Source: Obelidium mucronatum (taxonomy: Eukaryota; Chytridiomycota; Chytridiomycetes; Chytridiales; Chytriomycetaceae). Taken from it: a stretch of 64,000 bases of DNA. Location: assembly GCA_025765595.1 (NCBI GenBank), contig JAIVFH010000056.1:1-64000 (forward strand). The letters are read 5' to 3'. Within the stretch, counting starts at the first letter, position 1, and every line of letters starts with the position of its first letter. Of this stretch, positions 1 through 64,000 are shown piece by piece. A program made the translations under genes and the position numbers. The notes under the pieces are model-generated. The model had not been told where the DNA came from and ran no database searches. It saw nothing but the letters and a program-made list of their open reading frames with translations.

Positions 1-453
1 ATTGCGATAGAATCTACGCGACAGACAAAACAAAACTGACAAGTGGAAAACGTTTTAAAAAATATGATGGAGTTGGGTTGCATCTTCCCGAATTAGACAT
101 GAACTGCAAATCGCCAAGTTGTCCACGAATGCGATCTTCGTTCAAAGTGTTCAAAGAAAATTTTCGCAGAAGAAAAAAGCTCACCGATAGTATCCAAAAG
201 CGGCATCCGGTCAGATTTAGACAAAAAGCGGTACTTACGAATATGTTGTGGGTTTTTAAACTCTTTATTAATCCCAGATAGTATAGTTGGATACTATGTG
301 AGCTTTTTTCTTCTGCGAAAATTTTCTTTGAACACTTTGGCGACTTGCAGTTCATGTCTAATTGGAGAAGATGAAACCTAACTCCATCATCTTTTCTAAA
401 CCGTTTTCCATTTGTGAGTTTTGTTTTGTCTGTCGCGTAGATTCTATCGCAAT
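1..453. repeat. Long imperfect palindrome with tRNA-flank apex
   Basis: Bases 1-195 and 287-453 are imperfect inverted repeats of each other (outer ends ATTGCGATAGAATC and its complement). The unpaired apex at 196-286 is shared with a second palindrome near 13.67 kb and ends in the first bases of a tRNA gene. The left arm reaches the window edge, so the true outer boundary is unknown. It may be a foldback element, or two element ends facing each other across a tRNA upstream region. It lies directly on the 3' end of the TFIIF-beta gene. Confidence 0.75.
272..290 (+). pseudogene. tRNA-Asp/Glu 5' fragment
   Basis: TCCCAGATAGTATAG is the acceptor 5' strand, the TA linker and the start of the D arm of the same tRNA whose 3' halves lie at 4065-4117 and 22061-22113 (acceptor 3' strand TCTGGGA pairs 7 of 7). 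No tRNA body follows; the sequence passes straight into the right arm of the palindrome. The upstream 75 bases resemble those before the fragment at 13748. Confidence 0.6.
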
Positions 454-1436
454 GACGCACGAATAAAAGGACCCTTCTTGACTAAATCTGCACATGTCCC
501 CAGTACTTCTTTTAACCATGCATTCGGCTGCTGTGTTTTCTCGGAGAGGTCTGCAAATTTCCAGTAGGCGTGTTCGTTGAACAGCGTGATTAATGTTCTA
601 TAGTGCAAAATGCAGTTAGAATACACTCCCATAGTCTTCGCCAAACGTACGCAATCAAATCGGCCCGTTCCATTCTCTCCCTCTTATCCTGTTGATTCAA
701 TTTTCCAGTCACAGCCGCAATAGAGTTGGCCGTCGCCTTAACAATCGAGTCATGAACTTCTCCGCCCTTCGAAGGACCAACGCGCATCTCTTGCTTGGCG
801 TCCCGAAGATTGATGTGCTGAATATTCCTCCGTTTGCGTGATTCTTCTTCCTGTCGTTTCCGGCCGAGGGCCTTGTATTCCGCGTCAATCACAGGAGTGG
901 CTGTCGCTTCGTGGACAACTGTCGCTGAGAATGAAGTGACAGAGTCTTGCTGTTCGTTTGTGGTAAAGACGTATGACGATTTCACTTCTGTGTTTGTGAT
1001 GTTCAAGTTGAAGTTCTTTGGAACGCCATCTGTCCAAAAGTCTGCAAGTCCAGGAAGAGGATTCTGCGGTAAATGAAGGGTGATTGGTGGTGCTTTGGCC
1101 TTGCTGGATGTTTTGTGAGTGAGTGGAACAAGTCTTTTTAACTGCATAACAAATCAACTCCCCCCCGCCCAGGGAAACGCACCTTCCGGGCTGAGGAGCA
1201 TACACTCGCAGTACTCCAAGCTGGACTCCTGGTTTGTCCCCGACTTTGTCCCATTGCTCCTTAACAAACTTGGGAACTTTGACCAGCCAGGCCTGTGTTC
1301 CCACTGTTGCCGTTGCGATGGGGGCTTCTGAGTTTGCAGTCTGAGTCTTGACGATGGCTTCTGGAGTCGCAACTACGTATGGCGTGAAGTTGGCGTCATA
1401 TCCTTCTGATGTAAAGTTTGAGTCTGTTCCTTCCAT
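447..1436 (-). CDS. GTF2F2: TFIIF beta subunit (RAP30/Tfg2-like)
   Basis: Small subunit of the general transcription factor TFIIF, which stabilises RNA polymerase II in the pre-initiation complex in the nucleus. The N-terminal dimerisation part has WLVKVPKFVKEQW, matching the family signature. A charged middle follows (KALGRKRQEEESRKRR), then the C-terminal winged helix (FNEHAYWKFADLSEKTQQ, AWLKEVL). The start is the ATG at 1434-1436. There are at least two introns: one near 1142-1200 whose donor I could not fix, and one at about 598-650 (GTACGT donor, CTATAG acceptor) that restores the winged-helix frame. The last codons run into the palindrome at 1-453 and stop a few codons after KKGPF, earlier than the usual end of the winged helix, so the 3' end looks truncated or replaced. 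The coding is otherwise intact. Confidence 0.8.
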
Positions 1437-1593
1437 TATTTTCGATAAATATTATTTTCTGGATAATTATACGCTCTGATATACTTTTCGATTATGTTTC
1501 TATAATCTATTTTTTCTTTTTATTAAGTAGAGCGAGTTGTGATTTTATGAAGAGAAATTGACAATTCCTCTCCCAAAACAAGTCGCGTCGATA
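1437..1593. promoter_or_regulatory. Divergent promoter, TFIIF-beta / TKL kinase
   Basis: This 157 bp AT-rich gap separates two divergent start codons, so it must hold both promoters and both 5' UTRs. I see no clear TATA box or other named element. Confidence 0.5.
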
Positions 1594-3925
1594 ATGGCAT
1601 TGGTTAACAACCAACCACAACAAAACGCGTCTGCAGACAGTCAGATTGTGATATCTTCAGGATCTCCCCCAAGGGCTTCCGGTGAATCGGCTCTTCCTAT
1701 TACGGCAATCGACCATTAACCCGTCCCAAATCACAGCGACTCCGAGGAACATATTTCAAAGTATCGACTACCAGGCCGTACTTTCGGTTATCTGCGCTAT
1801 TTCAAAAGCAATACCACCTCCCTTCGATGTTGTGGTGAAAGGTAACTGCCATCAGAGGGAACATGCGAGAATCAAATAATCATGTTTATTTACAAACACA
1901 CAACCCACCCGAAAAAAAAAATATGCATAACACAGAAATCTTGGAGCTCTGCGTAGCCTTTCAAGAAAACAAGGCCAATATAAAGAAGCTTTTTGAAACC
2001 ACTTGTCTTGCTGCCCAAACACTACAAGCAATACCTCAGGCACAGACGCAAGTGCAACCAACTGTGGAAAATCTTAAACAAACATTGAATGCAATCTGCG
2101 AGTATCTCAAACGAGAAACATTGAGGAGCAGCAATAGGAATCACATCAAGAAAGTGTTCGCGACAGCAGTAAAGTTTATGGCTTCAAAAAAAGTAGCTGC
2201 AGACATCAAAAATTTCACACAGTTAAATATTCCTGTTCCTTTTTTTTTTATATTTTTATTGTTTGGTGCTCGGTGACTAAATTGTTTATTTTTTTGCCAG
2301 GACTCTTCATGACGGTGTTAACCTTGTGAACCTTGCCCTTTCCATCAAGAGCTTGACCCTCGATGAAGAGATCCTCCAAATTGTATCCGACCTTCAAGCT
2401 TTTATTAAAAAGGTAGCAAGTGAGCTCACCTCAAAGTCCGGGCCAGACGGGTCAGACGGGTCAGACGGGTGTTTAAAAGCCAAAGTCACATACATCCTAA
2501 AACAAAGGGATCTGAATAACATTGATGAATCTGATTCAACCAAGAAGTACTTACAAGATATTGAAACGTGGGATTCGAATCATGAGAAAACAGTGGCTGA
2601 GATAGCCAGTAAGGAATTACATCTGTGTGGGCTCAATCCAATCCAAACTGGAATTTACTGTGAGTCGCAAGTGCTTCTATTAGACTTAAACACTTTTTTT
2701 TTTGATTTTCAAAAAATTCAGTTGAAACCTTTGTTGGTGTGTATCTGCACGAGAGTGTGTCAGTCAAGAAATTCTCGGTCCCTCAAGACGCCTCAAAAAC
2801 TGCCACAGACGTCTTCCAGAAAGAGCTGAAATGCTGGAAAGAGGTTATTTTTTTGATTTAAAACTGAACCTAGAGTTTTTTTGGCACTGATAGTGCTTGC
2901 TTTTTGTTTTTACAGTTGTCGTCCAAGAGATTTGTGCAAACACTGATCGGCTTTGTTCCTGTTCCTGCCTGTAAATAGAACTGTTATTTTATTGATTTTT
3001 TTTTTCCAACACATTTTTTTTTTTTTTGGTCATTGATATATTAACCTAACAATATTTCGAACAGTGGAACCAAAGTTGGTAGCAGAATTTTGTCCTTGGC
3101 AGATTGACGAATACATCAAGAAACATCCAAAACAAGTCTTCCGAGCCCTATTTCAATTAGCATCAGGAATTGAGCAAATTCATGGCACTAAAATTGACGG
3201 CAAATTTTTTATTTGCCACAAAGACTTGGCTCCAAGGAACGTTTTGGTTAGAGTGAATGGAACTATTGCTATCTCAGACTTTGGAATGTCTCGCCAGACT
3301 GCCAATGAAAGTATGGAATTTTTTTTTTTCGTCAGAACTTTTTTTTTTTATGAGTGCTCTCTTTTCTAAAAATTATTTCAACACAAATCAATCAGTTTCT
3401 AGATGCACCACAGTCGATAATAATGGCCCAAAACCTCCCTTAAATTATGCATCTCCTGAAGTTGTCACCAGTCCTAGTCCAGTTAACTCTGCAGCAGATA
3501 TTTGGTCACTGGGAATGATTGCCTACGCTCTATTAACTAAATGCGAACCGTACGCTGGTAAAACAGATGAGGAGATTAAGGACAACTTTTTCTCGGCCAA
3601 GATTCAACTTCCTCAAGGCCTCACCAAAAGAGCTGAAAACAAAATCTTTGGGGATTGCAGCTTGCAACCACTGTGGAGTCTAATTGACTTGTGTTTGGTG
3701 ACAACCCCCAAGGGTCGGATTACTGCTACACAAATGAAAGCTGTCTTGAAGGATGTCTATAAATCTGAGATTGAAATCCTTGCTGCAAAGTTTGAACTTG
3801 TCAAACTTCCAGACCGTTTGAGTCAACTCCCAGACTGGTTTGCCCCGCCTAGTTCTTCACTCAACAAGGTACCATTAGTCGTTGAGGGTGTTGATCTTGC
3901 CGACACTCAAGTGAATCTGTCTTAG
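1594..3925 (+). CDS. TKL-type protein kinase with helical N-terminus
   Basis: Predicted serine/threonine or tyrosine-kinase-like enzyme. The N-terminal half is alpha-helical and low in recognisable motifs; its arrangement before a kinase domain recalls HeLo/MLKL-type N-termini, but that is only a suggestion. The kinase half shows the strand with SVKKF (candidate ATP-binding Lys), the catalytic loop HKDLAPRNVLV (Asp present, HRD changed to HKD), SDFGMSR, and YASPE with DIWSLGMI. About seven exons join in frame, with introns at about 1681-1736, 1842-1963, 2240-2300, 2660-2720, 2844-2915, 2970-3064 and 3311-3397, most ending in T-runs before AG. The stop is TAG at 3923-3925, followed at once by AATAAA. 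The glycine-rich loop is not obvious, so nucleotide binding may be atypical. No inactivating change is seen. Confidence 0.7.
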
Positions 3926-4064
3926 CAAATAAAATCTCCAATATATGTGAAACCGCATATGTTGCTTTGTTTTCAGGATACCAATCTTACTTTTATTTGT
4001 TTGTATCGCCTACTGAGGTTCTCTGAGAAAGCAAACGCGTAAAGAGAAGATGGTAAAAGAAAAG

Positions 4065-4117
4065 CTCCCAGACGGGGAATTGAACCCCGGTCTCGCCCGT
4101 GAAAGGGGCGGATACTA
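4065..4117 (-). pseudogene. tRNA-Glu(UUC) 3' half
   Basis: Minus strand: the anticodon arm has stem CGCCC/GGGCG and loop CTTTCAC (anticodon UUC); the T arm CGGGG-TTCAATT-CCCCG and acceptor 3' strand TCTGGGA with discriminator G follow. The acceptor 5' strand and most of the D arm are missing. The sequence breaks at (A)TAGTATCC in the D arm and continues directly into a truncated tyrosine-recombinase gene. The break is at the same tRNA position as in the tRNA-Asp half at 22061. The body differs from that tRNA-Asp mainly in one anticodon base. Confidence 0.8.
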
Positions 4118-5820
4118 TCTTGCGCTTGGAGTCGCCATCATGAACAAGTGTCTCCATATTTTCCTGAAGATTCAGCCGAAGAAAAAGAGCGAAGCAGGCG
4201 TGCCAACGGAGCCTATTGAGCGGATCGGTTGGCTTACTGGTGACAACAAGAATACCAAGTCCGCATTCCACACGGCTTACTTCAAAGAGTATCCAAGAGA
4301 AGTTGTCCAGTATAGTACTGGGATGTGGCCGCATGGTAATCAAGACGGCGAGTTCATTGCTCCAAGGTTCCGTGCTCCCGAACCTTCGGTAGCACTGCTT
4401 GCTCATTTCTTTCCTCTCTGGCGTGTCTTTGAGGACAAGGTCAAGAACCCCGATGACCCTATCTTTCGTGAAACCGTGGATGAGGCGGAAGATCACAACG
4501 AAGCTATTGGTCTTATGGATTTGGATTCGGATGACGAACTTACTGCCGAGGTTCTCGAAGCCAACGCCCACCATTTAAAGAGTGGGGTTGTTTTAGCTGC
4601 CAGCTTTAGGACGAACTCTGGCCCACATTCGCAAGTCTTTCCTTTATGGTTTGGCGTCCCTTTTCTACCATTTTGCAAAGTGTCCAATTGTGTCTGCGGC
4701 CGTTACTCCAGACATTGGTTGGTATTATATCTTTCTTTTACTTTCTTTTATGAATATGACCTCATCTAACTTTTCTGCAAATAGTTGAAGCCATTAAAGC
4801 TGGCGGTGGCGGAGTTTTCGATACTGACGAGTGGAAAGACTTCTACCAAAATGTGTTTGTTGAAGAAGAAAAGTACGCTGCGTGGAAACTGCAAATGAGT
4901 ACCGCAAAGAGACCTAATCAGCACACTGCCACTTCCCCCACTGCGACTGTTGTTCGTCTCTCTGATGAACAAGTTGCTAGTTTACAACTTGGACGCTTGC
5001 CGCAAAACCTCCAAGACGAAATCAGTGGCCTTCCTGACATTATCCGCCAGGCTTTGGAGGCTGCTCTGTTGCCCTACAAGGACCAGCTCCATGAAAACAC
5101 GAGAGCTCTTGAGCGGGTTATGGCCACACTCATCAGCAGTGATATGGACCGCAATGCGCCTCCTGCCGATCGCGCCCAATCTAATTTGATTGCCAATGAC
5201 GATACTCAAAATATTCCGCGTGACGCTCCTCAAGTCGAAGAACCGCCACCTGCTGCCATTCCTCGTTTTGGCATTGTTCAGGCCCAACCTCCTCCTGTCT
5301 TACAACCGGTCTACAGCGAAGCTGAAGGCCTCTGTGCCACATACGCTCGTCCTTACTCACCCAGTGACTGCGGCAAAGATAACGTTCCTACTGTCACCTT
5401 TCCAGTTATCAGCTCTGTTGGTCTTGCTCAGGTAATACTGTTTTCTTCTGCTGGATATTTGCTAAAATATAATAGGCCACACAAATTCTTCTCGGGCCTG
5501 GTCTTTGTTTTTGCGTTCTTGGTAGTCGACATGGTACAGCCATATTTGGCAATACTGCGAAGCAGAAACAGTTCATGAACTACAACAGGGTTGGATGGTT
5601 CGTTCTTGACAAGGCTCAACTGACTCTTGAGCAGTACAATGCGCTGGATGCTGACTCTCGCAATGCGAAACTTCAGACTGCATTTGCTTAGTTGATGGTG
5701 GATCCTCGATTCTTGAAGACAGATCAGCTGACAAAAGCTGATGTTTTTAGTATTTCTGCGATGTCGAGAGTGACTAATTTTCCTTCTGCGCTTCCTGTTA
5801 GTATGAAGTTACTAAAGTGA
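4118..5820 (+). pseudogene. Crypton-type tyrosine recombinase, 5'-truncated
   Basis: C-terminal part of the same protein as the intact gene at 16315-20994. The HxxR box reads HIFL here instead of HIFR, so the second catalytic Arg is lost. The nucleophile region FHTAYF is kept, as is the downstream WPHGNQDGEF / APRFRAPEPS region. The intron after about 4600 and the coiled or Gln/Pro-rich tail can be followed to a TGA at 5818-5820, with at least one in-frame stop (TAG near 5689) absent from the right copy. No start codon or first Arg box remains. It is dead. Confidence 0.8.
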
Positions 5821-5920
5821 TTTTTTTTTTGGTGTGATCTTTGTTATTCCTGATAAGTTTCTGATTTCTGTGATGAAATAAAATTTCAATTCTTGTTTTC
5901 GTGATATCCTATAAATTGAC

Positions 5921-7329
5921 AGGCAAACTATTCATGCGTTTGCTGGATGTGGATTGGGAGAGGGTACGTATAACAAAAAACCTGTCTCGTGCGCCAATTA
6001 ACCAATTTTTTGCAGAACATGCCTATGACATGATTAAAAATATAAGCGAAGCGGCTAAGAAACGCTGGAGGAAAGTTAAGGTTCTTATCTTGGATGAAGG
6101 TGAGCTCTTCATTGTTTTCGCTCTACAATTATTCTCACTCCTAATCCAGTTTCAATGGTTAATGGTCAGTTTTTCGATGATCTTCATTCCGTTGCAGCTT
6201 CGCTGCGTACGGAGCACGGGCTGTTTGGGGGAATCCAGGTTTTTTTTTGTTTATGGGGCCGCTTGACTCATTTTCTTCTTTTTAGTTAATTGTCTGTGGA
6301 GGCTTCCTTCAACTCCCTCCAGTAGTAAAGCCGCCCAAACTGGCTCAGTTTGCGTTCGAGAGCGGCGTTTGGTCATCCTTGTTCAAGGATGGTGTTGTAG
6401 CGGTATGTGTTTGTTGCTCATCGCTTATGGGTTTTAATTCTATCTGCAGCTCACAAAGATATATCACCAATCCGAAACTGATTTTATTGACGCTCTCAAC
6501 GAGATTCTTTATGGGGCAAACGTGATTTTGTCTAAAACGGAAACACTGATGCGGTCCTGTTCCAGGGAACTTGCTTGCCCAGATGGACTGAAGCCGACCC
6601 AGCTGTCAGTTTATTTTCATTTCCTTTGGTTATTTCCTCTTTGCAGGTTTTCTACAAGGGACGAAGTCGATCGCTGCAACTTGGGGCATCTTGAGGCCTT
6701 GAGCGGGAACACTTTTGGCTTCTTTGCAAAATTAACTGGAAACGCTGTGAAGTTGCGGGAGCTGGTGGGCCGGGTACTTGCACCGGAGCAGTTGAAGGTT
6801 GGCGCGCAGGTTATGCTTGTGAAGAACCTCGGCGATGGTCTCGCAAACGGAAGCATCGGGACAGTCAATGATGTGAGCATCGACGATAGAAAAGTCACTG
6901 TGAAGTTTGCTGCCGTTGGGTCCACACCGGCAATAACAACGACACTGGAACCAGAAGTGTGGTCCTTTACAGATACATTCACTGGAATTTAGACAAGCTT
7001 TGAGCAGGTATGGGATTTGTTTAATTTCTTCTTCAGTAAATCATTATTTTATTAGATCCCTCTTTGTCTTGCTTATGCGATGTGAGCTTTTTTTTTATTT
7101 AAAAATATTCTCTCCTTTGAGCGTCATCTACTCCTTTTTCAGGACTATTCACATGAGCCAGGGCCAAACCATCCGGTACCTAAAGGTGGATTTGAGCCGC
7201 ACCTTTGCACCTGGCCAGGTAATCTCGCGAGCGGTTTCTTTGGATGGGCTTCAAGTCGTGGGGTTTCAAAAAAACAAAGTTATAGCCAACGGCAAAGTTA
7301 TAGCTTACTATAAGAAGATTGGATTGTAG
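5921..7329 (+). pseudogene. PIF1-like helicase, N-terminal deletion
   Basis: Colinear with 14189-15650 of the right copy. The Walker A exon is absent because an internal deletion joins sequence about 5910 to the second exon (TGKLFMRLLDVDWERV). The Walker B region is split by an intron, and GDFLQLPP, the QIYRQ-like region and the C-terminal motif are recognisable. In the last exon HKSQGQT has become HMSQGQT, and 9 bp coding YVA of the conserved GQVYVAISRA are missing. It cannot encode an active helicase. Three or four introns of the parent are retained, so it arose by DNA copying, not through mRNA. Confidence 0.8.
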
Positions 7330-8036
7330 CAGTTAGGATACAATTATAATAAACATTTATTTTTTCTTTTTTTTTAGTTTTTTTATCAGATTCTTTTTTC
7401 AGTTCGAAACAATGTAAGATCGCCGCCCCCCTCCCCTCCTCCCCTTCCCCCTGACCCCCAACCGCCGTCCCCTTACCTAACCCCTTCTTGTATCGTTTGG
7501 ACTCACTGGCTGTGCAGAGCAGTGGCGAGAGGACTTGAGGACGCTGGATCAGTTTGGCGCAATTGCATCATCTCCAAAGCACCCCCTGCTCCATCCCCCA
7601 CTGCCAAACCGGTGGTGGTGACTCTCCCACCCGATTCTGTAACTTTGACGCTTGTGCTGTGTTCGGTTCTCGAATAAATGTGTGTGTGGGTGAGAAGAGT
7701 CCCCAAGACTCTTTTCACAGGGGGGTGGTGATCCACACAAAAAGTTGGCAACACACCCAAAGTGGCTGTCACCGGGGCTGCACGCTCTAAAACCAATAAA
7801 TAAACTATCGCAAATATCAAAAATGATGATTGAAACATGTCCTTGCACGCTGGTGAAGAAATATTGAAACTGTCAATAGAGGAGTATAATTTATTAAAAA
7901 TTAAAAAGAAACTGTAATGTGTTATGTAAATGGTACTATTCATCCTCTTCGTTTTGAAGTCCGGAGTTCGATCCCACCCTTCGGCAACACTTTTTCAATT
8001 TTTTTTTAAAAACCAGAAAAGACTTTATTAACCAAA

Positions 8037-11000
8037 CTATGCAGCCATATCAATATTCTCCTGATTCTCCACATTTAATGCTGCAAAGTGGGAACGTACT
8101 AGCAATTCAAGCTTTGCCTGTTGGTCATGTATTAGAATCTCAAGATGATTTATAAAGATCTCACCTTGACAGCATTAGAGATACCTTTCACCCCCACTTG
8201 CTGCAAGATTTCCACCAATGCCGACTTCCGTATTTGTTGAAACTTTTCAACATCCAGTGCAGCTGCGCGCATTGTTTCAAAAAGTGGGGGAAGTTGGATT
8301 GCAGCTTGTTCAGATATCTCCTTTTCAGCTTGAGGTACCAGATTTGCAGCAGGGCACTGATTCCTGTTTTCCTCGTTTTCATCTGCTGTTTCAGACGCGT
8401 CTTCCTGATATGGAATTGGCAGCTTGGTGGTCTGGTTTGAAGGCTGAATTGCCGGGGCATTAAGTTTTGAACCAGCGGCAGTTTGTTTTGAAGGCTGAAT
8501 AGCAGAAGAATTTAAGAAAATCTTGTGATGGCGGTTGTGATGTGAACGAACAGACAATGCTGCAGGAGAAGACTTGTCACTGCGTGCAGCATGTCTTGCT
8601 GCACTTGAATTTGCCTTTGAAGTTGGTTTTGCCGTGTCTGGTGCTTCAGTTACTGGAGTGTTCCATTTCAAAGGGTCACTATACTGATGAGTCAGGTCCT
8701 CCGCCATTGATGCATAGGATGTCGTTTTCTTGTTCCGCTTTTTTAGATAGCCCTGCAATGTACCAGCCAAAGCTAAAGTGACGCGTGAATCACTGTCAGT
8801 CATCAACGATTCGGCAGCATTGATTCCAGTTGTAGCTCCAGTATGGTTGACACGCCCCATTGCTGCTGGCCCACAAAGCACCCGATTTACAGAGAATTTA
8901 GATTCAAGATCATCTTGTTGCAATGCTGTATGGACAATGATAGGCCACGCAGAGTTTTCTTGATTCCCAGGTTCAGCTTTAACTTGGTCAGTCAAGATCA
9001 GCAAGCCTTCCAATGATGCAATCAGATTCACAATTTGCTGAAATGGCAGTCTTGAGTGCCCCAGATCAATCTTGTCTGTTCCTTTGAGGAAACGATCAGA
9101 AAATGGAAGATTGGGGACATGCTGAGATGGCATATTTGAATAGAAGTACGGCATGGCCTGCAGCAAAAATTAGGTTTTGAATTATTATTACCAAATCACC
9201 TTACCATTTTCTTGATACAAGCTAAAAAAGTAGCACAACGAGCTGCTCTTTCCAAATCGGTAAGGCCGTTGTTGTGCATAGCTTCGTCAATTCTTCGAAG
9301 GTCCCTGGCAAAGTCTGCCTCCTTTTCAAATTTAAGTTCTCTCAAACCCAACTCAACAGCTGCAGTTGTGAACTCCTTTGCCATTTCAACATTTTGTGGA
9401 TCCCGATCCGCCCAACCAAGCGTGAAAATAGGATTAGTCCCACGTTCTGCAAGCGTCACCCATGCCTTGCCGCAAAGTTCATCAAATCCTCCTTGCCAGA
9501 TAGCTTCTACCAACCGTTTATAGCAGTGTGTCCAATCATACAGGAATACCAGTTTTTTACTTGGGTTGAAGGGGTTTGCCTCTGGCTGAGACAAGTAGTT
9601 GATGAAATCAATTCCATTTTCAAAAGACTCAATCAACGAATGGATAAAAAACACATATGCGCTCCATTGATTGATCTCAGGTATTGTGAGAGATGGAGCA
9701 GCAAGAGCCAGAATAATCCCAAAGACTTGTTGAGCCCACAGGACATTCCCATCAACGTCAACCAAATGAAGATTTTCACCAGTGAGATTATGCATGTGCA
9801 AAGCATCCTCAATAGCCCAAGCAGATTCTTGGGAGACAACACGTTTGGCAAGAGTAAGAGCCCTGCTCAACCATTTCTGCTTTTCTGATGAGGAGTTTGG
9901 CAGTAAACTCAGCTTGCGAACAGAAGCAACAGGGGTTTGGCAAGATAGGTAGTGATTTGAGTGCTCTTGATGAATGCAAGATACTTCTGAGATAAACTGT
10001 GGTAGGGCTTTGTCCAGCTGATCCAATAAAGCAGTCTTTTTGGCTGCACCTGATAAATCCCCCGCACATTCCGCAGCAGATAGTGCAGCGTTATTGTAGA
10101 GCTGAGTCACAGTTGTTGCCCGGTTCCATCCACGATTGATGAGTGAACCAATTCCAGCGCCATCTTGAGTAATCCAGCTAAGATGAATCCCACGTTTATC
10201 AAATTGTTCCATAATAGCCATCCAAATTTCACGACTAGTAGACTCATCAGTAGAATCAACAATATACTCTTGAACAATATCAGATATCTGCAGCCGTAGG
10301 GAGTCTGGGCATGTGTAGAGTGCAAGATGGGTTCCCCGAACTGCAGCAGCAAGACACATTGCAAGCAAATGTTCATCAGTTTCTTTCAGAATGCTTGAAA
10401 GTTCGACAGATTCATCCAAACACATTATTTCCGATTCTTTCATTTCGTCCAGCGTAGCAGGAAATAAATCATCATCATCGCCCCGTAGAGTTGACAGCAC
10501 GCTTCTGATTCTTTGACCAATTGATTCAAACGTAGACTGCAACAAAATGATTTTTTTCTGCTGTGATTCAAGGATGTCAATAGACAATGCTGCATTTCCG
10601 TGAATGGGCTTTGGTGCTAGTTTATTTTTTGATAAAGTGAACAATCAAAACATCTCTACGTACCATCATTATCAACGCCTTCCTTTTGTTGAGAAACCTT
10701 TTTGTCGAGTTTTCGCTGCTGATTGGTCAACAATTGTGAGAGGTGCAAGCTCAAACGGGACATCAAATCCAGGCTTGTTGTCAAACGAAGGTAAATTCTT
10801 CGTGGGAACTTTTCATTCTCAAAGAATAGAATGTCTTTTGGATCCTCAAGATCTTTAAGGTGTCCTTTTGTTTCATGAAGACTGTCATTCAGAATTTCTG
10901 TGAGCTATTTGTGAAATTATTAGTATTGCATCCATTAAATTGATCAGTTAAAGTAGGACAAACCCCTCGGCCATTCTTTGCAGCATACTCCTGCTTTTGC

Positions 11001-13073
11001 TTGAAAAGTGCCGACAAGTTGTCGTATCTCTTGTCAGAATGACCAAAAGCATTGGCGTCCGCTCGTTTTTTCTCATGAAGCCGTTGGAAAGTTCGAATAT
11101 CAGGCATTTGGAGAGCACCAGATCGATCCCCAGCAACATTCAAATGACTAACTCCAGGGTTGGTGTCAGCAGATACGCTGTTGCCACGGAGATGCTCATA
11201 GGCCTTGGTCCCACCAATTTTACACTGCCGCCAGAATTGGTACAAAAAGTCGTAAAGTCGATCAGAATAACAAAGGCGAGCTGCCATTCCAGATAGATTA
11301 TTGGCACAGTAAGCCTTGAGCTTATTTCAAGTATTAGTATCAAGAATTTAGAAACCAAACACCACCCGCAAAAATACCTGAGAGAAGATTAAATCAAATG
11401 CCAACAACCTTGGATTCAGACGACCAATGGATAGAGCAAAGAGCAAGGCATCAACCATTGCTGTTCTAGTCAACGGATTCGGGTCGCTTTTGTCCAGCTC
11501 TTGGATTAAATGAAGATGCCGACGTTGAGTGGAACCAAGAATAAACTTAATATATCGAAGCTCTGAACGGAGTTTTGAAATTGTACTTGTCAGATTTCTG
11601 ATTCGACAATTTGATGTTTCTAGACTGGAGTTCGCAGCTTTCAGAAGAATCTTCCGGGCAGATTCGCGTTTTTCCTCTGTCAAACTATCGGTGGCCGCCC
11701 CCTCAGACATAGGGACTTCTGGAGTAATCGCGGAATCCAATTGCTGAGCGCTAATAGGTGTAGAAGAAATTGGCAGCACTACCGTTGCATCTTGTGGCAC
11801 AAATGTTTTGGATTTCACAAGTTGGGTTACAAGGCCAAGAATCGCAAGCTGTGTTTCCACACCATTGGCTCGATTTTCTGGAAACAGAAGTGATTGCAGC
11901 AGAGTTTTTGGATGTGAAACCAGATAGTTGCGAATTCCCTCAACACTTGCAGCGTAGTATCCAGAAGTGCTTGCAGTGGTTCCAGTGAAGACAATTCCCG
12001 GATTTTCGAATTGCAAACGTGTGGATCTCAAACCAATAAGATTGGCAATTGGCTTGAGCTTGAAAAACGGCTCGTTTCTTGGAGGGAATACATTGACAGG
12101 TACAAGTACTGGCTTGTTCTTGAAGAGAATAGCTGTATTGTAGAAAGTGAGCAACGATTGTATTAGAAGCATAACGAGAAGATTACCACTGGAATCTGAG
12201 GGGGCAGCGTCCATTTTCGTCTTGCCTGCATTTGTTTAAACTGTCAAACTACACCAACAACCAACTTTAGTAATACAGCGCTCTCACCTTGTCCATCATC
12301 CGACTCAATTGGCTGTGGCGATTGGACTCGGCGCTTCTTTGGTATATTCTCGACAACTTCATTGTGTTTATCCTGGCTGGTTTCGGCTGTCACAGTGTCC
12401 ACCCCTGTGAAGCAAAAGTTAATCACATAAACAAGGTATAATAGACAAACGATGTTGTAGTGCTCGCATTAAAGTACTACTTTGCGAGTAGTTCAAGCTT
12501 GAACAGATAAACAATGCTTTTATAACAAAGCTTCCTAATTGTGATCATAGTCTATGTTTGTTTTCATTGTCAATTTGTGGTTCGAATGATTCCCGGAGAA
12601 GACTGAAACAACTACGGCAGCATCCTGAGATCGCAACACGTACGGGTAACGTTAAGAACAGAGATAGTCTTTTATGAACATAGATATTGTTTCCAATGTG
12701 CTTTGGTCTCTTTTATTCTGTGCGTGAATATCAAAACGCCGTCATCTCACCTTAGGTGCACCCGATCCAAAATCCAAATGGAGCATTCGACGCGCCTCCT
12801 CTGCGCCGTCTTTTTGCACCCTAAAAATCCAGGAAGGGGTGGGAACTGACAGGTCAGGAGGATTTTGAAGTTTTTTCTCATTTTTGCCGCTACACACATT
12901 TTTGAAAAAGGACCCGCTCACACTTTATTTACCTTTCTCAAACGCACACACGAACGATCTTAAAACTCGCTTCGCTCGCAATTAAAAAATTGAGCTCACA
13001 TATGCCCCGCCGCACAGCCAAAGATGCATTTGCTGCCTCTTCTCGTTGTTTCTTTTTTGCGCTGTTTGGTGCC
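8037..13073 (-). CDS. Multi-exon transposase (P/THAP9-like, tentative)
   Basis: Single gene filling the transposon. Readable exons are about 13073-12990 (ATG, Lys-rich start), 12860-12770, 12426-12294, a short exon near 12217-12185, 12140-11384, 11310-10940, 10905-10665, 10620-9196, 9166-8160 and 8108-8037. The splice between 12770 and 12426 is unresolved. No frameshift is seen in the large exons, so it may be active. Features recalling the P superfamily are an aromatic-rich GGTKAYEHLR with MPDIRTFQR, then ITQDGAGIGSLI, a LYDWTHCYKRL stretch in the place of the family's central His-Lys motif, and QDDLESKFSVNR near the C-terminus. No zinc finger was found. The last exon adds a short tail ending at TAG 8037-8039. 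A decayed relative lies at 33744-35540. The family call is inference; the transposase role rests on the flanking TIR and TSD. Confidence 0.55.
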
Positions 13074-13284
13074 ATTGATTTTTGGGATCTTTTTTTTCGT
13101 CCGAAGACCTTTTGAAAATCACTGCAGTGATTCAAACTGGAAAACTCCCCGAAAAACACCTGATAAATCAAAATAAAGATGAAACGACTTGCTTCCGGCA
13201 GTTATTGGTTCTGGTTGTGAAACTTCTATTTTTTCCGGTGATAAGTAAACTGTGGTTATCTTCGTATGTAGGACCAAATCGACC

Positions 13285-13522
13285 AAATTGGTAACGGAGA
13301 TGTCTGCGCATCACTTTTCCGCATCGATTGCGCTATTATTGAGACCGTTGGCATGCCTGTAGCGGGCCCTGATAGACTTTGAAATAAAAGTTTCTTTATT
13401 TATTTAAATTATATATGAATCTATATCGGAGATTTTGGTAACGGAGATCTCTGCGCATCAATTTTCTGCATCGATTGCGCTATTGCGGAAGGTGGTGGTG
13501 CGTCTGTAGCAGGCCCTGATAG
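13285..13522 (+). repeat. Two direct repeats near transposon end
   Basis: About 95 bp at 13285-13380 recur at 13432-13522 with roughly 80 percent identity (shared blocks GGTAACGGAGAT, GCATCGATTGCGCTATT, GGCCCTGATAGA). They are subterminal in the 5.9 kb transposon and could be transposase-binding sites. The first also reads as a short open frame after a possible acceptor, so a gene relic is an alternative. Confidence 0.6.
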
Positions 13523-13747
13523 AGCTGAAAGTTTAGGTGAGGGGGGGTACGTGGAAGTACCCCCCAAAGACGAAATTTTGCACTTTTTGTAAAAGTAGAG
13601 CGGGATCACCACCCCCCTGCTCTTTTCACCCAAAATTTTTTGTTGGGACTTTTTTCTCACCATATTCCCAAAAGCAGCATCCGGTCAGATTTAGACACAA
13701 AACGCGGCGTTTACGGCTATATTGTAGATTTTTTACATCTTTATTAA

Positions 13748-13765
13748 TCCCAGATAGTATAGTGG
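13748..13765 (+). pseudogene. tRNA-Asp 5' half (interrupted gene)
   Basis: TCCCAGATAGTATAGTGG is the acceptor 5' strand, linker and D-arm start (the box A region) of a tRNA-Asp. Its acceptor pairs 7 of 7 with the 3' half at 22061-22113 on the same strand; together they give a 71-72 nt tRNA. The 75 bases upstream (13670-13747) are non-coding and resemble 196-271. The left element's terminus ends just before them. Confidence 0.75.
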
Positions 13766-14188
13766 CGAATATGGGGTGAGAAAAAAGTCCCAACAAAAAA
13801 TTTTGGGTGAAAAGAGTCCCGGGGACTCTTCTCACCCACACACACATTTATTCGAGAACCGAACACAGCACAAGCGTCAAAGTTACAGAATCGGGTGGGA
13901 GAGTCACCACCACCGGTTTGGCAGTGGGGGATGGAGCGGGGGGTGCTTTGGAGATGATGCGATTGCTCCCAAACTGATCCAGCGTCCTCAAGTCCTCTCA
14001 CCACTGCTCTGCACAGCCAGTGAGTCCAAACGATACAAGAAGGGGTTTGGTAAGGGGACGGCGGTTGGGGGTCAGGGGGAAGGGGAGGAGGGGAGGGGGG
14101 CGGCGATCTTACATTGTTTCGAACTGAAAAAAGAATCTGATAAAAAAAAAATAAAAAATAAATGTTTATTATAACTGTATCCCAACTG

Positions 14189-16127
14189 CTACAATCCAAT
14201 CTTCTTATAGTAAGCTATAACTTTGCCGTTGGCTATAACTTTGTTTTTTTGAAACCCCACGACTTGAAGCCCATCCAAAGAAACCGCTCGCGAGATAGCA
14301 ACATACACCTGGCCAGGTGCAAAGGTGCGGCTCAAATCCACCTTTAGGTACCGAATGGTTTGGCCTTGGCTCTTGTGAATAGTCCTGAAAAAAGGAGTAG
14401 ATGACGCTCAAAGGAGAGAATATTTTTAAAAAAAAGCTCACATCGCATAAGCAAGACAAAGAGGGATCTAAAAAAAGAATGATTTACTGAAGAAGAAAAT
14501 TATACAAATCCCATACCTGCTCAAAGCTTGTCTCAATTCCAGTGAATGTATCTGAAAAGGACCACACTTCTGGTTCCAGTGTCCTCGTTATTGCAGGCGC
14601 GGACCCAACGGCAGCAAACTTCACAGTGACTTTTCTTTCGTTGATGCACACATCCTTGACTGTCCCGATGCTTCCGTTTGCGAGACCATCGCCGAGGTTC
14701 TTCACAAGCATAACCTGCGCGCCAACCTTCAACTCCAGCAGCTCTGGTGCAAGTACCCGGCCCACCAGCTCCCGCAACTTCACAGCGTTTCCAGTTAATT
14801 TTGCAAAGAAGCCGAAAGTGTTTCCGCTCAAGGCCTCAAGATGCCCCAAGTTGCAGCGATCGACTTCGTCCCTTGTAGAAAACCTGAAAAGAGGAAATAA
14901 CGAAAGTAAATGAAAATAAAAAAGAACTACCCCAACTAACTGACAGCTGGGTCGGCTTCAGTCCATCTGGGCAAGCAAGTTCCCTGGAACAGGACCGCAT
15001 CAGTGTTTCCGTTTTAGACGAAATCGCGTTTGCCCCATAACGAATCTCGTTGAGAGCGTCAATAAAATCAGTTTCGGATTGGCGATATATCTTCGTGAGC
15101 TGCAGATAGAATTAAAACCCATAAGCGATGAGCAACAAACACATACCGCTACAACACCATCCTTGAACAAGGACGACCAAACGCCGCTCTCAAACGCAAA
15201 CTGAGCCAGTTTGGGCGGCTTTACTACTGGAGGGAGTTGAAGGAAGTCTCCACAGACAATTAACTAAAAAGAAGAAAATGAGTCAAGCGGCGCAATAAAC
15301 AAAAAAAAAAAACCTGGATTCCCCCAAACAGCCCGTGCTCCGTACGCAGCGAAGCTGCAACGGAATGAAGATCATCGAAGAACTGACCATTAACCATTGA
15401 AACTGGATTAGGAGTGAGATTAATTGTAGAGCGAAAACAATGAAGACCTCACCTTCATCCAAGATAAGAACCTTAACTTTCCTCCAGCGTTTCTTTGCCG
15501 CTTCGCTCATATTTTTAATCATGTCATAGGCATGTTCTGCAAAAAATTGGTTAATTGGCAACATGGCGCGAGACAGGTATTTTGTAAAACATACCCTCTC
15601 CCAATCCACATCCAGCAAACGCATGAATAGTTTGCCCGTCAATTTGAAGTGCGGCGATCCCTAATTGGTAAGTGCGATGAGCTAAAGGATCGCAATAATT
15701 ATTCAAACATTACTTATTAACCTGTTGATGCTGTCACCGCTACCATCCCATCGTCAGGAAACTGTTGACGACATAGTTGGATAATTCTCTTCAGAGTGTG
15801 AGACTTCCCCGCTCCTATTATTGGTAAACCGAAGGCCTTAATAAAATAAACAATACACCAGGAAGCGACTTAAAAAAAAAAGAGCTCACCAGCTTTTCCA
15901 GTAAAGAATACGCTTTGACCTTGAGCAACTAGGGTGAGGATATGATGCTGCTGTGCGGAAAGGCCCTCCGCGATCGCTTGGGTAATAGTTATTTCCGGGT
16001 TCGTTGGTTGTTGCTGGCGCCGCTGTCGCTTAGGAAGAGATGGCTGTGAAGTGCTGGAGATACTAGAGAAGACCGCATTGGTGCGAAGAGTTGCTAGGGA
16101 CGTGTAGTGGGGAGAGAAGGTGGTCAT
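14189..16127 (-). CDS. PIF1-family DNA helicase
   Basis: ATP-dependent 5'-3' DNA helicase of the PIF1 family (superfamily 1B), here transposon-borne and probably assisting element replication or excision in the nucleus. The start is the ATG at 16125-16127. Motifs in order: GLSAQQHHILTLV (Q-like lead-in), Walker A FFTGKAGAGKS split by an intron near 15830-15893, VTASTG, the Walker B region VLILDEVSMV (split near 15400-15455), GDFLQLPPV, TKIYRQSE, the conserved DLSRTFAPGQVYVAISRA, and HKSQGQT near the C-terminus. Six to eight short introns with T-rich acceptors are inferred. The stop is TAG at 14189-14191. It lies about 190 bp downstream of the recombinase stop, same strand, with its own start and an intervening AATAAA-like stretch, so it looks like a separate gene. 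No inactivating change is seen, unlike the copy at 5921-7329. Confidence 0.85.
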
Positions 16128-16314
16128 TTTGAAAGAATATTCTTTTTCAAAAAAAAAAAACTATTAACGTATTCTATTTCGATAACACTTAAAACTAAAA
16201 ATGCGTGTTTCAAAAAGTATATAGGATATCACGAAAACAAGAATTGAAATTTTATTTCATCACAGAAATCAGAAACTTATCAGGAATAACAAAGATCACA
16301 ACAACAAAAAAAAA

Positions 16315-19300
16315 TCACTTTAGTAACTTCATACTAACAGGAAGCGCAGAAGGAAAATTAGTCACTCTCGACATTGCAGAAATACTAAATACATCAGCTT
16401 TTGTCAGCCGATCTGTCTTCAAGAATCGAGGATCCAACATCAACTCAGCAAATGCGGTCTGAAGTTTCGCATTGCGAGAGTCAGCATCCAGCGCATCGTA
16501 CTGCTCAAGAGTCAGTTGAGCCTTGTCAAGAACAAACCATCCAACCCTGTTGTAGTTCATGAACTGTTTCTGCTTCGCAGTATTGCCAAATATGGCTGTA
16601 CCATGTCGACTACCAAGAACAGCGAAAACAAAGACCAGGCCCGAGAAGAATTTGTGTGGCCTATTATATTTTAGCAAATATCCAGCAGAAGAAAACAGTA
16701 TTACCTGAGCAAGACCAACAGAGCTGATAACTGGAAAGGTGACAGTAGGAACGTTATCTTTGCCGCGGTCACTGGGTGAGTAAGGACGAGCGTATGTGGC
16801 ACAGAGGCCTTCAGCTTTCGCTGTAGACCGGTTGTAAGACAGGAGGAGGTTGGGCCCAAACAGTGCCAAAACGAGGAATGGCAGCAGGTGGAGGTTCTTC
16901 GACTTGAGGAGCGTCACGCGGATTATTTTGAGTATCGTCATTGGCAATCAAATTAGATTGGGCGCGATCGGCAGGAGGCGCATTGCGGTCCATATCACTG
17001 CTGATGAGTGTGGCCATAACCCGCTCAAGAGCTCTCGTGTTTTCATGGAGCTGGTCCTTGTAGGGCAACAGAGCAGCCTCCAAAGCCTGGCGGATAATGT
17101 CGGGAAGGCCACTGATTTCGTCTTGAAGGTTTTGCGGCAAGCGTCCAAGTTGTAAACTTGCAACTTGTTCATCAGAGAGACGAACAACAGTCGCAGTGGG
17201 GGAAGTTGCAGTGTGCCGATTAGGTCTCTTTGCGGTACTCATTTGCTGTTTCCACGCAGCGTACTTTTCTTCTTCAACAAACACATTTTGGTAGAAGTCT
17301 TTCCACTCGTCAGTATCGAAAACTCCGCCACCGCCAGCTTTAATGGCTTCAACTATTTGCAGAAAAGTTAGATGAGGTCATATTCATAAAAGAAAGTAAA
17401 AGAAAGATATAATACCAACCAATGTCTGGAGTAACGGCCGCAGACACAATTGGACACTTTGCAATATGGTAGAAAAGGGACGCCAAACCATAAAGGAAAG
17501 ACTTGCGAATGTGGGCCAGAGTTCGTCCTAAAGCTGGCAGCGAAACAACCCCACTCTTTAAATGGTGGGCGTTGGCTTCGAGAACCTCGGCAGTAAGTTC
17601 TTCATCCGAATCCAAATCCATAAGACCAATAGCTTCGTTGTGATCTTCCACCTCATCCACGGTTTCACGAAAGATAGGGTCATCGGGGTTCTTGACCTTG
17701 TCCTCGAAGACACGCCAGAGAGGAAAGAAATGAGACAGCAGTGCTTCCGAAGGTTCGGGAGCACGGAACCTTGGAGCAATGAACTCGCCGTCTTGATTAC
17801 CATGCGGCCACATTCCAGTACTATACTGGACAACTTCTCTTGGATACTCTTTGAAGTAAGCCGTGTGGAATGCGGACTTGGTATTCTTGTTGTCACCAGT
17901 AAGCCAACCGATCCGCTCAATAGGCTCCGTTGGCACGCCTGCTTCGCTCATTTTCTTTGGCTGAATCTTCCGGAAAATATGGAGACACTTGTTCATGATG
18001 GCGACTCCAAGCGCAAGATGCATATTCTTCACCGCTTCCGAGTGTGCTGAAGACGACATCTCCGATTTGACTGAAGCTGCTGTGAAAAGCTTGATATTCT
18101 TGATCACTGAGTATCCTTTCTGAAGTTCACGCGCTTTCTCTGGTCGGTTTTGCACGTGTTGCTCAAAGTACTCCATGAACCCAACAGAGAATTCAAAGTC
18201 TCGTAAAGGATCAAAATGAGGTGCGACGATAATGTAGCGCTTGTCATTTTTCCCCTTTTCGGCTAAAAGAGACTAGAGAAGAATTTAGTCAACACAGTAA
18301 TCAATAAATAAGAAATACATAGAGTCCACAAAGCCCAAGGGCCGCTCTATTATTCCGTTTGGAGTAATATTGCAAGTAAAGCGCCACATTCCCGTTTGGG
18401 AACATAGAACATCCAAGGACAAGGAGGGGTTTGATACATAAAGGACAAAAACATACCGCAAGCTTGGTTCCATCAACCAGGATTTTGGTTGCCATGACAG
18501 TTTCGGCCATGTAGCCGTCGGCATTTGTGCGGATTTCGTAAGGTTCCGAGAGTAGCCGAATGAGATTTAGGGAGCGCAGTTCAGATCCGCGACCACAGGA
18601 AACATGACTGAGGTTGTGCATGCACAAGTCTCTGGCGGCACCGGGATGTTGGTTGTTTCCCTTTTTAAGTAACCTTCCAAGAAAGTAGCAGCGGGACCGT
18701 ATCTCGTAGTCCTCAGTAGTGTGCTGGAGAATTTGACGTTCGAAGTTGTCGTGAATATCACGGTCCATCCTGTTGAAACGGTTTAGCAAACTATGTTAAG
18801 TACCTTAAATATAACATACATGTCCTTGCGACGTACAGACGACTTTGTTGCGGAGGTCTCAATGGCAACATGTGAGTCATGCTCCCGCTTATCTTCGCAA
18901 CCAATAATTGTTTCAGCTTCATCTTGGGTCACAAAGCAATTGGACAGCTTAGCAATGAGACATAAGTGGAGATGCATTGCTTTTAACGCGCCCTTCATGT
19001 GTCAAAGTTAGTTATATGACCCACAGGTGGGATCGAAGGCAGGACACATACCCACTTATCGCCTAGCTCAGTCGTTTGCTTGCCACTGCGATTCCGCTTG
19101 AAATCACTAGCAAAAGCTTCCATAACCAGAGTGACGTACTTTCCCTTCATGAGATACTTGTGGTCTTCGTACAGGTCGGGTGGGGCAGAGGCCTCCTTTA
19201 GTCGAATTTGTCGAATGATTCCGGGCATGTGATCCTGATGTCCAATTAATTACGATTGAACAGAAAGAAAAATAAGAGAAATACCATATAATCAACCCAA

Positions 19301-20994
19301 CAGCGGATAGCAGTACCAAAGCCATTAGCGGCTTTTTGGGGATCCTTCGAGGGTTTCGGTTTCCAATAAGCCAATATTACTGAGACGCAATTTGCGCGAA
19401 CAATTTGACGCTGGTTTATGTCCATCACAGTCATGAAATTGTCGGCAAGGCTGTTTATGAATGGCTCCAGTTGGGGAAACCCGCGGGTGAACAGGGCATG
19501 GGCATAGAGGAATGGTCGGTCCGCAATAAAAGTGCCAGTAACTACGATAAAGCACATTAAAAATAAAGAATTGGTTTGGTGAGTGAGCGACGTACCCTTT
19601 TCATCAATGCGGTCCCTCATTCGTTTCAATACTTGACCATGCTCAAATTGTTGTTGGTAGCCTTGAAGACCCGTGATAGTAATGATTCCAGCGAAAGCAT
19701 CAGGAAGGTCCAGCTGCCAGAAATTGTTCGACCACGCATTTCGGGTATTTGGGAAGAACAGCTGCTTATCGGCGGCAGTGAATTCGCGGCGCACGGGTGT
19801 GTCTGGCGGGGAAGCTTGGCCAGTAGCAGCAGCCAAGTGAGACCCGAAAGAAGGTTGGTGCAGCTTGCGGCCACGCGGTACGGACGGCGCTTGACTGGAA
19901 TCAGCAGAATCAGCGGGACGGCGGCGGCGGGATGGCGGGCCTGCAGCATCTTCGTCCGCGTCACTGAAGTCCTCAGCATCGCCGTCGTTAGCCCGGGAAC
20001 GCTTGCGCTGGCTTTGGTTGGGTTGGCGGGCAGCTCGGGTGGGTCGCGAGGTAGGCTGCGATGCTTGCTGGGCGTGTGCGGGGGCTATCCCGCCGGCAAA
20101 CTTGAGTGCAGGAGTGGATGAAGAGGGACCAGAGCCATTAGGAGCCACGGATGTAGAACTGGAGCCAGGGGCATTTTGCGAGCAGGGTAGACACTTGCCA
20201 AAAGTCGAGCAGCGCGAAGGAGGGCCGTGGACCCAGTGGATGTTACCGTCGTGGGATTGTTTGCACAAGTTCAGGAAACTGACGTCGTTGGTGTTGGTGG
20301 TCTTGCATGCGGCGCACTTAAGGGGACAGGTTGGGTGAGGGTGGAGTTTTAGTGAGTGTTTTTCGGTTAGGCTTGACAGGTGAAATGAAAAAATTGAAAA
20401 CATGGCGGGCAATTGGCAGTGCTTGGCAGGCACGCATTGTGAAATGTAAATGAATCACTTACAAATCTTTGCCATGCATCCGCCTCTTCGTCATACTTCC
20501 ATCCATTCTTAATGGTGCCATCGCTGTGGCTCCAACCATTTGCTTCTAGAAACGCGCGTTGGAACTTGCCGAGGACCTTACCATCGGCAGAGAGACGGAC
20601 AGGCGCCAAGATTGGTGGTGAGTCCGGTGTAATCGATGGCAACCAAGTTCCATCTGCTTGCTTGTGGGCCGCGACGATGGTCATTTCTTAAAATCATAAA
20701 GATAAGTTTTTTTTAAGTGTTAAAACCAAGCATCACTTACTGACCTTCCATTAAGCTCTCGTGATAAGGACGCTCGCGACTGTGCAACTCCAGGTATTCG
20801 TCGAGACCATCACTGTCATCGTCATCATCCCCGTCGTGGTCTGTGCTGTCAATATTCGAGGCGATATTGCGATAATACTCGGAGTCGCTGGAATCGATCG
20901 GGGGAGGGGGCTGAAACCGTTTGATTTGCGCTTGAATTGCGCTATGGTAGCGATTGTTGATTGCTGGAGGGATGTACGCGATTCGGTTGTACAT
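16315..20994 (-). CDS. Crypton-type tyrosine recombinase (Ndc10-like)
   Basis: Multi-exon gene from the ATG at 20992-20994 to TGA at 16315-16317. The acidic N-terminal exon is joined to a small domain (GWSHSDGTIKNGWKYDEE), then a Cys/His cluster (CAACKTTNTND...CSTFGKCLPC, likely zinc-binding), a basic Ser/Pro/Ala-rich linker with nuclear-localisation-like KRSR and SRRRR, and a long helical region. The catalytic part shows box I GRGSELRSLNL (Arg), then HIFRK (HxxR) and FHTAYF (Tyr nucleophile about 40 residues later), the spacing expected of tyrosine recombinases. The region after the Tyr (PREVVQYSTGMWP, FIAPRFRAPEPS) is in the style of Ndc10/Crypton proteins. The C-terminal part is Gln/Pro-rich with helical segments. 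It should catalyse site-specific excision and integration; the tRNA-Asp insertion suggests its target. About ten introns were placed only approximately. Confidence 0.7.
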
Positions 20995-21169
20995 TTGAGT
21001 TGTCCTTGTTACATTATTTAGTACGTCGAAGCATGAAATCGTGAATTTAAATAAATGACTTACTTTGAGACTTTGATTAACTTTGTTGTTCTTGTGTTTC
21101 GTTATTTTATCCTTTGTGTATTGGACACTACGCACGATGTTTTGACAACAACGGCGCCGCCCAAAAAAC

Positions 21170-21520
21170 TACTTTCGAAAGTTGAAACGAATATAATAGA
21201 TATATAAACGAACATACTTTAAGTTTGGGCGTCGATGGGTGGTTTTTCGTTGTGTGTTGGACTGTTGATACTAGTAGTCAAGTTTCTCGGAAGTAGCGTT
21301 AGACTAAAATAACGCTGTTTTCGAAAGTTAGAACAAGGATAATAAATATATAACATAATAGTACTTAAAGATCAAGGGTTGGTTGTGTCGTTGGCGGCCG
21401 GTGGTTAACTTTCTGGTTGCTGTGTATCCAAGGTCTCGGAAGTGGCAATAAAACACTAAAAACCTATTTTCGAAAGTTAAAGCAGTAATAATAACTATAA
21501 AACATTACGGTACTAGAAGC
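21170..21520. repeat. Three tandem subterminal repeats
   Basis: The block TTTCGAAAGTT followed by an AT-rich stretch (ATAATA...TATAAA) and a G-rich tail occurs at about 21173, 21318 and 21467, a period of 145-152 bp with moderate divergence. Each begins with the palindrome TTTCGAAA. They lie just upstream of the recombinase start and could be promoter units or binding sites for the element's own protein. Confidence 0.7.
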
Positions 21521-21667
21521 ACAGGCGTTGGTTGGCCTTTGGTACGCTGTTGGGGAAGCGGCGGCAACGTCAACGAAAAGGCAAGTTAGCTGTTCAACAT
21601 AGAATGAAATACATTAGTAAATGATAGGGCAGTAAAGGATTAGCTGAAAGGATTGGCCAGTTAAGCG

Positions 21668-21775
21668 CGGACTTTCTTTGGCCAATACCCTGGACTCAAG
21701 GTATTGGCTGAAAAAAGTCCGGGACTTTTTTTGGCCAATACCCTGATGTCAAGGAATTGGCAGAAAAAAGTCCCG
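21668..21775. repeat. Two tandem hairpins
   Basis: Two consecutive imperfect hairpins of about 54 bp. In each, GGACTTT..TTTGGCCAATACC pairs with the following GGTATTGGCTGAAAAAAGTCC; the second is a diverged copy. The GGGACTTTTTT core is shared with the element termini. They are inside the right element, about 290 bp from its 5' end. Confidence 0.75.
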
Positions 21776-22060
21776 CCCGGTCAACCACAAGGAAATCTCC
21801 CCCCCTTTCCACCACATGGGAAAAATAATGTAGCGATGGTTTTGGCAGAGTTTGGCACTTATCCGACGAGTTTGAAATTTCCTCAACACATGGTATACAC
21901 ACTTGACACAACCCACCGTAACACCCCCAAACCACCCCCTACACCCCCCAAATCACTCCCCATACCCTTCAGTAACATATAGATACTTTGTAGTGTGTTA
22001 TATTATCGATTGTGTGTGTCTCTCTATTGGGACTTATTCCTCACCATCATTATGGAGGGC

Positions 22061-22113
22061 TAGTATCCGCCCCTGTCACGGGCGAGACCGGGGTTCAATT
22101 CCCCGTCTGGGAG
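22061..22113 (+). pseudogene. tRNA-Asp(GUC) 3' half (interrupted gene)
   Basis: The anticodon arm CGCCC-CTGTCAC-GGGCG gives anticodon GUC; the T arm CGGGG-TTCAATT-CCCCG contains box B, and TCTGGGA plus discriminator G closes the acceptor. The bases before TAGTATCC do not form the D arm or acceptor; the matching 5' half lies 8.3 kb upstream at 13748-13765. The gene is therefore split in the D loop, separating box A from box B, and should not be expressed unless the element leaves. Confidence 0.8.
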
Positions 22114-22150
22114 GTCTACAATTAGCTTTTGCTTGTGGATGATAGGCAGG

Positions 22151-22595
22151 TAAGGTGAGAACGGGGCGGGGTTGGGGGCGAGGCAGGACTTTCCCCGCAT
22201 CTCTGGGGGTCGGGGTCAGGATTTCCCCGCGCCATGCGGGGCAAGCCTCGGGGCTGTGGCTTACCTCTGGCTGTGTGTGTATTTTAGAAATAAAAACAGA
22301 AAAACTTTTTTTTTTAATAAAATTCCAAAGAAAAAATTTTTTGTTTTTTTTTTTCATAAAATAAATAAAATTCAAAAGAAAAAATCCTAACTACAGTCAA
22401 ATTGCTGCCCGAGAGCATGTAAGTGGCCAAAAATCACACTAAAATGCCAGCTAAATTGGCTTTTTATAGAGATTTTATCTTACCTCGTGGGAGTGCGGGG
22501 AGTGCGAGGCGGGGTTCAAGTCGACCCCTACCCCGGACCCCGGAGCTTTGGGGCAGGGGTGCCCTGCGGGGTGACCCCGCCCCGTTCTCACCTTA
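22151..22595. mobile_element. Non-autonomous hAT-like element (445 bp)
   Basis: Terminal inverted repeats of about 22 bp begin TAAGGTGAGAACGGGG at 22151 and end with its complement at 22595. The flanking TAGGCAGG is duplicated at 22143-22150 and 22596-22603, an 8 bp duplication as made by hAT transposases. The ends are very GC-rich and contain further CCCCGC/GCGGGG palindromes; the middle is A/T-rich. It has no coding capacity. It landed 37 bp past the tRNA-Asp 3' half. Confidence 0.85.
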
Positions 22596-22603
22596 TAGGC
22601 AGG

Positions 22604-23487
22604 AATATATAGTTGGAGAATACAGTTCACATTTTGGTATCTAATCCATGCAACGTTACAGTCTGTTTACAAACTATAACATGAACTATAACATTGCTTG
22701 AAAGTGTCTTTAGCCCAAAATGTAAGTGTTCTATGTGAGAGTAGATGTGTACCTATTATGGCAAGTCGCAACTTGAAATTGCTCCACTCCAACATATCCA
22801 GAGGCACAAGCAAATGATATATCAGTAAGGTAAAAATTCCATCACGTGGACTTCCAGGAGTTCTGGAAGCGCCGAGTGAAACGTCTTCTTGGCGCGCTTC
22901 GGAACATTTTGGAAAACCAGAGCAAAACAGAAATCTTGGTGATTTGGGATAGATAACACATTGTGTTTCAAATCACCAGGTGTGTACTTCAACATATTTA
23001 CTTCACATATACATAATTAAGGGTTTTATGAAATAAACACATTGTGTTCCAAATCACTAGTATCAGAGAACACACACATCAATGTGGTGTAGATGCTGAA
23101 GCAATGGAGTCTCATCTTTGAAGATAGGATCATGACCTGCAACTTGCCTTGCTGTGCAACTCCTGTGGCGTAGCAATAGACTACATTACACAGAAAATCA
23201 CAGAGTGAGTGTTGTGTGGCATTGTTTGGTGGCACTGGTGGACTTGAACCTGGGACCTAGGTGGGCAGAGTTGTAGCCATTGATTGTTGGAAGAAGATAT
23301 TGTAACAAAATGAAAAAAATGTTCTTTTGGACTATTGCAAATTTATTGGGAGAAAGGTGCCAGCTTGATAAGAATTACTGCAGGCTACTTAGAGAATCAT
23401 AGCTCAAGGCATAGGTTCTGTATGCACTACTAATGGGCTGCTCTGAGTAATTAATGTTTTCACTTGTTGTTTCTTATTCAAGGATAT
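22604..23487. other. Non-coding, one tandem duplication
   Basis: No gene is recognised. A segment containing ACACATTGTGTT followed by CAAATCAC occurs twice, at about 22950-22980 and 23036-23061, on an 83 bp period. A diverged inverted repeat lies at about 22845-22915. Confidence 0.5.
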
Positions 23488-23560
23488 GGGCGTATGGCAA
23501 AATGGTTACCGCGCTTGACTACGAATCAAGAGATTCCAGGTTCGACCCCTGGTACGCTCG
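23488..23560 (+). tRNA. tRNA-Arg(ACG)
   Basis: 73 nt. The acceptor GGGCGTA pairs with TACGCTC (one G-T). The anticodon arm CTTGA-CTACGAA-TCAAG gives anticodon ACG, read as ICG. The T arm CCAGG-TTCGACC-CCTGG is perfect, with a complete box B. No intron is seen. It appears functional. Confidence 0.9.
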
Positions 23561-23614
23561 TGTTTTGGATGGCTGGGAAGATATGGGGATTATAGGGTAT
23601 AAACTGGATGTGCC

Positions 23615-23686
23615 AGGTCGTATCCGGATTCGAACCGGAGTTACTGGTATCAAAAACCAGGGTGATGACCACTAAACTATACAACT
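23615..23686 (-). tRNA. tRNA-Gln(UUG)
   Basis: 72 nt on the minus strand. The anticodon arm CTGGT-TTTTGAT-ACCAG gives anticodon UUG. The T arm TCCGG-TTCGAAT-CCGGA is perfect. The acceptor AGTTGTA/TACGACC has six pairs and an A-C mismatch at the first position, unusual for tRNA-Gln but compatible with function. Confidence 0.85.
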
Positions 23687-23699
23687 CTAATTTAGCACT

Positions 23700-25218
23700 G
23701 GACCTGTTCTTAATTACAGCTTATGCCTGCCTGCAATCTAATGTCTCATGATCAGCAGGTTTTATGTGACATGAGCTGATTTTGCACCAGAGACATGTAT
23801 TCATTCACATCATCTCTTTGCAATGCAGGCCGCAACTTGTTGGAGGGCAATGGAGGCACATGAAACTGTGTGACATCCTCCTTGTTTGATAATGAAGTTA
23901 ACAAATATCTCCAAAATCTCTCTAGTGTTTGCACTGATCTGCTCGCCTGTACACAGAACCAGCACCACGCTCAGTCTTTGACAGTTATTATGATGTGTGG
24001 TATTTTGGTTTTCAATAAATCTCATGTGCCCTACATATGAAAAGACTCCTAATCCAATACCTACAACATCCTAACTAAATCTAGTGAACTAAATTGTGTT
24101 TGGAATATAATAAACACAATAGCCCTATTTTATTGACACAATACATTCTCTTATATACCACCTCTGAATTCTAAGGCTGGGGTGCATGGTCGGCTTTTTT
24201 GGGAAACAAGGATGTTCAACTTTTGAAGAAAGACTTGTGAATGGTATTCACTTTATAATTAGAATAAGCGTGTTAGTGAGAAATTGTGTTTTGGAAAATA
24301 CCTGAAACGAGTGTTTCAGACTAACTCTGGGTATATAAGAAAAAGGGTTAAAACTAAAGAGGAGAGAGCATTCCACAAACCAAGTGTGGAATATACACTA
24401 ACCACACACCGTGATCTTTGACTCCTTCTGCAATACAAGTTGTAGATTTTTCAATTCACATCCAGAAGAATGGCTCCATTTACTCCAGCTGGCCCAGAAG
24501 CCAGCATCCACTTTGAGGCCCTCCATCTACATCATTGAATTTTTGAGCTGTTGAAATCTACCATACATGCTAGGCCCAATTCAGCCATTGTTTCAAAGAG
24601 GTTATTGCTGTTGCAGTTTACAAATTTCTAAGGGCAACCTGAAAAAGCTGCTGTTTAATGACCTATCTGATAATCTTATACAGCTAGCTGTTGGTATGGC
24701 TCTGTCCAAGATAAACCTTTCAGCACCAATTCTGGATTTTGCCACCACGGGTTGAATACTGAGCAATTTTCAACAATTAAGGCAATTGATTGCCATTTTT
24801 TTAAATAGACTACCAATTATAATATTGAGCAAATTTGGAAAGGCAAATTCCCAATGTAATAGGGCAGATGGCCGAGCGGTCCAAGGCGCATATGCAACTG
24901 CAAGTATTCCAAATAAACGTGGCTGTCAAAGTAAACAAGTAAAATGGTTTGCAGCTGCAGCTCTTGTTTTTCCTTTACGTCTTGTCACAGAGTTTAGTCT
25001 GAAAATTCCACAAAAGTAATTCATCACATGTACTCTCATGTACTCTCATGTACTCTCAAGGAAAACAAAAATCCATTCACCTCCATGTTATGGTCTAATG
25101 GCTTTACAGGTAATGACAGAGTCAGAAATCTATTGTTTGTTGTGAAAAAAATACAAAATGGGTCAGAGACTATTTGGTAACAATAACTGTGAAATCCATT
25201 TTCTGATTATATCAACCC
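23700..25218. other. AT-rich non-coding DNA with retroelement traces
   Basis: No supported gene. Around 24300-24540 a TATA-like TATATAAG is followed by a short open frame starting ATGGCTCCATTTAC that stops after about 22 codons; it has the look of an LTR and leader remnant. At 24864-24890 GGCAGATGGCCGAGCGG resembles the 5' end of a tRNA-Leu/Ser gene without the remainder. Confidence 0.4.
25027..25056. repeat. Three tandem CATGTACTCT units
   Basis: Exact 10 bp tandem repeat, three copies. With the tRNA-like stretch 165 bp upstream it could be the tail of a short retroposon, but no box B is present. Confidence 0.8.
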
Positions 25219-25338
25219 TAAGCTTGTGCGCGAGCGACGTCCACCGCCCCTTCCCCTGAGAGTCATAAGCTGCCTCTTAGCCATACAACATCTAGCAGCT
25301 GTGATCGTCCGGTGCAGCGTCACCTACCGATTATGACA
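25219..25338 (+). repeat. Partial 5' LTR
   Basis: Only the last 120 bp of an LTR, ending CGATTATGACA. It contains a GC-rich segment (CCACCGCCCCTTCCC) that is absent from the element's own 3' LTR but present in the separate LTR at 46385-46666, so the two ends derive from different LTR variants. Confidence 0.75.
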
Positions 25339-26060
25339 AGTTATTAGCCCAAACAGCTCGGCTTATGTTGTTATGTGCTTTGCGAATGCGCAGGCTGTTT
25401 GGCTTCTCTTTGTTGGTTATATCAAAGCGTTTGATCGTTTGATGTCTCAAAGTTTCAGGTGTTTCCGATGTAGTTATCACTGAGACTGGCGACGCACCGT
25501 GGCGCCCTGATAGATCTGTGATCAGAACAAGTCCTTTGATGTCGTCACCAAGTTTGGTGAACGAGCGCCTTGGGGCGCCGAAGCGGTTGACTTGTTTGTG
25601 GTTTGACAGGACATCGATCATTGCTCCCTAGCGTCGAGTTACGGAATGCTCTGTGGATTTACGATCCTACTGATCATGTAACAAAACGCTGCCGTTTTTT
25701 CGGTAGGTTTGCACCTGCGTGTGTTGTTGCAATGATAGTGGTGTTGCTAAATTTAGAACCACTCGAGAGCAGACCCAACGTCGTCGAACTCATAAAAGAA
25801 TGCTTTCTTTATGTTTTAGTAGTTGTTTATTCAATAAATAGTTATCTCTAAGCTATGTAGTATGCAGAAAAGAGTATATTTGGTTGGATCATTGTGCGTA
25901 ATGATCACGTCCTCAGATGTGACGGCCTGCACCAAAATTGCTTTCGAAAGCGGATTTTGGGTGTTTAGGAGCATTTCTTGTGTTGAGACGATTCCTAGGG
26001 TTCTCGCTATTGTTTGAATTTAACGCCGTCAGACGGCGTTATTGTTCTCCAAAACAAAGG

Positions 26061-27224
26061 ATGTCAAAAGACCAAGACGCAAAGCCAGAGAATAAGCGCA
26101 TCCTCTTGAGTGAAACTAACTATCCAGTATGGAAACGTCTGACGTTGACAGAGATAGGTCAGTTGAACAAAAGAACTCTGGACGCAAAGTTTGTCCCATT
26201 CGTAAACAAACGTGTTCAACCGAACCCGCCGGAGGCGTTGTTGCAGAAACTCGCATTGTTACCAGACGAAAGTGGGAAAACTATAGTGTCTGTTGCCAAA
26301 GAAGAGTCGGATGACCATGGCGACAACAATGACGAAGACGCGGAAGCTGTTGAAGGGGATGAAATCCCATCAGCTCAGACGATCAAAGAGTGGAAAGCAG
26401 TCTACCAGCAGTTCGAACAGTTGGATAAGATCTGGCAGACTCTAGATTGCCACGCAAAGGACAATGCTGATGCGGTTCAGACAACTATGCAAGCCATCAG
26501 AAGTGGATTGACAAGGTCAATGCAAATTTCCTATTCCAGGTTTGCCACTCCTGCTGAGTTATGGGCAGAACTTCAACGTATGAAGGACCCTGCTAATCGC
26601 AAGATGGATAGTTTGGTTGTGGACGCGTATAAGGCTTATATCAAGGAGATTCGCGACGTTGAAGATAAGTGCACCTCTTTGGGTGAAACTCTTCATTTGG
26701 GATTCGACTCACAAAAGAAGGTGCGCTTGCGGTTGGATCATCGATTTGCTCAAGCGGTGATGGCCCTCAAAGTCCAGGAATATCTGTCCATCGAAGAGTT
26801 GGAGCAGAAAATGGTGGATTTGTGGGACAGTTACGTTGAAGCAAACAAACGTAAAGCTCCAGTCGCAAAGGTCACGACCACGCGCCATGCTGATAGAAAG
26901 CAGCAAAGTATGGGCTCCCGACAACAGAAGAACGCTAAGAAATCACAGAAAGTGGCTTTGAAACAACGAAAGTTTCCGAAGTGCGATGACTGTTCTGGAT
27001 TTCAAAACCCAGAGTGGGAATGCGGTTCTTGTTGGGAATGCGGTGATACTGATCACTTCAGTTCTTCGTGTCCTCAAAAGAAGAAACGTTTTAAAACCAG
27101 CGGGGGAGGAGAAAAACCCAAGGGGACTCCCGCAATTCAGTCAAACATGGCAAAAAATGATGTTGGAATCGAACCTAAACATGTCGGTTGGACGCCTGGG
27201 AATGGAATTCTCAGAAACGCTTGA
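26061..27224 (+). CDS. Copia gag (387 aa)
   Basis: Nucleocapsid polyprotein forming the virus-like particle that packages the element's RNA. The start at 26061 (ATG, MSKDQDAKPENKRILL) is chosen because upstream in-frame sequence lacks an ATG-based gag start. Typical of copia gag are the N-terminal NYPVWK motif (Trp-Lys after a Tyr-Pro), a long helical UBN2-like region (QISYSRFATPAELWAEL), a basic linker, and one CCHC zinc knuckle CWECGDTDHFSSSC near the C-terminus. The frame is intact, and identical in the copy at 44033-45196, although pol is broken. A stop separates it from the protease. Confidence 0.85.
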   Translation: MSKDQDAKPENKRILLSETNYPVWKRLTLTEIGQLNKRTLDAKFVPFVNKRVQPNPPEALLQKLALLPDESGKTIVSVAKEESDDHGDNNDEDAEAVEGDEIPSAQTIKEWKAVYQQFEQLDKIWQTLDCHAKDNADAVQTTMQAIRSGLTRSMQISYSRFATPAELWAELQRMKDPANRKMDSLVVDAYKAYIKEIRDVEDKCTSLGETLHLGFDSQKKVRLRLDHRFAQAVMALKVQEYLSIEELEQKMVDLWDSYVEANKRKAPVAKVTTTRHADRKQQSMGSRQQKNAKKSQKVALKQRKFPKCDDCSGFQNPEWECGSCWECGDTDHFSSSCPQKKKRFKTSGGGEKPKGTPAIQSNMAKNDVGIEPKHVGWTPGNGILRNA

Positions 27225-27361
27225 ATGTTTATTGTTCTTTTCTTCTCAAAATTCAGTTTTTCTGGTTGTTTGTGATTGGGTTGTTTTGTTGTTGCTTTTA
27301 AGTAAAATCGCATTGTTGTTTTCCATTGTATTGTTAAGAGACTTTGAAAAAAATGTCACAA

Positions 27362-30300
27362 CTCTACGAAGGGATCTTGGATCCTGGATGCAACAAGACG
27401 CTGATTCCGAATGCAGATTGGTTTGAATCCTTCAAGGAGGTATCGATCAACATTGGCGTCACAAAGAAAGGCACTTGCCTGACGGGTACAAGGCGTTGTT
27501 CATTTCATCATAAATGGGCATAGGATTACAATTCAAGATGCAATTTATTCTGTGGATTGTACTACTACCTTATTTGCCAATGTTGATATACTTGCTAACA
27601 ATCGCGATTGGGAATATAAGGTGGACTTGAGCGGAGCGTTTTTCTTTGACAAGAAGATGCGTCAAGTCTTATTCAACGCGAAATTGGCACCTTCTGGTTT
27701 GAAGATGTTGCAATTCGAGGTTGTTAATCGAGTTTTCGCAAACGCGGTGACGATCAAGGTTGATTCGCGTCTGATTCACCAAAGATTCGGTCACCCAAAC
27801 ACAAAGTACTTGATGGCCATGATTTATCGTGGTTCACTTAATTCAGACCAGTCTAAGTCGATCGTGATTGACGACAAGCATCAATGCGAGTCGTGTGTTG
27901 CTGGGAAATTTAAGTTGGCCAAAGTTGGTTCAGAGTCGGTTGGACTGTAATCAAGGCAACTGGCCCAGGCGAAATGTTACATGCCGATGTTACAGGCAAA
28001 TTCGCGGACGGATTCTATTATAACGGTCAGATGTACCATTATTTTCTAATTGTCGTGGATGATTTCTCGCGTTTCTCCTTCTTAAGGTTACTTCAACGCA
28101 AGTCGCATGCCTTAGCCGAACTACTGGTAGTGATGGCTTTAATTGATCAGACCGTGCAAAGACCAGTTCAGGTTTTGCGGATGGACAACGGGAAATTGCA
28201 ACCTACAATCGCTTCATAGAAATCTGCGAAGTTAGAGGGATTACGGTTGAGACCATTGTGGTGGATTATCCACAGTTGCTGAGCAGACTATTGGTCATGT
28301 GAAGAATATGTCTCGGACAATTCATATTCACGCGTTGTTCTCCAAAGAGCTCTGGGGATACGCAGCCATCATCGCTAACGATTTACGTTATTTATGGCCA
28401 AACCAGCACAATGATATGGAAAGTTTGTTCTTGTGCTATTATGGCATAAAACCTGAGATAGGTCATCACTGAGTCTTTGGGTGTAAAGTTCTTGTGCCTG
28501 TCTTCAAGAAGGGCAAGAAGGGAGAATTGTCAGCGGATGTAGCTACAAAGATTTACGTTGGACATCACATTCCGTCGATTATAAGATGCATCAACGATCA
28601 TGGAATGCTGAGTTTTCACAGATTCCAAGATTTCCAAAGTTGAAGTCTAAGACCGGACGCATCAAAGACAAGATTACTGAGTTGCAATTGCCGGAGGAAG
28701 CTCAGGAAGTCCTTACTGCAGAAGGAGAAAGGGATTTTCGCTCGGAGTTAGACGATACGTTAGCTCAAGCGGTAAATCTGCGCAAATGAAGTTTATTAGA
28801 AGTCAACCTGCCTGAAGAACAGGGGGAGGGAGATTCTGATAGCCCGACACGAAGTGAGAGTCCTAGCATTATCCGTCAGTCGCGACGTAAACGTGCAAAG
28901 GATATGCTGAGGAATCAGGTAGCGAAAGCAAAGATTCTCAGGAAGTAGACGAGGATTCTTCATCGGATTACGAGGACTCTCCCGAGAACCTAGGCTATCA
29001 TGCTATGTTCTGTCAGGCAGAGGTAATCAAAGGAAGAGATCCGATTTGAGTTAGTAAGAATACCCGGCGACTCTTGTATATATTGCTTGAATGCGTCAAG
29101 TAAGTTCCCAAATGCTACTGAGTACAGGCTTGGATTGGGATGGGAAGATTCCCTTAAGACATAAAGATGTATACTTGACGGGGAATGTTAAAGAATGGTT
29201 GGATGCAGAAGGCGCGGAGTACGCGAATATAGCAAATCATAGTACACACAATGAAATGCTTGAGCGTGACGTGCCTTCTGGAACGGAGATACTCCCTACT
29301 CAGAAAATCTACGCTGTGAAGAACGGGAAAGATTTGCCAGAGGGTAAGGTGGAGAAGTTCAAGATGCGCGAAGTAGTGCGAGGCGATTACCAGAAATATG
29401 GGGTCAATTTTGTTGAGAGGTATTCCCCGGTAATCAAACTGACCACATTACGGTTCTTGATAGCGACAGCTGCCTGGTTTGGACTTGGTCTATTCCTAGC
29501 AGATGCTGTGGGTGCGTATTTGAATGGAGTTCTGGACGTGATAGTCTATGTTTGACTGCCCCCGAGTTACAAGTAGAAAGGAGTAATTTGGCGTTTACTC
29601 AAAGGTTTATACGGCTTGAAGCAAGCTGGTTTACTTTGGTATCGCAAGTTATGCTCAATCCTTGTCGAACTTGGTTTCTTGCAAACATTCGCGGATCCTT
29701 GTTTATTCGTCAAAGTCGTTGATGGATTTACGATATGGGTCGCGTTTTATGTTGATGATATTCTGATTGTCTGTCACGAATCAATTGTGGAGTCAATTGT
29801 CGCTGCGTTGAAGTCAAAAGTTGACGTCAAGTATCAGGGCCGTTATGAATACCATTTGGGACTTGAACTAGAGTATGCGTCAGATCAAAGTTATATCTTC
29901 ATGCATCAGGCAAAGTACATGGAGCGTATCTTGAAACGATTCAAGATGGAGAAGTGTAGTGGGATCACTACCCCATGGAGACTAGCGCTGATTATTCTGT
30001 TCAAAAAGATGATGAGCAACCCTTGGATGCGTCAAAGTATGACTACAATGCGCTAATTGGTAGTATCATGTATCCCTGTGTTGTAAGTCGATTGGACATG
30101 TCGTTACGTGTAAGCTTGTGGGCACGTGCGCTCGCGAAGCCAACTCTGCGTCATTGGAAGGGTGCCAAACATATTCTGAAATATGTGAAGCATACTTACG
30201 ATTTGGGCATTGTATATTTCCGTGTGCCAAATCCCGTTCCAAAGCAGATCCATTTCGTTGAATTAACGGACGCGTCTGAACCGGACAGTGCAAGCAGGAA

Positions 30301-30770
30301 AGCTCAAACCTGTTGGATTTTCAAGTTTATGGGAAAATCTCCGGTGTCGTGGAGGTCTTGTAAGCAAGGACTTGTTACTGTGGATCAAACTGCAGCTGAA
30401 CATGTTGCTTTCTATCAAGGATCTCTGGAAGTTCCTTACCTGTTGGACTTGTGCAAAGATTTGAATATTGATGTGACAACGCCCTTGGCTATGTTCAGTG
30501 ACAGACAATACAGCTTTTGTTGAGCGAGTGCGCGAGAACAAAAGAACTGAAGCTAGCAAGTGGATGAACGGAAGGTATTGGAAGGTGCGGGAATTCTACG
30601 AAAAAGGTGTGATTGATTGCAATCACGTTCCCGGCCCTTTGAACGATTCTGATATTGGAACCAAGCCGTTGGTCTGCCAAATCTTTGTCGGTCATCGAAG
30701 ACGTACTGGTATGACATATTTACGTGTTCTCCATGGAGAAGCGACTGAGAAACAGTTAGATGGTTGTTGA
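27362..30770 (+). pseudogene. Copia pol, frameshifted (plus copy)
   Basis: Domains in order: a protease remnant with ILDPGCNKTLIP in place of the usual DSG site (about 27362-27480); integrase zinc region HQRFGHP and CESC (27552-27950) and catalytic core VDDFSRF, RMDNG (27974-28480); reverse transcriptase (29091-30000) with the FYVDDILI active site; RNase H with ELTDAS and TAAEH (30000-30770). It is broken by stops near 27950 and 29555, a frameshift at about 28195, a 10 bp deletion near 28275 found only in this arm, and a 4-base repeat (GACA) near 30500. It cannot encode an active polyprotein. Confidence 0.85.
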
Positions 30771-30874
30771 CCATAGTTTGCTCGGATGTTGTATCGGGGG
30801 AGTTTATCTAGACAGGCAGCTTTAATTGAAGTCTATTTAAATAAAGTCCGGTTTATTGTTCAGAACTGGGGGAG

Positions 30875-31148
30875 TGTTAGAATCTGTAGGCGTGCGGAGC
30901 ATGGCCTTAGAGTTCTTAGGAAACACCCCTGTGTTTCAGAATTCTGAAGGTATAAATAGGAGGAAATGTCCTTCACCGGAAAAGGGACGAACATGCGGAG
31001 AAGTGTCCACGTGCGAGATACTTCACCCTTGTCGCTTCTGCGGATGTAAGCTTGTGTGCAAGCGACGTCCACCACTAAGCTGCCTCTTAGCCATACAACA
31101 TCTAGCGGCTGTGATCGTCCGGTGCTGTATCACCTACCGATTATGACA
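30875..31148 (+). repeat. Copia 3' LTR
   Basis: 274 bp, TGTTAGAATC...TTATGACA, preceded by the purine tract AACTGGGGGAG. It contains TATAAATA near 30950, a plausible promoter. It ends 78 bp upstream of the tRNA-Ile gene. Confidence 0.9.
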
Positions 31149-31226
31149 GCATCCTATCTTGGACATGCTCAGTAAGTATAAATAGAAGTAACAATCCTAT
31201 ATGACAGCATGAAACCCTAACCCTGT

Positions 31227-31300
31227 CCTCCATTAGCTCAGTTTGTTAGAGCATGGTGCTAATAACGCCAAGGTCACAGGTTTGATCCCTGTATGGAGCA
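31227..31300 (+). tRNA. tRNA-Ile(AAU), copy 1
   Basis: 74 nt; anticodon loop CTAATAA (AAU, read as IAU) and a recognisable D arm (TAGCTCAGTTTGTTAGAGCA). The T arm is ACAGG-TTTGATC-CCTGT. The acceptor has six pairs with a C-C clash at the first position, so function is uncertain. Identical copies lie at 39947-40020 and 46233-46306. Confidence 0.8.
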
Positions 31301-31432
31301 ATCTATGACCATGACCATCAAGATGTCAAGGGAGCGTAAGAAATGTGCTGTGTTTTGTTCTTCATTGCTCAAACTCAAAATACGGTTTTGCAATCTGTAC
31401 TAAAATAAAAACTTACTCTTTGGAATTCCAAA

Positions 31433-31888
31433 TCAGCAAAGAAGACTCCAGCATAAGCCCGAAAAATTTCCACAGCGTTCAGCTCCATGATTCTGAAACA
31501 TACATTTAACAGACACCATCTTTTTCATCTCTGCTTCTTCTTCTGCATTGCTGCTCAAAAGGTTGATGGCACGTTGCTTCTTTTTGGGATGAGCCTGAAC
31601 TTCTTCTTCATCATCCAACACATCCTCATCATCCTCAACTTCATCTTCCTCCTCAACTATGTTCTCCACACTACGCTTCTTTCTGTGTACTACAGGCTCC
31701 ACCACCTCAATTTTATCATCATCATCTTCAATCACCGTTGTTTGAACCTTCTTTCTTTGCTGGACTGGTACCTCCTCTTCCTCCTCCTCCCCCTCCTCCT
31801 TCTCCTCTCCCTCCTCCTCCTCCTTCTCTTCTTCCTCTTTAGCATCAAGCTCATTTTCTCCACCATCAACATCTCCAATCTCATCATC
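31433..31888 (-). pseudogene. Acidic Glu/Asp-rich protein fragment, copy 1
   Basis: An open frame of about 150 codons, very rich in Glu, Asp and Lys (runs of GAG/GAA), with VHRKKRSVEN and HPKKKQRAINLL basic patches and two Cys near the end. An in-frame TGA interrupts it upstream. Such composition is common in nuclear chaperone-like or gag-like proteins, and I do not recognise the family. Sequence further upstream (31930-32486) continues acidic stretches on the other strand without a clear exon structure. Copies lie at 39359-39814 and 45912-46100. Confidence 0.45.
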
Positions 31889-32486
31889 TCAATCAGCTTC
31901 AGACCCTTCAGGTGCATTGTCAAGTGGTGTTAACTCACCTTCTGAATTGTCAGCATCTGTCAACTTTCTGTGAGCTTCTGCTTAAGTCTTTAGGGTAGCC
32001 TTGAGATTGGCAATGCTATTGACAACTATGGACTGTCACCACAAATGACCATTGGAGACTGGGACAACAATGGATCTGACAAAGAGCGAGTGCCTCTTGG
32101 AGAGGGAAGTGACATGAGTGCAGCCAGTGACACCATTGGCCAGGACAATGACAGTGACACTGATTCAGAAGAAGAGGAATGGATTGAGTGTGTCTGCACT
32201 TTGACAGAGGATGTCAGTTTGATGTTGTGGTGAGTCAGTATACTTGCTGGAGCGTCTCTCTGATTCGCTGTCATAGTTGTGATGTTAACAAGCGCTTCAA
32301 AACTTTAAGTAAACTGCCAATGGCAATTTGAATACTCCTCGCTTTTGGCCGTGCCCTCGGTGTGACGATGGAGGGGATAACCCCTTTGTCCCATGGGTTT
32401 CATCAGGAAGAAACAGTTGCGTGTCTCTCCTCATGATGAGTGCAATAACAATGCAGCGGAATGCAAGTCAGCCAGAAGATGCAAAC

Positions 32487-33740
32487 TACAATGCTCAATT
32501 TGTTAGCCGGACCTCGCGAGCCGCTAACAGGCCGCTTAGCTGGGCAACCTGCGTGCGAGCGGCTAACCAGTGGAAAGCCAGCTGCGTCTCAGTTAGTTCA
32601 CAGGCCGCAAGCCAGTTGACAGCCAGTGGAGAGCCAGTTGAAAGCTAGTCCTTACTTTATTTCAAAAAAGGTAAGAAACAATGAGCAGAAAAGTTTTAAA
32701 ACCATAACATATGTATTTAAAGTAATAAACAAAATCCAAAGCACCAACAATAAACAAAAACAAAAAAAGGATGCGCGAAGTCGAAAATAACAAAATATTG
32801 AAGAAACAATAAATAAAAAAAACCCCAATCAGCGCTTTGCCTTCTTGCTTGCGCTTCCTTCCTGAAGCGGCTCCCGCCAATACGCCTTCTTGACAAGTTG
32901 GTTGTTTTCAAAGGCCCAAACCACCGTGTTCGTCTCTGGCTTGCGCTGATGGCCGCTTTGCCCAGCCTTGTAGAAGTGCAGGTGGTGGAACACTTGGATG
33001 AAACTGCCGGAATAGGCTTGCAACACAACTGGTAGTGTCCCCATAGCCGGACCTTTGTTCCATTGAATTTAACATAAATGAAATTGTGCTTGAATAGTGG
33101 GACTTGCTTTGCAACGCATCCATCTGTCATTAAAAAAATAAAATGGAAGACTACAATAGAAAACAAAGGAAAAATTTAGACTAGAGTTCACTATTGTTTG
33201 CAAGTTTGTCTGTGCTGAATTAATATTCCAGCAAATTGGAGCGGCACCAGGTCTTACTGTGACAACAGCACAAAAAGCAGAGAGAAAGAGAAAGCCCTTT
33301 CATTATCTGCTTTTTATCTGCAATTCAAGCATTGTCTTTTTATGTAACTGATGCCTTGATGTATTTAGGAGAGAGAGTGTGTGTATGGCATAGCGGCAGT
33401 TCCGCAGCACGGCAATGTTGCAGACAGAACAGCAGACAAGAAGCAAGAGAGAAAGAGAAAGCCCTTTCATCATCTGATTTTCATCATTTTGAGCATCTGT
33501 TTTAATAGAGGTGGCAGAAGTGAATGGCTGGCAATGCGGCAAACCAACTACTGGTATAAAATACCAGGTGGTGATTCTATTTGAAATTTTGATTGCAAAT
33601 GAGTATAAATCAAATGTAAATTTTTCTCTTCGCAAAAAAAACTGACGAATACAAAAAATCACTCTTCTATCACCTCCCCTACGAGGAATTTTTGACTAGA
33701 GTAATCCAAGCTTCTTGTTTTGCCTCTTCAACCATAAACT
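32487..33740. other. Spacer: GC-rich repeats and a broken ORF
   Basis: Bases 32505-32645 are degenerate repeats of GAGCCGCTAACAGGCCGCTT type, echoed at 37900-38080. A minus-strand frame at about 33120-32830 reads as two overlapping pieces (KFNGTKVRLWG, then VWAFENNQLVKKAYW) with one frameshift; family unknown. A 30 bp AGAGAGAAAGAGAAAGCCC block is repeated near 33280 and 33448. Confidence 0.4.
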
Positions 33741-33743
33741 CCT

Positions 33744-35540
33744 CTATTTGAGATTTGCTGATTTTATCCCATTACCATTCGCTATTGCCTTCAAAAGAGA
33801 TAGGCGTTGACTTTTACGTGCCTTCTTGGCTGAAGTTGAATGTAATGTGGTTTGGGGACAGTCCGGGTCCTCAGTTTCAGATCCATTAGGGACTTCAGAC
33901 AATGCTGCACGACTTCCAATGCCTGGTGGCTTGGGCTTTGGTAATAGCTTGCGTTTTGAAATTCTGGTTCGGCTTCGAGAACCGTCCTTGTGATGAGAAC
34001 GAACAGCGGGAACAGTGTTGTCCAACGCAGCAGCATATCTTATACTGAATGCACGAGCACGAGTCTTCCCGGAATGTCATGTTGGTTTACAAGTATCGTC
34101 TGTAGCATCAAGGCGTCTTGTGTTCCATTTGCTGATATCCTTGGCGTAAACAAAGTTGGCAGCTGTTGTTAACTTCAAGCCTTTTGGAACGTAACCCAGC
34201 TTGCTCTGCTCTGATTTAGGCGATCCAGTACTGCCTGGTAGTCATTGATACTTAAACTATGCGCAGTGTTGCACGCAACACAAGATGTTGATGTATTCAC
34301 TCTTCCAGTTGCCAAAGGTCCCTCTTCAAGACGAAAAAGAGAGAAAACTTTCTCAACAGTGTCAGTAGAGCAGCCTCAATGATTCAAAACAGTAATGAGA
34401 GAGTCTGGAGAGTTTCCAGGTTGTTCCTCAATCTCATTCATCAACAAGAGAGCAGCTTCCAAATGGATAATGCATTCACAGCTTGGTTGTAGGGAATACC
34501 GGCTCTGCCGCTTTCTTTCCCCAGCTTCTTGGATGGGGCCACATTGAAAAGGACTGGTAAGAACTTGACAGATATTTTTTAAGTATGATCAAAATTGGAG
34601 AAACAACTTACCAGAACACGCAGCAACCCAAGGAAATCCTCTATAAGTTTGACGCGCTCCAAATCAGTCAGCCCCTTCTTGTCCATAGCCTCACTACATC
34701 TTCGAAACTTCTGGGTGACCTCAGCTTCTTTTGTCCAACCATTTGTTCTGAGCCAAGCTTTGTTTTTGACAACGCAAAGAGCGTAAGCATCTTCAACCCG
34801 TTGCTTATCTTGGTTAAACCAATCCAAGTTGAATTCAGTTGCCCCAGACTCTGCCAGATTAACCCACGCCTCCTTTTTAATCTGTGTACCAACACCATTT
34901 TCCGATATTGAGGTTGTCAAACATTTCATGAGGTGAATCCAACCATACAAATCAATTTCGAAAAGGTTTGAATCTAATGTACTCGCTTCTGGCTGGTACA
35001 TATGAGTAAAAAAGTCTATTCCACGCACATCAAAGGCCACCAAAGACAAGTTGAATTTGATTCGTTGACACCACTCTGTCAATTCTTCAGCATTAAGTGC
35101 ATCAAGCCCTGCGACTATCTATAGATACCACTGAATCAAAACGCTTTCCCCAGACAGGATACCCCTCTTGGTCAAGAAAGCTGCACTCTTCCACTCCTTG
35201 ACAGTCTCTCTCCAGAACTTCAGTGGAGTATATAGTGGCGCAAATGTCAGCCAAAAATAAATTTGCAAGATGGATCTTATTCTTCCTCCATGACCCTGCA
35301 TCCAATCGTTTTCGCAATTCAGCCGATAGTCACTCAGGCGCCAAATGACATGGCTTTCCCGATGACTTGACTTGTGACATTGAGGTGATAAACTCCTTCC
35401 AATTGCAGGTGATGAAGTCAAGCTTCCACTGTCTACAATCACATATACTCATAGAAGTAAGTGGTTGCCTTGGCAACCCATTCCATTGCGTCACGATAAA
35501 CTTGCACTGCAGACGTTGCACAAGATTATCTTGTTCCATA
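33744..35540 (-). pseudogene. Relic of the 5.9 kb transposon's transposase
   Basis: Disconnected fragments align in order with the gene at 8037-13073: IDFFTHMYQPEAS with LYGWIHLMKC (compare IDFINYLSQPEAN, LYDWTHCYKR), AWVNLAESGATEFNLDW (AWVTLAERGTNPIFTLGW), EAMDKKGLTDLERV (EAMHNNGLTDLERA), and VRSHHKDGSRSRT (VRSHHNRHHK). Stops and frameshifts occur between fragments, and no TIRs were found. The identity to the other gene is moderate, so this is an old, separate insertion of the same family. Confidence 0.7.
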
Positions 35541-35639
35541 TATATTTAAAGAATGATTCCCCAATCTGGCCTGGGAAAAGGCCCGCACACAATGGAGCTC
35601 AGAGACCAGGTTCTTTTTCAAATTCGCAAAAAAAAGATC

Positions 35640-36550
35640 ATCCAGAGGATGCAAGAAGTGAGTGACATTGGCAGGGAAATAATAACCCTCTAAGATTATC
35701 ATGAAGAAGCACTGGGGTCAAACCCAGGTACAATTTCGAAAAATACTCCTTAAAGACTGCCAAAACAGGCACCCACTGCTCTTCAGATATGTAACCAGTT
35801 TTACTGTAGACAAAGTACATTGGAGTGGTATCTTGACTCCGTAGTCGCGCAGTTTCAGTTGTCAGTTCAAGGTTTCCATATTTGGTTGGAATGACCAAAA
35901 TGTCAACCACACCAACACCAGAGGCCATAACAAAGGGAATATAGCTGGCCATAGGACCACGTTCACCTTGATAGACATTTGGACGGTTAATGGACGTGCT
36001 CACAAGAAAGGAACCCTGGTTTTTCGAGTTTGATGCGCATTTCATCGACATTGACAAGATTTCCCATTCTCGTCCATCCAATCCTTGAACAGTTTTACCC
36101 AGACTTTCACCTCAATTTCTGTAGCTGGTTTTGATGCGGGAGGATGTTAGAGCTTTGACGGCTCGTTGGGTAATTCGCTTTTGGTGGCGGCCCAAGAAAC
36201 CATTTAGCCATTTGTTTGGATTCCAATCTCCTGGTCCTCGGATTTCAAGGTAACTATTTGGCGCAATGGGCTGTGGGACAAGGATCGGGACTACAAAAAG
36301 GCAACAAACACAAGCTCATCATGGTCTGAGAACAATTGCTTGCCGTGGACTCGATCAGGATGCTTGTCGATTTGCCGATAGATTTCGCGTGCAGCCTCGG
36401 CGGTAATACCATGGTTGGCAGCCACTTGCTCGGCAGCTTGGCATTGGGGTATTGACTGGTTCATCAAGGCACTGATTTCTTGAAAAACTTGGGAAGCAGT
36501 GTCTTGGTCATGACAAGAGCTACTGGATTTCGATTGCTTTCTTCTCATTA
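35640..36550 (-). pseudogene. pogo/Tc5-like DDE transposase relic
   Basis: The N-terminal part has a helix-turn-helix-like stretch (AAEQVAANHGITAEAAREIYRQ). Further on, WNPNKWLNGFLGRHQKR resembles the Trp-rich CENP-B/Tc5 DNA-binding module. The catalytic core follows: NVDEMRIKLEKPGF (first Asp) and, about 110 residues on, VLLHDNL (second Asp). At least two frameshifts or stops separate the pieces. The order of domains fits the pogo branch of Tc1/mariner; the exact family is inference. Confidence 0.55.
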
Positions 36551-36589
36551 TTTGTTAGCTATGATGAAATCATTTTTTTGGGTTGGAAA

Positions 36590-37063
36590 AAAAAGATCAC
36601 TCAGTGCAACTGACAAGTTTTGGAAGATACAAGACCTCTTTACGCTTCTCACTGGGCTATTTGAGAGGAGCTGGTCCCTTGGGCGAATATATCTGTTGAT
36701 GAAAGTCTACTTCTCTGGAAGGGCAACCACTCCCTACAACGCTACATTCCTTCCAAAGCTGACAAGTGAGGTTTCAAGCTCTTCATCCTTGCATGCGTGG
36801 TGACTGGGTTTGTGTATAGATTCATGGTTGATGAAGGCGCCAAAAACCGCTATCCAATCTCCCCAAAGCTGGCTGCTACTAGCGTGATGGATGATTTACA
36901 GGTTCCAGGAAAGATTGTTCTCGCCCTGGTTGAGCCAGTTTTAAATATGGGTCACTGCCTGGTGACAGACAATTGGTACACTTATATTGTTTTGTTTCTT
37001 TACCTACTTCAGAATGGAACGCACTGGGGGATGCGCAAACTGAGAAAAATTCTGAAACAATAA
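36590..37063 (+). pseudogene. piggyBac-like transposase fragment
   Basis: In one frame, NISVDESLLLWKGNHSLQ and RYIPSKADK match the first catalytic Asp region of piggyBac transposases. After one in-frame stop, KLFILACVVTGFVYRF and VTDNWYTYIVLFLYLL (second Asp) follow. Both the N-terminus and the C-terminal Cys-rich domain are missing. No TTAA-flanked ends were found. Confidence 0.6.
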
Positions 37064-37139
37064 TGAAAAAAGTGTTAAAATTTATCCAAGCCCTATGCAT
37101 TCCCCCAACTTGTTGTCCTCTCCCACACCTTTTGCTTAA

Positions 37140-37926
37140 CCCACACCTTTTTTGATGTCCCAGCTTCAAACCCCATCACAGGAAGATTTCCCCATGCTCT
37201 TGGCAATTAAAATCAACAGCTTCAGGTAGTGTCATGACATACTTGAAGACTTCAGTGCCAGGATCGTTGGTGAAGTATGAGAAAATAGCATTGGTGGCCT
37301 GGTCCTTCAGAGAATCGTGACCAGGAGGCAGGAATGACTGGGGATTTGTTTCCGCCAGTTGAATGTAGTACTACAAGGTCTTTCCATCACTGGAGATTGC
37401 AGTGCCGAACAGAGTGTCGTCAACAATATGTAAATAAACAATTAGCTTCATCAAGCCAGTGTTCTCATCCTTAAAACAAATCAGCTCATGAAGTCAAAGA
37501 TCACTTGTAAAAGCCTTTGCGGCTTTAACAATGGGCTTGGTGTAAACCAAGCTTTGGACTTTGGACCGGAGTGCCGCTGGCCGCAGGTTTGACCAGCCGT
37601 TTGTTCTCATTGCCTTCATCATCATCATTGTCATCAGGGTCACTGGCGGCACTTAGCTGCATTGGCTCCACACCGTTGAGAGGGTCCCATTCTTCGAAGA
37701 AAATAAAACAAATAAGGGTTTCCAGACTTAGAAAAGAAATGAAGACACTCACGTGGCTCTTCAGCCAAGTGTTGTCGTACCATTTTAATCTTGCGATTGA
37801 GCGTGCATGGTTTGAAGAGCCGCAGTTGCGGAATGGCATCTTTGACTGGCTTCCTAGTAAGTAAATTGACCCATCCCTTTCAGGAAGCGAGCCAGACCTC
37901 ACGAGTCGCAATACCGGTCGCGTCAC
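37140..37926 (-). pseudogene. Unknown broken gene
   Basis: The minus-strand reading has an intron-like break at about 37695-37755 joining AEEP to EWDPLNGVEPMQLSAASDP, an Asp-rich stretch (DPDDNDDDEGNE), then ELICFKDENTGLMKLIVYLHIVDDTLFG and AETNPQSFLPPGHDSL, with several stops between. I do not recognise the family. It may belong to a transposon of the spacer. Confidence 0.35.
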
Positions 37927-38760
37927 GAGCCGCTCACGGGCCGCTTGCGACCTGTTGACGAGCCTGTTGACGAGCCGCTAGCGGGCCGCTTGCAACCTGT
38001 GCCACGGCCTGTGAGCAGGCCGCTCTGTACCTTTTTATGTGGGGAACGAGCCACAAGCCACTGGTTCACAGGCCGCTACCCCCCAACCATCACTAAAACT
38101 CAAGAATAAGTCACAAAAATTGTATAAAATAAGGAAAACAGCTGTTTATTATAAATAAATAATTATCTAAATGGATAGTAAACAAATACACATTGCTCAA
38201 CCCAGAGCTTGCAAAACTGATTCCCGTATCTTCCAATTGTAATCTGTGGCATTGCAATTGACGTTGAAGGTAACCGCTTTCTGCAAACTTTCCTGGTTAT
38301 TCGTCACTGCCCAGCTCGCTGCTCCCATTCCATCTGCCAGAATCAGCCGGATTCTCCACTTTCTAGTATCTGTTGCAAAAAGGCTAAAAGTAAAACAAGC
38401 AAACAAGAAGATGGAAAGGACGAGGCAGGCAAAAGTGGGACCAAAGAGAAAGTGATATCACCAAGTACAGAAGCGCATGCAATAAAGGAAAACCCTCTGA
38501 CACAATTAAGGGATTTTTTCTTGCCAATACATTCGACCTACAGCGCTGTGTTGACTGTGACTGGCTGCTTTGCCCCACCAGGCTGAACGCAAACCTATTA
38601 AAACTGAATTAGAAAGAAGACACGCATTCTGGACTGCAACAAACAAGAAAAATAAAAACAAACAACCAACATGACCTTCATAGATATAGCAAGAGCTGCA
38701 GTTGGGCTGGCCGACGAGTTGCAGAAGATTGGTGCAGGATTTTGTAAGGAAAGTAAAGAA
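37927..38760. other. Spacer: GC-rich repeats, small ORF
   Basis: Bases 37900-38080 hold GAGCCGCT / GGGCCGCTTG repeats like those at 32505-32645, in the same orientation. A minus-strand frame at 38406-38200 (RKWRIRLILADGMGAASWAV) is possibly an exon; its family is unknown. Confidence 0.35.
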
Positions 38761-39358
38761 GTTTGCATCTTCTGGCTGACTTGCATTCCGCTGCATTGTT
38801 ATTGCACTCATCATGAGGAGAGACACGCAACTGTTTCTTCCTGATGAAACCCATGGGACAAAGGGGTTATCCCCTCCATCGTCACACCGAGGGCACGGCC
38901 AAAAGCGAGGAGTATTCAAATTGCCATTGGCAGTTTACTTAAAGTTTTGAAGCGCTTGTTAACATCACAACTATGACAGCGAATCAGAGAGACGCTCCAG
39001 CAAGTATACTGACTCACCACAACATCAAACTGACATCCTCTGTCAAAGTGCAGACACACTCAATCCATTCCTCTTCTTCTGAATCAGTGTCACTGTCATT
39101 GTCCTGGCCAATGGTGTCACTGGCTGCACTCATGTCACTTCCCTCTCCAAGAGGCACTCGCTCTTTGTCAGATCCATTGTTGTCCCAGTCTCCAATGGTC
39201 ATTTGTGGTGACAGTCCATAGTTGTCAATAGCATTGCCAATCTCAAGGCTACCCTAAAGACTTAAGCAGAAGCTCACAGAAAGTTGACAGATGCTGACAA
39301 TTCAGAAGGTGAGTTAACACCACTTGACAATGCACCTGAAGGGTCTGAAGCTGATTGA

Positions 39359-39814
39359 GATGATGAGATTGGAGATGTTGATGGTGGAGAAAATGAGCTT
39401 GATGCTAAAGAGGAAGAAGAGAAGGAGGAGGAGGAGGGAGAGGAGAAGGAGGAGGGGGAGGAGGAGGAAGAGGAGGTACCAGTCCAGCAAAGAAAGAAGG
39501 TTCAAACAACGGTGATTGAAGATGATGATGATAAAATTGAGGTGGTGGAGCCTGTAGTACACAGAAAGAAGCGTAGTGTGGAGAACATAGTTGAGGAGGA
39601 AGATGAAGTTGAGGATGATGAGGATGTGTTGGATGATGAAGAAGAAGTTCAGGCTCATCCCAAAAAGAAGCAACGTGCCATCAACCTTTTGAGCAGCAAT
39701 GCAGAAGAAGAAGCAGAGATGAAAAAGATGGTGTCTGTTAAATGTATGTTTCAGAATCATGGAGCTGAACGCTGTGGAAATTTTTCGGGCTTATGCTGGA
39801 GTCTTCTTTGCTGA
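39359..39814 (+). pseudogene. Acidic Glu/Asp-rich protein fragment, copy 2
   Basis: Mirror copy of 31433-31888, apparently identical, including the in-frame TGA just upstream (39355-39358). The shared stop shows that it was already broken before the duplication. Confidence 0.5.
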
Positions 39815-39946
39815 TTTGGAATTCCAAAGAGTAAGTTTTTATTTTAGTACAGATTGCAAAACCGTATTTTGAGTTTGAGCAATGAAGAACAAAACACAGC
39901 ACATTTCTTACGCTCCCTTGACATCTTGATGGTCATGGTCATAGAT

Positions 39947-40020
39947 TGCTCCATACAGGGATCAAACCTGTGACCTTGGCGTTATTAGCACCATGCTCTA
40001 ACAAACTGAGCTAATGGAGG
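39947..40020 (-). tRNA. tRNA-Ile(AAU), copy 2
   Basis: Same 74 nt sequence as 31227-31300 on the other strand, with the same acceptor mismatch. It was duplicated with the arm. Confidence 0.8.
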
Positions 40021-40098
40021 ACAGGGTTAGGGTTTCATGCTGTCATATAGGATTGTTACTTCTATTTATACTTACTGAGCATGTCCAAGATAGGATGC

Positions 40099-40372
40099 TG
40101 TCATAATCGGTAGGTGATACAGCACCGGACGATCACAGCCGCTAGATGTTGTATGGCTAAGAGGCAGCTTAGTGGTGGACGTCGCTTGCACACAAGCTTA
40201 CATCCGCAGAAGCGACAAGGGTGAAGTATCTCGCACGTGGACACTTCTCCGCATGTTCGTCCCTTTTCCGGTGAAGGACATTTCCTCCTATTTATACCTT
40301 CAGAATTCTGAAACACAGGGGTGTTTCCTAAGAACTCTAAGGCCATGCTCCGCACGCCTACAGATTCTAACA
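40099..40372 (-). repeat. Copia 3' LTR, minus copy
   Basis: 274 bp, mirror of 30875-31148, again with 78 bp between its end and the tRNA-Ile 5' end. Confidence 0.9.
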
Positions 40373-40476
40373 CTCCCCCAGTTCTGAACAATAAACCGGA
40401 CTTTATTTAAATAGACTTCAATTAAAGCTGCCTGTCTAGATAAACTCCCCCGATACAACATCCGAGCAAACTATGG

Positions 40477-43400
40477 TCAACAACCATCTAACTGTTTCTC
40501 AGTCGCTTCTCCATGGAGAACACGTAAATATGTCATACCAGTACGTCTTCGATGACCGACAAAGATTTGGCAGACCAACGGCTTGGTTCCAATATCAGAA
40601 TCGTTCAAAGGGCCGGGAACGTGATTGCAATCAATCACACCTTTTTCGTAGAATTCCCGCACCTTCCAATACCTTCCGTTCATCCACTTGCTAGCTTCAG
40701 TTCTTTTGTTCTCGCGCACTCGCTCAACAAAAGCTGTATTGTCTGTCACTGAACATAGCCAAGGGCGTTGTCACATCAATATTCAAATCTTTGCACAAGT
40801 CCAACAGGTAAGGAACTTCCAGAGATCCTTGATAGAAAGCAACATGTTCAGCTGCAGTTTGATCCACAGTAACAAGTCCTTGCTTACAAGACCTCCACGA
40901 CACCGGAGATTTTCCCATAAACTTGAAAATCCAACAGGTTTGAGCTTTCCTGCTTGCACTGTCCGGTTCAGACGCGTCCGTTAATTCAACGAAATGGATC
41001 TGCTTTGGAACGGGATTTGGCACACGGAAATATACAATGCCCAAATCGTAAGTATGCTTCACATATTTCAGAATATGTTTGGCACCCTTCCAATGACGCA
41101 GAGTTGGCTTCGCGAGCGCACGTGCCCACAAGCTTACACGTAACGACATGTCCAATCGACTTACAACACAGGGATACATGATACTACCAATTAGCGCATT
41201 GTAGTCATACTTTGACGCATCCAAGGGTTGCTCATCATCTTTTTGAACAGAATAATCAGCGCTAGTCTCCATGGGGTAGTGATCCCACTACACTTCTCCA
41301 TCTTGAATCGTTTCAAGATACGCTCCATGTACTTTGCCTGATGCATGAAGATATAACTTTGATCTGACGCATACTCTAGTTCAAGTCCCAAATGGTATTC
41401 ATAACGGCCCTGATACTTGACGTCAACTTTTGACTTCAACGCAGCGACAATTGACTCCACAATTGATTCGTGACAGACAATCAGAATATCATCAACATAA
41501 AACGCGACCCATATCGTAAATCCATCAACGACTTTGACGAATAAACAAGGATCCGCGAATGTTTGCAAGAAACCAAGTTCGACAAGGATTGAGCATAACT
41601 TGCGATACCAAAGTAAACCAGCTTGCTTCAAGCCGTATAAACCTTTGAGTAAACGCCAAATTACTCCTTTCTACTTGTAACTCGGGGGCAGTCAAACATA
41701 GACTATCACGTCCAGAACTCCATTCAAATACGCACCCACAGCATCTGCTAGGAATAGACCAAGTCCAAACCAGGCAGCTGTCGCTATCAAGAACCGTAAT
41801 GTGGTCAGTTTGATTACCGGGGAATACCTCTCAACAAAATTGACCCCATATTTCTGGTAATCGCCTCGCACTACTTCGCGCATCTTGAACTTCTCCACCT
41901 TACCCTCTGGCAAATCTTTCCCGTTCTTCACAGCGTAGATTTTCTGAGTAGGGAGTATCTCCGTTCCAGAAGGCACGTCACGCTCAAGCATTTCATTGTG
42001 TGTACTATGATTTGCTATATTCGCGTACTCCGCGCCTTCTGCATCCAACCATTCTTTAACATTCCCCGTCAAGTATACATCTTTATGTCTTAAGGGAATC
42101 TTCCCATCCCAATCCAAGCCTGTACTCAGTAGCATTTGGGAACTTACTTGACGCATTCAAGCAATATATACAAGAGTCGCCGGGTATTCTTACTAACTCA
42201 AATCGGATCTCTTCCTTTGATTACCTCTGCCTGACAGAACATAGCATGATAGCCTAGGTTCTCGGGAGAGTCCTCGTAATCCGATGAAGAATCCTCGTCT
42301 ACTTCCTGAGAATCTTTGCTTTCGCTACCTGATTCCTCAGCATATCCTTTGCACGTTTACGTCGCGACTGACGGATAATGCTAGGACTCTCACTTCGTGT
42401 CGGGCTATCAGAATCTCCCTCCCCCTGTTCTTCAGGCAGGTTGACTTCTAATAAACTTCATTTGCGCAGATTTACCGCTTGAGCTAACGTATCGTCTAAC
42501 TCCGAGCGAAAATCCCTTTCTCCTTCTGCAGTAAGGACTTCCTGAGCTTCCTCCGGCAATTGCAACTCAGTAATCTTGTCTTTGATGCGTCCGGTCTTAG
42601 ACTTCAACTTTGGAAATCTTGGAATCTGTGAAAACTCAGCATTCCATGATCGTTGATGCATCTTATAATCGACGGAATGTGATGTCCAACGTAAATCTTT
42701 GTAGCTACATCCGCTGACAATTCTCCCTTCTTGCCCTTCTTGAAGACAGGCACAAGAACTTTACACCCAAAGACTCAGTGATGACCTATCTCAGGTTTTA
42801 TGCCATAATAGCACAAGAACAAACTTTCCATATCATTGTGCTGGTTTGGCCATAAATAACGTAAATCGTTAGCGATGATGGCTGTGTATCCCCAGAGCTC
42901 TTTGGAGAACAACGCGTGAATATGAATTGTCCGAGACATATTCTTCACATGACCAATAGTCTGCTCAGCAACTGCATCCATGTGTGGATAATCCACCACA
43001 ATGGTCTCAACCGTAATCCCTCTAACTTCGCAGATTTCTATGAAGCGATTGTAGGTTGCAATTTCCCGTTGTCCATCCGCAAAACCCGAACTGGTCTTTG
43101 CACGGTCTGATCAATTAAAGCCATCACTACCAGTAGTTCGGCTAAGGCATGCGACTTGCGTTGAAGTAACCTTAAGAAGGAGAAACGCGAGAAATCATCC
43201 ACGACAATTAGAAAATAATGGTACATCTGACCGTTATAATAGAATCCGTCCGCGAATTTGCCTGTAACATCGGCATGTAACATTTCGCCTGGGCCAGTTG
43301 CCTTGATTACAGTCCAACCGACTCTGAACCAACTTTGGCCAACTTAAATTTCCCAGCAACACACGACTCGCATTGATGCTTGTCGTCAATCACGATCGAC

Positions 43401-43895
43401 TTAGACTGGTCTGAATTAAGTGAACCACGATAAATCATGGCCATCAAGTACTTTGTGTTTGGGTGACCGAATCTTTGGTGAATCAGACGCGAATCAACCT
43501 TGATCGTCACCGCGTTTGCGAAAACTCGATTAACAACCTCGAATTGCAACATCTTCAAACCAGAAGGTGCCAATTTCACGTTGAATAAGACTTGACGCAT
43601 CTTCTTGTCAAAGAAAAACGCTCCGCTCAAGTCCACCTTATATTCCCAATCGCGATTGTTAGCAAGTATATCAACATTGGCAAATAAGGTAGTAGTACAA
43701 TCCACAGAATAAATTGCATCTTGAATTGTAATCCTATGCCCATTTATGATGAAATGAACAACGCCTTGTACCCGTCAGGCAAGTGCCTTTCTTTGTGACG
43801 CCAATGTTGATCGATACCTCCTTGAAGGATTCAAACCAATCTGCATTCGGAATCAGCGTCTTGTTGCATCCAGGATCCAAGATCCCTTCGTAGAG
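40477..43895 (-). pseudogene. Copia pol, frameshifted (minus copy)
   Basis: Mirror of 27362-30770. It has the same stops and the same RNase H insertion as the plus copy, so both were dead before duplication. Unlike the plus copy it keeps the 10 bp (encoding part of YPHMDAVAEQ) in the integrase core near 42980. Two amino-acid differences were noticed (Val for Ala near 43585, Arg for Gln near 43092). Confidence 0.85.
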
Positions 43896-44032
43896 TTGTG
43901 ACATTTTTTTCAAAGTCTCTTAACAATACAATGGAAAACAACAATGCGATTTTACTTAAAAGCAACAACAAAACAACCCAATCACAAACAACCAGAAAAA
44001 CTGAATTTTGAGAAGAAAAGAACAATAAACAT

Positions 44033-45196
44033 TCAAGCGTTTCTGAGAATTCCATTCCCAGGCGTCCAACCGACATGTTTAGGTTCGATTCCAACATCAT
44101 TTTTTGCCATGTTTGACTGAATTGCGGGAGTCCCCTTGGGTTTTTCTCCTCCCCCGCTGGTTTTAAAACGTTTCTTCTTTTGAGGACACGAAGAACTGAA
44201 GTGATCAGTATCACCGCATTCCCAACAAGAACCGCATTCCCACTCTGGGTTTTGAAATCCAGAACAGTCATCGCACTTCGGAAACTTTCGTTGTTTCAAA
44301 GCCACTTTCTGTGATTTCTTAGCGTTCTTCTGTTGTCGGGAGCCCATACTTTGCTGCTTTCTATCAGCATGGCGCGTGGTCGTGACCTTTGCGACTGGAG
44401 CTTTACGTTTGTTTGCTTCAACGTAACTGTCCCACAAATCCACCATTTTCTGCTCCAACTCTTCGATGGACAGATATTCCTGGACTTTGAGGGCCATCAC
44501 CGCTTGAGCAAATCGATGATCCAACCGCAAGCGCACCTTCTTTTGTGAGTCGAATCCCAAATGAAGAGTTTCACCCAAAGAGGTGCACTTATCTTCAACG
44601 TCGCGAATCTCCTTGATATAAGCCTTATACGCGTCCACAACCAAACTATCCATCTTGCGATTAGCAGGGTCCTTCATACGTTGAAGTTCTGCCCATAACT
44701 CAGCAGGAGTGGCAAACCTGGAATAGGAAATTTGCATTGACCTTGTCAATCCACTTCTGATGGCTTGCATAGTTGTCTGAACCGCATCAGCATTGTCCTT
44801 TGCGTGGCAATCTAGAGTCTGCCAGATCTTATCCAACTGTTCGAACTGCTGGTAGACTGCTTTCCACTCTTTGATCGTCTGAGCTGATGGGATTTCATCC
44901 CCTTCAACAGCTTCCGCGTCTTCGTCATTGTTGTCGCCATGGTCATCCGACTCTTCTTTGGCAACAGACACTATAGTTTTCCCACTTTCGTCTGGTAACA
45001 ATGCGAGTTTCTGCAACAACGCCTCCGGCGGGTTCGGTTGAACACGTTTGTTTACGAATGGGACAAACTTTGCGTCCAGAGTTCTTTTGTTCAACTGACC
45101 TATCTCTGTCAACGTCAGACGTTTCCATACTGGATAGTTAGTTTCACTCAAGAGGATGCGCTTATTCTCTGGCTTTGCGTCTTGGTCTTTTGACAT
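44033..45196 (-). CDS. Copia gag (minus copy)
   Basis: 387 aa, the same protein as 26061-27224, with the same CCHC knuckle and intact frame. The start is the ATG at 45194-45196. No 5' LTR lies upstream, so it has no element promoter. Confidence 0.85.
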   Translation of the reverse strand: MSKDQDAKPENKRILLSETNYPVWKRLTLTEIGQLNKRTLDAKFVPFVNKRVQPNPPEALLQKLALLPDESGKTIVSVAKEESDDHGDNNDEDAEAVEGDEIPSAQTIKEWKAVYQQFEQLDKIWQTLDCHAKDNADAVQTTMQAIRSGLTRSMQISYSRFATPAELWAELQRMKDPANRKMDSLVVDAYKAYIKEIRDVEDKCTSLGETLHLGFDSQKKVRLRLDHRFAQAVMALKVQEYLSIEELEQKMVDLWDSYVEANKRKAPVAKVTTTRHADRKQQSMGSRQQKNAKKSQKVALKQRKFPKCDDCSGFQNPEWECGSCWECGDTDHFSSSCPQKKKRFKTSGGGEKPKGTPAIQSNMAKNDVGIEPKHVGWTPGNGILRNA

Positions 45197-45911
45197 CCTT
45201 TGTTTTGGAGAACAATAACGCCGTCTGACGGCGTTAAATTCAAACAATAGCGAGAACCCTAGGAATCGTCTCAACACAAGAAATGCTCCTAAACACCCAA
45301 AATCCGCTTTCGAAAGCAATTTTGGTGCAGGCCGTCACATCTGAGGACGTGATCATTACGCACAATGATCCAACCAAATATACTCTTTTCTGCATACTAC
45401 ATAGCTTAGAGATAACTATTTATTGAATAAACAACTACTAAAACATAAAGAAAGCATTCTTTTATGAGTTCGACGACGTTGGGTCTGCTCTCGAGTGGTT
45501 CTAAATTTAGCAACACCACTATCATTGCAACAACACACGCAGGTGCAAACCTACCGAAAAAACGGCAGCGTTTTGTTACATGATCAGTAGGATCGTAAAT
45601 CCACAGAGCATTCCGTAACTCGACGCTAGGGAGCAATGATCGATGTCCTGTCAAACCACAAACAAGTCAACCGCTTCGGCGCCCCAAGGCGCTCGTTCAC
45701 CAAACTTGGTGACGACATCAAAGGACTTGTTCTGATCACAGATCAATCAGGGCGCCACAGGGCGTCGCCAGTCTCAGTGATAACTACATCTGAAACACCT
45801 GAAATTTTGAGGCGTCAAACAATCAAACGCTTTGATCTAGCCAACAAAGAGAAGCCAAACAGCCTGCGCATTCACAAAGCTCATAACAACATAAGCCGAG
45901 CTGTTTGGGCT

Positions 45912-46384
45912 GTGTTGGATGATGAAGAAGAAGTTCAGGCTCATCCCAAAAAGAAGCAACGTGCCATCAACCTTTTGAGCAGCAATGCAGAAGAAGAAGC
46001 AGAGATGAAAAAGATGGTGTCTGTTAAATGTATGTTTCAGAATCATGGAGCTGAACGCTGTGGAAATTTTTCGGGCTTATGCTGGAGTCTTCTTTGCTGA
46101 TTTGGAATTCCAAAGAGTAAGTTTTTATTTTAGTACAGATTGCAAAACCGTATTTTGAGTTTGAGCAATGAAGAACAAAACACAGCACATTTCTTACGCT
46201 CCCTTGACATCTTGATGGTCATGGTCATAGATTGCTCCATACAGGGATCAAACCTGTGACCTTGGCGTTATTAGCACCATGCTCTAACAAACTGAGCTAA
46301 TGGAGGACAGGGTTAGGGTTTCATGCTGTCATATAGGATTGTTACTTCTATTTATACTTACTGAGCATGTCCAAGATAGGATGC
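45912..46384 (+). repeat. Third partial block (acidic fragment, tRNA-Ile flank)
   Basis: Direct repeat of about 39624-40098: the end of the acidic-protein frame, then non-coding sequence with tRNA-Ile. It joins the right arm at 45911 with no visible target duplication. Confidence 0.85.
46233..46306 (-). tRNA. tRNA-Ile(AAU), copy 3
   Basis: Same sequence as the copies at 31227 and 39947. Again about 78 bp separate its 5' end from an LTR (46385). Confidence 0.8.
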
Positions 46385-46666
46385 TGTCATAATCGGTAGG
46401 TGACGCAGCACCGGACGATCACAGCCGCTAGATGTTGTATGGCTAAGAGGCAGCTTTTGACTCTCAGGGAAAGGGGCGGTGGACGTCGCTCGCGCACAAG
46501 CTTACTTCCGCAGAAGCGACAAGGGTGAAGTATCGTGCACGCGCACACTTCTCCGCATGTTCGTCCCTCTTCCGCTGAAGTGCATTTCCTCCTATTTATA
46601 CCTTCAGAACTCTGAAACACGGGGGTGTTTCCTAAGAACTCTAAGGCCATGCTACAGATTCTAACA
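46385..46666 (-). repeat. Separate copia LTR
   Basis: 282 bp, TGTTAGAATC to TTATGACA on the minus strand, with no internal sequence attached. It carries the GC-rich variant (CCGCCCCTTTCCC) seen in the partial 5' LTR at 25219. The flanks GGATGC and GCTTGT show no 5 bp duplication, so it is not a simple solo LTR. Confidence 0.8.
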
Positions 46667-46879
46667 GCTTGTCAAAGGGAAAGTGCTCAGGCAGCCCATG
46701 AGAGGCAGCTTGAGATTCTGAAGTTTGAGTTGCTCTTAAAAGGCGTAACATCAAATTCTTCTTCATGATTATTGAGTTCTACATCCAATAAACCTTGTAA
46801 CAGCTTAATTTTGTTTACATTATCACTGCTTTTTTTTGTTTATATTATGGGAAGAAAACAGAGCGAATTTGAGAGATTC

Positions 46880-47330
46880 CTGTTCAGCAAACTCTGAAAT
46901 TGTATAAACGATGTATGTTCCAAAGTCGCAAACCCTGTACTACTGGATTGAAGGGCAGAGGCACATGCAATTGCTGATACACTTTTGGAACAGATCCCAT
47001 GCCCCATTCTGCTGCCTGACGGATGCTTGTTATTGCATTGCTAAGTGTTTCAACTTCATCACAATTTCTTGCTGGAGTTCTGTCCAGCTGGCCATCTACA
47101 ATAAAAACTGTTAATGACCATAAATTAATATTAATTCACAGTGCTGACCTTTGAGGGGGATGACAATCTTGTTAAACATATCATCACTTGTGGGGAATGT
47201 GGAATCTGCTGTCACCCCATATTCCTTTTCTTTTCGTTTAAAAGAAGATCTTGGGGGGTCTTGACATTTTGCTGTCATTCCACGATCCACGGCAGTTGTG
47301 TTTCATCCAAATCGCCACCTTACCCGTGGA
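46880..47330 (-). pseudogene. PIF/Harbinger-like transposase 3' end
   Basis: The minus-strand frame reads GVTADSTFPTSDDMFNKIV, then after an intron-like gap (47100-47145) NAITSIRQAAEWGMGSVPK, FNPVVQGLRLWNIHRLYNFRV. The AEWGM...RLYNFR block is typical of the C-terminal end of PIF/Harbinger DDE transposases. A TGA interrupts just after NFRV. The upstream part is cut off where the DIRS-like element begins. At 46670-46770 a plus-strand frame (AHERQLEILKFELLLK) resembles the helical tail of a Myb/SANT partner protein. Confidence 0.55.
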
Positions 47331-47478
47331 AGCGGAAAACAACCCTACCCACCTGGACCAGTCACTAGTCATCTTGGCTCTGATGCAGCAGATGGCGGCC
47401 ATTCAACTGAACCAGCAGCAGCAACAACAACAACAGTAACAGCAACAGCCAAGCCCGGCCATTGTCCAGCCACCCAGG

Positions 47479-48201
47479 ATGGATCTCATTGCAAGGTTGG
47501 TGGAGCTGCTTGCTGAGAAGTCGGCACCAAAATCCAAGGAGGATGACGCACACCCGGCAGGTAAGGTCATTGCTCTGGCGTTCCCATCGGTTACCCCTTC
47601 CCTCATCAACTCCATCTGCAACGGAAAGGCGGACGCAAAGGTGGTGGCAAAGTTGGGTCAGGACAAGGTAACGGATGTTGCCAAGAAGAACTTCCAGTTC
47701 AACCCGGATGGAACCTACACAGAGGTGGATAACACATCTAACGCGGAGTCATTCCCGTCCTTCAACTACCTGCTACGCTGTCTGGACTACCTCTGGAGAA
47801 TCCTGTTTCACCTCCACAAGCATGTTCACGGCTCGGACATTCCCTTTGGCCGTTATGAACAATACAACAACTTTGTGGACACCCTGAGGATCTGGATTGG
47901 AGAGGGAGCGGCGCACGACTTCGGTTTCCCAGCAATCAGGAACTACGCTGTGGCAGTCATAATGAAACTCTTGGTTGACCACGATTACGATTTCCCAGAC
48001 GAGCCGCGCTTGTTTTCTCTCCACGTTGCCGGCAGGTCAGTAGCAACTTTTGCCAAGGACAAGAAGTTGCCGACCGGGTCGACCCCAAGCCATGGACAAA
48101 GCACTGGACTGTGCAGGAACTGGAATATCGGAAACGATTGCGCGCCCTTGGTGTTCAGGCAAGAACGCGAATCACAAGGCCTCCACCTGCAAGCAGCCTG
48201 A
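47479..48201 (+). pseudogene. DIRS-like gag
   Basis: Open from the ATG at 47479, but the frame extends upstream through a Gln-rich run that is cut by TAA near 47437 (a CAG/CAA tract), so the start is probably lost. A helical capsid-like region follows (FNYLLRCLDYLWRILFHLHKHVHG, RYEQYNNFVDTLRIWIG). Near the end, CRNWNIGNDC followed in the +1 frame by CSGKNANHKASTC gives a Cys/His knuckle, so a frameshift at about 48140 removes it. Confidence 0.65.
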
Positions 48202-48223
48202 GAAGGCCTAGGAACTGCGGGAG

Positions 48224-49890
48224 GTGCCGACTGGGTTGAGTGTGTTTGTGTTGAGGGTGGAGGCTCCGGTTTTTATCCCAAATAAAGTACCACCCCCTCG
48301 TCCGAATACTTCTCTCTTGTTCCCACTTTCTACTGGTCCGCCGTCAAGGGACTGGATGGACAAGTTTGACGCCTCCCATCCTCCAAGGAGATTCCCTCTC
48401 CACTATGATGCCTGGAAGGAGACATTCTCTTCCTACCAGGATCAAGAACTCATTTCCCAAGTCCTGGACTCAATCAAGTATGGCGTCAACCTGGGCTGCA
48501 CTGGCCCCCAACAACTCATCAGCCAACAAGTTTCCGGAGTCCATCTCCACAAACCTCGAGTTGGAGATGCAGAAGGACAGAACAAGGGGACCATTTCTCA
48601 AGCCCCCGTTCCCCAACTTCAGGTCCTCCCCACTGGGAACCCACCCTAAATCCTCAGGCGGTCGGAGACGCATTCACGACCTCTCTTGGCCCCACGACGA
48701 CTCTAGAAGGTCAGTCAACGATGGAATCAGCAAGGAGGCAGTATCACTTCAGTACGCTACCCTGGACGAGGCCATTGAGAGGATACGCAAAATAGGACCA
48801 GGAGCTAGGCTGTCAAAGTCGGATCTTGACGCCGCATTCCGCCATATTCTCGTACGGAGGGAGGACTGGGAGCTCCTGGGCTTTGCTTGGATGGGTTTCT
48901 ACTTCTTGACATCTTCCTGCCGTTCGGCCTTTGTTCTAGCCCCTTCCTCTACAACGTTTTTCCGGAGCTGCTTCACTGGGCAGCCCTGCTGATGGGGGCA
49001 TCTTGGCTCCTCCACTACGTCGACGACTTTCTGATGGTGGAGGATCCCAGACTACCTCCGGCCGACTTGGAAATCTTCATCAACGTGTGCAAGATGCTAG
49101 GATTTAGCGTCAACCCGGAGAAGACAGAAGGTCCATCAACGCACTTGCCTTTTGTGGGGATACAGCTGGACTCTGAATCGATGAAAGCCTCGGTACCCAT
49201 CCCCAAGCTGTCGGAGATGATTGCCGAAATACGAGCGCTCCAGGGAAAACGGAAATGCACCCAGAGACAACTACTTCAGATAATCGGGCTCCTCCAGTTT
49301 GGCACAAAAGTCTTGCCAATGGCGCGCCCCTTCCTTCGCCGCTTCATCGATGCAGCCGCCACAGTCAAACGGCTTGGACACTTTGTCACCCTCAACGCTG
49401 GTATTTAGGAAGACCTTGCATGGTGGGCAACATACTTACCATCATGGAACGGCTCCTCACTGTTTAACTGGGACGAATGGACCTCTTCCTCCGACATGAA
49501 ACTCTTTACGGACGCATCCGGTTCAATTGGCTGGGGAGCCACATACGGCAACAAGTGGGCGCAAGGGAGATGGAGCGACCCTAAGGACCCCTCGCACCTG
49601 CTCAGCGATTCTCCGATGGAGGAGAACATCCAATGGAAGGAACTGTTTGCAGTGGTGATGGCAGCAGCCACATTTGGGGAGAGATGGTCCAACCAGAGGA
49701 TTGATTTCATGGTGGACAACGAGAACGTGGCCAGCTGGCTCAACGGATCAACTTGTCGGGCGAAGTCATGCCAACACCTGATTCGGATACTCACTTTCCT
49801 ATCTTGCATATACAAGTTTTTTTTCCAAGCAACATGGCTCTCTACTCAGTCAAATCTTATCGCTGACGCAATTTCTCGCTATGACCAGGT
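48224..49890 (+). pseudogene. DIRS-like reverse transcriptase and RNase H
   Basis: The reverse transcriptase has RRRIHDLSWP, LSKSDLDAAFRHI, LPFGLCSSPFLYNVF and the active site HYVDDFLMV, followed by a connection region. RNase H has KLFTDASGSIGWGA (Asp), NIQWKELFAV (Glu) and MVDNENVASW (Asp). The frame changes near 48640, 48890 and 49410. The style (LPFG with SSPF, RNase H directly after the thumb) matches DIRS-group elements. Confidence 0.8.
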
Positions 49891-49959
49891 ATCGCTCCGC
49901 AAACACTCGCCAACGTCTTCGCCCCTCCCCCGCAAGCATGGCTGGCTACCCACAGGCAC

Positions 49960-50898
49960 CTTCCGCCAGATGTGGCTTTCTACTACTACCATAGCAAAGC
50001 CGCTTCTACTCGGGTAACATACACTTCCCCGCAACACCAATTCTTGGAGTTCTGCAGGGCCGGAAAAAGGTTTGCTACTCCAGGGAACATCTTACCAGCG
50101 TCGGAAATCACTCTGTGTGCCTGGGCGGTGGTCCTAGACCATAAAGAACTACCTGTTGGCGGTAAATGCCCTCCACATTGAGGAGGGATTTGGCAATGTT
50201 ATCTCGGGGGCCCATACTCTCTACACGGTCTGCCGGGGGATCTCGCGCGACCACGGTGCTAAGGCCATCCGCCCGCGCCTTCCCATAACCTACAAGCTGC
50301 TCACGCAGTTCCTCCAGCACCTAAAGCTGGAGGTTGCCGACAAGCAACCGCATGCTGCACAGGGTTCTTCTCGCTGCTCCGCTCGGGGGAATTCACCTAC
50401 AACGCAGCAACCTTCGACCCAGAGTTCCAGCTCACCCGCGATTGCGTCACGTTCTTCCCGGATATTCGCAACCCTCAGTGGGTGGAACTCAGAATTCCGT
50501 CCTCGAAAACGGATCCCTTCAGGACCGGAGTTACGGTGGTCATCGGCTTGGCAGGGGCCGAGGGACCCTGCGCGGTCCTTCTCCTGAAGCGACTGTTCAT
50601 GACCCATCCACTTCCGAGCAAGGCACCCCTCTTCCAACGGAGAAGCGGGGCCGCCTTTACCAAGGACTACCTGATAAGGGGCGTCAGGGCCCTTCTGATG
50701 GCCATCGGCAAGGACCCAAGACTCTATGCCAGCCACAGCTTCCGCATCGGCGGAGCCACGGCGGCAGGGCTACTGGGGTACTCTCCAGCGGAAATCCAGG
50801 CGATGGGTAGATGGCGCTCCGACGCCTACCTGGTATACTTGAGGATTCCGTTTTCAAGGCGCGCAGCTCTCGCGGCATGCCTTGCAAGGATTCTCTAG
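49960..50898 (+). pseudogene. DIRS-like tyrosine recombinase
   Basis: All catalytic boxes remain: GFFSLLRSGEF (Arg I), ASHSFRIGGATAA (HxxR) and GRWRSDAYLVY (Tyr). The N-terminal SAM-like part is in other frames (LPITYKLLTQFLQHLKLEV), with a frameshift at about 50350 just before box I. The stop is TAG at 50896-50898. It would mediate circle integration in place of an integrase. It differs clearly from the Crypton-type enzyme at 16-21 kb. Confidence 0.8.
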
Positions 50899-51650
50899 GC
50901 TTGATTCCAACGTGGGCACTTCCCTGCGGGCTTTGGGTGTCTCGGGCTCGCGATTCTCTGTTGCGGGCTTGAACTCTCGCCCTTTTTTGCCCAACCTTTG
51001 TCTCTCGCGGTTTGCAACGATGGGGGGTGTTAACTAAAGCTTTGGGACTTGTCCTAAAGGTAGGTTAACACAGGTAGTGAAAATGCAGCCCTCCCCGGTT
51101 TCTACCGACTCGGTCCTCCCTCTCCCGGTTTCCTCTCACTGTCCAGTCTCTCGCTCGTCTGCTCGGCTTGTGGCGGGTGTCGAGATTTTTCTTCCTCGAA
51201 ATCTCGAACACCTTTCCACGTACGCCATGTTTCCTCCACCCATCACAGCCATCTAACCCCATCAAACCTTCAGAGGTTCGCTATCGATCTGCAATCTCTC
51301 GCTCAGCAACAGCAGCACTCACTGACTTACGCTGCTTTAAAGGTTTGAGGTGGTAGCATGACTTGTGCATCTCTAACCTCGAAATCTCGAACACCTTTCC
51401 ACCCGCCCTTCGCCCAACCTACGGAAAATTGTCTCTTCATTTGTTTATCTGAAACTAAAATATCTGCAAACCTCTATTAATGGGACCCTAAGAGGCTCCA
51501 AACTTCAATCCAATCAAGATCTGATTTGATGGTATTGGTGTCATCAAAGCCACAGAGGCAAATATACACAGAACAAGTAATAACCAAAGTCTATGAAATT
51601 GTTTTTTCAACAAAACATCTGAGAGATCCAGAAAGCATATATTTTTTTTT
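50899..51650. other. DIRS tail and STK36 downstream region
   Basis: Bases 50899-51410 are the non-coding 3' part of the DIRS-like element. Bases 51411-51650 are AT-rich host DNA carrying the STK36 3' UTR; no gene is seen. Confidence 0.5.
51178..51405. repeat. DIRS-like 3' hairpin and repeated 26-mer
   Basis: CTCGAAATCTCGAACACC with CTTTCCAC occurs at about 51195 and again at 51380. At the first site it forms a hairpin with the preceding GTGTCGAGATTT. Split or inverted terminal repeats of this kind are expected in DIRS-like elements. Confidence 0.6.
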
Positions 51651-54600
51651 TTAATTCTTTACTTGAAATTCAGCACTCAACAAACTCGCTTTCAGTCTCA
51701 CATTTGAAGAACCAGAATGTAAGATTTTCTGAATAGATGTCTCAACTGCAGTTATGAAATCAGGTGCAGCTGTGGTTTCAGCAACCGCATAGAGGACACT
51801 TTGAACACAGATCAAACCATTCCACTGTTGTGAAGGGGTTGAATTCACTAATATCCTCTCCCAAAATACTGGCCCAAAGGCTTTTGTATTTGTCAACAAG
51901 GTCTCAATGACTTGCTGGAGTACAGCTGGTTTGTTATGGTTGGTCAAGACAACTCTTGCAAGAAATGAAATGGCTAGATCAAGGGTACTTGAGCTCAGCA
52001 TTGATAGAGAAAAGCCCACAGTTTCTACTGCTTGGATTATATTTTGGTCATTGTCATCCATTTTCTCAAGGCTGTGCATGATCAGATTTTGAGCCAAGTT
52101 GTCAATAATAGCAAATTTCATATTGCTGATGTGATAAGAATTGACTTCAGCAAAATGATGAGGAAAATGAGATATGAAAGCTTGGGGTGCCACGAGATAG
52201 TATTCCAGCATTTTACACTGACAGTGTAGAACAGCATGCAGGTGGGATTCTTTCAAATGAAATGTCCACAACTGTGAGAAAATCAATGCTACTGAAACTT
52301 GAACCTTGTATCCACTCTGAATCAAACAAGACAGAATTTGTTTTGCAAGCTTGAAGTTGTGTTCTGCCAGTTTCACCGAAGCTATAGCAAGATCATCAAC
52401 CCAGTTTAAGTTGGTACTCAGCATTGAGTCAATACTGCTGTTTTCTGATAGGGCCTCCATGATTTTGTCTTCCAGTCTTGATAATATCTCATTTAAAACT
52501 TGGTACTGGTTTACTGGGATAATGGTAACCAAGAGCCTCAAATCCATGCTGACTTTTGAAATGTCAATGGCTGCATCCAAATTTGTGAGTCTTTTAAGCA
52601 CAGCTAGTTTCAGACTGCCTGTCTCCAAATCATGTCTCCAAACCACTTCCATTGCCAAACCTGCTGGCCAAATATTTTCCCCTGAAACCAGTTCAACCAG
52701 TTTTCCAGTCATTCTTGAATCCAGCTGCAAAATATCTCTAATTTGCTGTGAATTTTGCCCCAAGACAGCAACCAGCAGAACTGCATCAGTAGATGATCTA
52801 CAGCTTCCAGAAACAACCAAATCTGCCAACATCCTCACCCCAAAGCCTGAATTCATCAGCAAAGCTTTCTCCACTGTCTCCAACAACTTGTTCCATGCTT
52901 GGAACAGCTCCATTGTATCACAATGGTTGTTCAAGAAAGGGGCAAGTCGCATCTGCCGAGTCACAGACCCACCCACCACCATTGCCTTCACAACACTCAA
53001 AACAGCTTCCAAAATCACCACTCTTTGTCGGCTGCCATCCCAAAATTCATTCAAAAAGTCATAGATTGTGTAGAAAAGGCTCAGCTCAACGACGTGGTCA
53101 AGGCATCTTGTCACAGTCTGTATCCCATCAACTTCAATCATATGAATGCAATCAAATGTGAATTTTGTTGCTGATAACGAGGCCTTTAATACTCTCAGCC
53201 ATTTATCATTCCGGATATCTGTTATATTGGATGAGATGGAGTCTCCAGCCTGCGTTGACTTGACGGATGAATAGAGCAGTCGCGATAGCAGAGGCAAATA
53301 AAGCTGAATCAAGAGCTTTGCAAGGGTTGGTGCCAGCACCTTTTTTGTTTGTGAACTATGGCTACACAGGCGTAAACTAGTTTGAATGCTCTCTGACAGT
53401 AGCTGCAGAGTTGACTCGAGCAGTTCAAATGCATTGACACTATAATATTTGAGGCTTGTTTCTAGTTGCAATATCCCATGTACAAGACTGCAAGTCCAAG
53501 ATACGAGGATTTTGATGTGAGACATGAAATCAAACTCGACTGGCACCTCGAAACCAATCACAATTAGTATTCTTTGAAGTACGAGAAGTGCTTGCTTTAG
53601 AGTTGCGTAGCCGCTCAGTTCAAGCTCTTCAACACACAGTGATGTAGTCATTGAGCATATTCCTTTGAATGTAGTTTTAAGAAAGTCGCTCTCCAAAACC
53701 TGACTCTTGTTTTGAGACTGTGTTTGATTCAAAAGGAGCTGCCAGTTGAGTTTTTCAATTGGCTCCACGATTCTTTCTTCAAGAACTTTATCAAGTTTCG
53801 CTCTCTCGCCAGAATCAGCCAGGTCACGTGGAAGCTCTAAACCATCAATTGCTTCCCAGACTGGTTTCAAGCTTTTGTTTCTTCCAGCGGCTGATGGTTT
53901 TCTGGCACTTGCAACGTCAACTCCGGAATCTGTCGTTGTAGGTCTGCCTTTCTTTTCCGAGAATGTGGTGTTATCTTGCTCCTCTGTTGTTTTGGGGGCA
54001 GTAGCAATAAATGGATGCATGGCCAAATTTGGCCAGTCTAATCTAGCACTTGGCTGTTTCATTAATAAATTGCTGACGAGGTCTTTGAACTCGGTTTCGG
54101 CCGATACTTTGTCTGGGAATACAACCGGATCCTTCAAAATCATTTCCATGAGTTTGAAAATATTAGTGGTATAGAAGGGAGGCTTCCCCGTTCGAAGCTG
54201 TATAAAGTATGTGTGTGTGTGAGAGAGCACGTTTGAAGCCGTGCCACGATACTTTTGTGAATTACCTCGAATAGCATTATTCCCAATGCCCATAAATCTA
54301 CCAAATGCGTGTATGGCTCTTCTTGAATAAGTTCCGGGGCCATGTAGATGGGCGTTCCTTTGACTGAAGTCAACGTCAGTTTGTTTTCCAAGCTTCCACG
54401 CAACAACTGTGCGAATCCAAAGTCACAGATTTTGAGTGTTCCTGTTGATGATATCAATATATTCTGTATTGTTTTTTTTGTTTTTTTTTTGTTTGATTAG
54501 CGATTAATGATTGGAAAGAGAGAGGCAACAAGTTTCCGTCTTTGATAGCAGTAAGCTATCGTCTTTAGCGACAGTAGAACGAAGGCAATAAGAGACATTG

Positions 54601-55901
54601 CCTTTGGCGATAAGAGAGCAGTTAATCATCGCAGTTGGCGACAGTAGAACATTGCCCTCGGCGACAAGAGAGCAATTATTCATCGACTTGCGTTAAGAGA
54701 CGTGGACTTTGGCGATAAGGGAGGAGTAAATCATCGCCTTTAGCAACAGTAGATCATCGCCTTCGACGATGAGTTCGGCAATGAGTACCTGAAGCTTAAG
54801 ATCCCGATGAACGATCCCACATTCGACATGCAAAAACTGTAAACCTTGAACAAGGCAGACACCAAACTCTTGAACTCTCTCGAGACTAAACTCTCCAAAA
54901 CTCTGAAGCGCCGCCATCAAATCACCATTGGGACATAATTCCGTAACCACTGCGACTTCTTGACCATTATTTATTGTTGTTTTTATTGTTAGTGGTATAA
55001 TGTTTTGTACTCATGCAGAAAGTACGAAACACCGCCTGCAGTGTGATGGAAAGAAAAATATGTCGCCTTCGGCAGCAATCATTGAATAGATGGATGGGAA
55101 TGGATGGATGAAAAGATGTAGTCAGATGGATGGAAGAATGGGATGGGATGTATTGGGATGGATGTGATGCCATCATCCAGAAAGAATGACACACCGCCTA
55201 CGGCGGTATTGTGTGGGTGGTATGATGTTTTTTTGTTCATGCAGAAAGAACGAAACACCGCCTTCGGCGGTATAGTGTGGGTGGTATGTTGTATTGCAGT
55301 CCGCCTACAGCGGTATGGAAAAAAGAATACATCGCCTTCGGCGATAATGAAATCGCCTTCGGCGATGATAAAAGAAAAAGAAAACATCGCCTTCGGCGAT
55401 AATATGACATCGCCTTCGGCGATGATAAAAAAAAGAATACATCGCCTTCGGCGATGATAAAAAAAAGAATACATCGCCTTCGGCGATGATAAAAAAAAAG
55501 AATACATCGCCTTCGGCGATGATCGCCTTCGGCAATGATATGAAACACACACCTTTCCTCGTAACAAAAGAATCCAGACAATAAACAATGTTGGGATGCC
55601 TCGACATTTTCTGATGACAAATGATTTCATCTCTCAATGCTTCAACATCTTGTTTAGAACGACAAGAAAGATCCACCAGTTTCAAAGCAACAAGAGTATT
55701 TGTTCTCTTGTAAACAGCACGAAACACCTTAATTGTTTGTTGCAGTAGTAGTGGTATTCGGGTTGAAATCACGCGTTGAATAAAAAAGTAAAAAGAGAAT
55801 AAACAAAAAAAAGAAACCTTTCCGTACTGGCCTGTGCCGATGCATTCCCCGATCGAGTAAGCCGAGATTTGCGGATCGTCTTGCGTCACCATCATCTTCA
55901 T
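51651..55901 (-). CDS. STK36: Fused/STK36-like serine/threonine kinase
   Basis: About 1,060 residues in five exons: about 55901-55818, 55728-55553, 54958-54789, 54473-54266 and 54197-51651. The start is the first ATG of the frame, 55899-55901. The kinase domain is N-terminal: IGTGQYGK (Gly loop), VALKLVD (Lys), HPNIVYCLDSF, HRDLKLQNILI, CDFGFAQLLRG, GTPIYMAPELIQEEPYTHLVDLWALGIMLFE, TGKPPFYTT and HPFIA. DFGFA with KGTP.YM.PEL and PPFYTT is characteristic of Fused/STK36. The remaining 750 residues are helical, with repeat-like Leu-rich segments, as in the long tail of that family. STK36 is linked to motile cilia and to Hedgehog signalling in animals; here a flagellar role is the likely one. Introns 2 and 3 are unusually long and full of short palindromes. 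All residues needed for catalysis are present. Confidence 0.88.
54474..54788 (-). repeat. Degenerate palindromes in STK36 intron 3
   Basis: This 315 nt intron contains about ten diverged half-palindromes such as CATCGCCTTTAGC, TTGCCTTTGGCGAT and ATTGCCCTCGGCGAC, spaced about 25-35 bp, with AGTAGA and AAGAGA between them. They look like aged copies of the unit in intron 2. Confidence 0.75.
54959..55552 (-). repeat. Iterated short palindromes in STK36 intron 2
   Basis: Seven exact copies of ATCGCCTTCGGCGAT lie between about 55331 and 55525 with A-rich 5-19 bp spacers (AAAAAAGAATAC). There are related units with other stems (ACCGCCTTCGGCGGT, CCGCCTACGGCGG, CCGCCTACAGCGG) at 55195-55320. A GGATGG microsatellite lies at 55085-55170. 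Each unit folds as a 6 bp stem with a TTC or GAA triloop. The flanking exons join in frame exactly across this segment, so it is intronic. Confidence 0.85.
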
Positions 55902-56060
55902 CACAGGAGTCAATGGCGGCGGTGGAATGTTCTCGATGATATTTATTTTTATTTTGTTTATTTACAGTGTTTATTGTCAAACACGTGGTTTGAAATTACA
56001 AAAGGACAGAAAAAGAAGAGAGTAGAAAGAATAAAAAAAAAAAAAAAGAAAAAAAGAACG
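55902..56060. promoter_or_regulatory. Divergent promoter, STK36 / CHCHD2-like
   Basis: This gap of about 160 bp separates two divergent starts. It is AT-rich, with a purine run (AAAAAAGAAAAAAAGAACG) directly before the CHCHD2-like ATG. No known motif was identified. Confidence 0.5.
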
Positions 56061-56540
56061 ATGGCCCGCCAGTCCCGAAGCACCACCACGTCGACGCGCA
56101 AGCCCGCGTCAACCACGACCGCCAGCCGCCCGGCGTCGACGACGGCCGCCGCGCCCGCGCACGCGCCGCCGCCCCCGGCGCCGCCGGCGGTGCAGCACGC
56201 GGCGCCGCCAATGATGCAACAGGCGGCGGCGCCGCAGCAGCCGTCGCTGTTTGCCAACATGGCGTCGACGGCGGCCGGCGTCGCCGTCGGATCGGCCGTC
56301 GGCCACACGCTCGCCGGCGGCATCGGCTCGCTGTTTGGCGGCGGCTCGTCGGCGCCCGCGCCCGCCGCGCCGCAGTCCGTCGCGCCGCCGCAGCAGCCGC
56401 AGTTCAGCGCCGGCAGCGCGTGCGAGGCCGACTCGAAGGCTTTCACCGCGTGTCTCGAGAAGAGCTCGAACGACATCAGCGCGTGCCAGTTCTACCTCGA
56501 CATGCTCAAGCAGTGCCAGGCAAACTCAAGAACCTATTAG
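56061..56540 (+). CDS. CHCHD2: Twin CX9C protein (CHCHD2/MIX17-like)
   Basis: 159 residues, single exon. The N-terminus is Arg/Ser/Thr-rich and amphipathic (a likely mitochondrial targeting segment), then a long Ala/Pro/Gln-rich stretch, a Gly/Ala-rich hydrophobic segment (TAAGVAVGSAVGHTLAGGIG) and a C-terminal CHCH domain with CEADSKAFTAC and CQFYLDMLKQC, two CX9C motifs. These Cys pairs form disulfides in the intermembrane space through the Mia40 relay. The family supports cytochrome oxidase assembly and stress responses. Length and layout match CHCHD2/CHCHD10 and yeast Mix17. Codons are far richer in G and C than those of either neighbour, most likely a compositional effect of the Ala/Pro content plus codon bias. 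Confidence 0.88.
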   Translation: MARQSRSTTTSTRKPASTTTASRPASTTAAAPAHAPPPPAPPAVQHAAPPMMQQAAAPQQPSLFANMASTAAGVAVGSAVGHTLAGGIGSLFGGGSSAPAPAAPQSVAPPQQPQFSAGSACEADSKAFTACLEKSSNDISACQFYLDMLKQCQANSRTY

Positions 56541-56643
56541 TCTTTGGTTTTATTGTTTTGTTTGTGAATCGTCAATTACGTAAAAAGAATGGAAAAAAAT
56601 ACAATAAATAAAAAAACAATTTTTATAACACGATTGTTGTGTT

Positions 56644-58378
56644 ATGTCTGTTTTAATCGAGGTTGTGTTTCCTCTCTCATGTTTTTGACCTGTCTGGATT
56701 GCACTCGGATGCTATGCATCCCTTTATAACACTCATTGACTGACTGACTGACTGACTGCGCATTCTTTTGCAGACTTCTCTTGGCGATATCGTCGTTGAC
56801 TTGCACGTCACAAGAGCCCCTATTGCATGCACAAACTTTATCAAACTGTGTAAGTTTTACTGCCAAAGGCGGTGTGCGGTGTCCTTTGCCGTCGGCTGTT
56901 GTTGTCATTGTCGCTGTCGGCGGTTATTGTCGCCGTAGGCGATGGGTTTCTATCGCCTTTGGCGATGTCGTCGTCAGTTCACCACTCTTTAACGAGGCAC
57001 GAGCGGAATTCCTGTCTCTCATTCCAACAGAGTCACTACTCACTCAACTACAAATTCTGAAATACCAGGCAAACTCAAGGCTTACAACTACTCTCTGTTT
57101 CATTCAATCACTCAAGGATTTACGGCTCAAACGGGTGGTGATTGTACTGGAGATTTAAACTCGGGCTCCAGTGTTTGGGGTCTTTTGAAGATGAAGAAGG
57201 ATGGTGAAACCATTAATGATGGAATCAAGTATTTTAAACCTGAAAAACACAAGAAGTTGAAGCATGACAAGAAGGGTGTCGTTTCGTTTGCTTGCGTTGA
57301 TGCAAAAGGTTCTCATGGTGAACAGGTAATGATGACATGGATGACATGGATGACATGGAAGACATGGAGCGAGGAACGAGCGGAATCTTCGTCTTCTTTC
57401 TTTTCTAAGCATTCATCACGTCCATCCTATTTCTTCCATTCATTAATTATATCCAATACATTCCATGCCATTCCAATCCATTCATCCGTTCCATTCCTTC
57501 ACATTCAGTCAATCGATTCCTTCCATTCATCCATCCCATCCATCACATCCCATTCAAAATCCATTCATCCATTCAATCCAATCCATCCCATCCAATCCAT
57601 CCCATCCAATCCAATCCATTCAATCCAATCCATCCCGTACAATCCATTCATCAATTATATCCAATACATTCCACGAAATCAATCAATCCCAATATCGATC
57701 CCTTTTTGATATCTTCATATCCAATACATTCAACACACAATCTCTGACAGGAAAGCGTGGCCTCTTCACAATTCTTCTTCACCTTGGCGGATTCAGGGGC
57801 AGAGTACTTGAATGGCCAACATGCAGTCTTTGGTCAAGTCGTGGAAGGCCTTGAGGTTCTCGATGCTTTGAATGCTCAACTTGTGGATGATGATAAGCGA
57901 CCGTTTAGAGATGTTCGGTAAAGCGTTTTTTTTTGTGATTGTTTCTATTCCATCAGTGACGCTTCTTACTGACTCTACTTCTCATCAACTCCATCCACCC
58001 TCATCCAACCAACCACAACCAGAATCAAACATACAATCATATTAGACGACCCTTTCCCAGACCCACCAGAATTAATAGTCCCCTCACGCTCCCCGTCGCC
58101 CCCACCCCAACTCCTCGCATCATCACGAATCGCCGAAGACGAAAACCTATTCCCAGACATTGACCCAGCCATCCTTGAAAAAGAGTCGCGTGATCGCGAA
58201 GCCGCTGCACGAGCACTCACCTTGGAAATGATTGGAGACTTGCCGTTTGCTGAAATCAGACCCCCCGAGAATATCCTCTTTGTTTGTAAACTGAATCCTG
58301 TAACGAGGGATGAAGATTTGGAGTTGATTTTTTCACGATTTGGGGAAATCAGGAGGTATGATAAACAAAACAACTGGC

Positions 58379-58418
<40 letters not shown>

Positions 58419-59106
58419 TTTTGGCCCCCCTCTAAAACCATAATACCCCCTCTTCCTCTTTTACAGCTGTGAAATCATTCGAGACAAGAAAACCCAAGAC
58501 TCCCTATGCTACGCCTTCATTGATTTCGAAGCCAAAGAAAGCGCTGAAGAAGCATACTTTAAAATGGACAATGTCCTGATCGACGATCGCCGAATCCACG
58601 TGGACTTTTCGCAGTCCGTTTCCAAACTGCATGCCGATTTCCTTGTTGGCAACAGACGAGGGTTGGATGATGGTGAGTTTGGTGGGAAAGGGTTACAGAA
58701 ACGTAGACAGTATCGAGGACAGGATGGGGAGGATGGAGATGCGGGGTTGGCGAGTGGAAGGAAGAGCTATGATTTGGTGTTTGACCATGATGGAAGTACT
58801 TTGGATAGGGAAAAGAAGCGAATGAGGAAGGAGGAAGAAAGTAGGAGAGGGGCCGATGGTGGTGATGGTGGTGGTGGTGGTGAAAGAGAGCGCTTGTCAA
58901 GTAGCAGCAGCAGTAGCAACAACAAAGTCGACAGACCCAATGAAAGAAGGAGGGATGATGGCGGTGACAGGAGAGACAGGTATGACGATCGAGGCGGTAG
59001 AGATAGGCGTGATTACAAGGGAGACGACAACAGAAACCGCGATAGAGATCGTCGAGATGATCGATACAAACGAAGTTCGGATTCACGCAGAGATGAAAGG
59101 CGATAA
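56644..59106 (+). CDS. PPIL4: PPIL4-like cyclophilin with RRM domain
   Basis: Nuclear peptidyl-prolyl isomerase-like protein associated with the spliceosome. Six exons: 56644-56661 (MSVLIE), 56774-56849, 57069-57325, 57751-57917, 58023-58355 and 58467-59106. The cyclophilin domain has [40 protein letters not shown] and [14 protein letters not shown] charged linker leads to the [21 protein letters not shown] (RNP2), then [17 protein letters not shown] (RNP1). The C-terminus is an Arg/Asp/Ser-rich tail of RDRRD type. Domain order, spacing and the ILDDPF junction match PPIL4 closely. The PPIase site is degenerate (SIT in place of the usual RV.. start), as is common in PPIL4. Intron 2 contains GCC/GGC palindromes, intron 3 a CCATTC/CCATCC microsatellite, and intron 5 a run of 34 T. 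Confidence 0.9.
56850..57068 (+). repeat. Palindromes in PPIL4 intron 2
   Basis: This intron contains CTGCCAAAGGCGG, TCGCCGTAGGCGAT and ATCGCCTTTGGCGAT, the same stem with varied three-base loops as in the STK36 introns, plus half-sites (TTGCCGTCGGC, GTCGCTGTCGGCGG). Confidence 0.75.
57326..57750 (+). repeat. CCATTC/CCATCC microsatellite intron of PPIL4
   Basis: A 425 nt intron. Most of 57410-57735 is a degenerate ATCC/ATTC repeat (CAATCCATCCCATCC), with GACATGGAT units at its 5' end (57337-57365). On the other strand it corresponds to the GGATGG repeat of STK36 intron 2. Confidence 0.8.
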
Positions 59107-59163
59107 TAATTGAATAAAATAAAAATAAATAAAACGGTTTCAAATAAACACTTTGGAAATAGA

Positions 59164-61415
59164 ATGGCAGATCCTGAAGCAACCAAAGACGGTAGTGCAA
59201 AAGTTGATCTCACTGTACAGTATCTTCCGTCAGGGGAACAAGTTTCGACGTTGACTCGAGTGATTACTGGTGGGTACCTCTCTTGGCTCTGAAACATCGT
59301 GGCTTCAACTCGATGACTGTGATCCGAAGCATATCACGAGCATGATATATGCATAGTTAAAGACATTAAGTCTGAATGCTTCTGGGTTCCTCTATCGTAA
59401 TATCTGGCTTTGGCTGAGTGATGGGATCCCTGTTTGATAACTCGTCCCTCTTGATAACATAGACGTTCCGCCACCGGCCACATTCATTCCAACTCACGAT
59501 CAATTCTTTTCGAAACGTGACCCTTCAAAGCCAGACTTGGAATTTCTCAAGACTCATTTGACAAGTGAAGGGCGACTTTCAGAGGAACAAGCACTGTTTA
59601 TTCTTAAAAAGGCAACGGAAATAATGACAAGTGAACCAAATATGTTGGAATTGCCGACGCCCATCACTGGTTAGTCTCTCTCTGTCTTTTTTTTTTTTTT
59701 GATTGGCATGTGAAACACCCAACAAATATTAGTTTGTGGAGACATTCATGGTCAATTTTATGATTTGATGAAACTATTTGAAGTTGGAAACGATCCGTTT
59801 ACTACCCCTTACCTATTCCTTGGGGATTATGTTGATCGAGGGCAGTTTTCTATCGAGGTAAAGCATTTTACAACAGAGGAATCCATCACCGGTTTTAGTT
59901 TTTGTTGAATATGATCTCATCCTTTTTCTTGTGCAATAGTGTGTCTTGTTTCTTTGGAGTCTGAAGTTGTGCTATCCCAAGAGTATTTTCTTGTTGCGTG
60001 GGAATCATGAATGCCGACACTTGACGTCATATTTCACTTTCAAGGCGGAATGTACAGTATCCCTACTAATTGTTAATTTTTATTTTTTTTTATTTTTAAA
60101 GATGATTTTCTTTTCTACCAGGCATTCACAAATACAGCGAAAAGGTTTATGAAGCTTGCATTGAAAGCTTTTGCGCCCTTCCGTTGGCTGCAGTGGTTGG
60201 CAAACAATTTCTTTGCGTTCATGGTGGCCTTTCCCCCGACTTGAAAACCCTCGATGATTTCAAGATGGTTTGAGCCTTTTTGCCCTCCCCTTTGTTGAAG
60301 GAATTAAAGTGCTTTCTTTCCTTTACCAGATTAATCGATTCTGCGAGCCCCCAACTTCAGGTCTCATGTGCGATTTACTCTGGTCCGATCCCACCACAGA
60401 CTATGGCCAAGAAGTCGATTCAAACTCGGCATTTATTCGGAATCCAGTTCGTGGCTGTAGTTACTCGTACACATACAAGGCAGTTTGCTCATTCCTGGAA
60501 AGAAACAACCTCCTCTCCGTAATCCGCGCCCACGAAGCGCAAAAAGAAGGATTCAAAATGTACAAGAAGGGGAAATCCGGGTTCCCGTCTCTGATTACTC
60601 TTTTTTCGGCGCCCAATTATTTGGACAATTTTCACAACAAGGCTGCAATCATGATTTGCGATAGGCAGATTACAATGCGGCAGTTCAATGCGGTGGAGCA
60701 TCCATACCTTTTGCCAAACTTTATGGACGTGTTTGAGTGGTCGGTTCCGTTTATTGGAACAACGAGTTGAGTGATTATACCATGTTTTTGTTTTTCAATC
60801 TGTTGTGTGGGTGCAACAGATTCTGAAACTTTTCTTTCTGTAGTGACAAACATGTTCTTGGCGCTCCTGAGTATTTGCAGTGACGAGGAATTGGCTGAAG
60901 CCGAGAAGCAGGAGGAAGAAGCAGTCGAAAGCATTGAAGACCGAAAAGAAGTGATCAAAAATAAGGTTCGGGCGTTTGGGAAAATGACACACGCCTTTAG
61001 TTTTCTCCGGTATATACCAAAAAGAAACCCCTTGGTTTTCTGTTGGTGTGATTTTTTTTTTTAACATTTGTGTCTTACTTGACAGGAAAGAAGAGGAACT
61101 GATTGCCAAATTGAAGGCGTTGATGGGCAGCGACTCATTGCCTGCTGGGACTTTGTCGCTAGGCTTGCATGGAATCAAAGATGGTAAGGAGTCGGCTTTT
61201 TTTGCTGTGTCATTGACCTTTTTCTTCTTCAAGCAATTGCTTCTTTTGAAGAAGCGCAACTTGCTGATGTAGAAAATGAGAAGCTTCCACCACCTTACTC
61301 TAGTTTATTTGAATCGTCCGCTCCTATGGAATACGAAGAAACTGTTCAGACCTCTGGATCCCCTAACGAGGCCAGAGGGTCACAGAAAGAAACAGAGGTT
61401 GTTATGGAAGAGTAG
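59164..61415 (+). CDS. PPP3C: Calcineurin A (PP2B catalytic subunit)
   Basis: Ca2+/calmodulin-dependent serine/threonine phosphatase. Eight or nine exons; introns lie at about 59270-59462, 59670-59732, 59858-59939, 60052-60121, 60268-60330, 60767-60843, 61010-61085 and 61184-61233. The metallophosphatase motifs are all present in order: GDIHG, GDYVDRG, GNHE, HGGLSP, RAHEAQ and the L7 loop SAPNYLDNF. After the catalytic domain come the calcineurin B-binding helix region, a calmodulin-binding segment ([23 protein letters not shown] split near its end) and an autoinhibitory tail ([17 protein letters not shown]). The stop is TAG at 61413-61415. With CaM and CnB it would control calcineurin-responsive transcription and stress or morphogenesis pathways, as in other fungi. 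It is complete, with no anomalies. Confidence 0.92.
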
Positions 61416-61512
61416 TGGAATAATCAAATTAAAGAAGAGGTTTTCAAACGTTGGAATATTTTCTTTCGCCGTGGTAATGATGGCGGGGTCTTTTTAAGCA
61501 GCTACCCCTGGC

Positions 61513-62306
61513 ATGCCAAACGCCACCATGAAAAAATACCACCCAGAGCCAAGAGAAGGAATGCGCGTACCAACTAGATTCACTACTCCAACGCTACTAC
61601 TTCTGTCGTGCGTTTTCTTGATTGGGGTAAACGCTGGAGGCAGCCCGCCAGTGTATAACGATACCGCAGCCGTAATCGTTCGACCTATTATGCATGGCGA
61701 AGGAACCTACTACAATACAGAAGGCGGATACGGAGCATGCGGATCGATAGTTTACGACTCTGAGCTGATAGTGGCAGTTGTAAGCCTATTGTAATTTTTT
61801 TCGCGTTCGTAAACTGATAAACAGATGGAGTTTAGAGTCAGCTCCTGTATGACCAGACGCAGCCAAAGAACGATACGAATCCAAACCATGCAAAAGTATG
61901 CGGGCGGTGTGTTCAAATTACGGGCCTCTTGGGAACGATTAAAGCGAAAGTTATGGATCGATGTGTTGGCTGCAAGTTCTATGATTTGGATATGACACCA
62001 ACAGGGTTCCAGAAGATTGGGCTGATTGCCAAAGTAAGTATTTATGCTTGTAGAGTTTTTTTATTTTGATCATTTTGCTTGGCGTAGGGCCGAATTCCAA
62101 TTTCTTGGCAATGGTGTGACAATGGGCCAGTTTTACGACCGTTACAGACAACAACTTCAACAAGAGCAACAACAAAGAAGACGACAACCAAGAAAAAGTT
62201 GACAAGAACTTCTACTAGTATACGCAAAAGAACGACAACGCGAAAGTTGACTTCTACAAAGGCTCCAAAACCCACTTTAACCAGCCGAAAGATACAACAG
62301 TTCTAA
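61513..62306 (+). CDS. Secreted DPBB (RlpA/expansin-like) protein
   Basis: Extracellular protein with a double-psi beta-barrel. The first ATG is at 61513; a second at 61528 has a perfect GCCACC context and may be the true start. The hydrophobic TLLLLSCVFLIGVNA is a signal peptide. The barrel begins GEGTYYNTEGGYGACG, continues through VCGRCVQITG and MDRCVGCKFYDLDMTP, and ends ISWQWC; these match RlpA-like/expansin-like folds (Gly-Thr-Tyr-Tyr, paired Cys, Asp-Leu). Introns lie at about 61783-61846 and 62034-62088. The tail of about 50 residues is Thr/Lys/Arg-rich (TTTSTRATTKKTTTKKK) with high positive charge, likely O-glycosylated or wall-binding. No catalytic His/Asp pair of expansin domain 1 with domain 2 is present, so it is an expansin-like single-domain protein. 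Confidence 0.8.
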
Positions 62307-62564
62307 CCTGATCCGCATTATTTTTTCCCCACACTACTTAAATCAAGTAATTCAAAGTGTTGTTCAAATCATGAAGCCATTTCCCAGTAAATCCAAAGCT
62401 CTTGCGTTGCCACTAAACCAGGGCATACATAACAATAAAGGAATCAACTGACCTTGAATGGGAAACTTTCCTTGAAGATCAATAATCCATTCAACACGCT
62501 TTTGATACTCATTCAGCATTTTTTAATAAAACTTTGTCAACAAGTGTACCCGTCAAATACAATA

Positions 62565-63071
62565 ATGCAACATATTGAAGAATTACCTGCCGATCATGTT
62601 GCCATCAAAGCAATTTTTCAAAGGGCCCAATTTATCTTGAATGGTGTGAGCGCCGGTAGCAGGAACTCCCTGCATATTCTCGAAACTGGAATGAATAATC
62701 ATGCCACAACGACTCGCAACCACCCAGCAGTATTCATACAGTCAACTTCTGCGAAAAATACGCATTTAGTTTCACAAAGGAATCCAACGGAAGGAGCGTT
62801 TAAGTGCCATATTTGTCCCGCTGCGTTTTCAAACAGCAATGATTTGATTGCACACGGGCACAGCCATGTTATCGCCAATAGAAAAACTGATGTAATCTCA
62901 TGCCAAAAGTGCGGAGATAGATTCCCGAGTGTTACCGATATGATGGTTCATCAGCAACATGCTCATACAGTTGTCAGACCCTTCAAGTGTAATAAATGCA
63001 GCAAAGCTTTTACAGAAGCAAAGTACTTAAAGAGGCATGTCAACGGTTTTCATGCAGAAGCGCAATTTTGA
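62565..63071 (+). CDS. C2H2 zinc-finger protein
   Basis: 168 residues from the first in-frame ATG (62565; the open frame extends upstream without ATG). Three C-terminal C2H2 fingers: CHICPAAFSNSNDLIAHGHSH, CQKCGDRFPSVTDMMVHQQHAH and CNKCSKAFTEAKYLKRHVNGFH, spaced 8-9 residues apart (the last linker is VRPFK, near the TGEKP type). The N-terminal half is helical, without a recognised domain. Probably a nuclear DNA-binding regulator; I cannot name a target. It converges on the USP39 gene with 96 bp between stops. Confidence 0.75.
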   Translation: MQHIEELPADHVAIKAIFQRAQFILNGVSAGSRNSLHILETGMNNHATTTRNHPAVFIQSTSAKNTHLVSQRNPTEGAFKCHICPAAFSNSNDLIAHGHSHVIANRKTDVISCQKCGDRFPSVTDMMVHQQHAHTVVRPFKCNKCSKAFTEAKYLKRHVNGFHAEAQF

Positions 63072-63167
63072 AAAAACAAGTCGTGGATAAATCGCTAAAA
63101 TGCAGCGGACTTCCAAATAAACGTGTTTAAATGAATTTTAAACATTGGCTTTACTTTATTTGTTAAG

Positions 63168-64000
63168 TTACGCCTTTTCCCAAATCTGAATATAAGTTTC
63201 AGAAAGGAAAATCATTTGAGGTGCAATCCTGTAGTGAAGAATGTAAGTAACATAAACAAATATGATGAAACGTACTCTTCCACGATTAAATCTTGAATCT
63301 GTAACCACTGATCCTTGCCCTTACAATGAACATGGACTTTGTATGATCCTTCCACAGCACCTGGCTTTCCATCATGGCAAATATTAGCAACCAAGTTATA
63401 GATCGTGTTCGGGTCTTCCACAGATGGGTCAAGGTCTGTCGAGAGTTTAATATTTGAGAATGTTTAAAATTCACTAACGAGAACTTCTTACATTCCCGCA
63501 TATCAACGCCACGAATAGGGAAATTGACAATGGTGCTATTCTTTTCAGTCGTGAAATTGTTTTTGGTAAATCTCTTGATGTGAAAGATTAGAAATTGTGG
63601 GAGCTTGGTAAGACGAAAACGTTTGATTGATTGAGTGTATTCCTTCAAAGCAAGCATGATATTAGTCACTCGCAGCCGCGTAAACTAGTCTAGATTACCT
63701 TGTCAGTTACACCGTCATATTTTTCCAGTAGTGAGGACAGAGGGACTTGAGGAATAATGTTACGCTCCAGCTCATCTTGAAACAATGGAGGGGGAGGTAA
63801 ATCCAAAGTCAAGAACAGAAAGGGTGAATTGGTGATTGTAGTATCTAAAGGTGAATCAGTTTAGGAACCGAAAAAGAGACACAGTACCTTTACTGTCATC
63901 AAACACTTGAACTATTCCAGAGTCGCCACCCGCGCCGTCAACTGCCTGACTTTGCACGCGAACTTCTCCTTGGAAAATCTTGTGAATGATGGAGCTGCCG
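63168..64000 (-). CDS. USP39: USP39/Sad1-like splicing factor (partial)
   Basis: C-terminal part of a ubiquitin-specific-protease-fold protein of the U4/U6.U5 tri-snRNP; the 5' end is outside the window. Exons: about 64000-63893, 63845-63700 and others to 63168. The signatures RFRLTKLPQFLIFHIKRFTKNNF, STIVNFPI.GVDMRE, YNLVANICHDGKP and GSYKVHVHCKGKDQW match USP39. The position of the catalytic His (GHY in active proteases) is Ser (GSY), as in USP39/Sad1, which lacks protease activity. The last exon after an intron at about 63230-63273 ends YIQIWEKA and stops at TAA 63168-63170. No anomaly. Confidence 0.88.

Follow-up and report, generated by a model that had tools for sequence, protein, structure and literature searches.

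What has split a tRNA-Asp gene in the chytrid Obelidium mucronatum, so that its two halves now lie at opposite ends of an 8.3 kb sequence? The locus belongs to the window analyzed here, a stretch of 64,000 nucleotides of contig JAIVFH010000056.1 (C56). An earlier note on this DNA had proposed that a single element, carrying a recombinase directed to the D loop, had split the gene.

Break point of element Y in tRNA-Asp

The 5' half (TCCCAGATAGTATAGTGG) and the 3' part on the same strand (CTAGTATCC...GTCTGGGAG) join to form a 72-nt tRNA-Asp(GTC), as called by ARAGORN with the element removed, which is identical letter for letter to 10 of the 20 intact tRNA-Asp genes of the genome and differs by one base from each of the other 10. 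The acceptor strands TCCCAGA and TCTGGGA pair by eye at 7 of 7 positions, and the imperfect inverted repeats at the ends of the element, termed Y (Table 1), agree at 17 of 19 bp. The earlier note had described these same-strand halves (starting the second at 22061, here 22060), their full pairing, a joined length normal for tRNA-Asp and the imperfect inverted repeats, and all of these observations proved real. Its statement that the gene is disrupted, with box A apart from box B, agrees with the fact that ARAGORN called no tRNA at the left or right junction of Y copy 1 taken singly. A search with Rfam missed the half tRNAs, both in the window (E up to 0.1) and in L076 (E up to 1). In both the Asp gene and the Gly gene described below, the break falls directly after GTATAGTGG, which we take to be tRNA box A, its 3' end being the end of the 5' half.

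Table 1. Features of the Y locus in the window (C56) and element Z on C161
Feature	Position	Strand	Remark
tRNA-Asp 5' half, broken in D loop	272..289	+	one mismatch
tRNA-Asp 3' half joined to copy 3	4065..4117	-	one base differs (nt 34)
Element Y copy 3, inverted	4118..7718	-	right part of element missing
Copy 3 left end	13620..13670	-	adjoins upstream site GCTTTTGG, non-tRNA
5' flank of tRNA-Asp, C166/C69 paralogue family	13671..13747	+	75-81% over 77 bp
tRNA-Asp 5' half, nt 1-18	13748..13765	+	ends at box A 3' end (GTATAGTGG)
Element Y copy 1	13766..22060	.	8295 bp including an ambiguous C at each end; from copy 2 alignment
TATGG near left end	13770..13774	+	same word near right end, 22051-22055; by eye
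Left terminal inverted repeat GGTGAGAAAAAAGTCCCAA	13775..13793	+	17/19 identical with right end
PIF1-like helicase gene, intron-containing	14189..16127	-	Pfam on reading spliced by eye; exons by tblastn
Gene A, 10-exon model, 1190 aa	16705..20994	-	C-terminal tyrosine-recombinase signature
Right terminal inverted repeat GGTGAGGAATAAGTCCCAA	22027..22045	-	
tRNA-Asp 3' half, nt 19-72	22060..22113	+	box B side
3' flank, C114 tRNA-cluster family	22114..23696	+	96.6% over 1102 bp to intact C114 cluster
tRNA-Arg in 3' flank of Y copy 1	23487..23561		
tRNA-Gln in 3' flank of Y copy 1	23614..23687		
Element Z, 8.5 kb	C161:28865-37382		bounded by orphan tRNA-Gly 5' half and 3' half

Further copies, element Z and mixed flanks

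The split goes beyond chance, because a second copy of Y, on C114 (junctions at 90388 and about 98615), lies in a tRNA-Asp cut at the same base, preceded by identical 18 nt and followed by the same 3' half, and because a tRNA-Gly is interrupted at this very nucleotide by element Z, which has no DNA similarity to Y and possesses a recombinase-like gene of its own. Another copy ending in a tRNA D loop, for which the earlier note had proposed a search, does exist in this genome. Copy 2 of Y matches copy 1 at 95.3% and 96.8% in two large BLAST blocks, the alignment starting at the 5' half of the tRNA and running past its 3' half, and the first element base after AGTGG is identical in both despite their different 5' flanks.

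In the case of Z, the direct repeat TTATT was observed at both junctions on C161, and ARAGORN found a tRNA at neither junction and only in the joined flanks. The joined flanks match one intact locus, C33:127582-127874, at 93% over all 295 bp, which represents the empty site. The longest inverted match in the 250-bp ends of Z is 9 bp. C161 and C205 are nearly identical over about 10 kb, their Z copies being nearly identical inside, and the overlap at C205 (junction at 38232) reads TTAGT; its nt 19 agrees with Z/Gly and its nt 22 with Asp.

Each flank of Y has intact paralogues. The sequence upstream of the 13748 half resembles flanks at C166, C69 and C56:197-271, and at C166 and C69 this flank leads into an intact tRNA-Asp, as the earlier note had suggested should be sought. 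The 5' flank of copy 1 is of the C166 family, while that of copy 2 is of the C56:230k family (91% over 1460 bp). On the other side, copy 1 carries the flank of the C114 tRNA cluster, about 445 bp of which (22150-22594) are missing in the intact cluster. From 22062 to 23644, the flanks of copies 1 and 2 show zero substitutions over 1583 bp, and tRNA nt 20 just before this stretch differs (T/C); within the element, the two copies differ by 23 substitutions in 21003-21818 (2.8%) and by none in 21819-22060. As the 13748 half has a C166/C69-family flank and the 22060 half a C114-cluster flank, the locus is not a simple insertion. The tRNA halves at the Y locus of the window are reshuffled, either through recombination of one element copy with another or through the action of the recombinase. 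An element with a recombinase-like gene does sit in the D loop as the earlier note had claimed, but the locus is not the outcome of a single insertion into a single gene.

The third copy of Y matches copy 1 at 93.8-97.8% and copy 2 at 91.6-94.4% in two pieces, and a 5.9 kb insertion (7719-13619) parts its left end from the remainder. Its truncation stops at tRNA nt 20 of the adjoining 3' half, whose 3' flank (2717-4064) belongs to the C166/C69 family (96.9-97.4% over about 1.1 kb and 76-87% nearer the tRNA); the 13748 half likely has its 3' partner here. At C56:272, the 5' half runs directly into local upstream sequence in inverted orientation, with no element between. A sequence X (GGATACTATCGGTGAGC...), considered as a second element, was dropped: its genome matches (4/4) lie only beside C166/C69-family tRNA-Asp sequence, and it is therefore a local flank or an old element end.

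The genome was surveyed for halves of tRNA-Asp, tRNA-Gly and tRNA-Gln. Twenty of the 23 tRNA-Asp 5' halves belong to intact genes and three are broken; the 25 matches to the 3' part comprise 20 intact genes, four halves and one tRNA-Glu. For tRNA-Gly, 18 of 19 matches are full length (one from nt 2) and one is a 3' half beginning at nt 19, whereas the 20 5' halves include 18 within intact genes and two orphans. None of the 26 tRNA-Gln matches was a 3' half. All ten half-gene ends (five 5' and five 3', some being copies of one another by flank) break within nt 16-23, and they are joined to several different partners. Chance figures for coinciding breaks (5/72 each) are not relied on, since they assume an independence that is absent in duplicated copies.

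Genes of element Y and the recombinase assignment

The PIF1 gene was recognized only after splicing by eye (PF05970, E 4.2e-39; PF21530, E 1.7e-7, Pfam), as the unspliced ORFs of Y gave no domain match above the curated cut-off. Gene A encodes a protein of at least 1190 aa, and its coding sequence may run on to 16318. Exon 7 (18769-18457) contains GRGSELR and the aligned K, and exon 8 (18272-17420) contains HIFR, W and Y. Copy 2 of the gene has no stops, and its dN/dS against copy 1 is 0.14 over 1181 codons; judged from this codon comparison, the recombinase-like gene of Y is under purifying selection.

Concerning the enzyme family, we take R, K, HxxR, H/W and Y to be the catalytic residues of tyrosine recombinases (YRs). 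These residues occur together in one protein, both in the Y-type proteins and in the Z protein with its Phlyctochytrium homologue. Among the protein of Y and its four in-genome relatives, K, H, W and Y are present in 5/5, the first R in all four that cover it, and the R of HxxR in 4/5; the relative that has no second R does not reach the first R either. The Z protein and the Phlyctochytrium homologue share invariant R, E, K, HxxR, H and Y. The best PHROGs match was an integrase family in four of five proteins, at weak E values of 0.0024-0.25, and there was none for the exon of the window. One of the five Y-type members matched NDC10_II weakly (E 0.22), and NDC10 derives from Cryptons according to PMC3212892. 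A profile comparison between the Y-type and Z-type families was likewise weak (probability 22%, E 0.001), a PDB search with the recombinase-like proteins gave no match, and the AlphaFold models were too poor for fold comparison (pLDDT 33 for the YR exon with three sequences; pLDDT 32 for P0003 with two). Homologue searches returned matches only in O. mucronatum and one protein of another chytrid. The YR relatives elsewhere in the genome, at C16, C33, C66/C176 and C144/C366, showed no tie to tRNA junctions in the flanking DNA examined.

No reverse transcriptase domain was found in the scanned readings of Y or Z, which cover short ORFs only partly; the scanned readings of both also lacked a DDE domain, and those of Y a capsid-type match. 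The activity and the catalytic role of the recombinase, which the earlier note took to target the D loop, are inferred from the sequence.

Proposed mechanism and rival readings

Based on this evidence, Y is very probably a site-specific mobile element with its own tyrosine recombinase and PIF1 that integrates in the D loop of tRNA genes bearing GTATAGTGG. The YR would excise Y as a circle with joined ends, the GGTGAG inverted repeats presumably serving as its binding arms, and the circle would be recombined into the few bases just past box A (tRNA nt 19-23). Such an insertion would leave a short direct repeat or overlap and split the gene into nt 1-18 and nt 19-72, and PIF1 may assist in replication or unwinding of the intermediate. 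In tRNA-Gly, the same point would be used by Z, whose YR is of another lineage. There are many tRNA gene copies, and the loss of one is therefore cheap for the host. More tentatively, and with the balance somewhat against it, the two YR lineages may have settled on the pol III box A/D loop as their integration core, and their recombinases may also exchange halves of dispersed tRNA-Asp and tRNA-Gly genes, with chromosomes broken and rejoined at these genes.

That the halves are att-like parts carried by the element, and not a broken host gene, might be read from the fact that both full-length Y copies are bordered by one and the same 18-nt 5' half and by a 3' half. This reading is largely refuted and hardly credible, since the 5' flanks of the two copies differ and each resembles that of intact tRNA-Asp genes, an intact tRNA cluster corresponds to the 3' flank, and at C161 Z lies between Gly halves, with an empty site known elsewhere; moreover, the left end of copy 3 (13670) adjoins non-tRNA sequence and has no tRNA piece attached, so that the outcome which the earlier note had named as refuting its reading, tRNA pieces inside the element, is not observed. 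An assembly artefact or coincidental pseudogene fragments would fit a genome of 694 contigs with tRNA-rich repeats and probable duplicates or haplotypes, such as C161/C205. It is nevertheless very improbable: a new junction with 2-5 shared bases is not expected from overlap assembly, one full empty site exists, and the breaks in Asp and Gly genes, which involve two different elements and the four contigs C56, C114, C161 and C205, all fall in the same few positions.

The source of the mixed flanks is more evenly contested. It is about an even question whether they arose by homologous recombination between copies normally inserted in different tRNA genes, the recombinase having performed the insertions only. 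Since Y copies 1 and 2 differ by no substitution in 21819-22060, the exchange may have taken place within the element, close to its right end; the near identity of the Z copies of C161 and C205 likewise makes crossovers between copies easy, and D-loop targeting is kept without an extra activity. However, several parental copies are needed, and our searches found no Y in the C114-cluster Asp with its own 5' half, no full-length Y in a C166-family Asp and no Z in Asp; the truncation of copy 3 at tRNA nt 20 and the element-free 5' half at C56:272 with its inverted upstream sequence are also left unexplained. It is a serious possibility, if a little short of even, that the recombinase swaps halves of different tRNA genes at the core after GG, giving inversions and translocations at tRNA genes. 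The ten half-gene ends with their several partners, the composite TTAGT at C205, the T/C difference at nt 20 followed by 1583 bp without substitution, and the direct junction, again at this point, of the C56:272 half with its own upstream site in inverted orientation all suggest such exchange. Most of these cases, however, can also be read as recombination between copies or later rearrangement; both T and C are common at nt 20 of tRNA-Asp genes, and the T at nt 19 of C205 may be the own end of Z.

Concerning known systems, in the literature searched we found no eukaryotic tyrosine-recombinase element using tRNA genes. Prokaryotic integrative elements have a tyrosine recombinase with a tRNA gene as attachment site and usually bring a replacement piece that restores the tRNA, whereas Y copy 1 and Z at C161 rebuild none at either junction. 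Starships have a DUF3435 captain YR and large cargo; Y and Z measure 8.3-8.5 kb, and no DUF3435 match was found in the proteins scanned. Cryptons (CryptonF, CryptonS and others), described as YR DNA elements including fungal ones by Kojima and Jurka 2011 (PMC3212892, citing Goodwin 2003), are comparable as eukaryotic YR-encoding DNA elements without reverse transcriptase, and the 4-6 bp terminal direct repeats presumed in that account to be their crossover may have a counterpart in TTATT of Z. In contrast to Y, with its 19-bp repeat and PIF1 gene, Cryptons lack terminal inverted repeats; CryptonF has a GCR1_C DNA-binding domain, for which there was no Pfam match in the spliced Y protein or P0003, and the words tRNA and helicase are absent from the main text of PMC3212892.

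Dada elements (Dada-tD, -tA, -tV and others) of fish, as presented in PMC8869645, are also eukaryotic DNA transposons inside multicopy tRNA genes, including tRNA-Asp, but they have a DDE transposase and 6-7 bp target duplications, and the Dada-tV insertions described there, some in tRNA-Asp, lie in the anticodon arm; Y and Z instead combine a YR-like gene with a D-loop position and a repeat of 3-5 bp. The retrotransposons DGLT-A, TRE5, TRE3 and Skipper-2 are reported in PMC5006619 to insert about 15-100 bp beside tRNA genes, not inside them. Nimavirus YRs (telomere repeats or 28S rDNA; PMC10871703) and CryptonV (microsatellites, as cited in PMC8869645) share YR-linked insertion in multicopy sequence, but the targets given differ and none is a tRNA gene. 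Many Polinton-like viruses encode helicases and an integration tyrosine recombinase (PMC12220804, PMC12747079); as described, they measure 14-40 kb and have capsid genes, unlike Y, and the account in PMC12220804 places no tRNA genes near their insertions.

Y and Z provide a parallel in eukaryotes to the use of tRNA genes by integrases of bacteria and archaea, with the gene disrupted instead of repaired. Tyrosine-recombinase elements seem to join retrotransposons and DDE elements in having a safe haven in multicopy pol III genes. As the same nucleotides were chosen by two different recombinases, the rule of tRNA targeting is testable, and a YR specific for box A would offer a compact tool for site-specific integration in fungal genomes. 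The reshuffled halves, moreover, suggest that tRNA genes act as hot spots of recombination.

Element Y and the tRNA-Asp halves at its ends

The claim that an element splits a tRNA-Asp gene in its D loop proved real, since the two halves flanking the 8.3 kb element Y (copy 1, 13766-22060) join to a tRNA called by ARAGORN, and no tRNA was called by it at either junction alone. The window covers the opening 64 kb of contig C56, which has 233,744 bases and belongs to an assembly of 48.3 Mb (C-numbers denote contigs of this genome). Twenty intact tRNA-Asp genes turned up in the genome; ten are identical to the joined 72-mer and ten differ from it by one base. The break lies directly 3' of GTATAGTGG, the end of box A; the GG in the D loop of tRNAs is invariant.

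Positions of the element copies and tRNA halves (bare coordinates refer to the window)
Feature	Position	Detail
tRNA-Asp(GTC) 5' half, nt 1-18	13748-13765	TCCCAGATAGTATAGTGG
tRNA-Asp(GTC) 3' half, nt 19-72	22060-22113	CTAGTATCC...GTCTGGGAG
Y copy 2	C114:90370-98667, tRNA halves included	identical 18 nt in front, 3' half behind
Y copy 3	4118-7718 and 13620-13670	inverted in window; 5.9 kb interruption between pieces
Orphan tRNA-Gly 5' half	C161:37383-37400	
Orphan tRNA-Gly 5' half	C205:46758-46775	

As a genome query, the left end of Y returned three ends (copies 1, 2 and 3, the last in two pieces), and the right end returned copies 1 and 2 only, apart from the tRNA itself. In copy 3, an internal truncation runs straight into nt 20 of a tRNA-Asp 3' half (4117), and the left end adjoins a non-tRNA site (GCTTTTGG) that precedes the 13748 half by 77 bp. 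This left end shows the tRNA piece to be no part of Y; the earlier note had held tRNA pieces inside the element to be what would speak against its reading, and copy 3 has a left end without one. The insert in copy 3 (7719-13619) holds two ORFs (9196-10644 and 11348-12214), neither with a Pfam match, and two 89-nt stretches that are 82% alike, at 13288 and 13435.

The ends of Y form an inverted repeat (17/19 identical), with TATGG close to both. Short palindromic repeats, GGTATTGGCTGAAAAAAGTCC/GGACTTTTTTTGGCCAATACC, were also observed at 21669-21775, close to the right end, and by eye a similar stretch sits upstream of the tRNA-Asp at C33:320530.

Y carries two genes, both on the minus strand, namely a PIF1-like helicase, whose exons were joined by eye (Pfam E 4.2e-39), and a 10-exon model with a 1190-aa product, its reading open all through. 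The C-terminal part of the latter could be aligned with four further proteins from the same genome. One is a predicted protein (P0002); the others were read off open frames, in two cases by joining adjacent frames by eye. K, H, W and Y were kept in all five sequences, the first R in all four covering the position and the R of HxxR in four of five; in tyrosine recombinases (YRs) these residues are the catalytic ones. With 9 gapped codons excluded, the comparison of this gene between copies 1 and 2 covered 1181 codons and gave 51 synonymous against 25 nonsynonymous differences. Since dN/dS was 0.14 and copy 2 contained no stop codon, the protein was under purifying selection.

A second element, Z, in tRNA-Gly

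A tRNA-Asp 3' half at C205:38179-38231 is fused to unrecognised DNA, which, used as a genome query, recurred at C161, there fused to a tRNA-Gly 3' half. tRNA-Gly gave 19 genome matches, of which 18 spanned the whole gene (in one case starting at nt 2) and one began at nt 19; the 5' half occurred 20 times, 18 times inside intact genes and twice as an orphan. Because the lone nt-19 3' half and an orphan 5' half are located at C161, the 8.5 kb element Z sits there, separating Gly nt 1-18 from nt 19-72, and each junction carries TTATT. Its flanks, joined across the tRNA, align over all 295 bp (93%) with the intact locus C33:127582-127874, an empty site. From this independent case, the splitting of tRNA genes by such elements gains much stronger support.

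No DNA similarity of Z to the Y window was found, and tblastn of the Y proteins against Z gave nothing better than E 0.8. Z encodes a recombinase (P0003) distinct from that of Y. P0003 and a homologue in Phlyctochytrium bullatum are 26% identical and have R, E, K, HxxR, H and Y in common. In a PHROGs scan of five proteins from both lineages, an integrase family was the top match for four (E 0.0024-0.25, singly weak), and the exon of the window's Y recombinase had no integrase match. Searches with the Y- and Z-type recombinases gave no match above the curated cut-off in Pfam/NCBIfam and none in PDB. Recombinase relatives that are more distant (25-54% identity) were seen in the same genome at C16:63-941, C33:220408-221067, C66:138804/C176:22678 and C144:49580/C366:2566.

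Flanks and reshuffled halves

On its 5' side, copy 1 is flanked by 77 bp (13671-13747) that resemble the flanks on C166 (79%) and C69 (75%), each of which runs into an intact tRNA-Asp gene. Its 3' flank is of the C114 tRNA-cluster type (96.6% over 1102 bp), and the C166/C69-type 3' flank is found at 2717-4064, attached to the 3' half of copy 3. The reading of the earlier note is largely right, except that the halves beside copy 1, judged by their flanks, belong to two gene families. Copy 2 has a 5' flank like the one in front of the intact tRNA-Asp gene at C56:230414 (91% over 1460 bp) and a C114-type 3' flank, as in copy 1. Between copies 1 and 2, the stretch 21003-21818 holds 23 substitutions, 21819-22060 none but one indel, 22061 (tRNA nt 20) a single substitution, and 22062-23644 none but four single-base indels. 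Accordingly, recombination at or near the right junction exchanged the right flank recently. Another chimera is found at C205, where Z has the same left flank as at C161 but an Asp 3' half; the junction was made within nt 19-22, because the overlap TTAGT matches Z/Gly at nt 19 and Asp at nt 22. Homologous recombination between element copies may have reshuffled the halves, accounting for most of these cases; a putative exchange mediated by the recombinase would account for every one.

In the window, an inverted repeat of 7.1 kb lies at 25346-32487 and 38760-45911 (99.65% identical), three tRNA-Ile genes start at 31226, 39946 and 46232, and 25938-27224 holds a gag-like zinc-knuckle ORF (a weak Pfam match, under its cut-off). 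C114:17000-26999 is a tandem repeat of ~4.7 kb units with tRNA-Asp, -Arg, -Gln, -Leu and -Ile. On C203, C176 and C88, similarly flanked tRNA-Asp (and tRNA-Gly) genes are oppositely oriented, with 13-20 kb between the members of an Asp pair; this layout points to inverted duplications around tRNA genes.

Target specificity and a possible mechanism

The survey for halves covered tRNA-Asp, -Gly and -Gln. The GTATAGTGG before the break is common to tRNA-Asp and tRNA-Gly; tRNA-Gln carries TTTAGTGG or similar at the corresponding place, and no 3' half occurred among its 26 genome matches in a search covering 3' halves.

Excerpts of the literature describe Dada elements, DDE DNA transposons of fish, inserting in tRNA genes, tRNA-Asp included (PMC8869645), retroelements inserting beside tRNA genes (PMC5006619), eukaryotic YRs with set targets, namely telomere repeats and 28S rDNA (PMC10871703), and helicases together with YRs in Polinton-like viruses (PMC12747079), a survey of which, in the part available, records no tRNA genes near insertions (PMC12220804). 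Excerpts of two reviews mention Cryptons, but no Crypton insertion in a tRNA (PMC7175516, PMC13269885). In open-licence PMC literature, no paper was found on Obelidium mucronatum or on a Crypton with PIF1, and its titles, abstract openings and excerpts yielded no report of YR elements at eukaryotic tRNA genes or of chytrid Cryptons at tRNA genes.

Cryptons have short terminal repeats, according to an excerpt, and the 5-bp repeat of Z fits these (PMC3212892). The recombinase of Y or Z would excise its element as a circle, which the element's own recombinase would integrate site-specifically, the core being the few nucleotides that follow box A. Such circular excision and site-specific integration is the simplest account of these elements.
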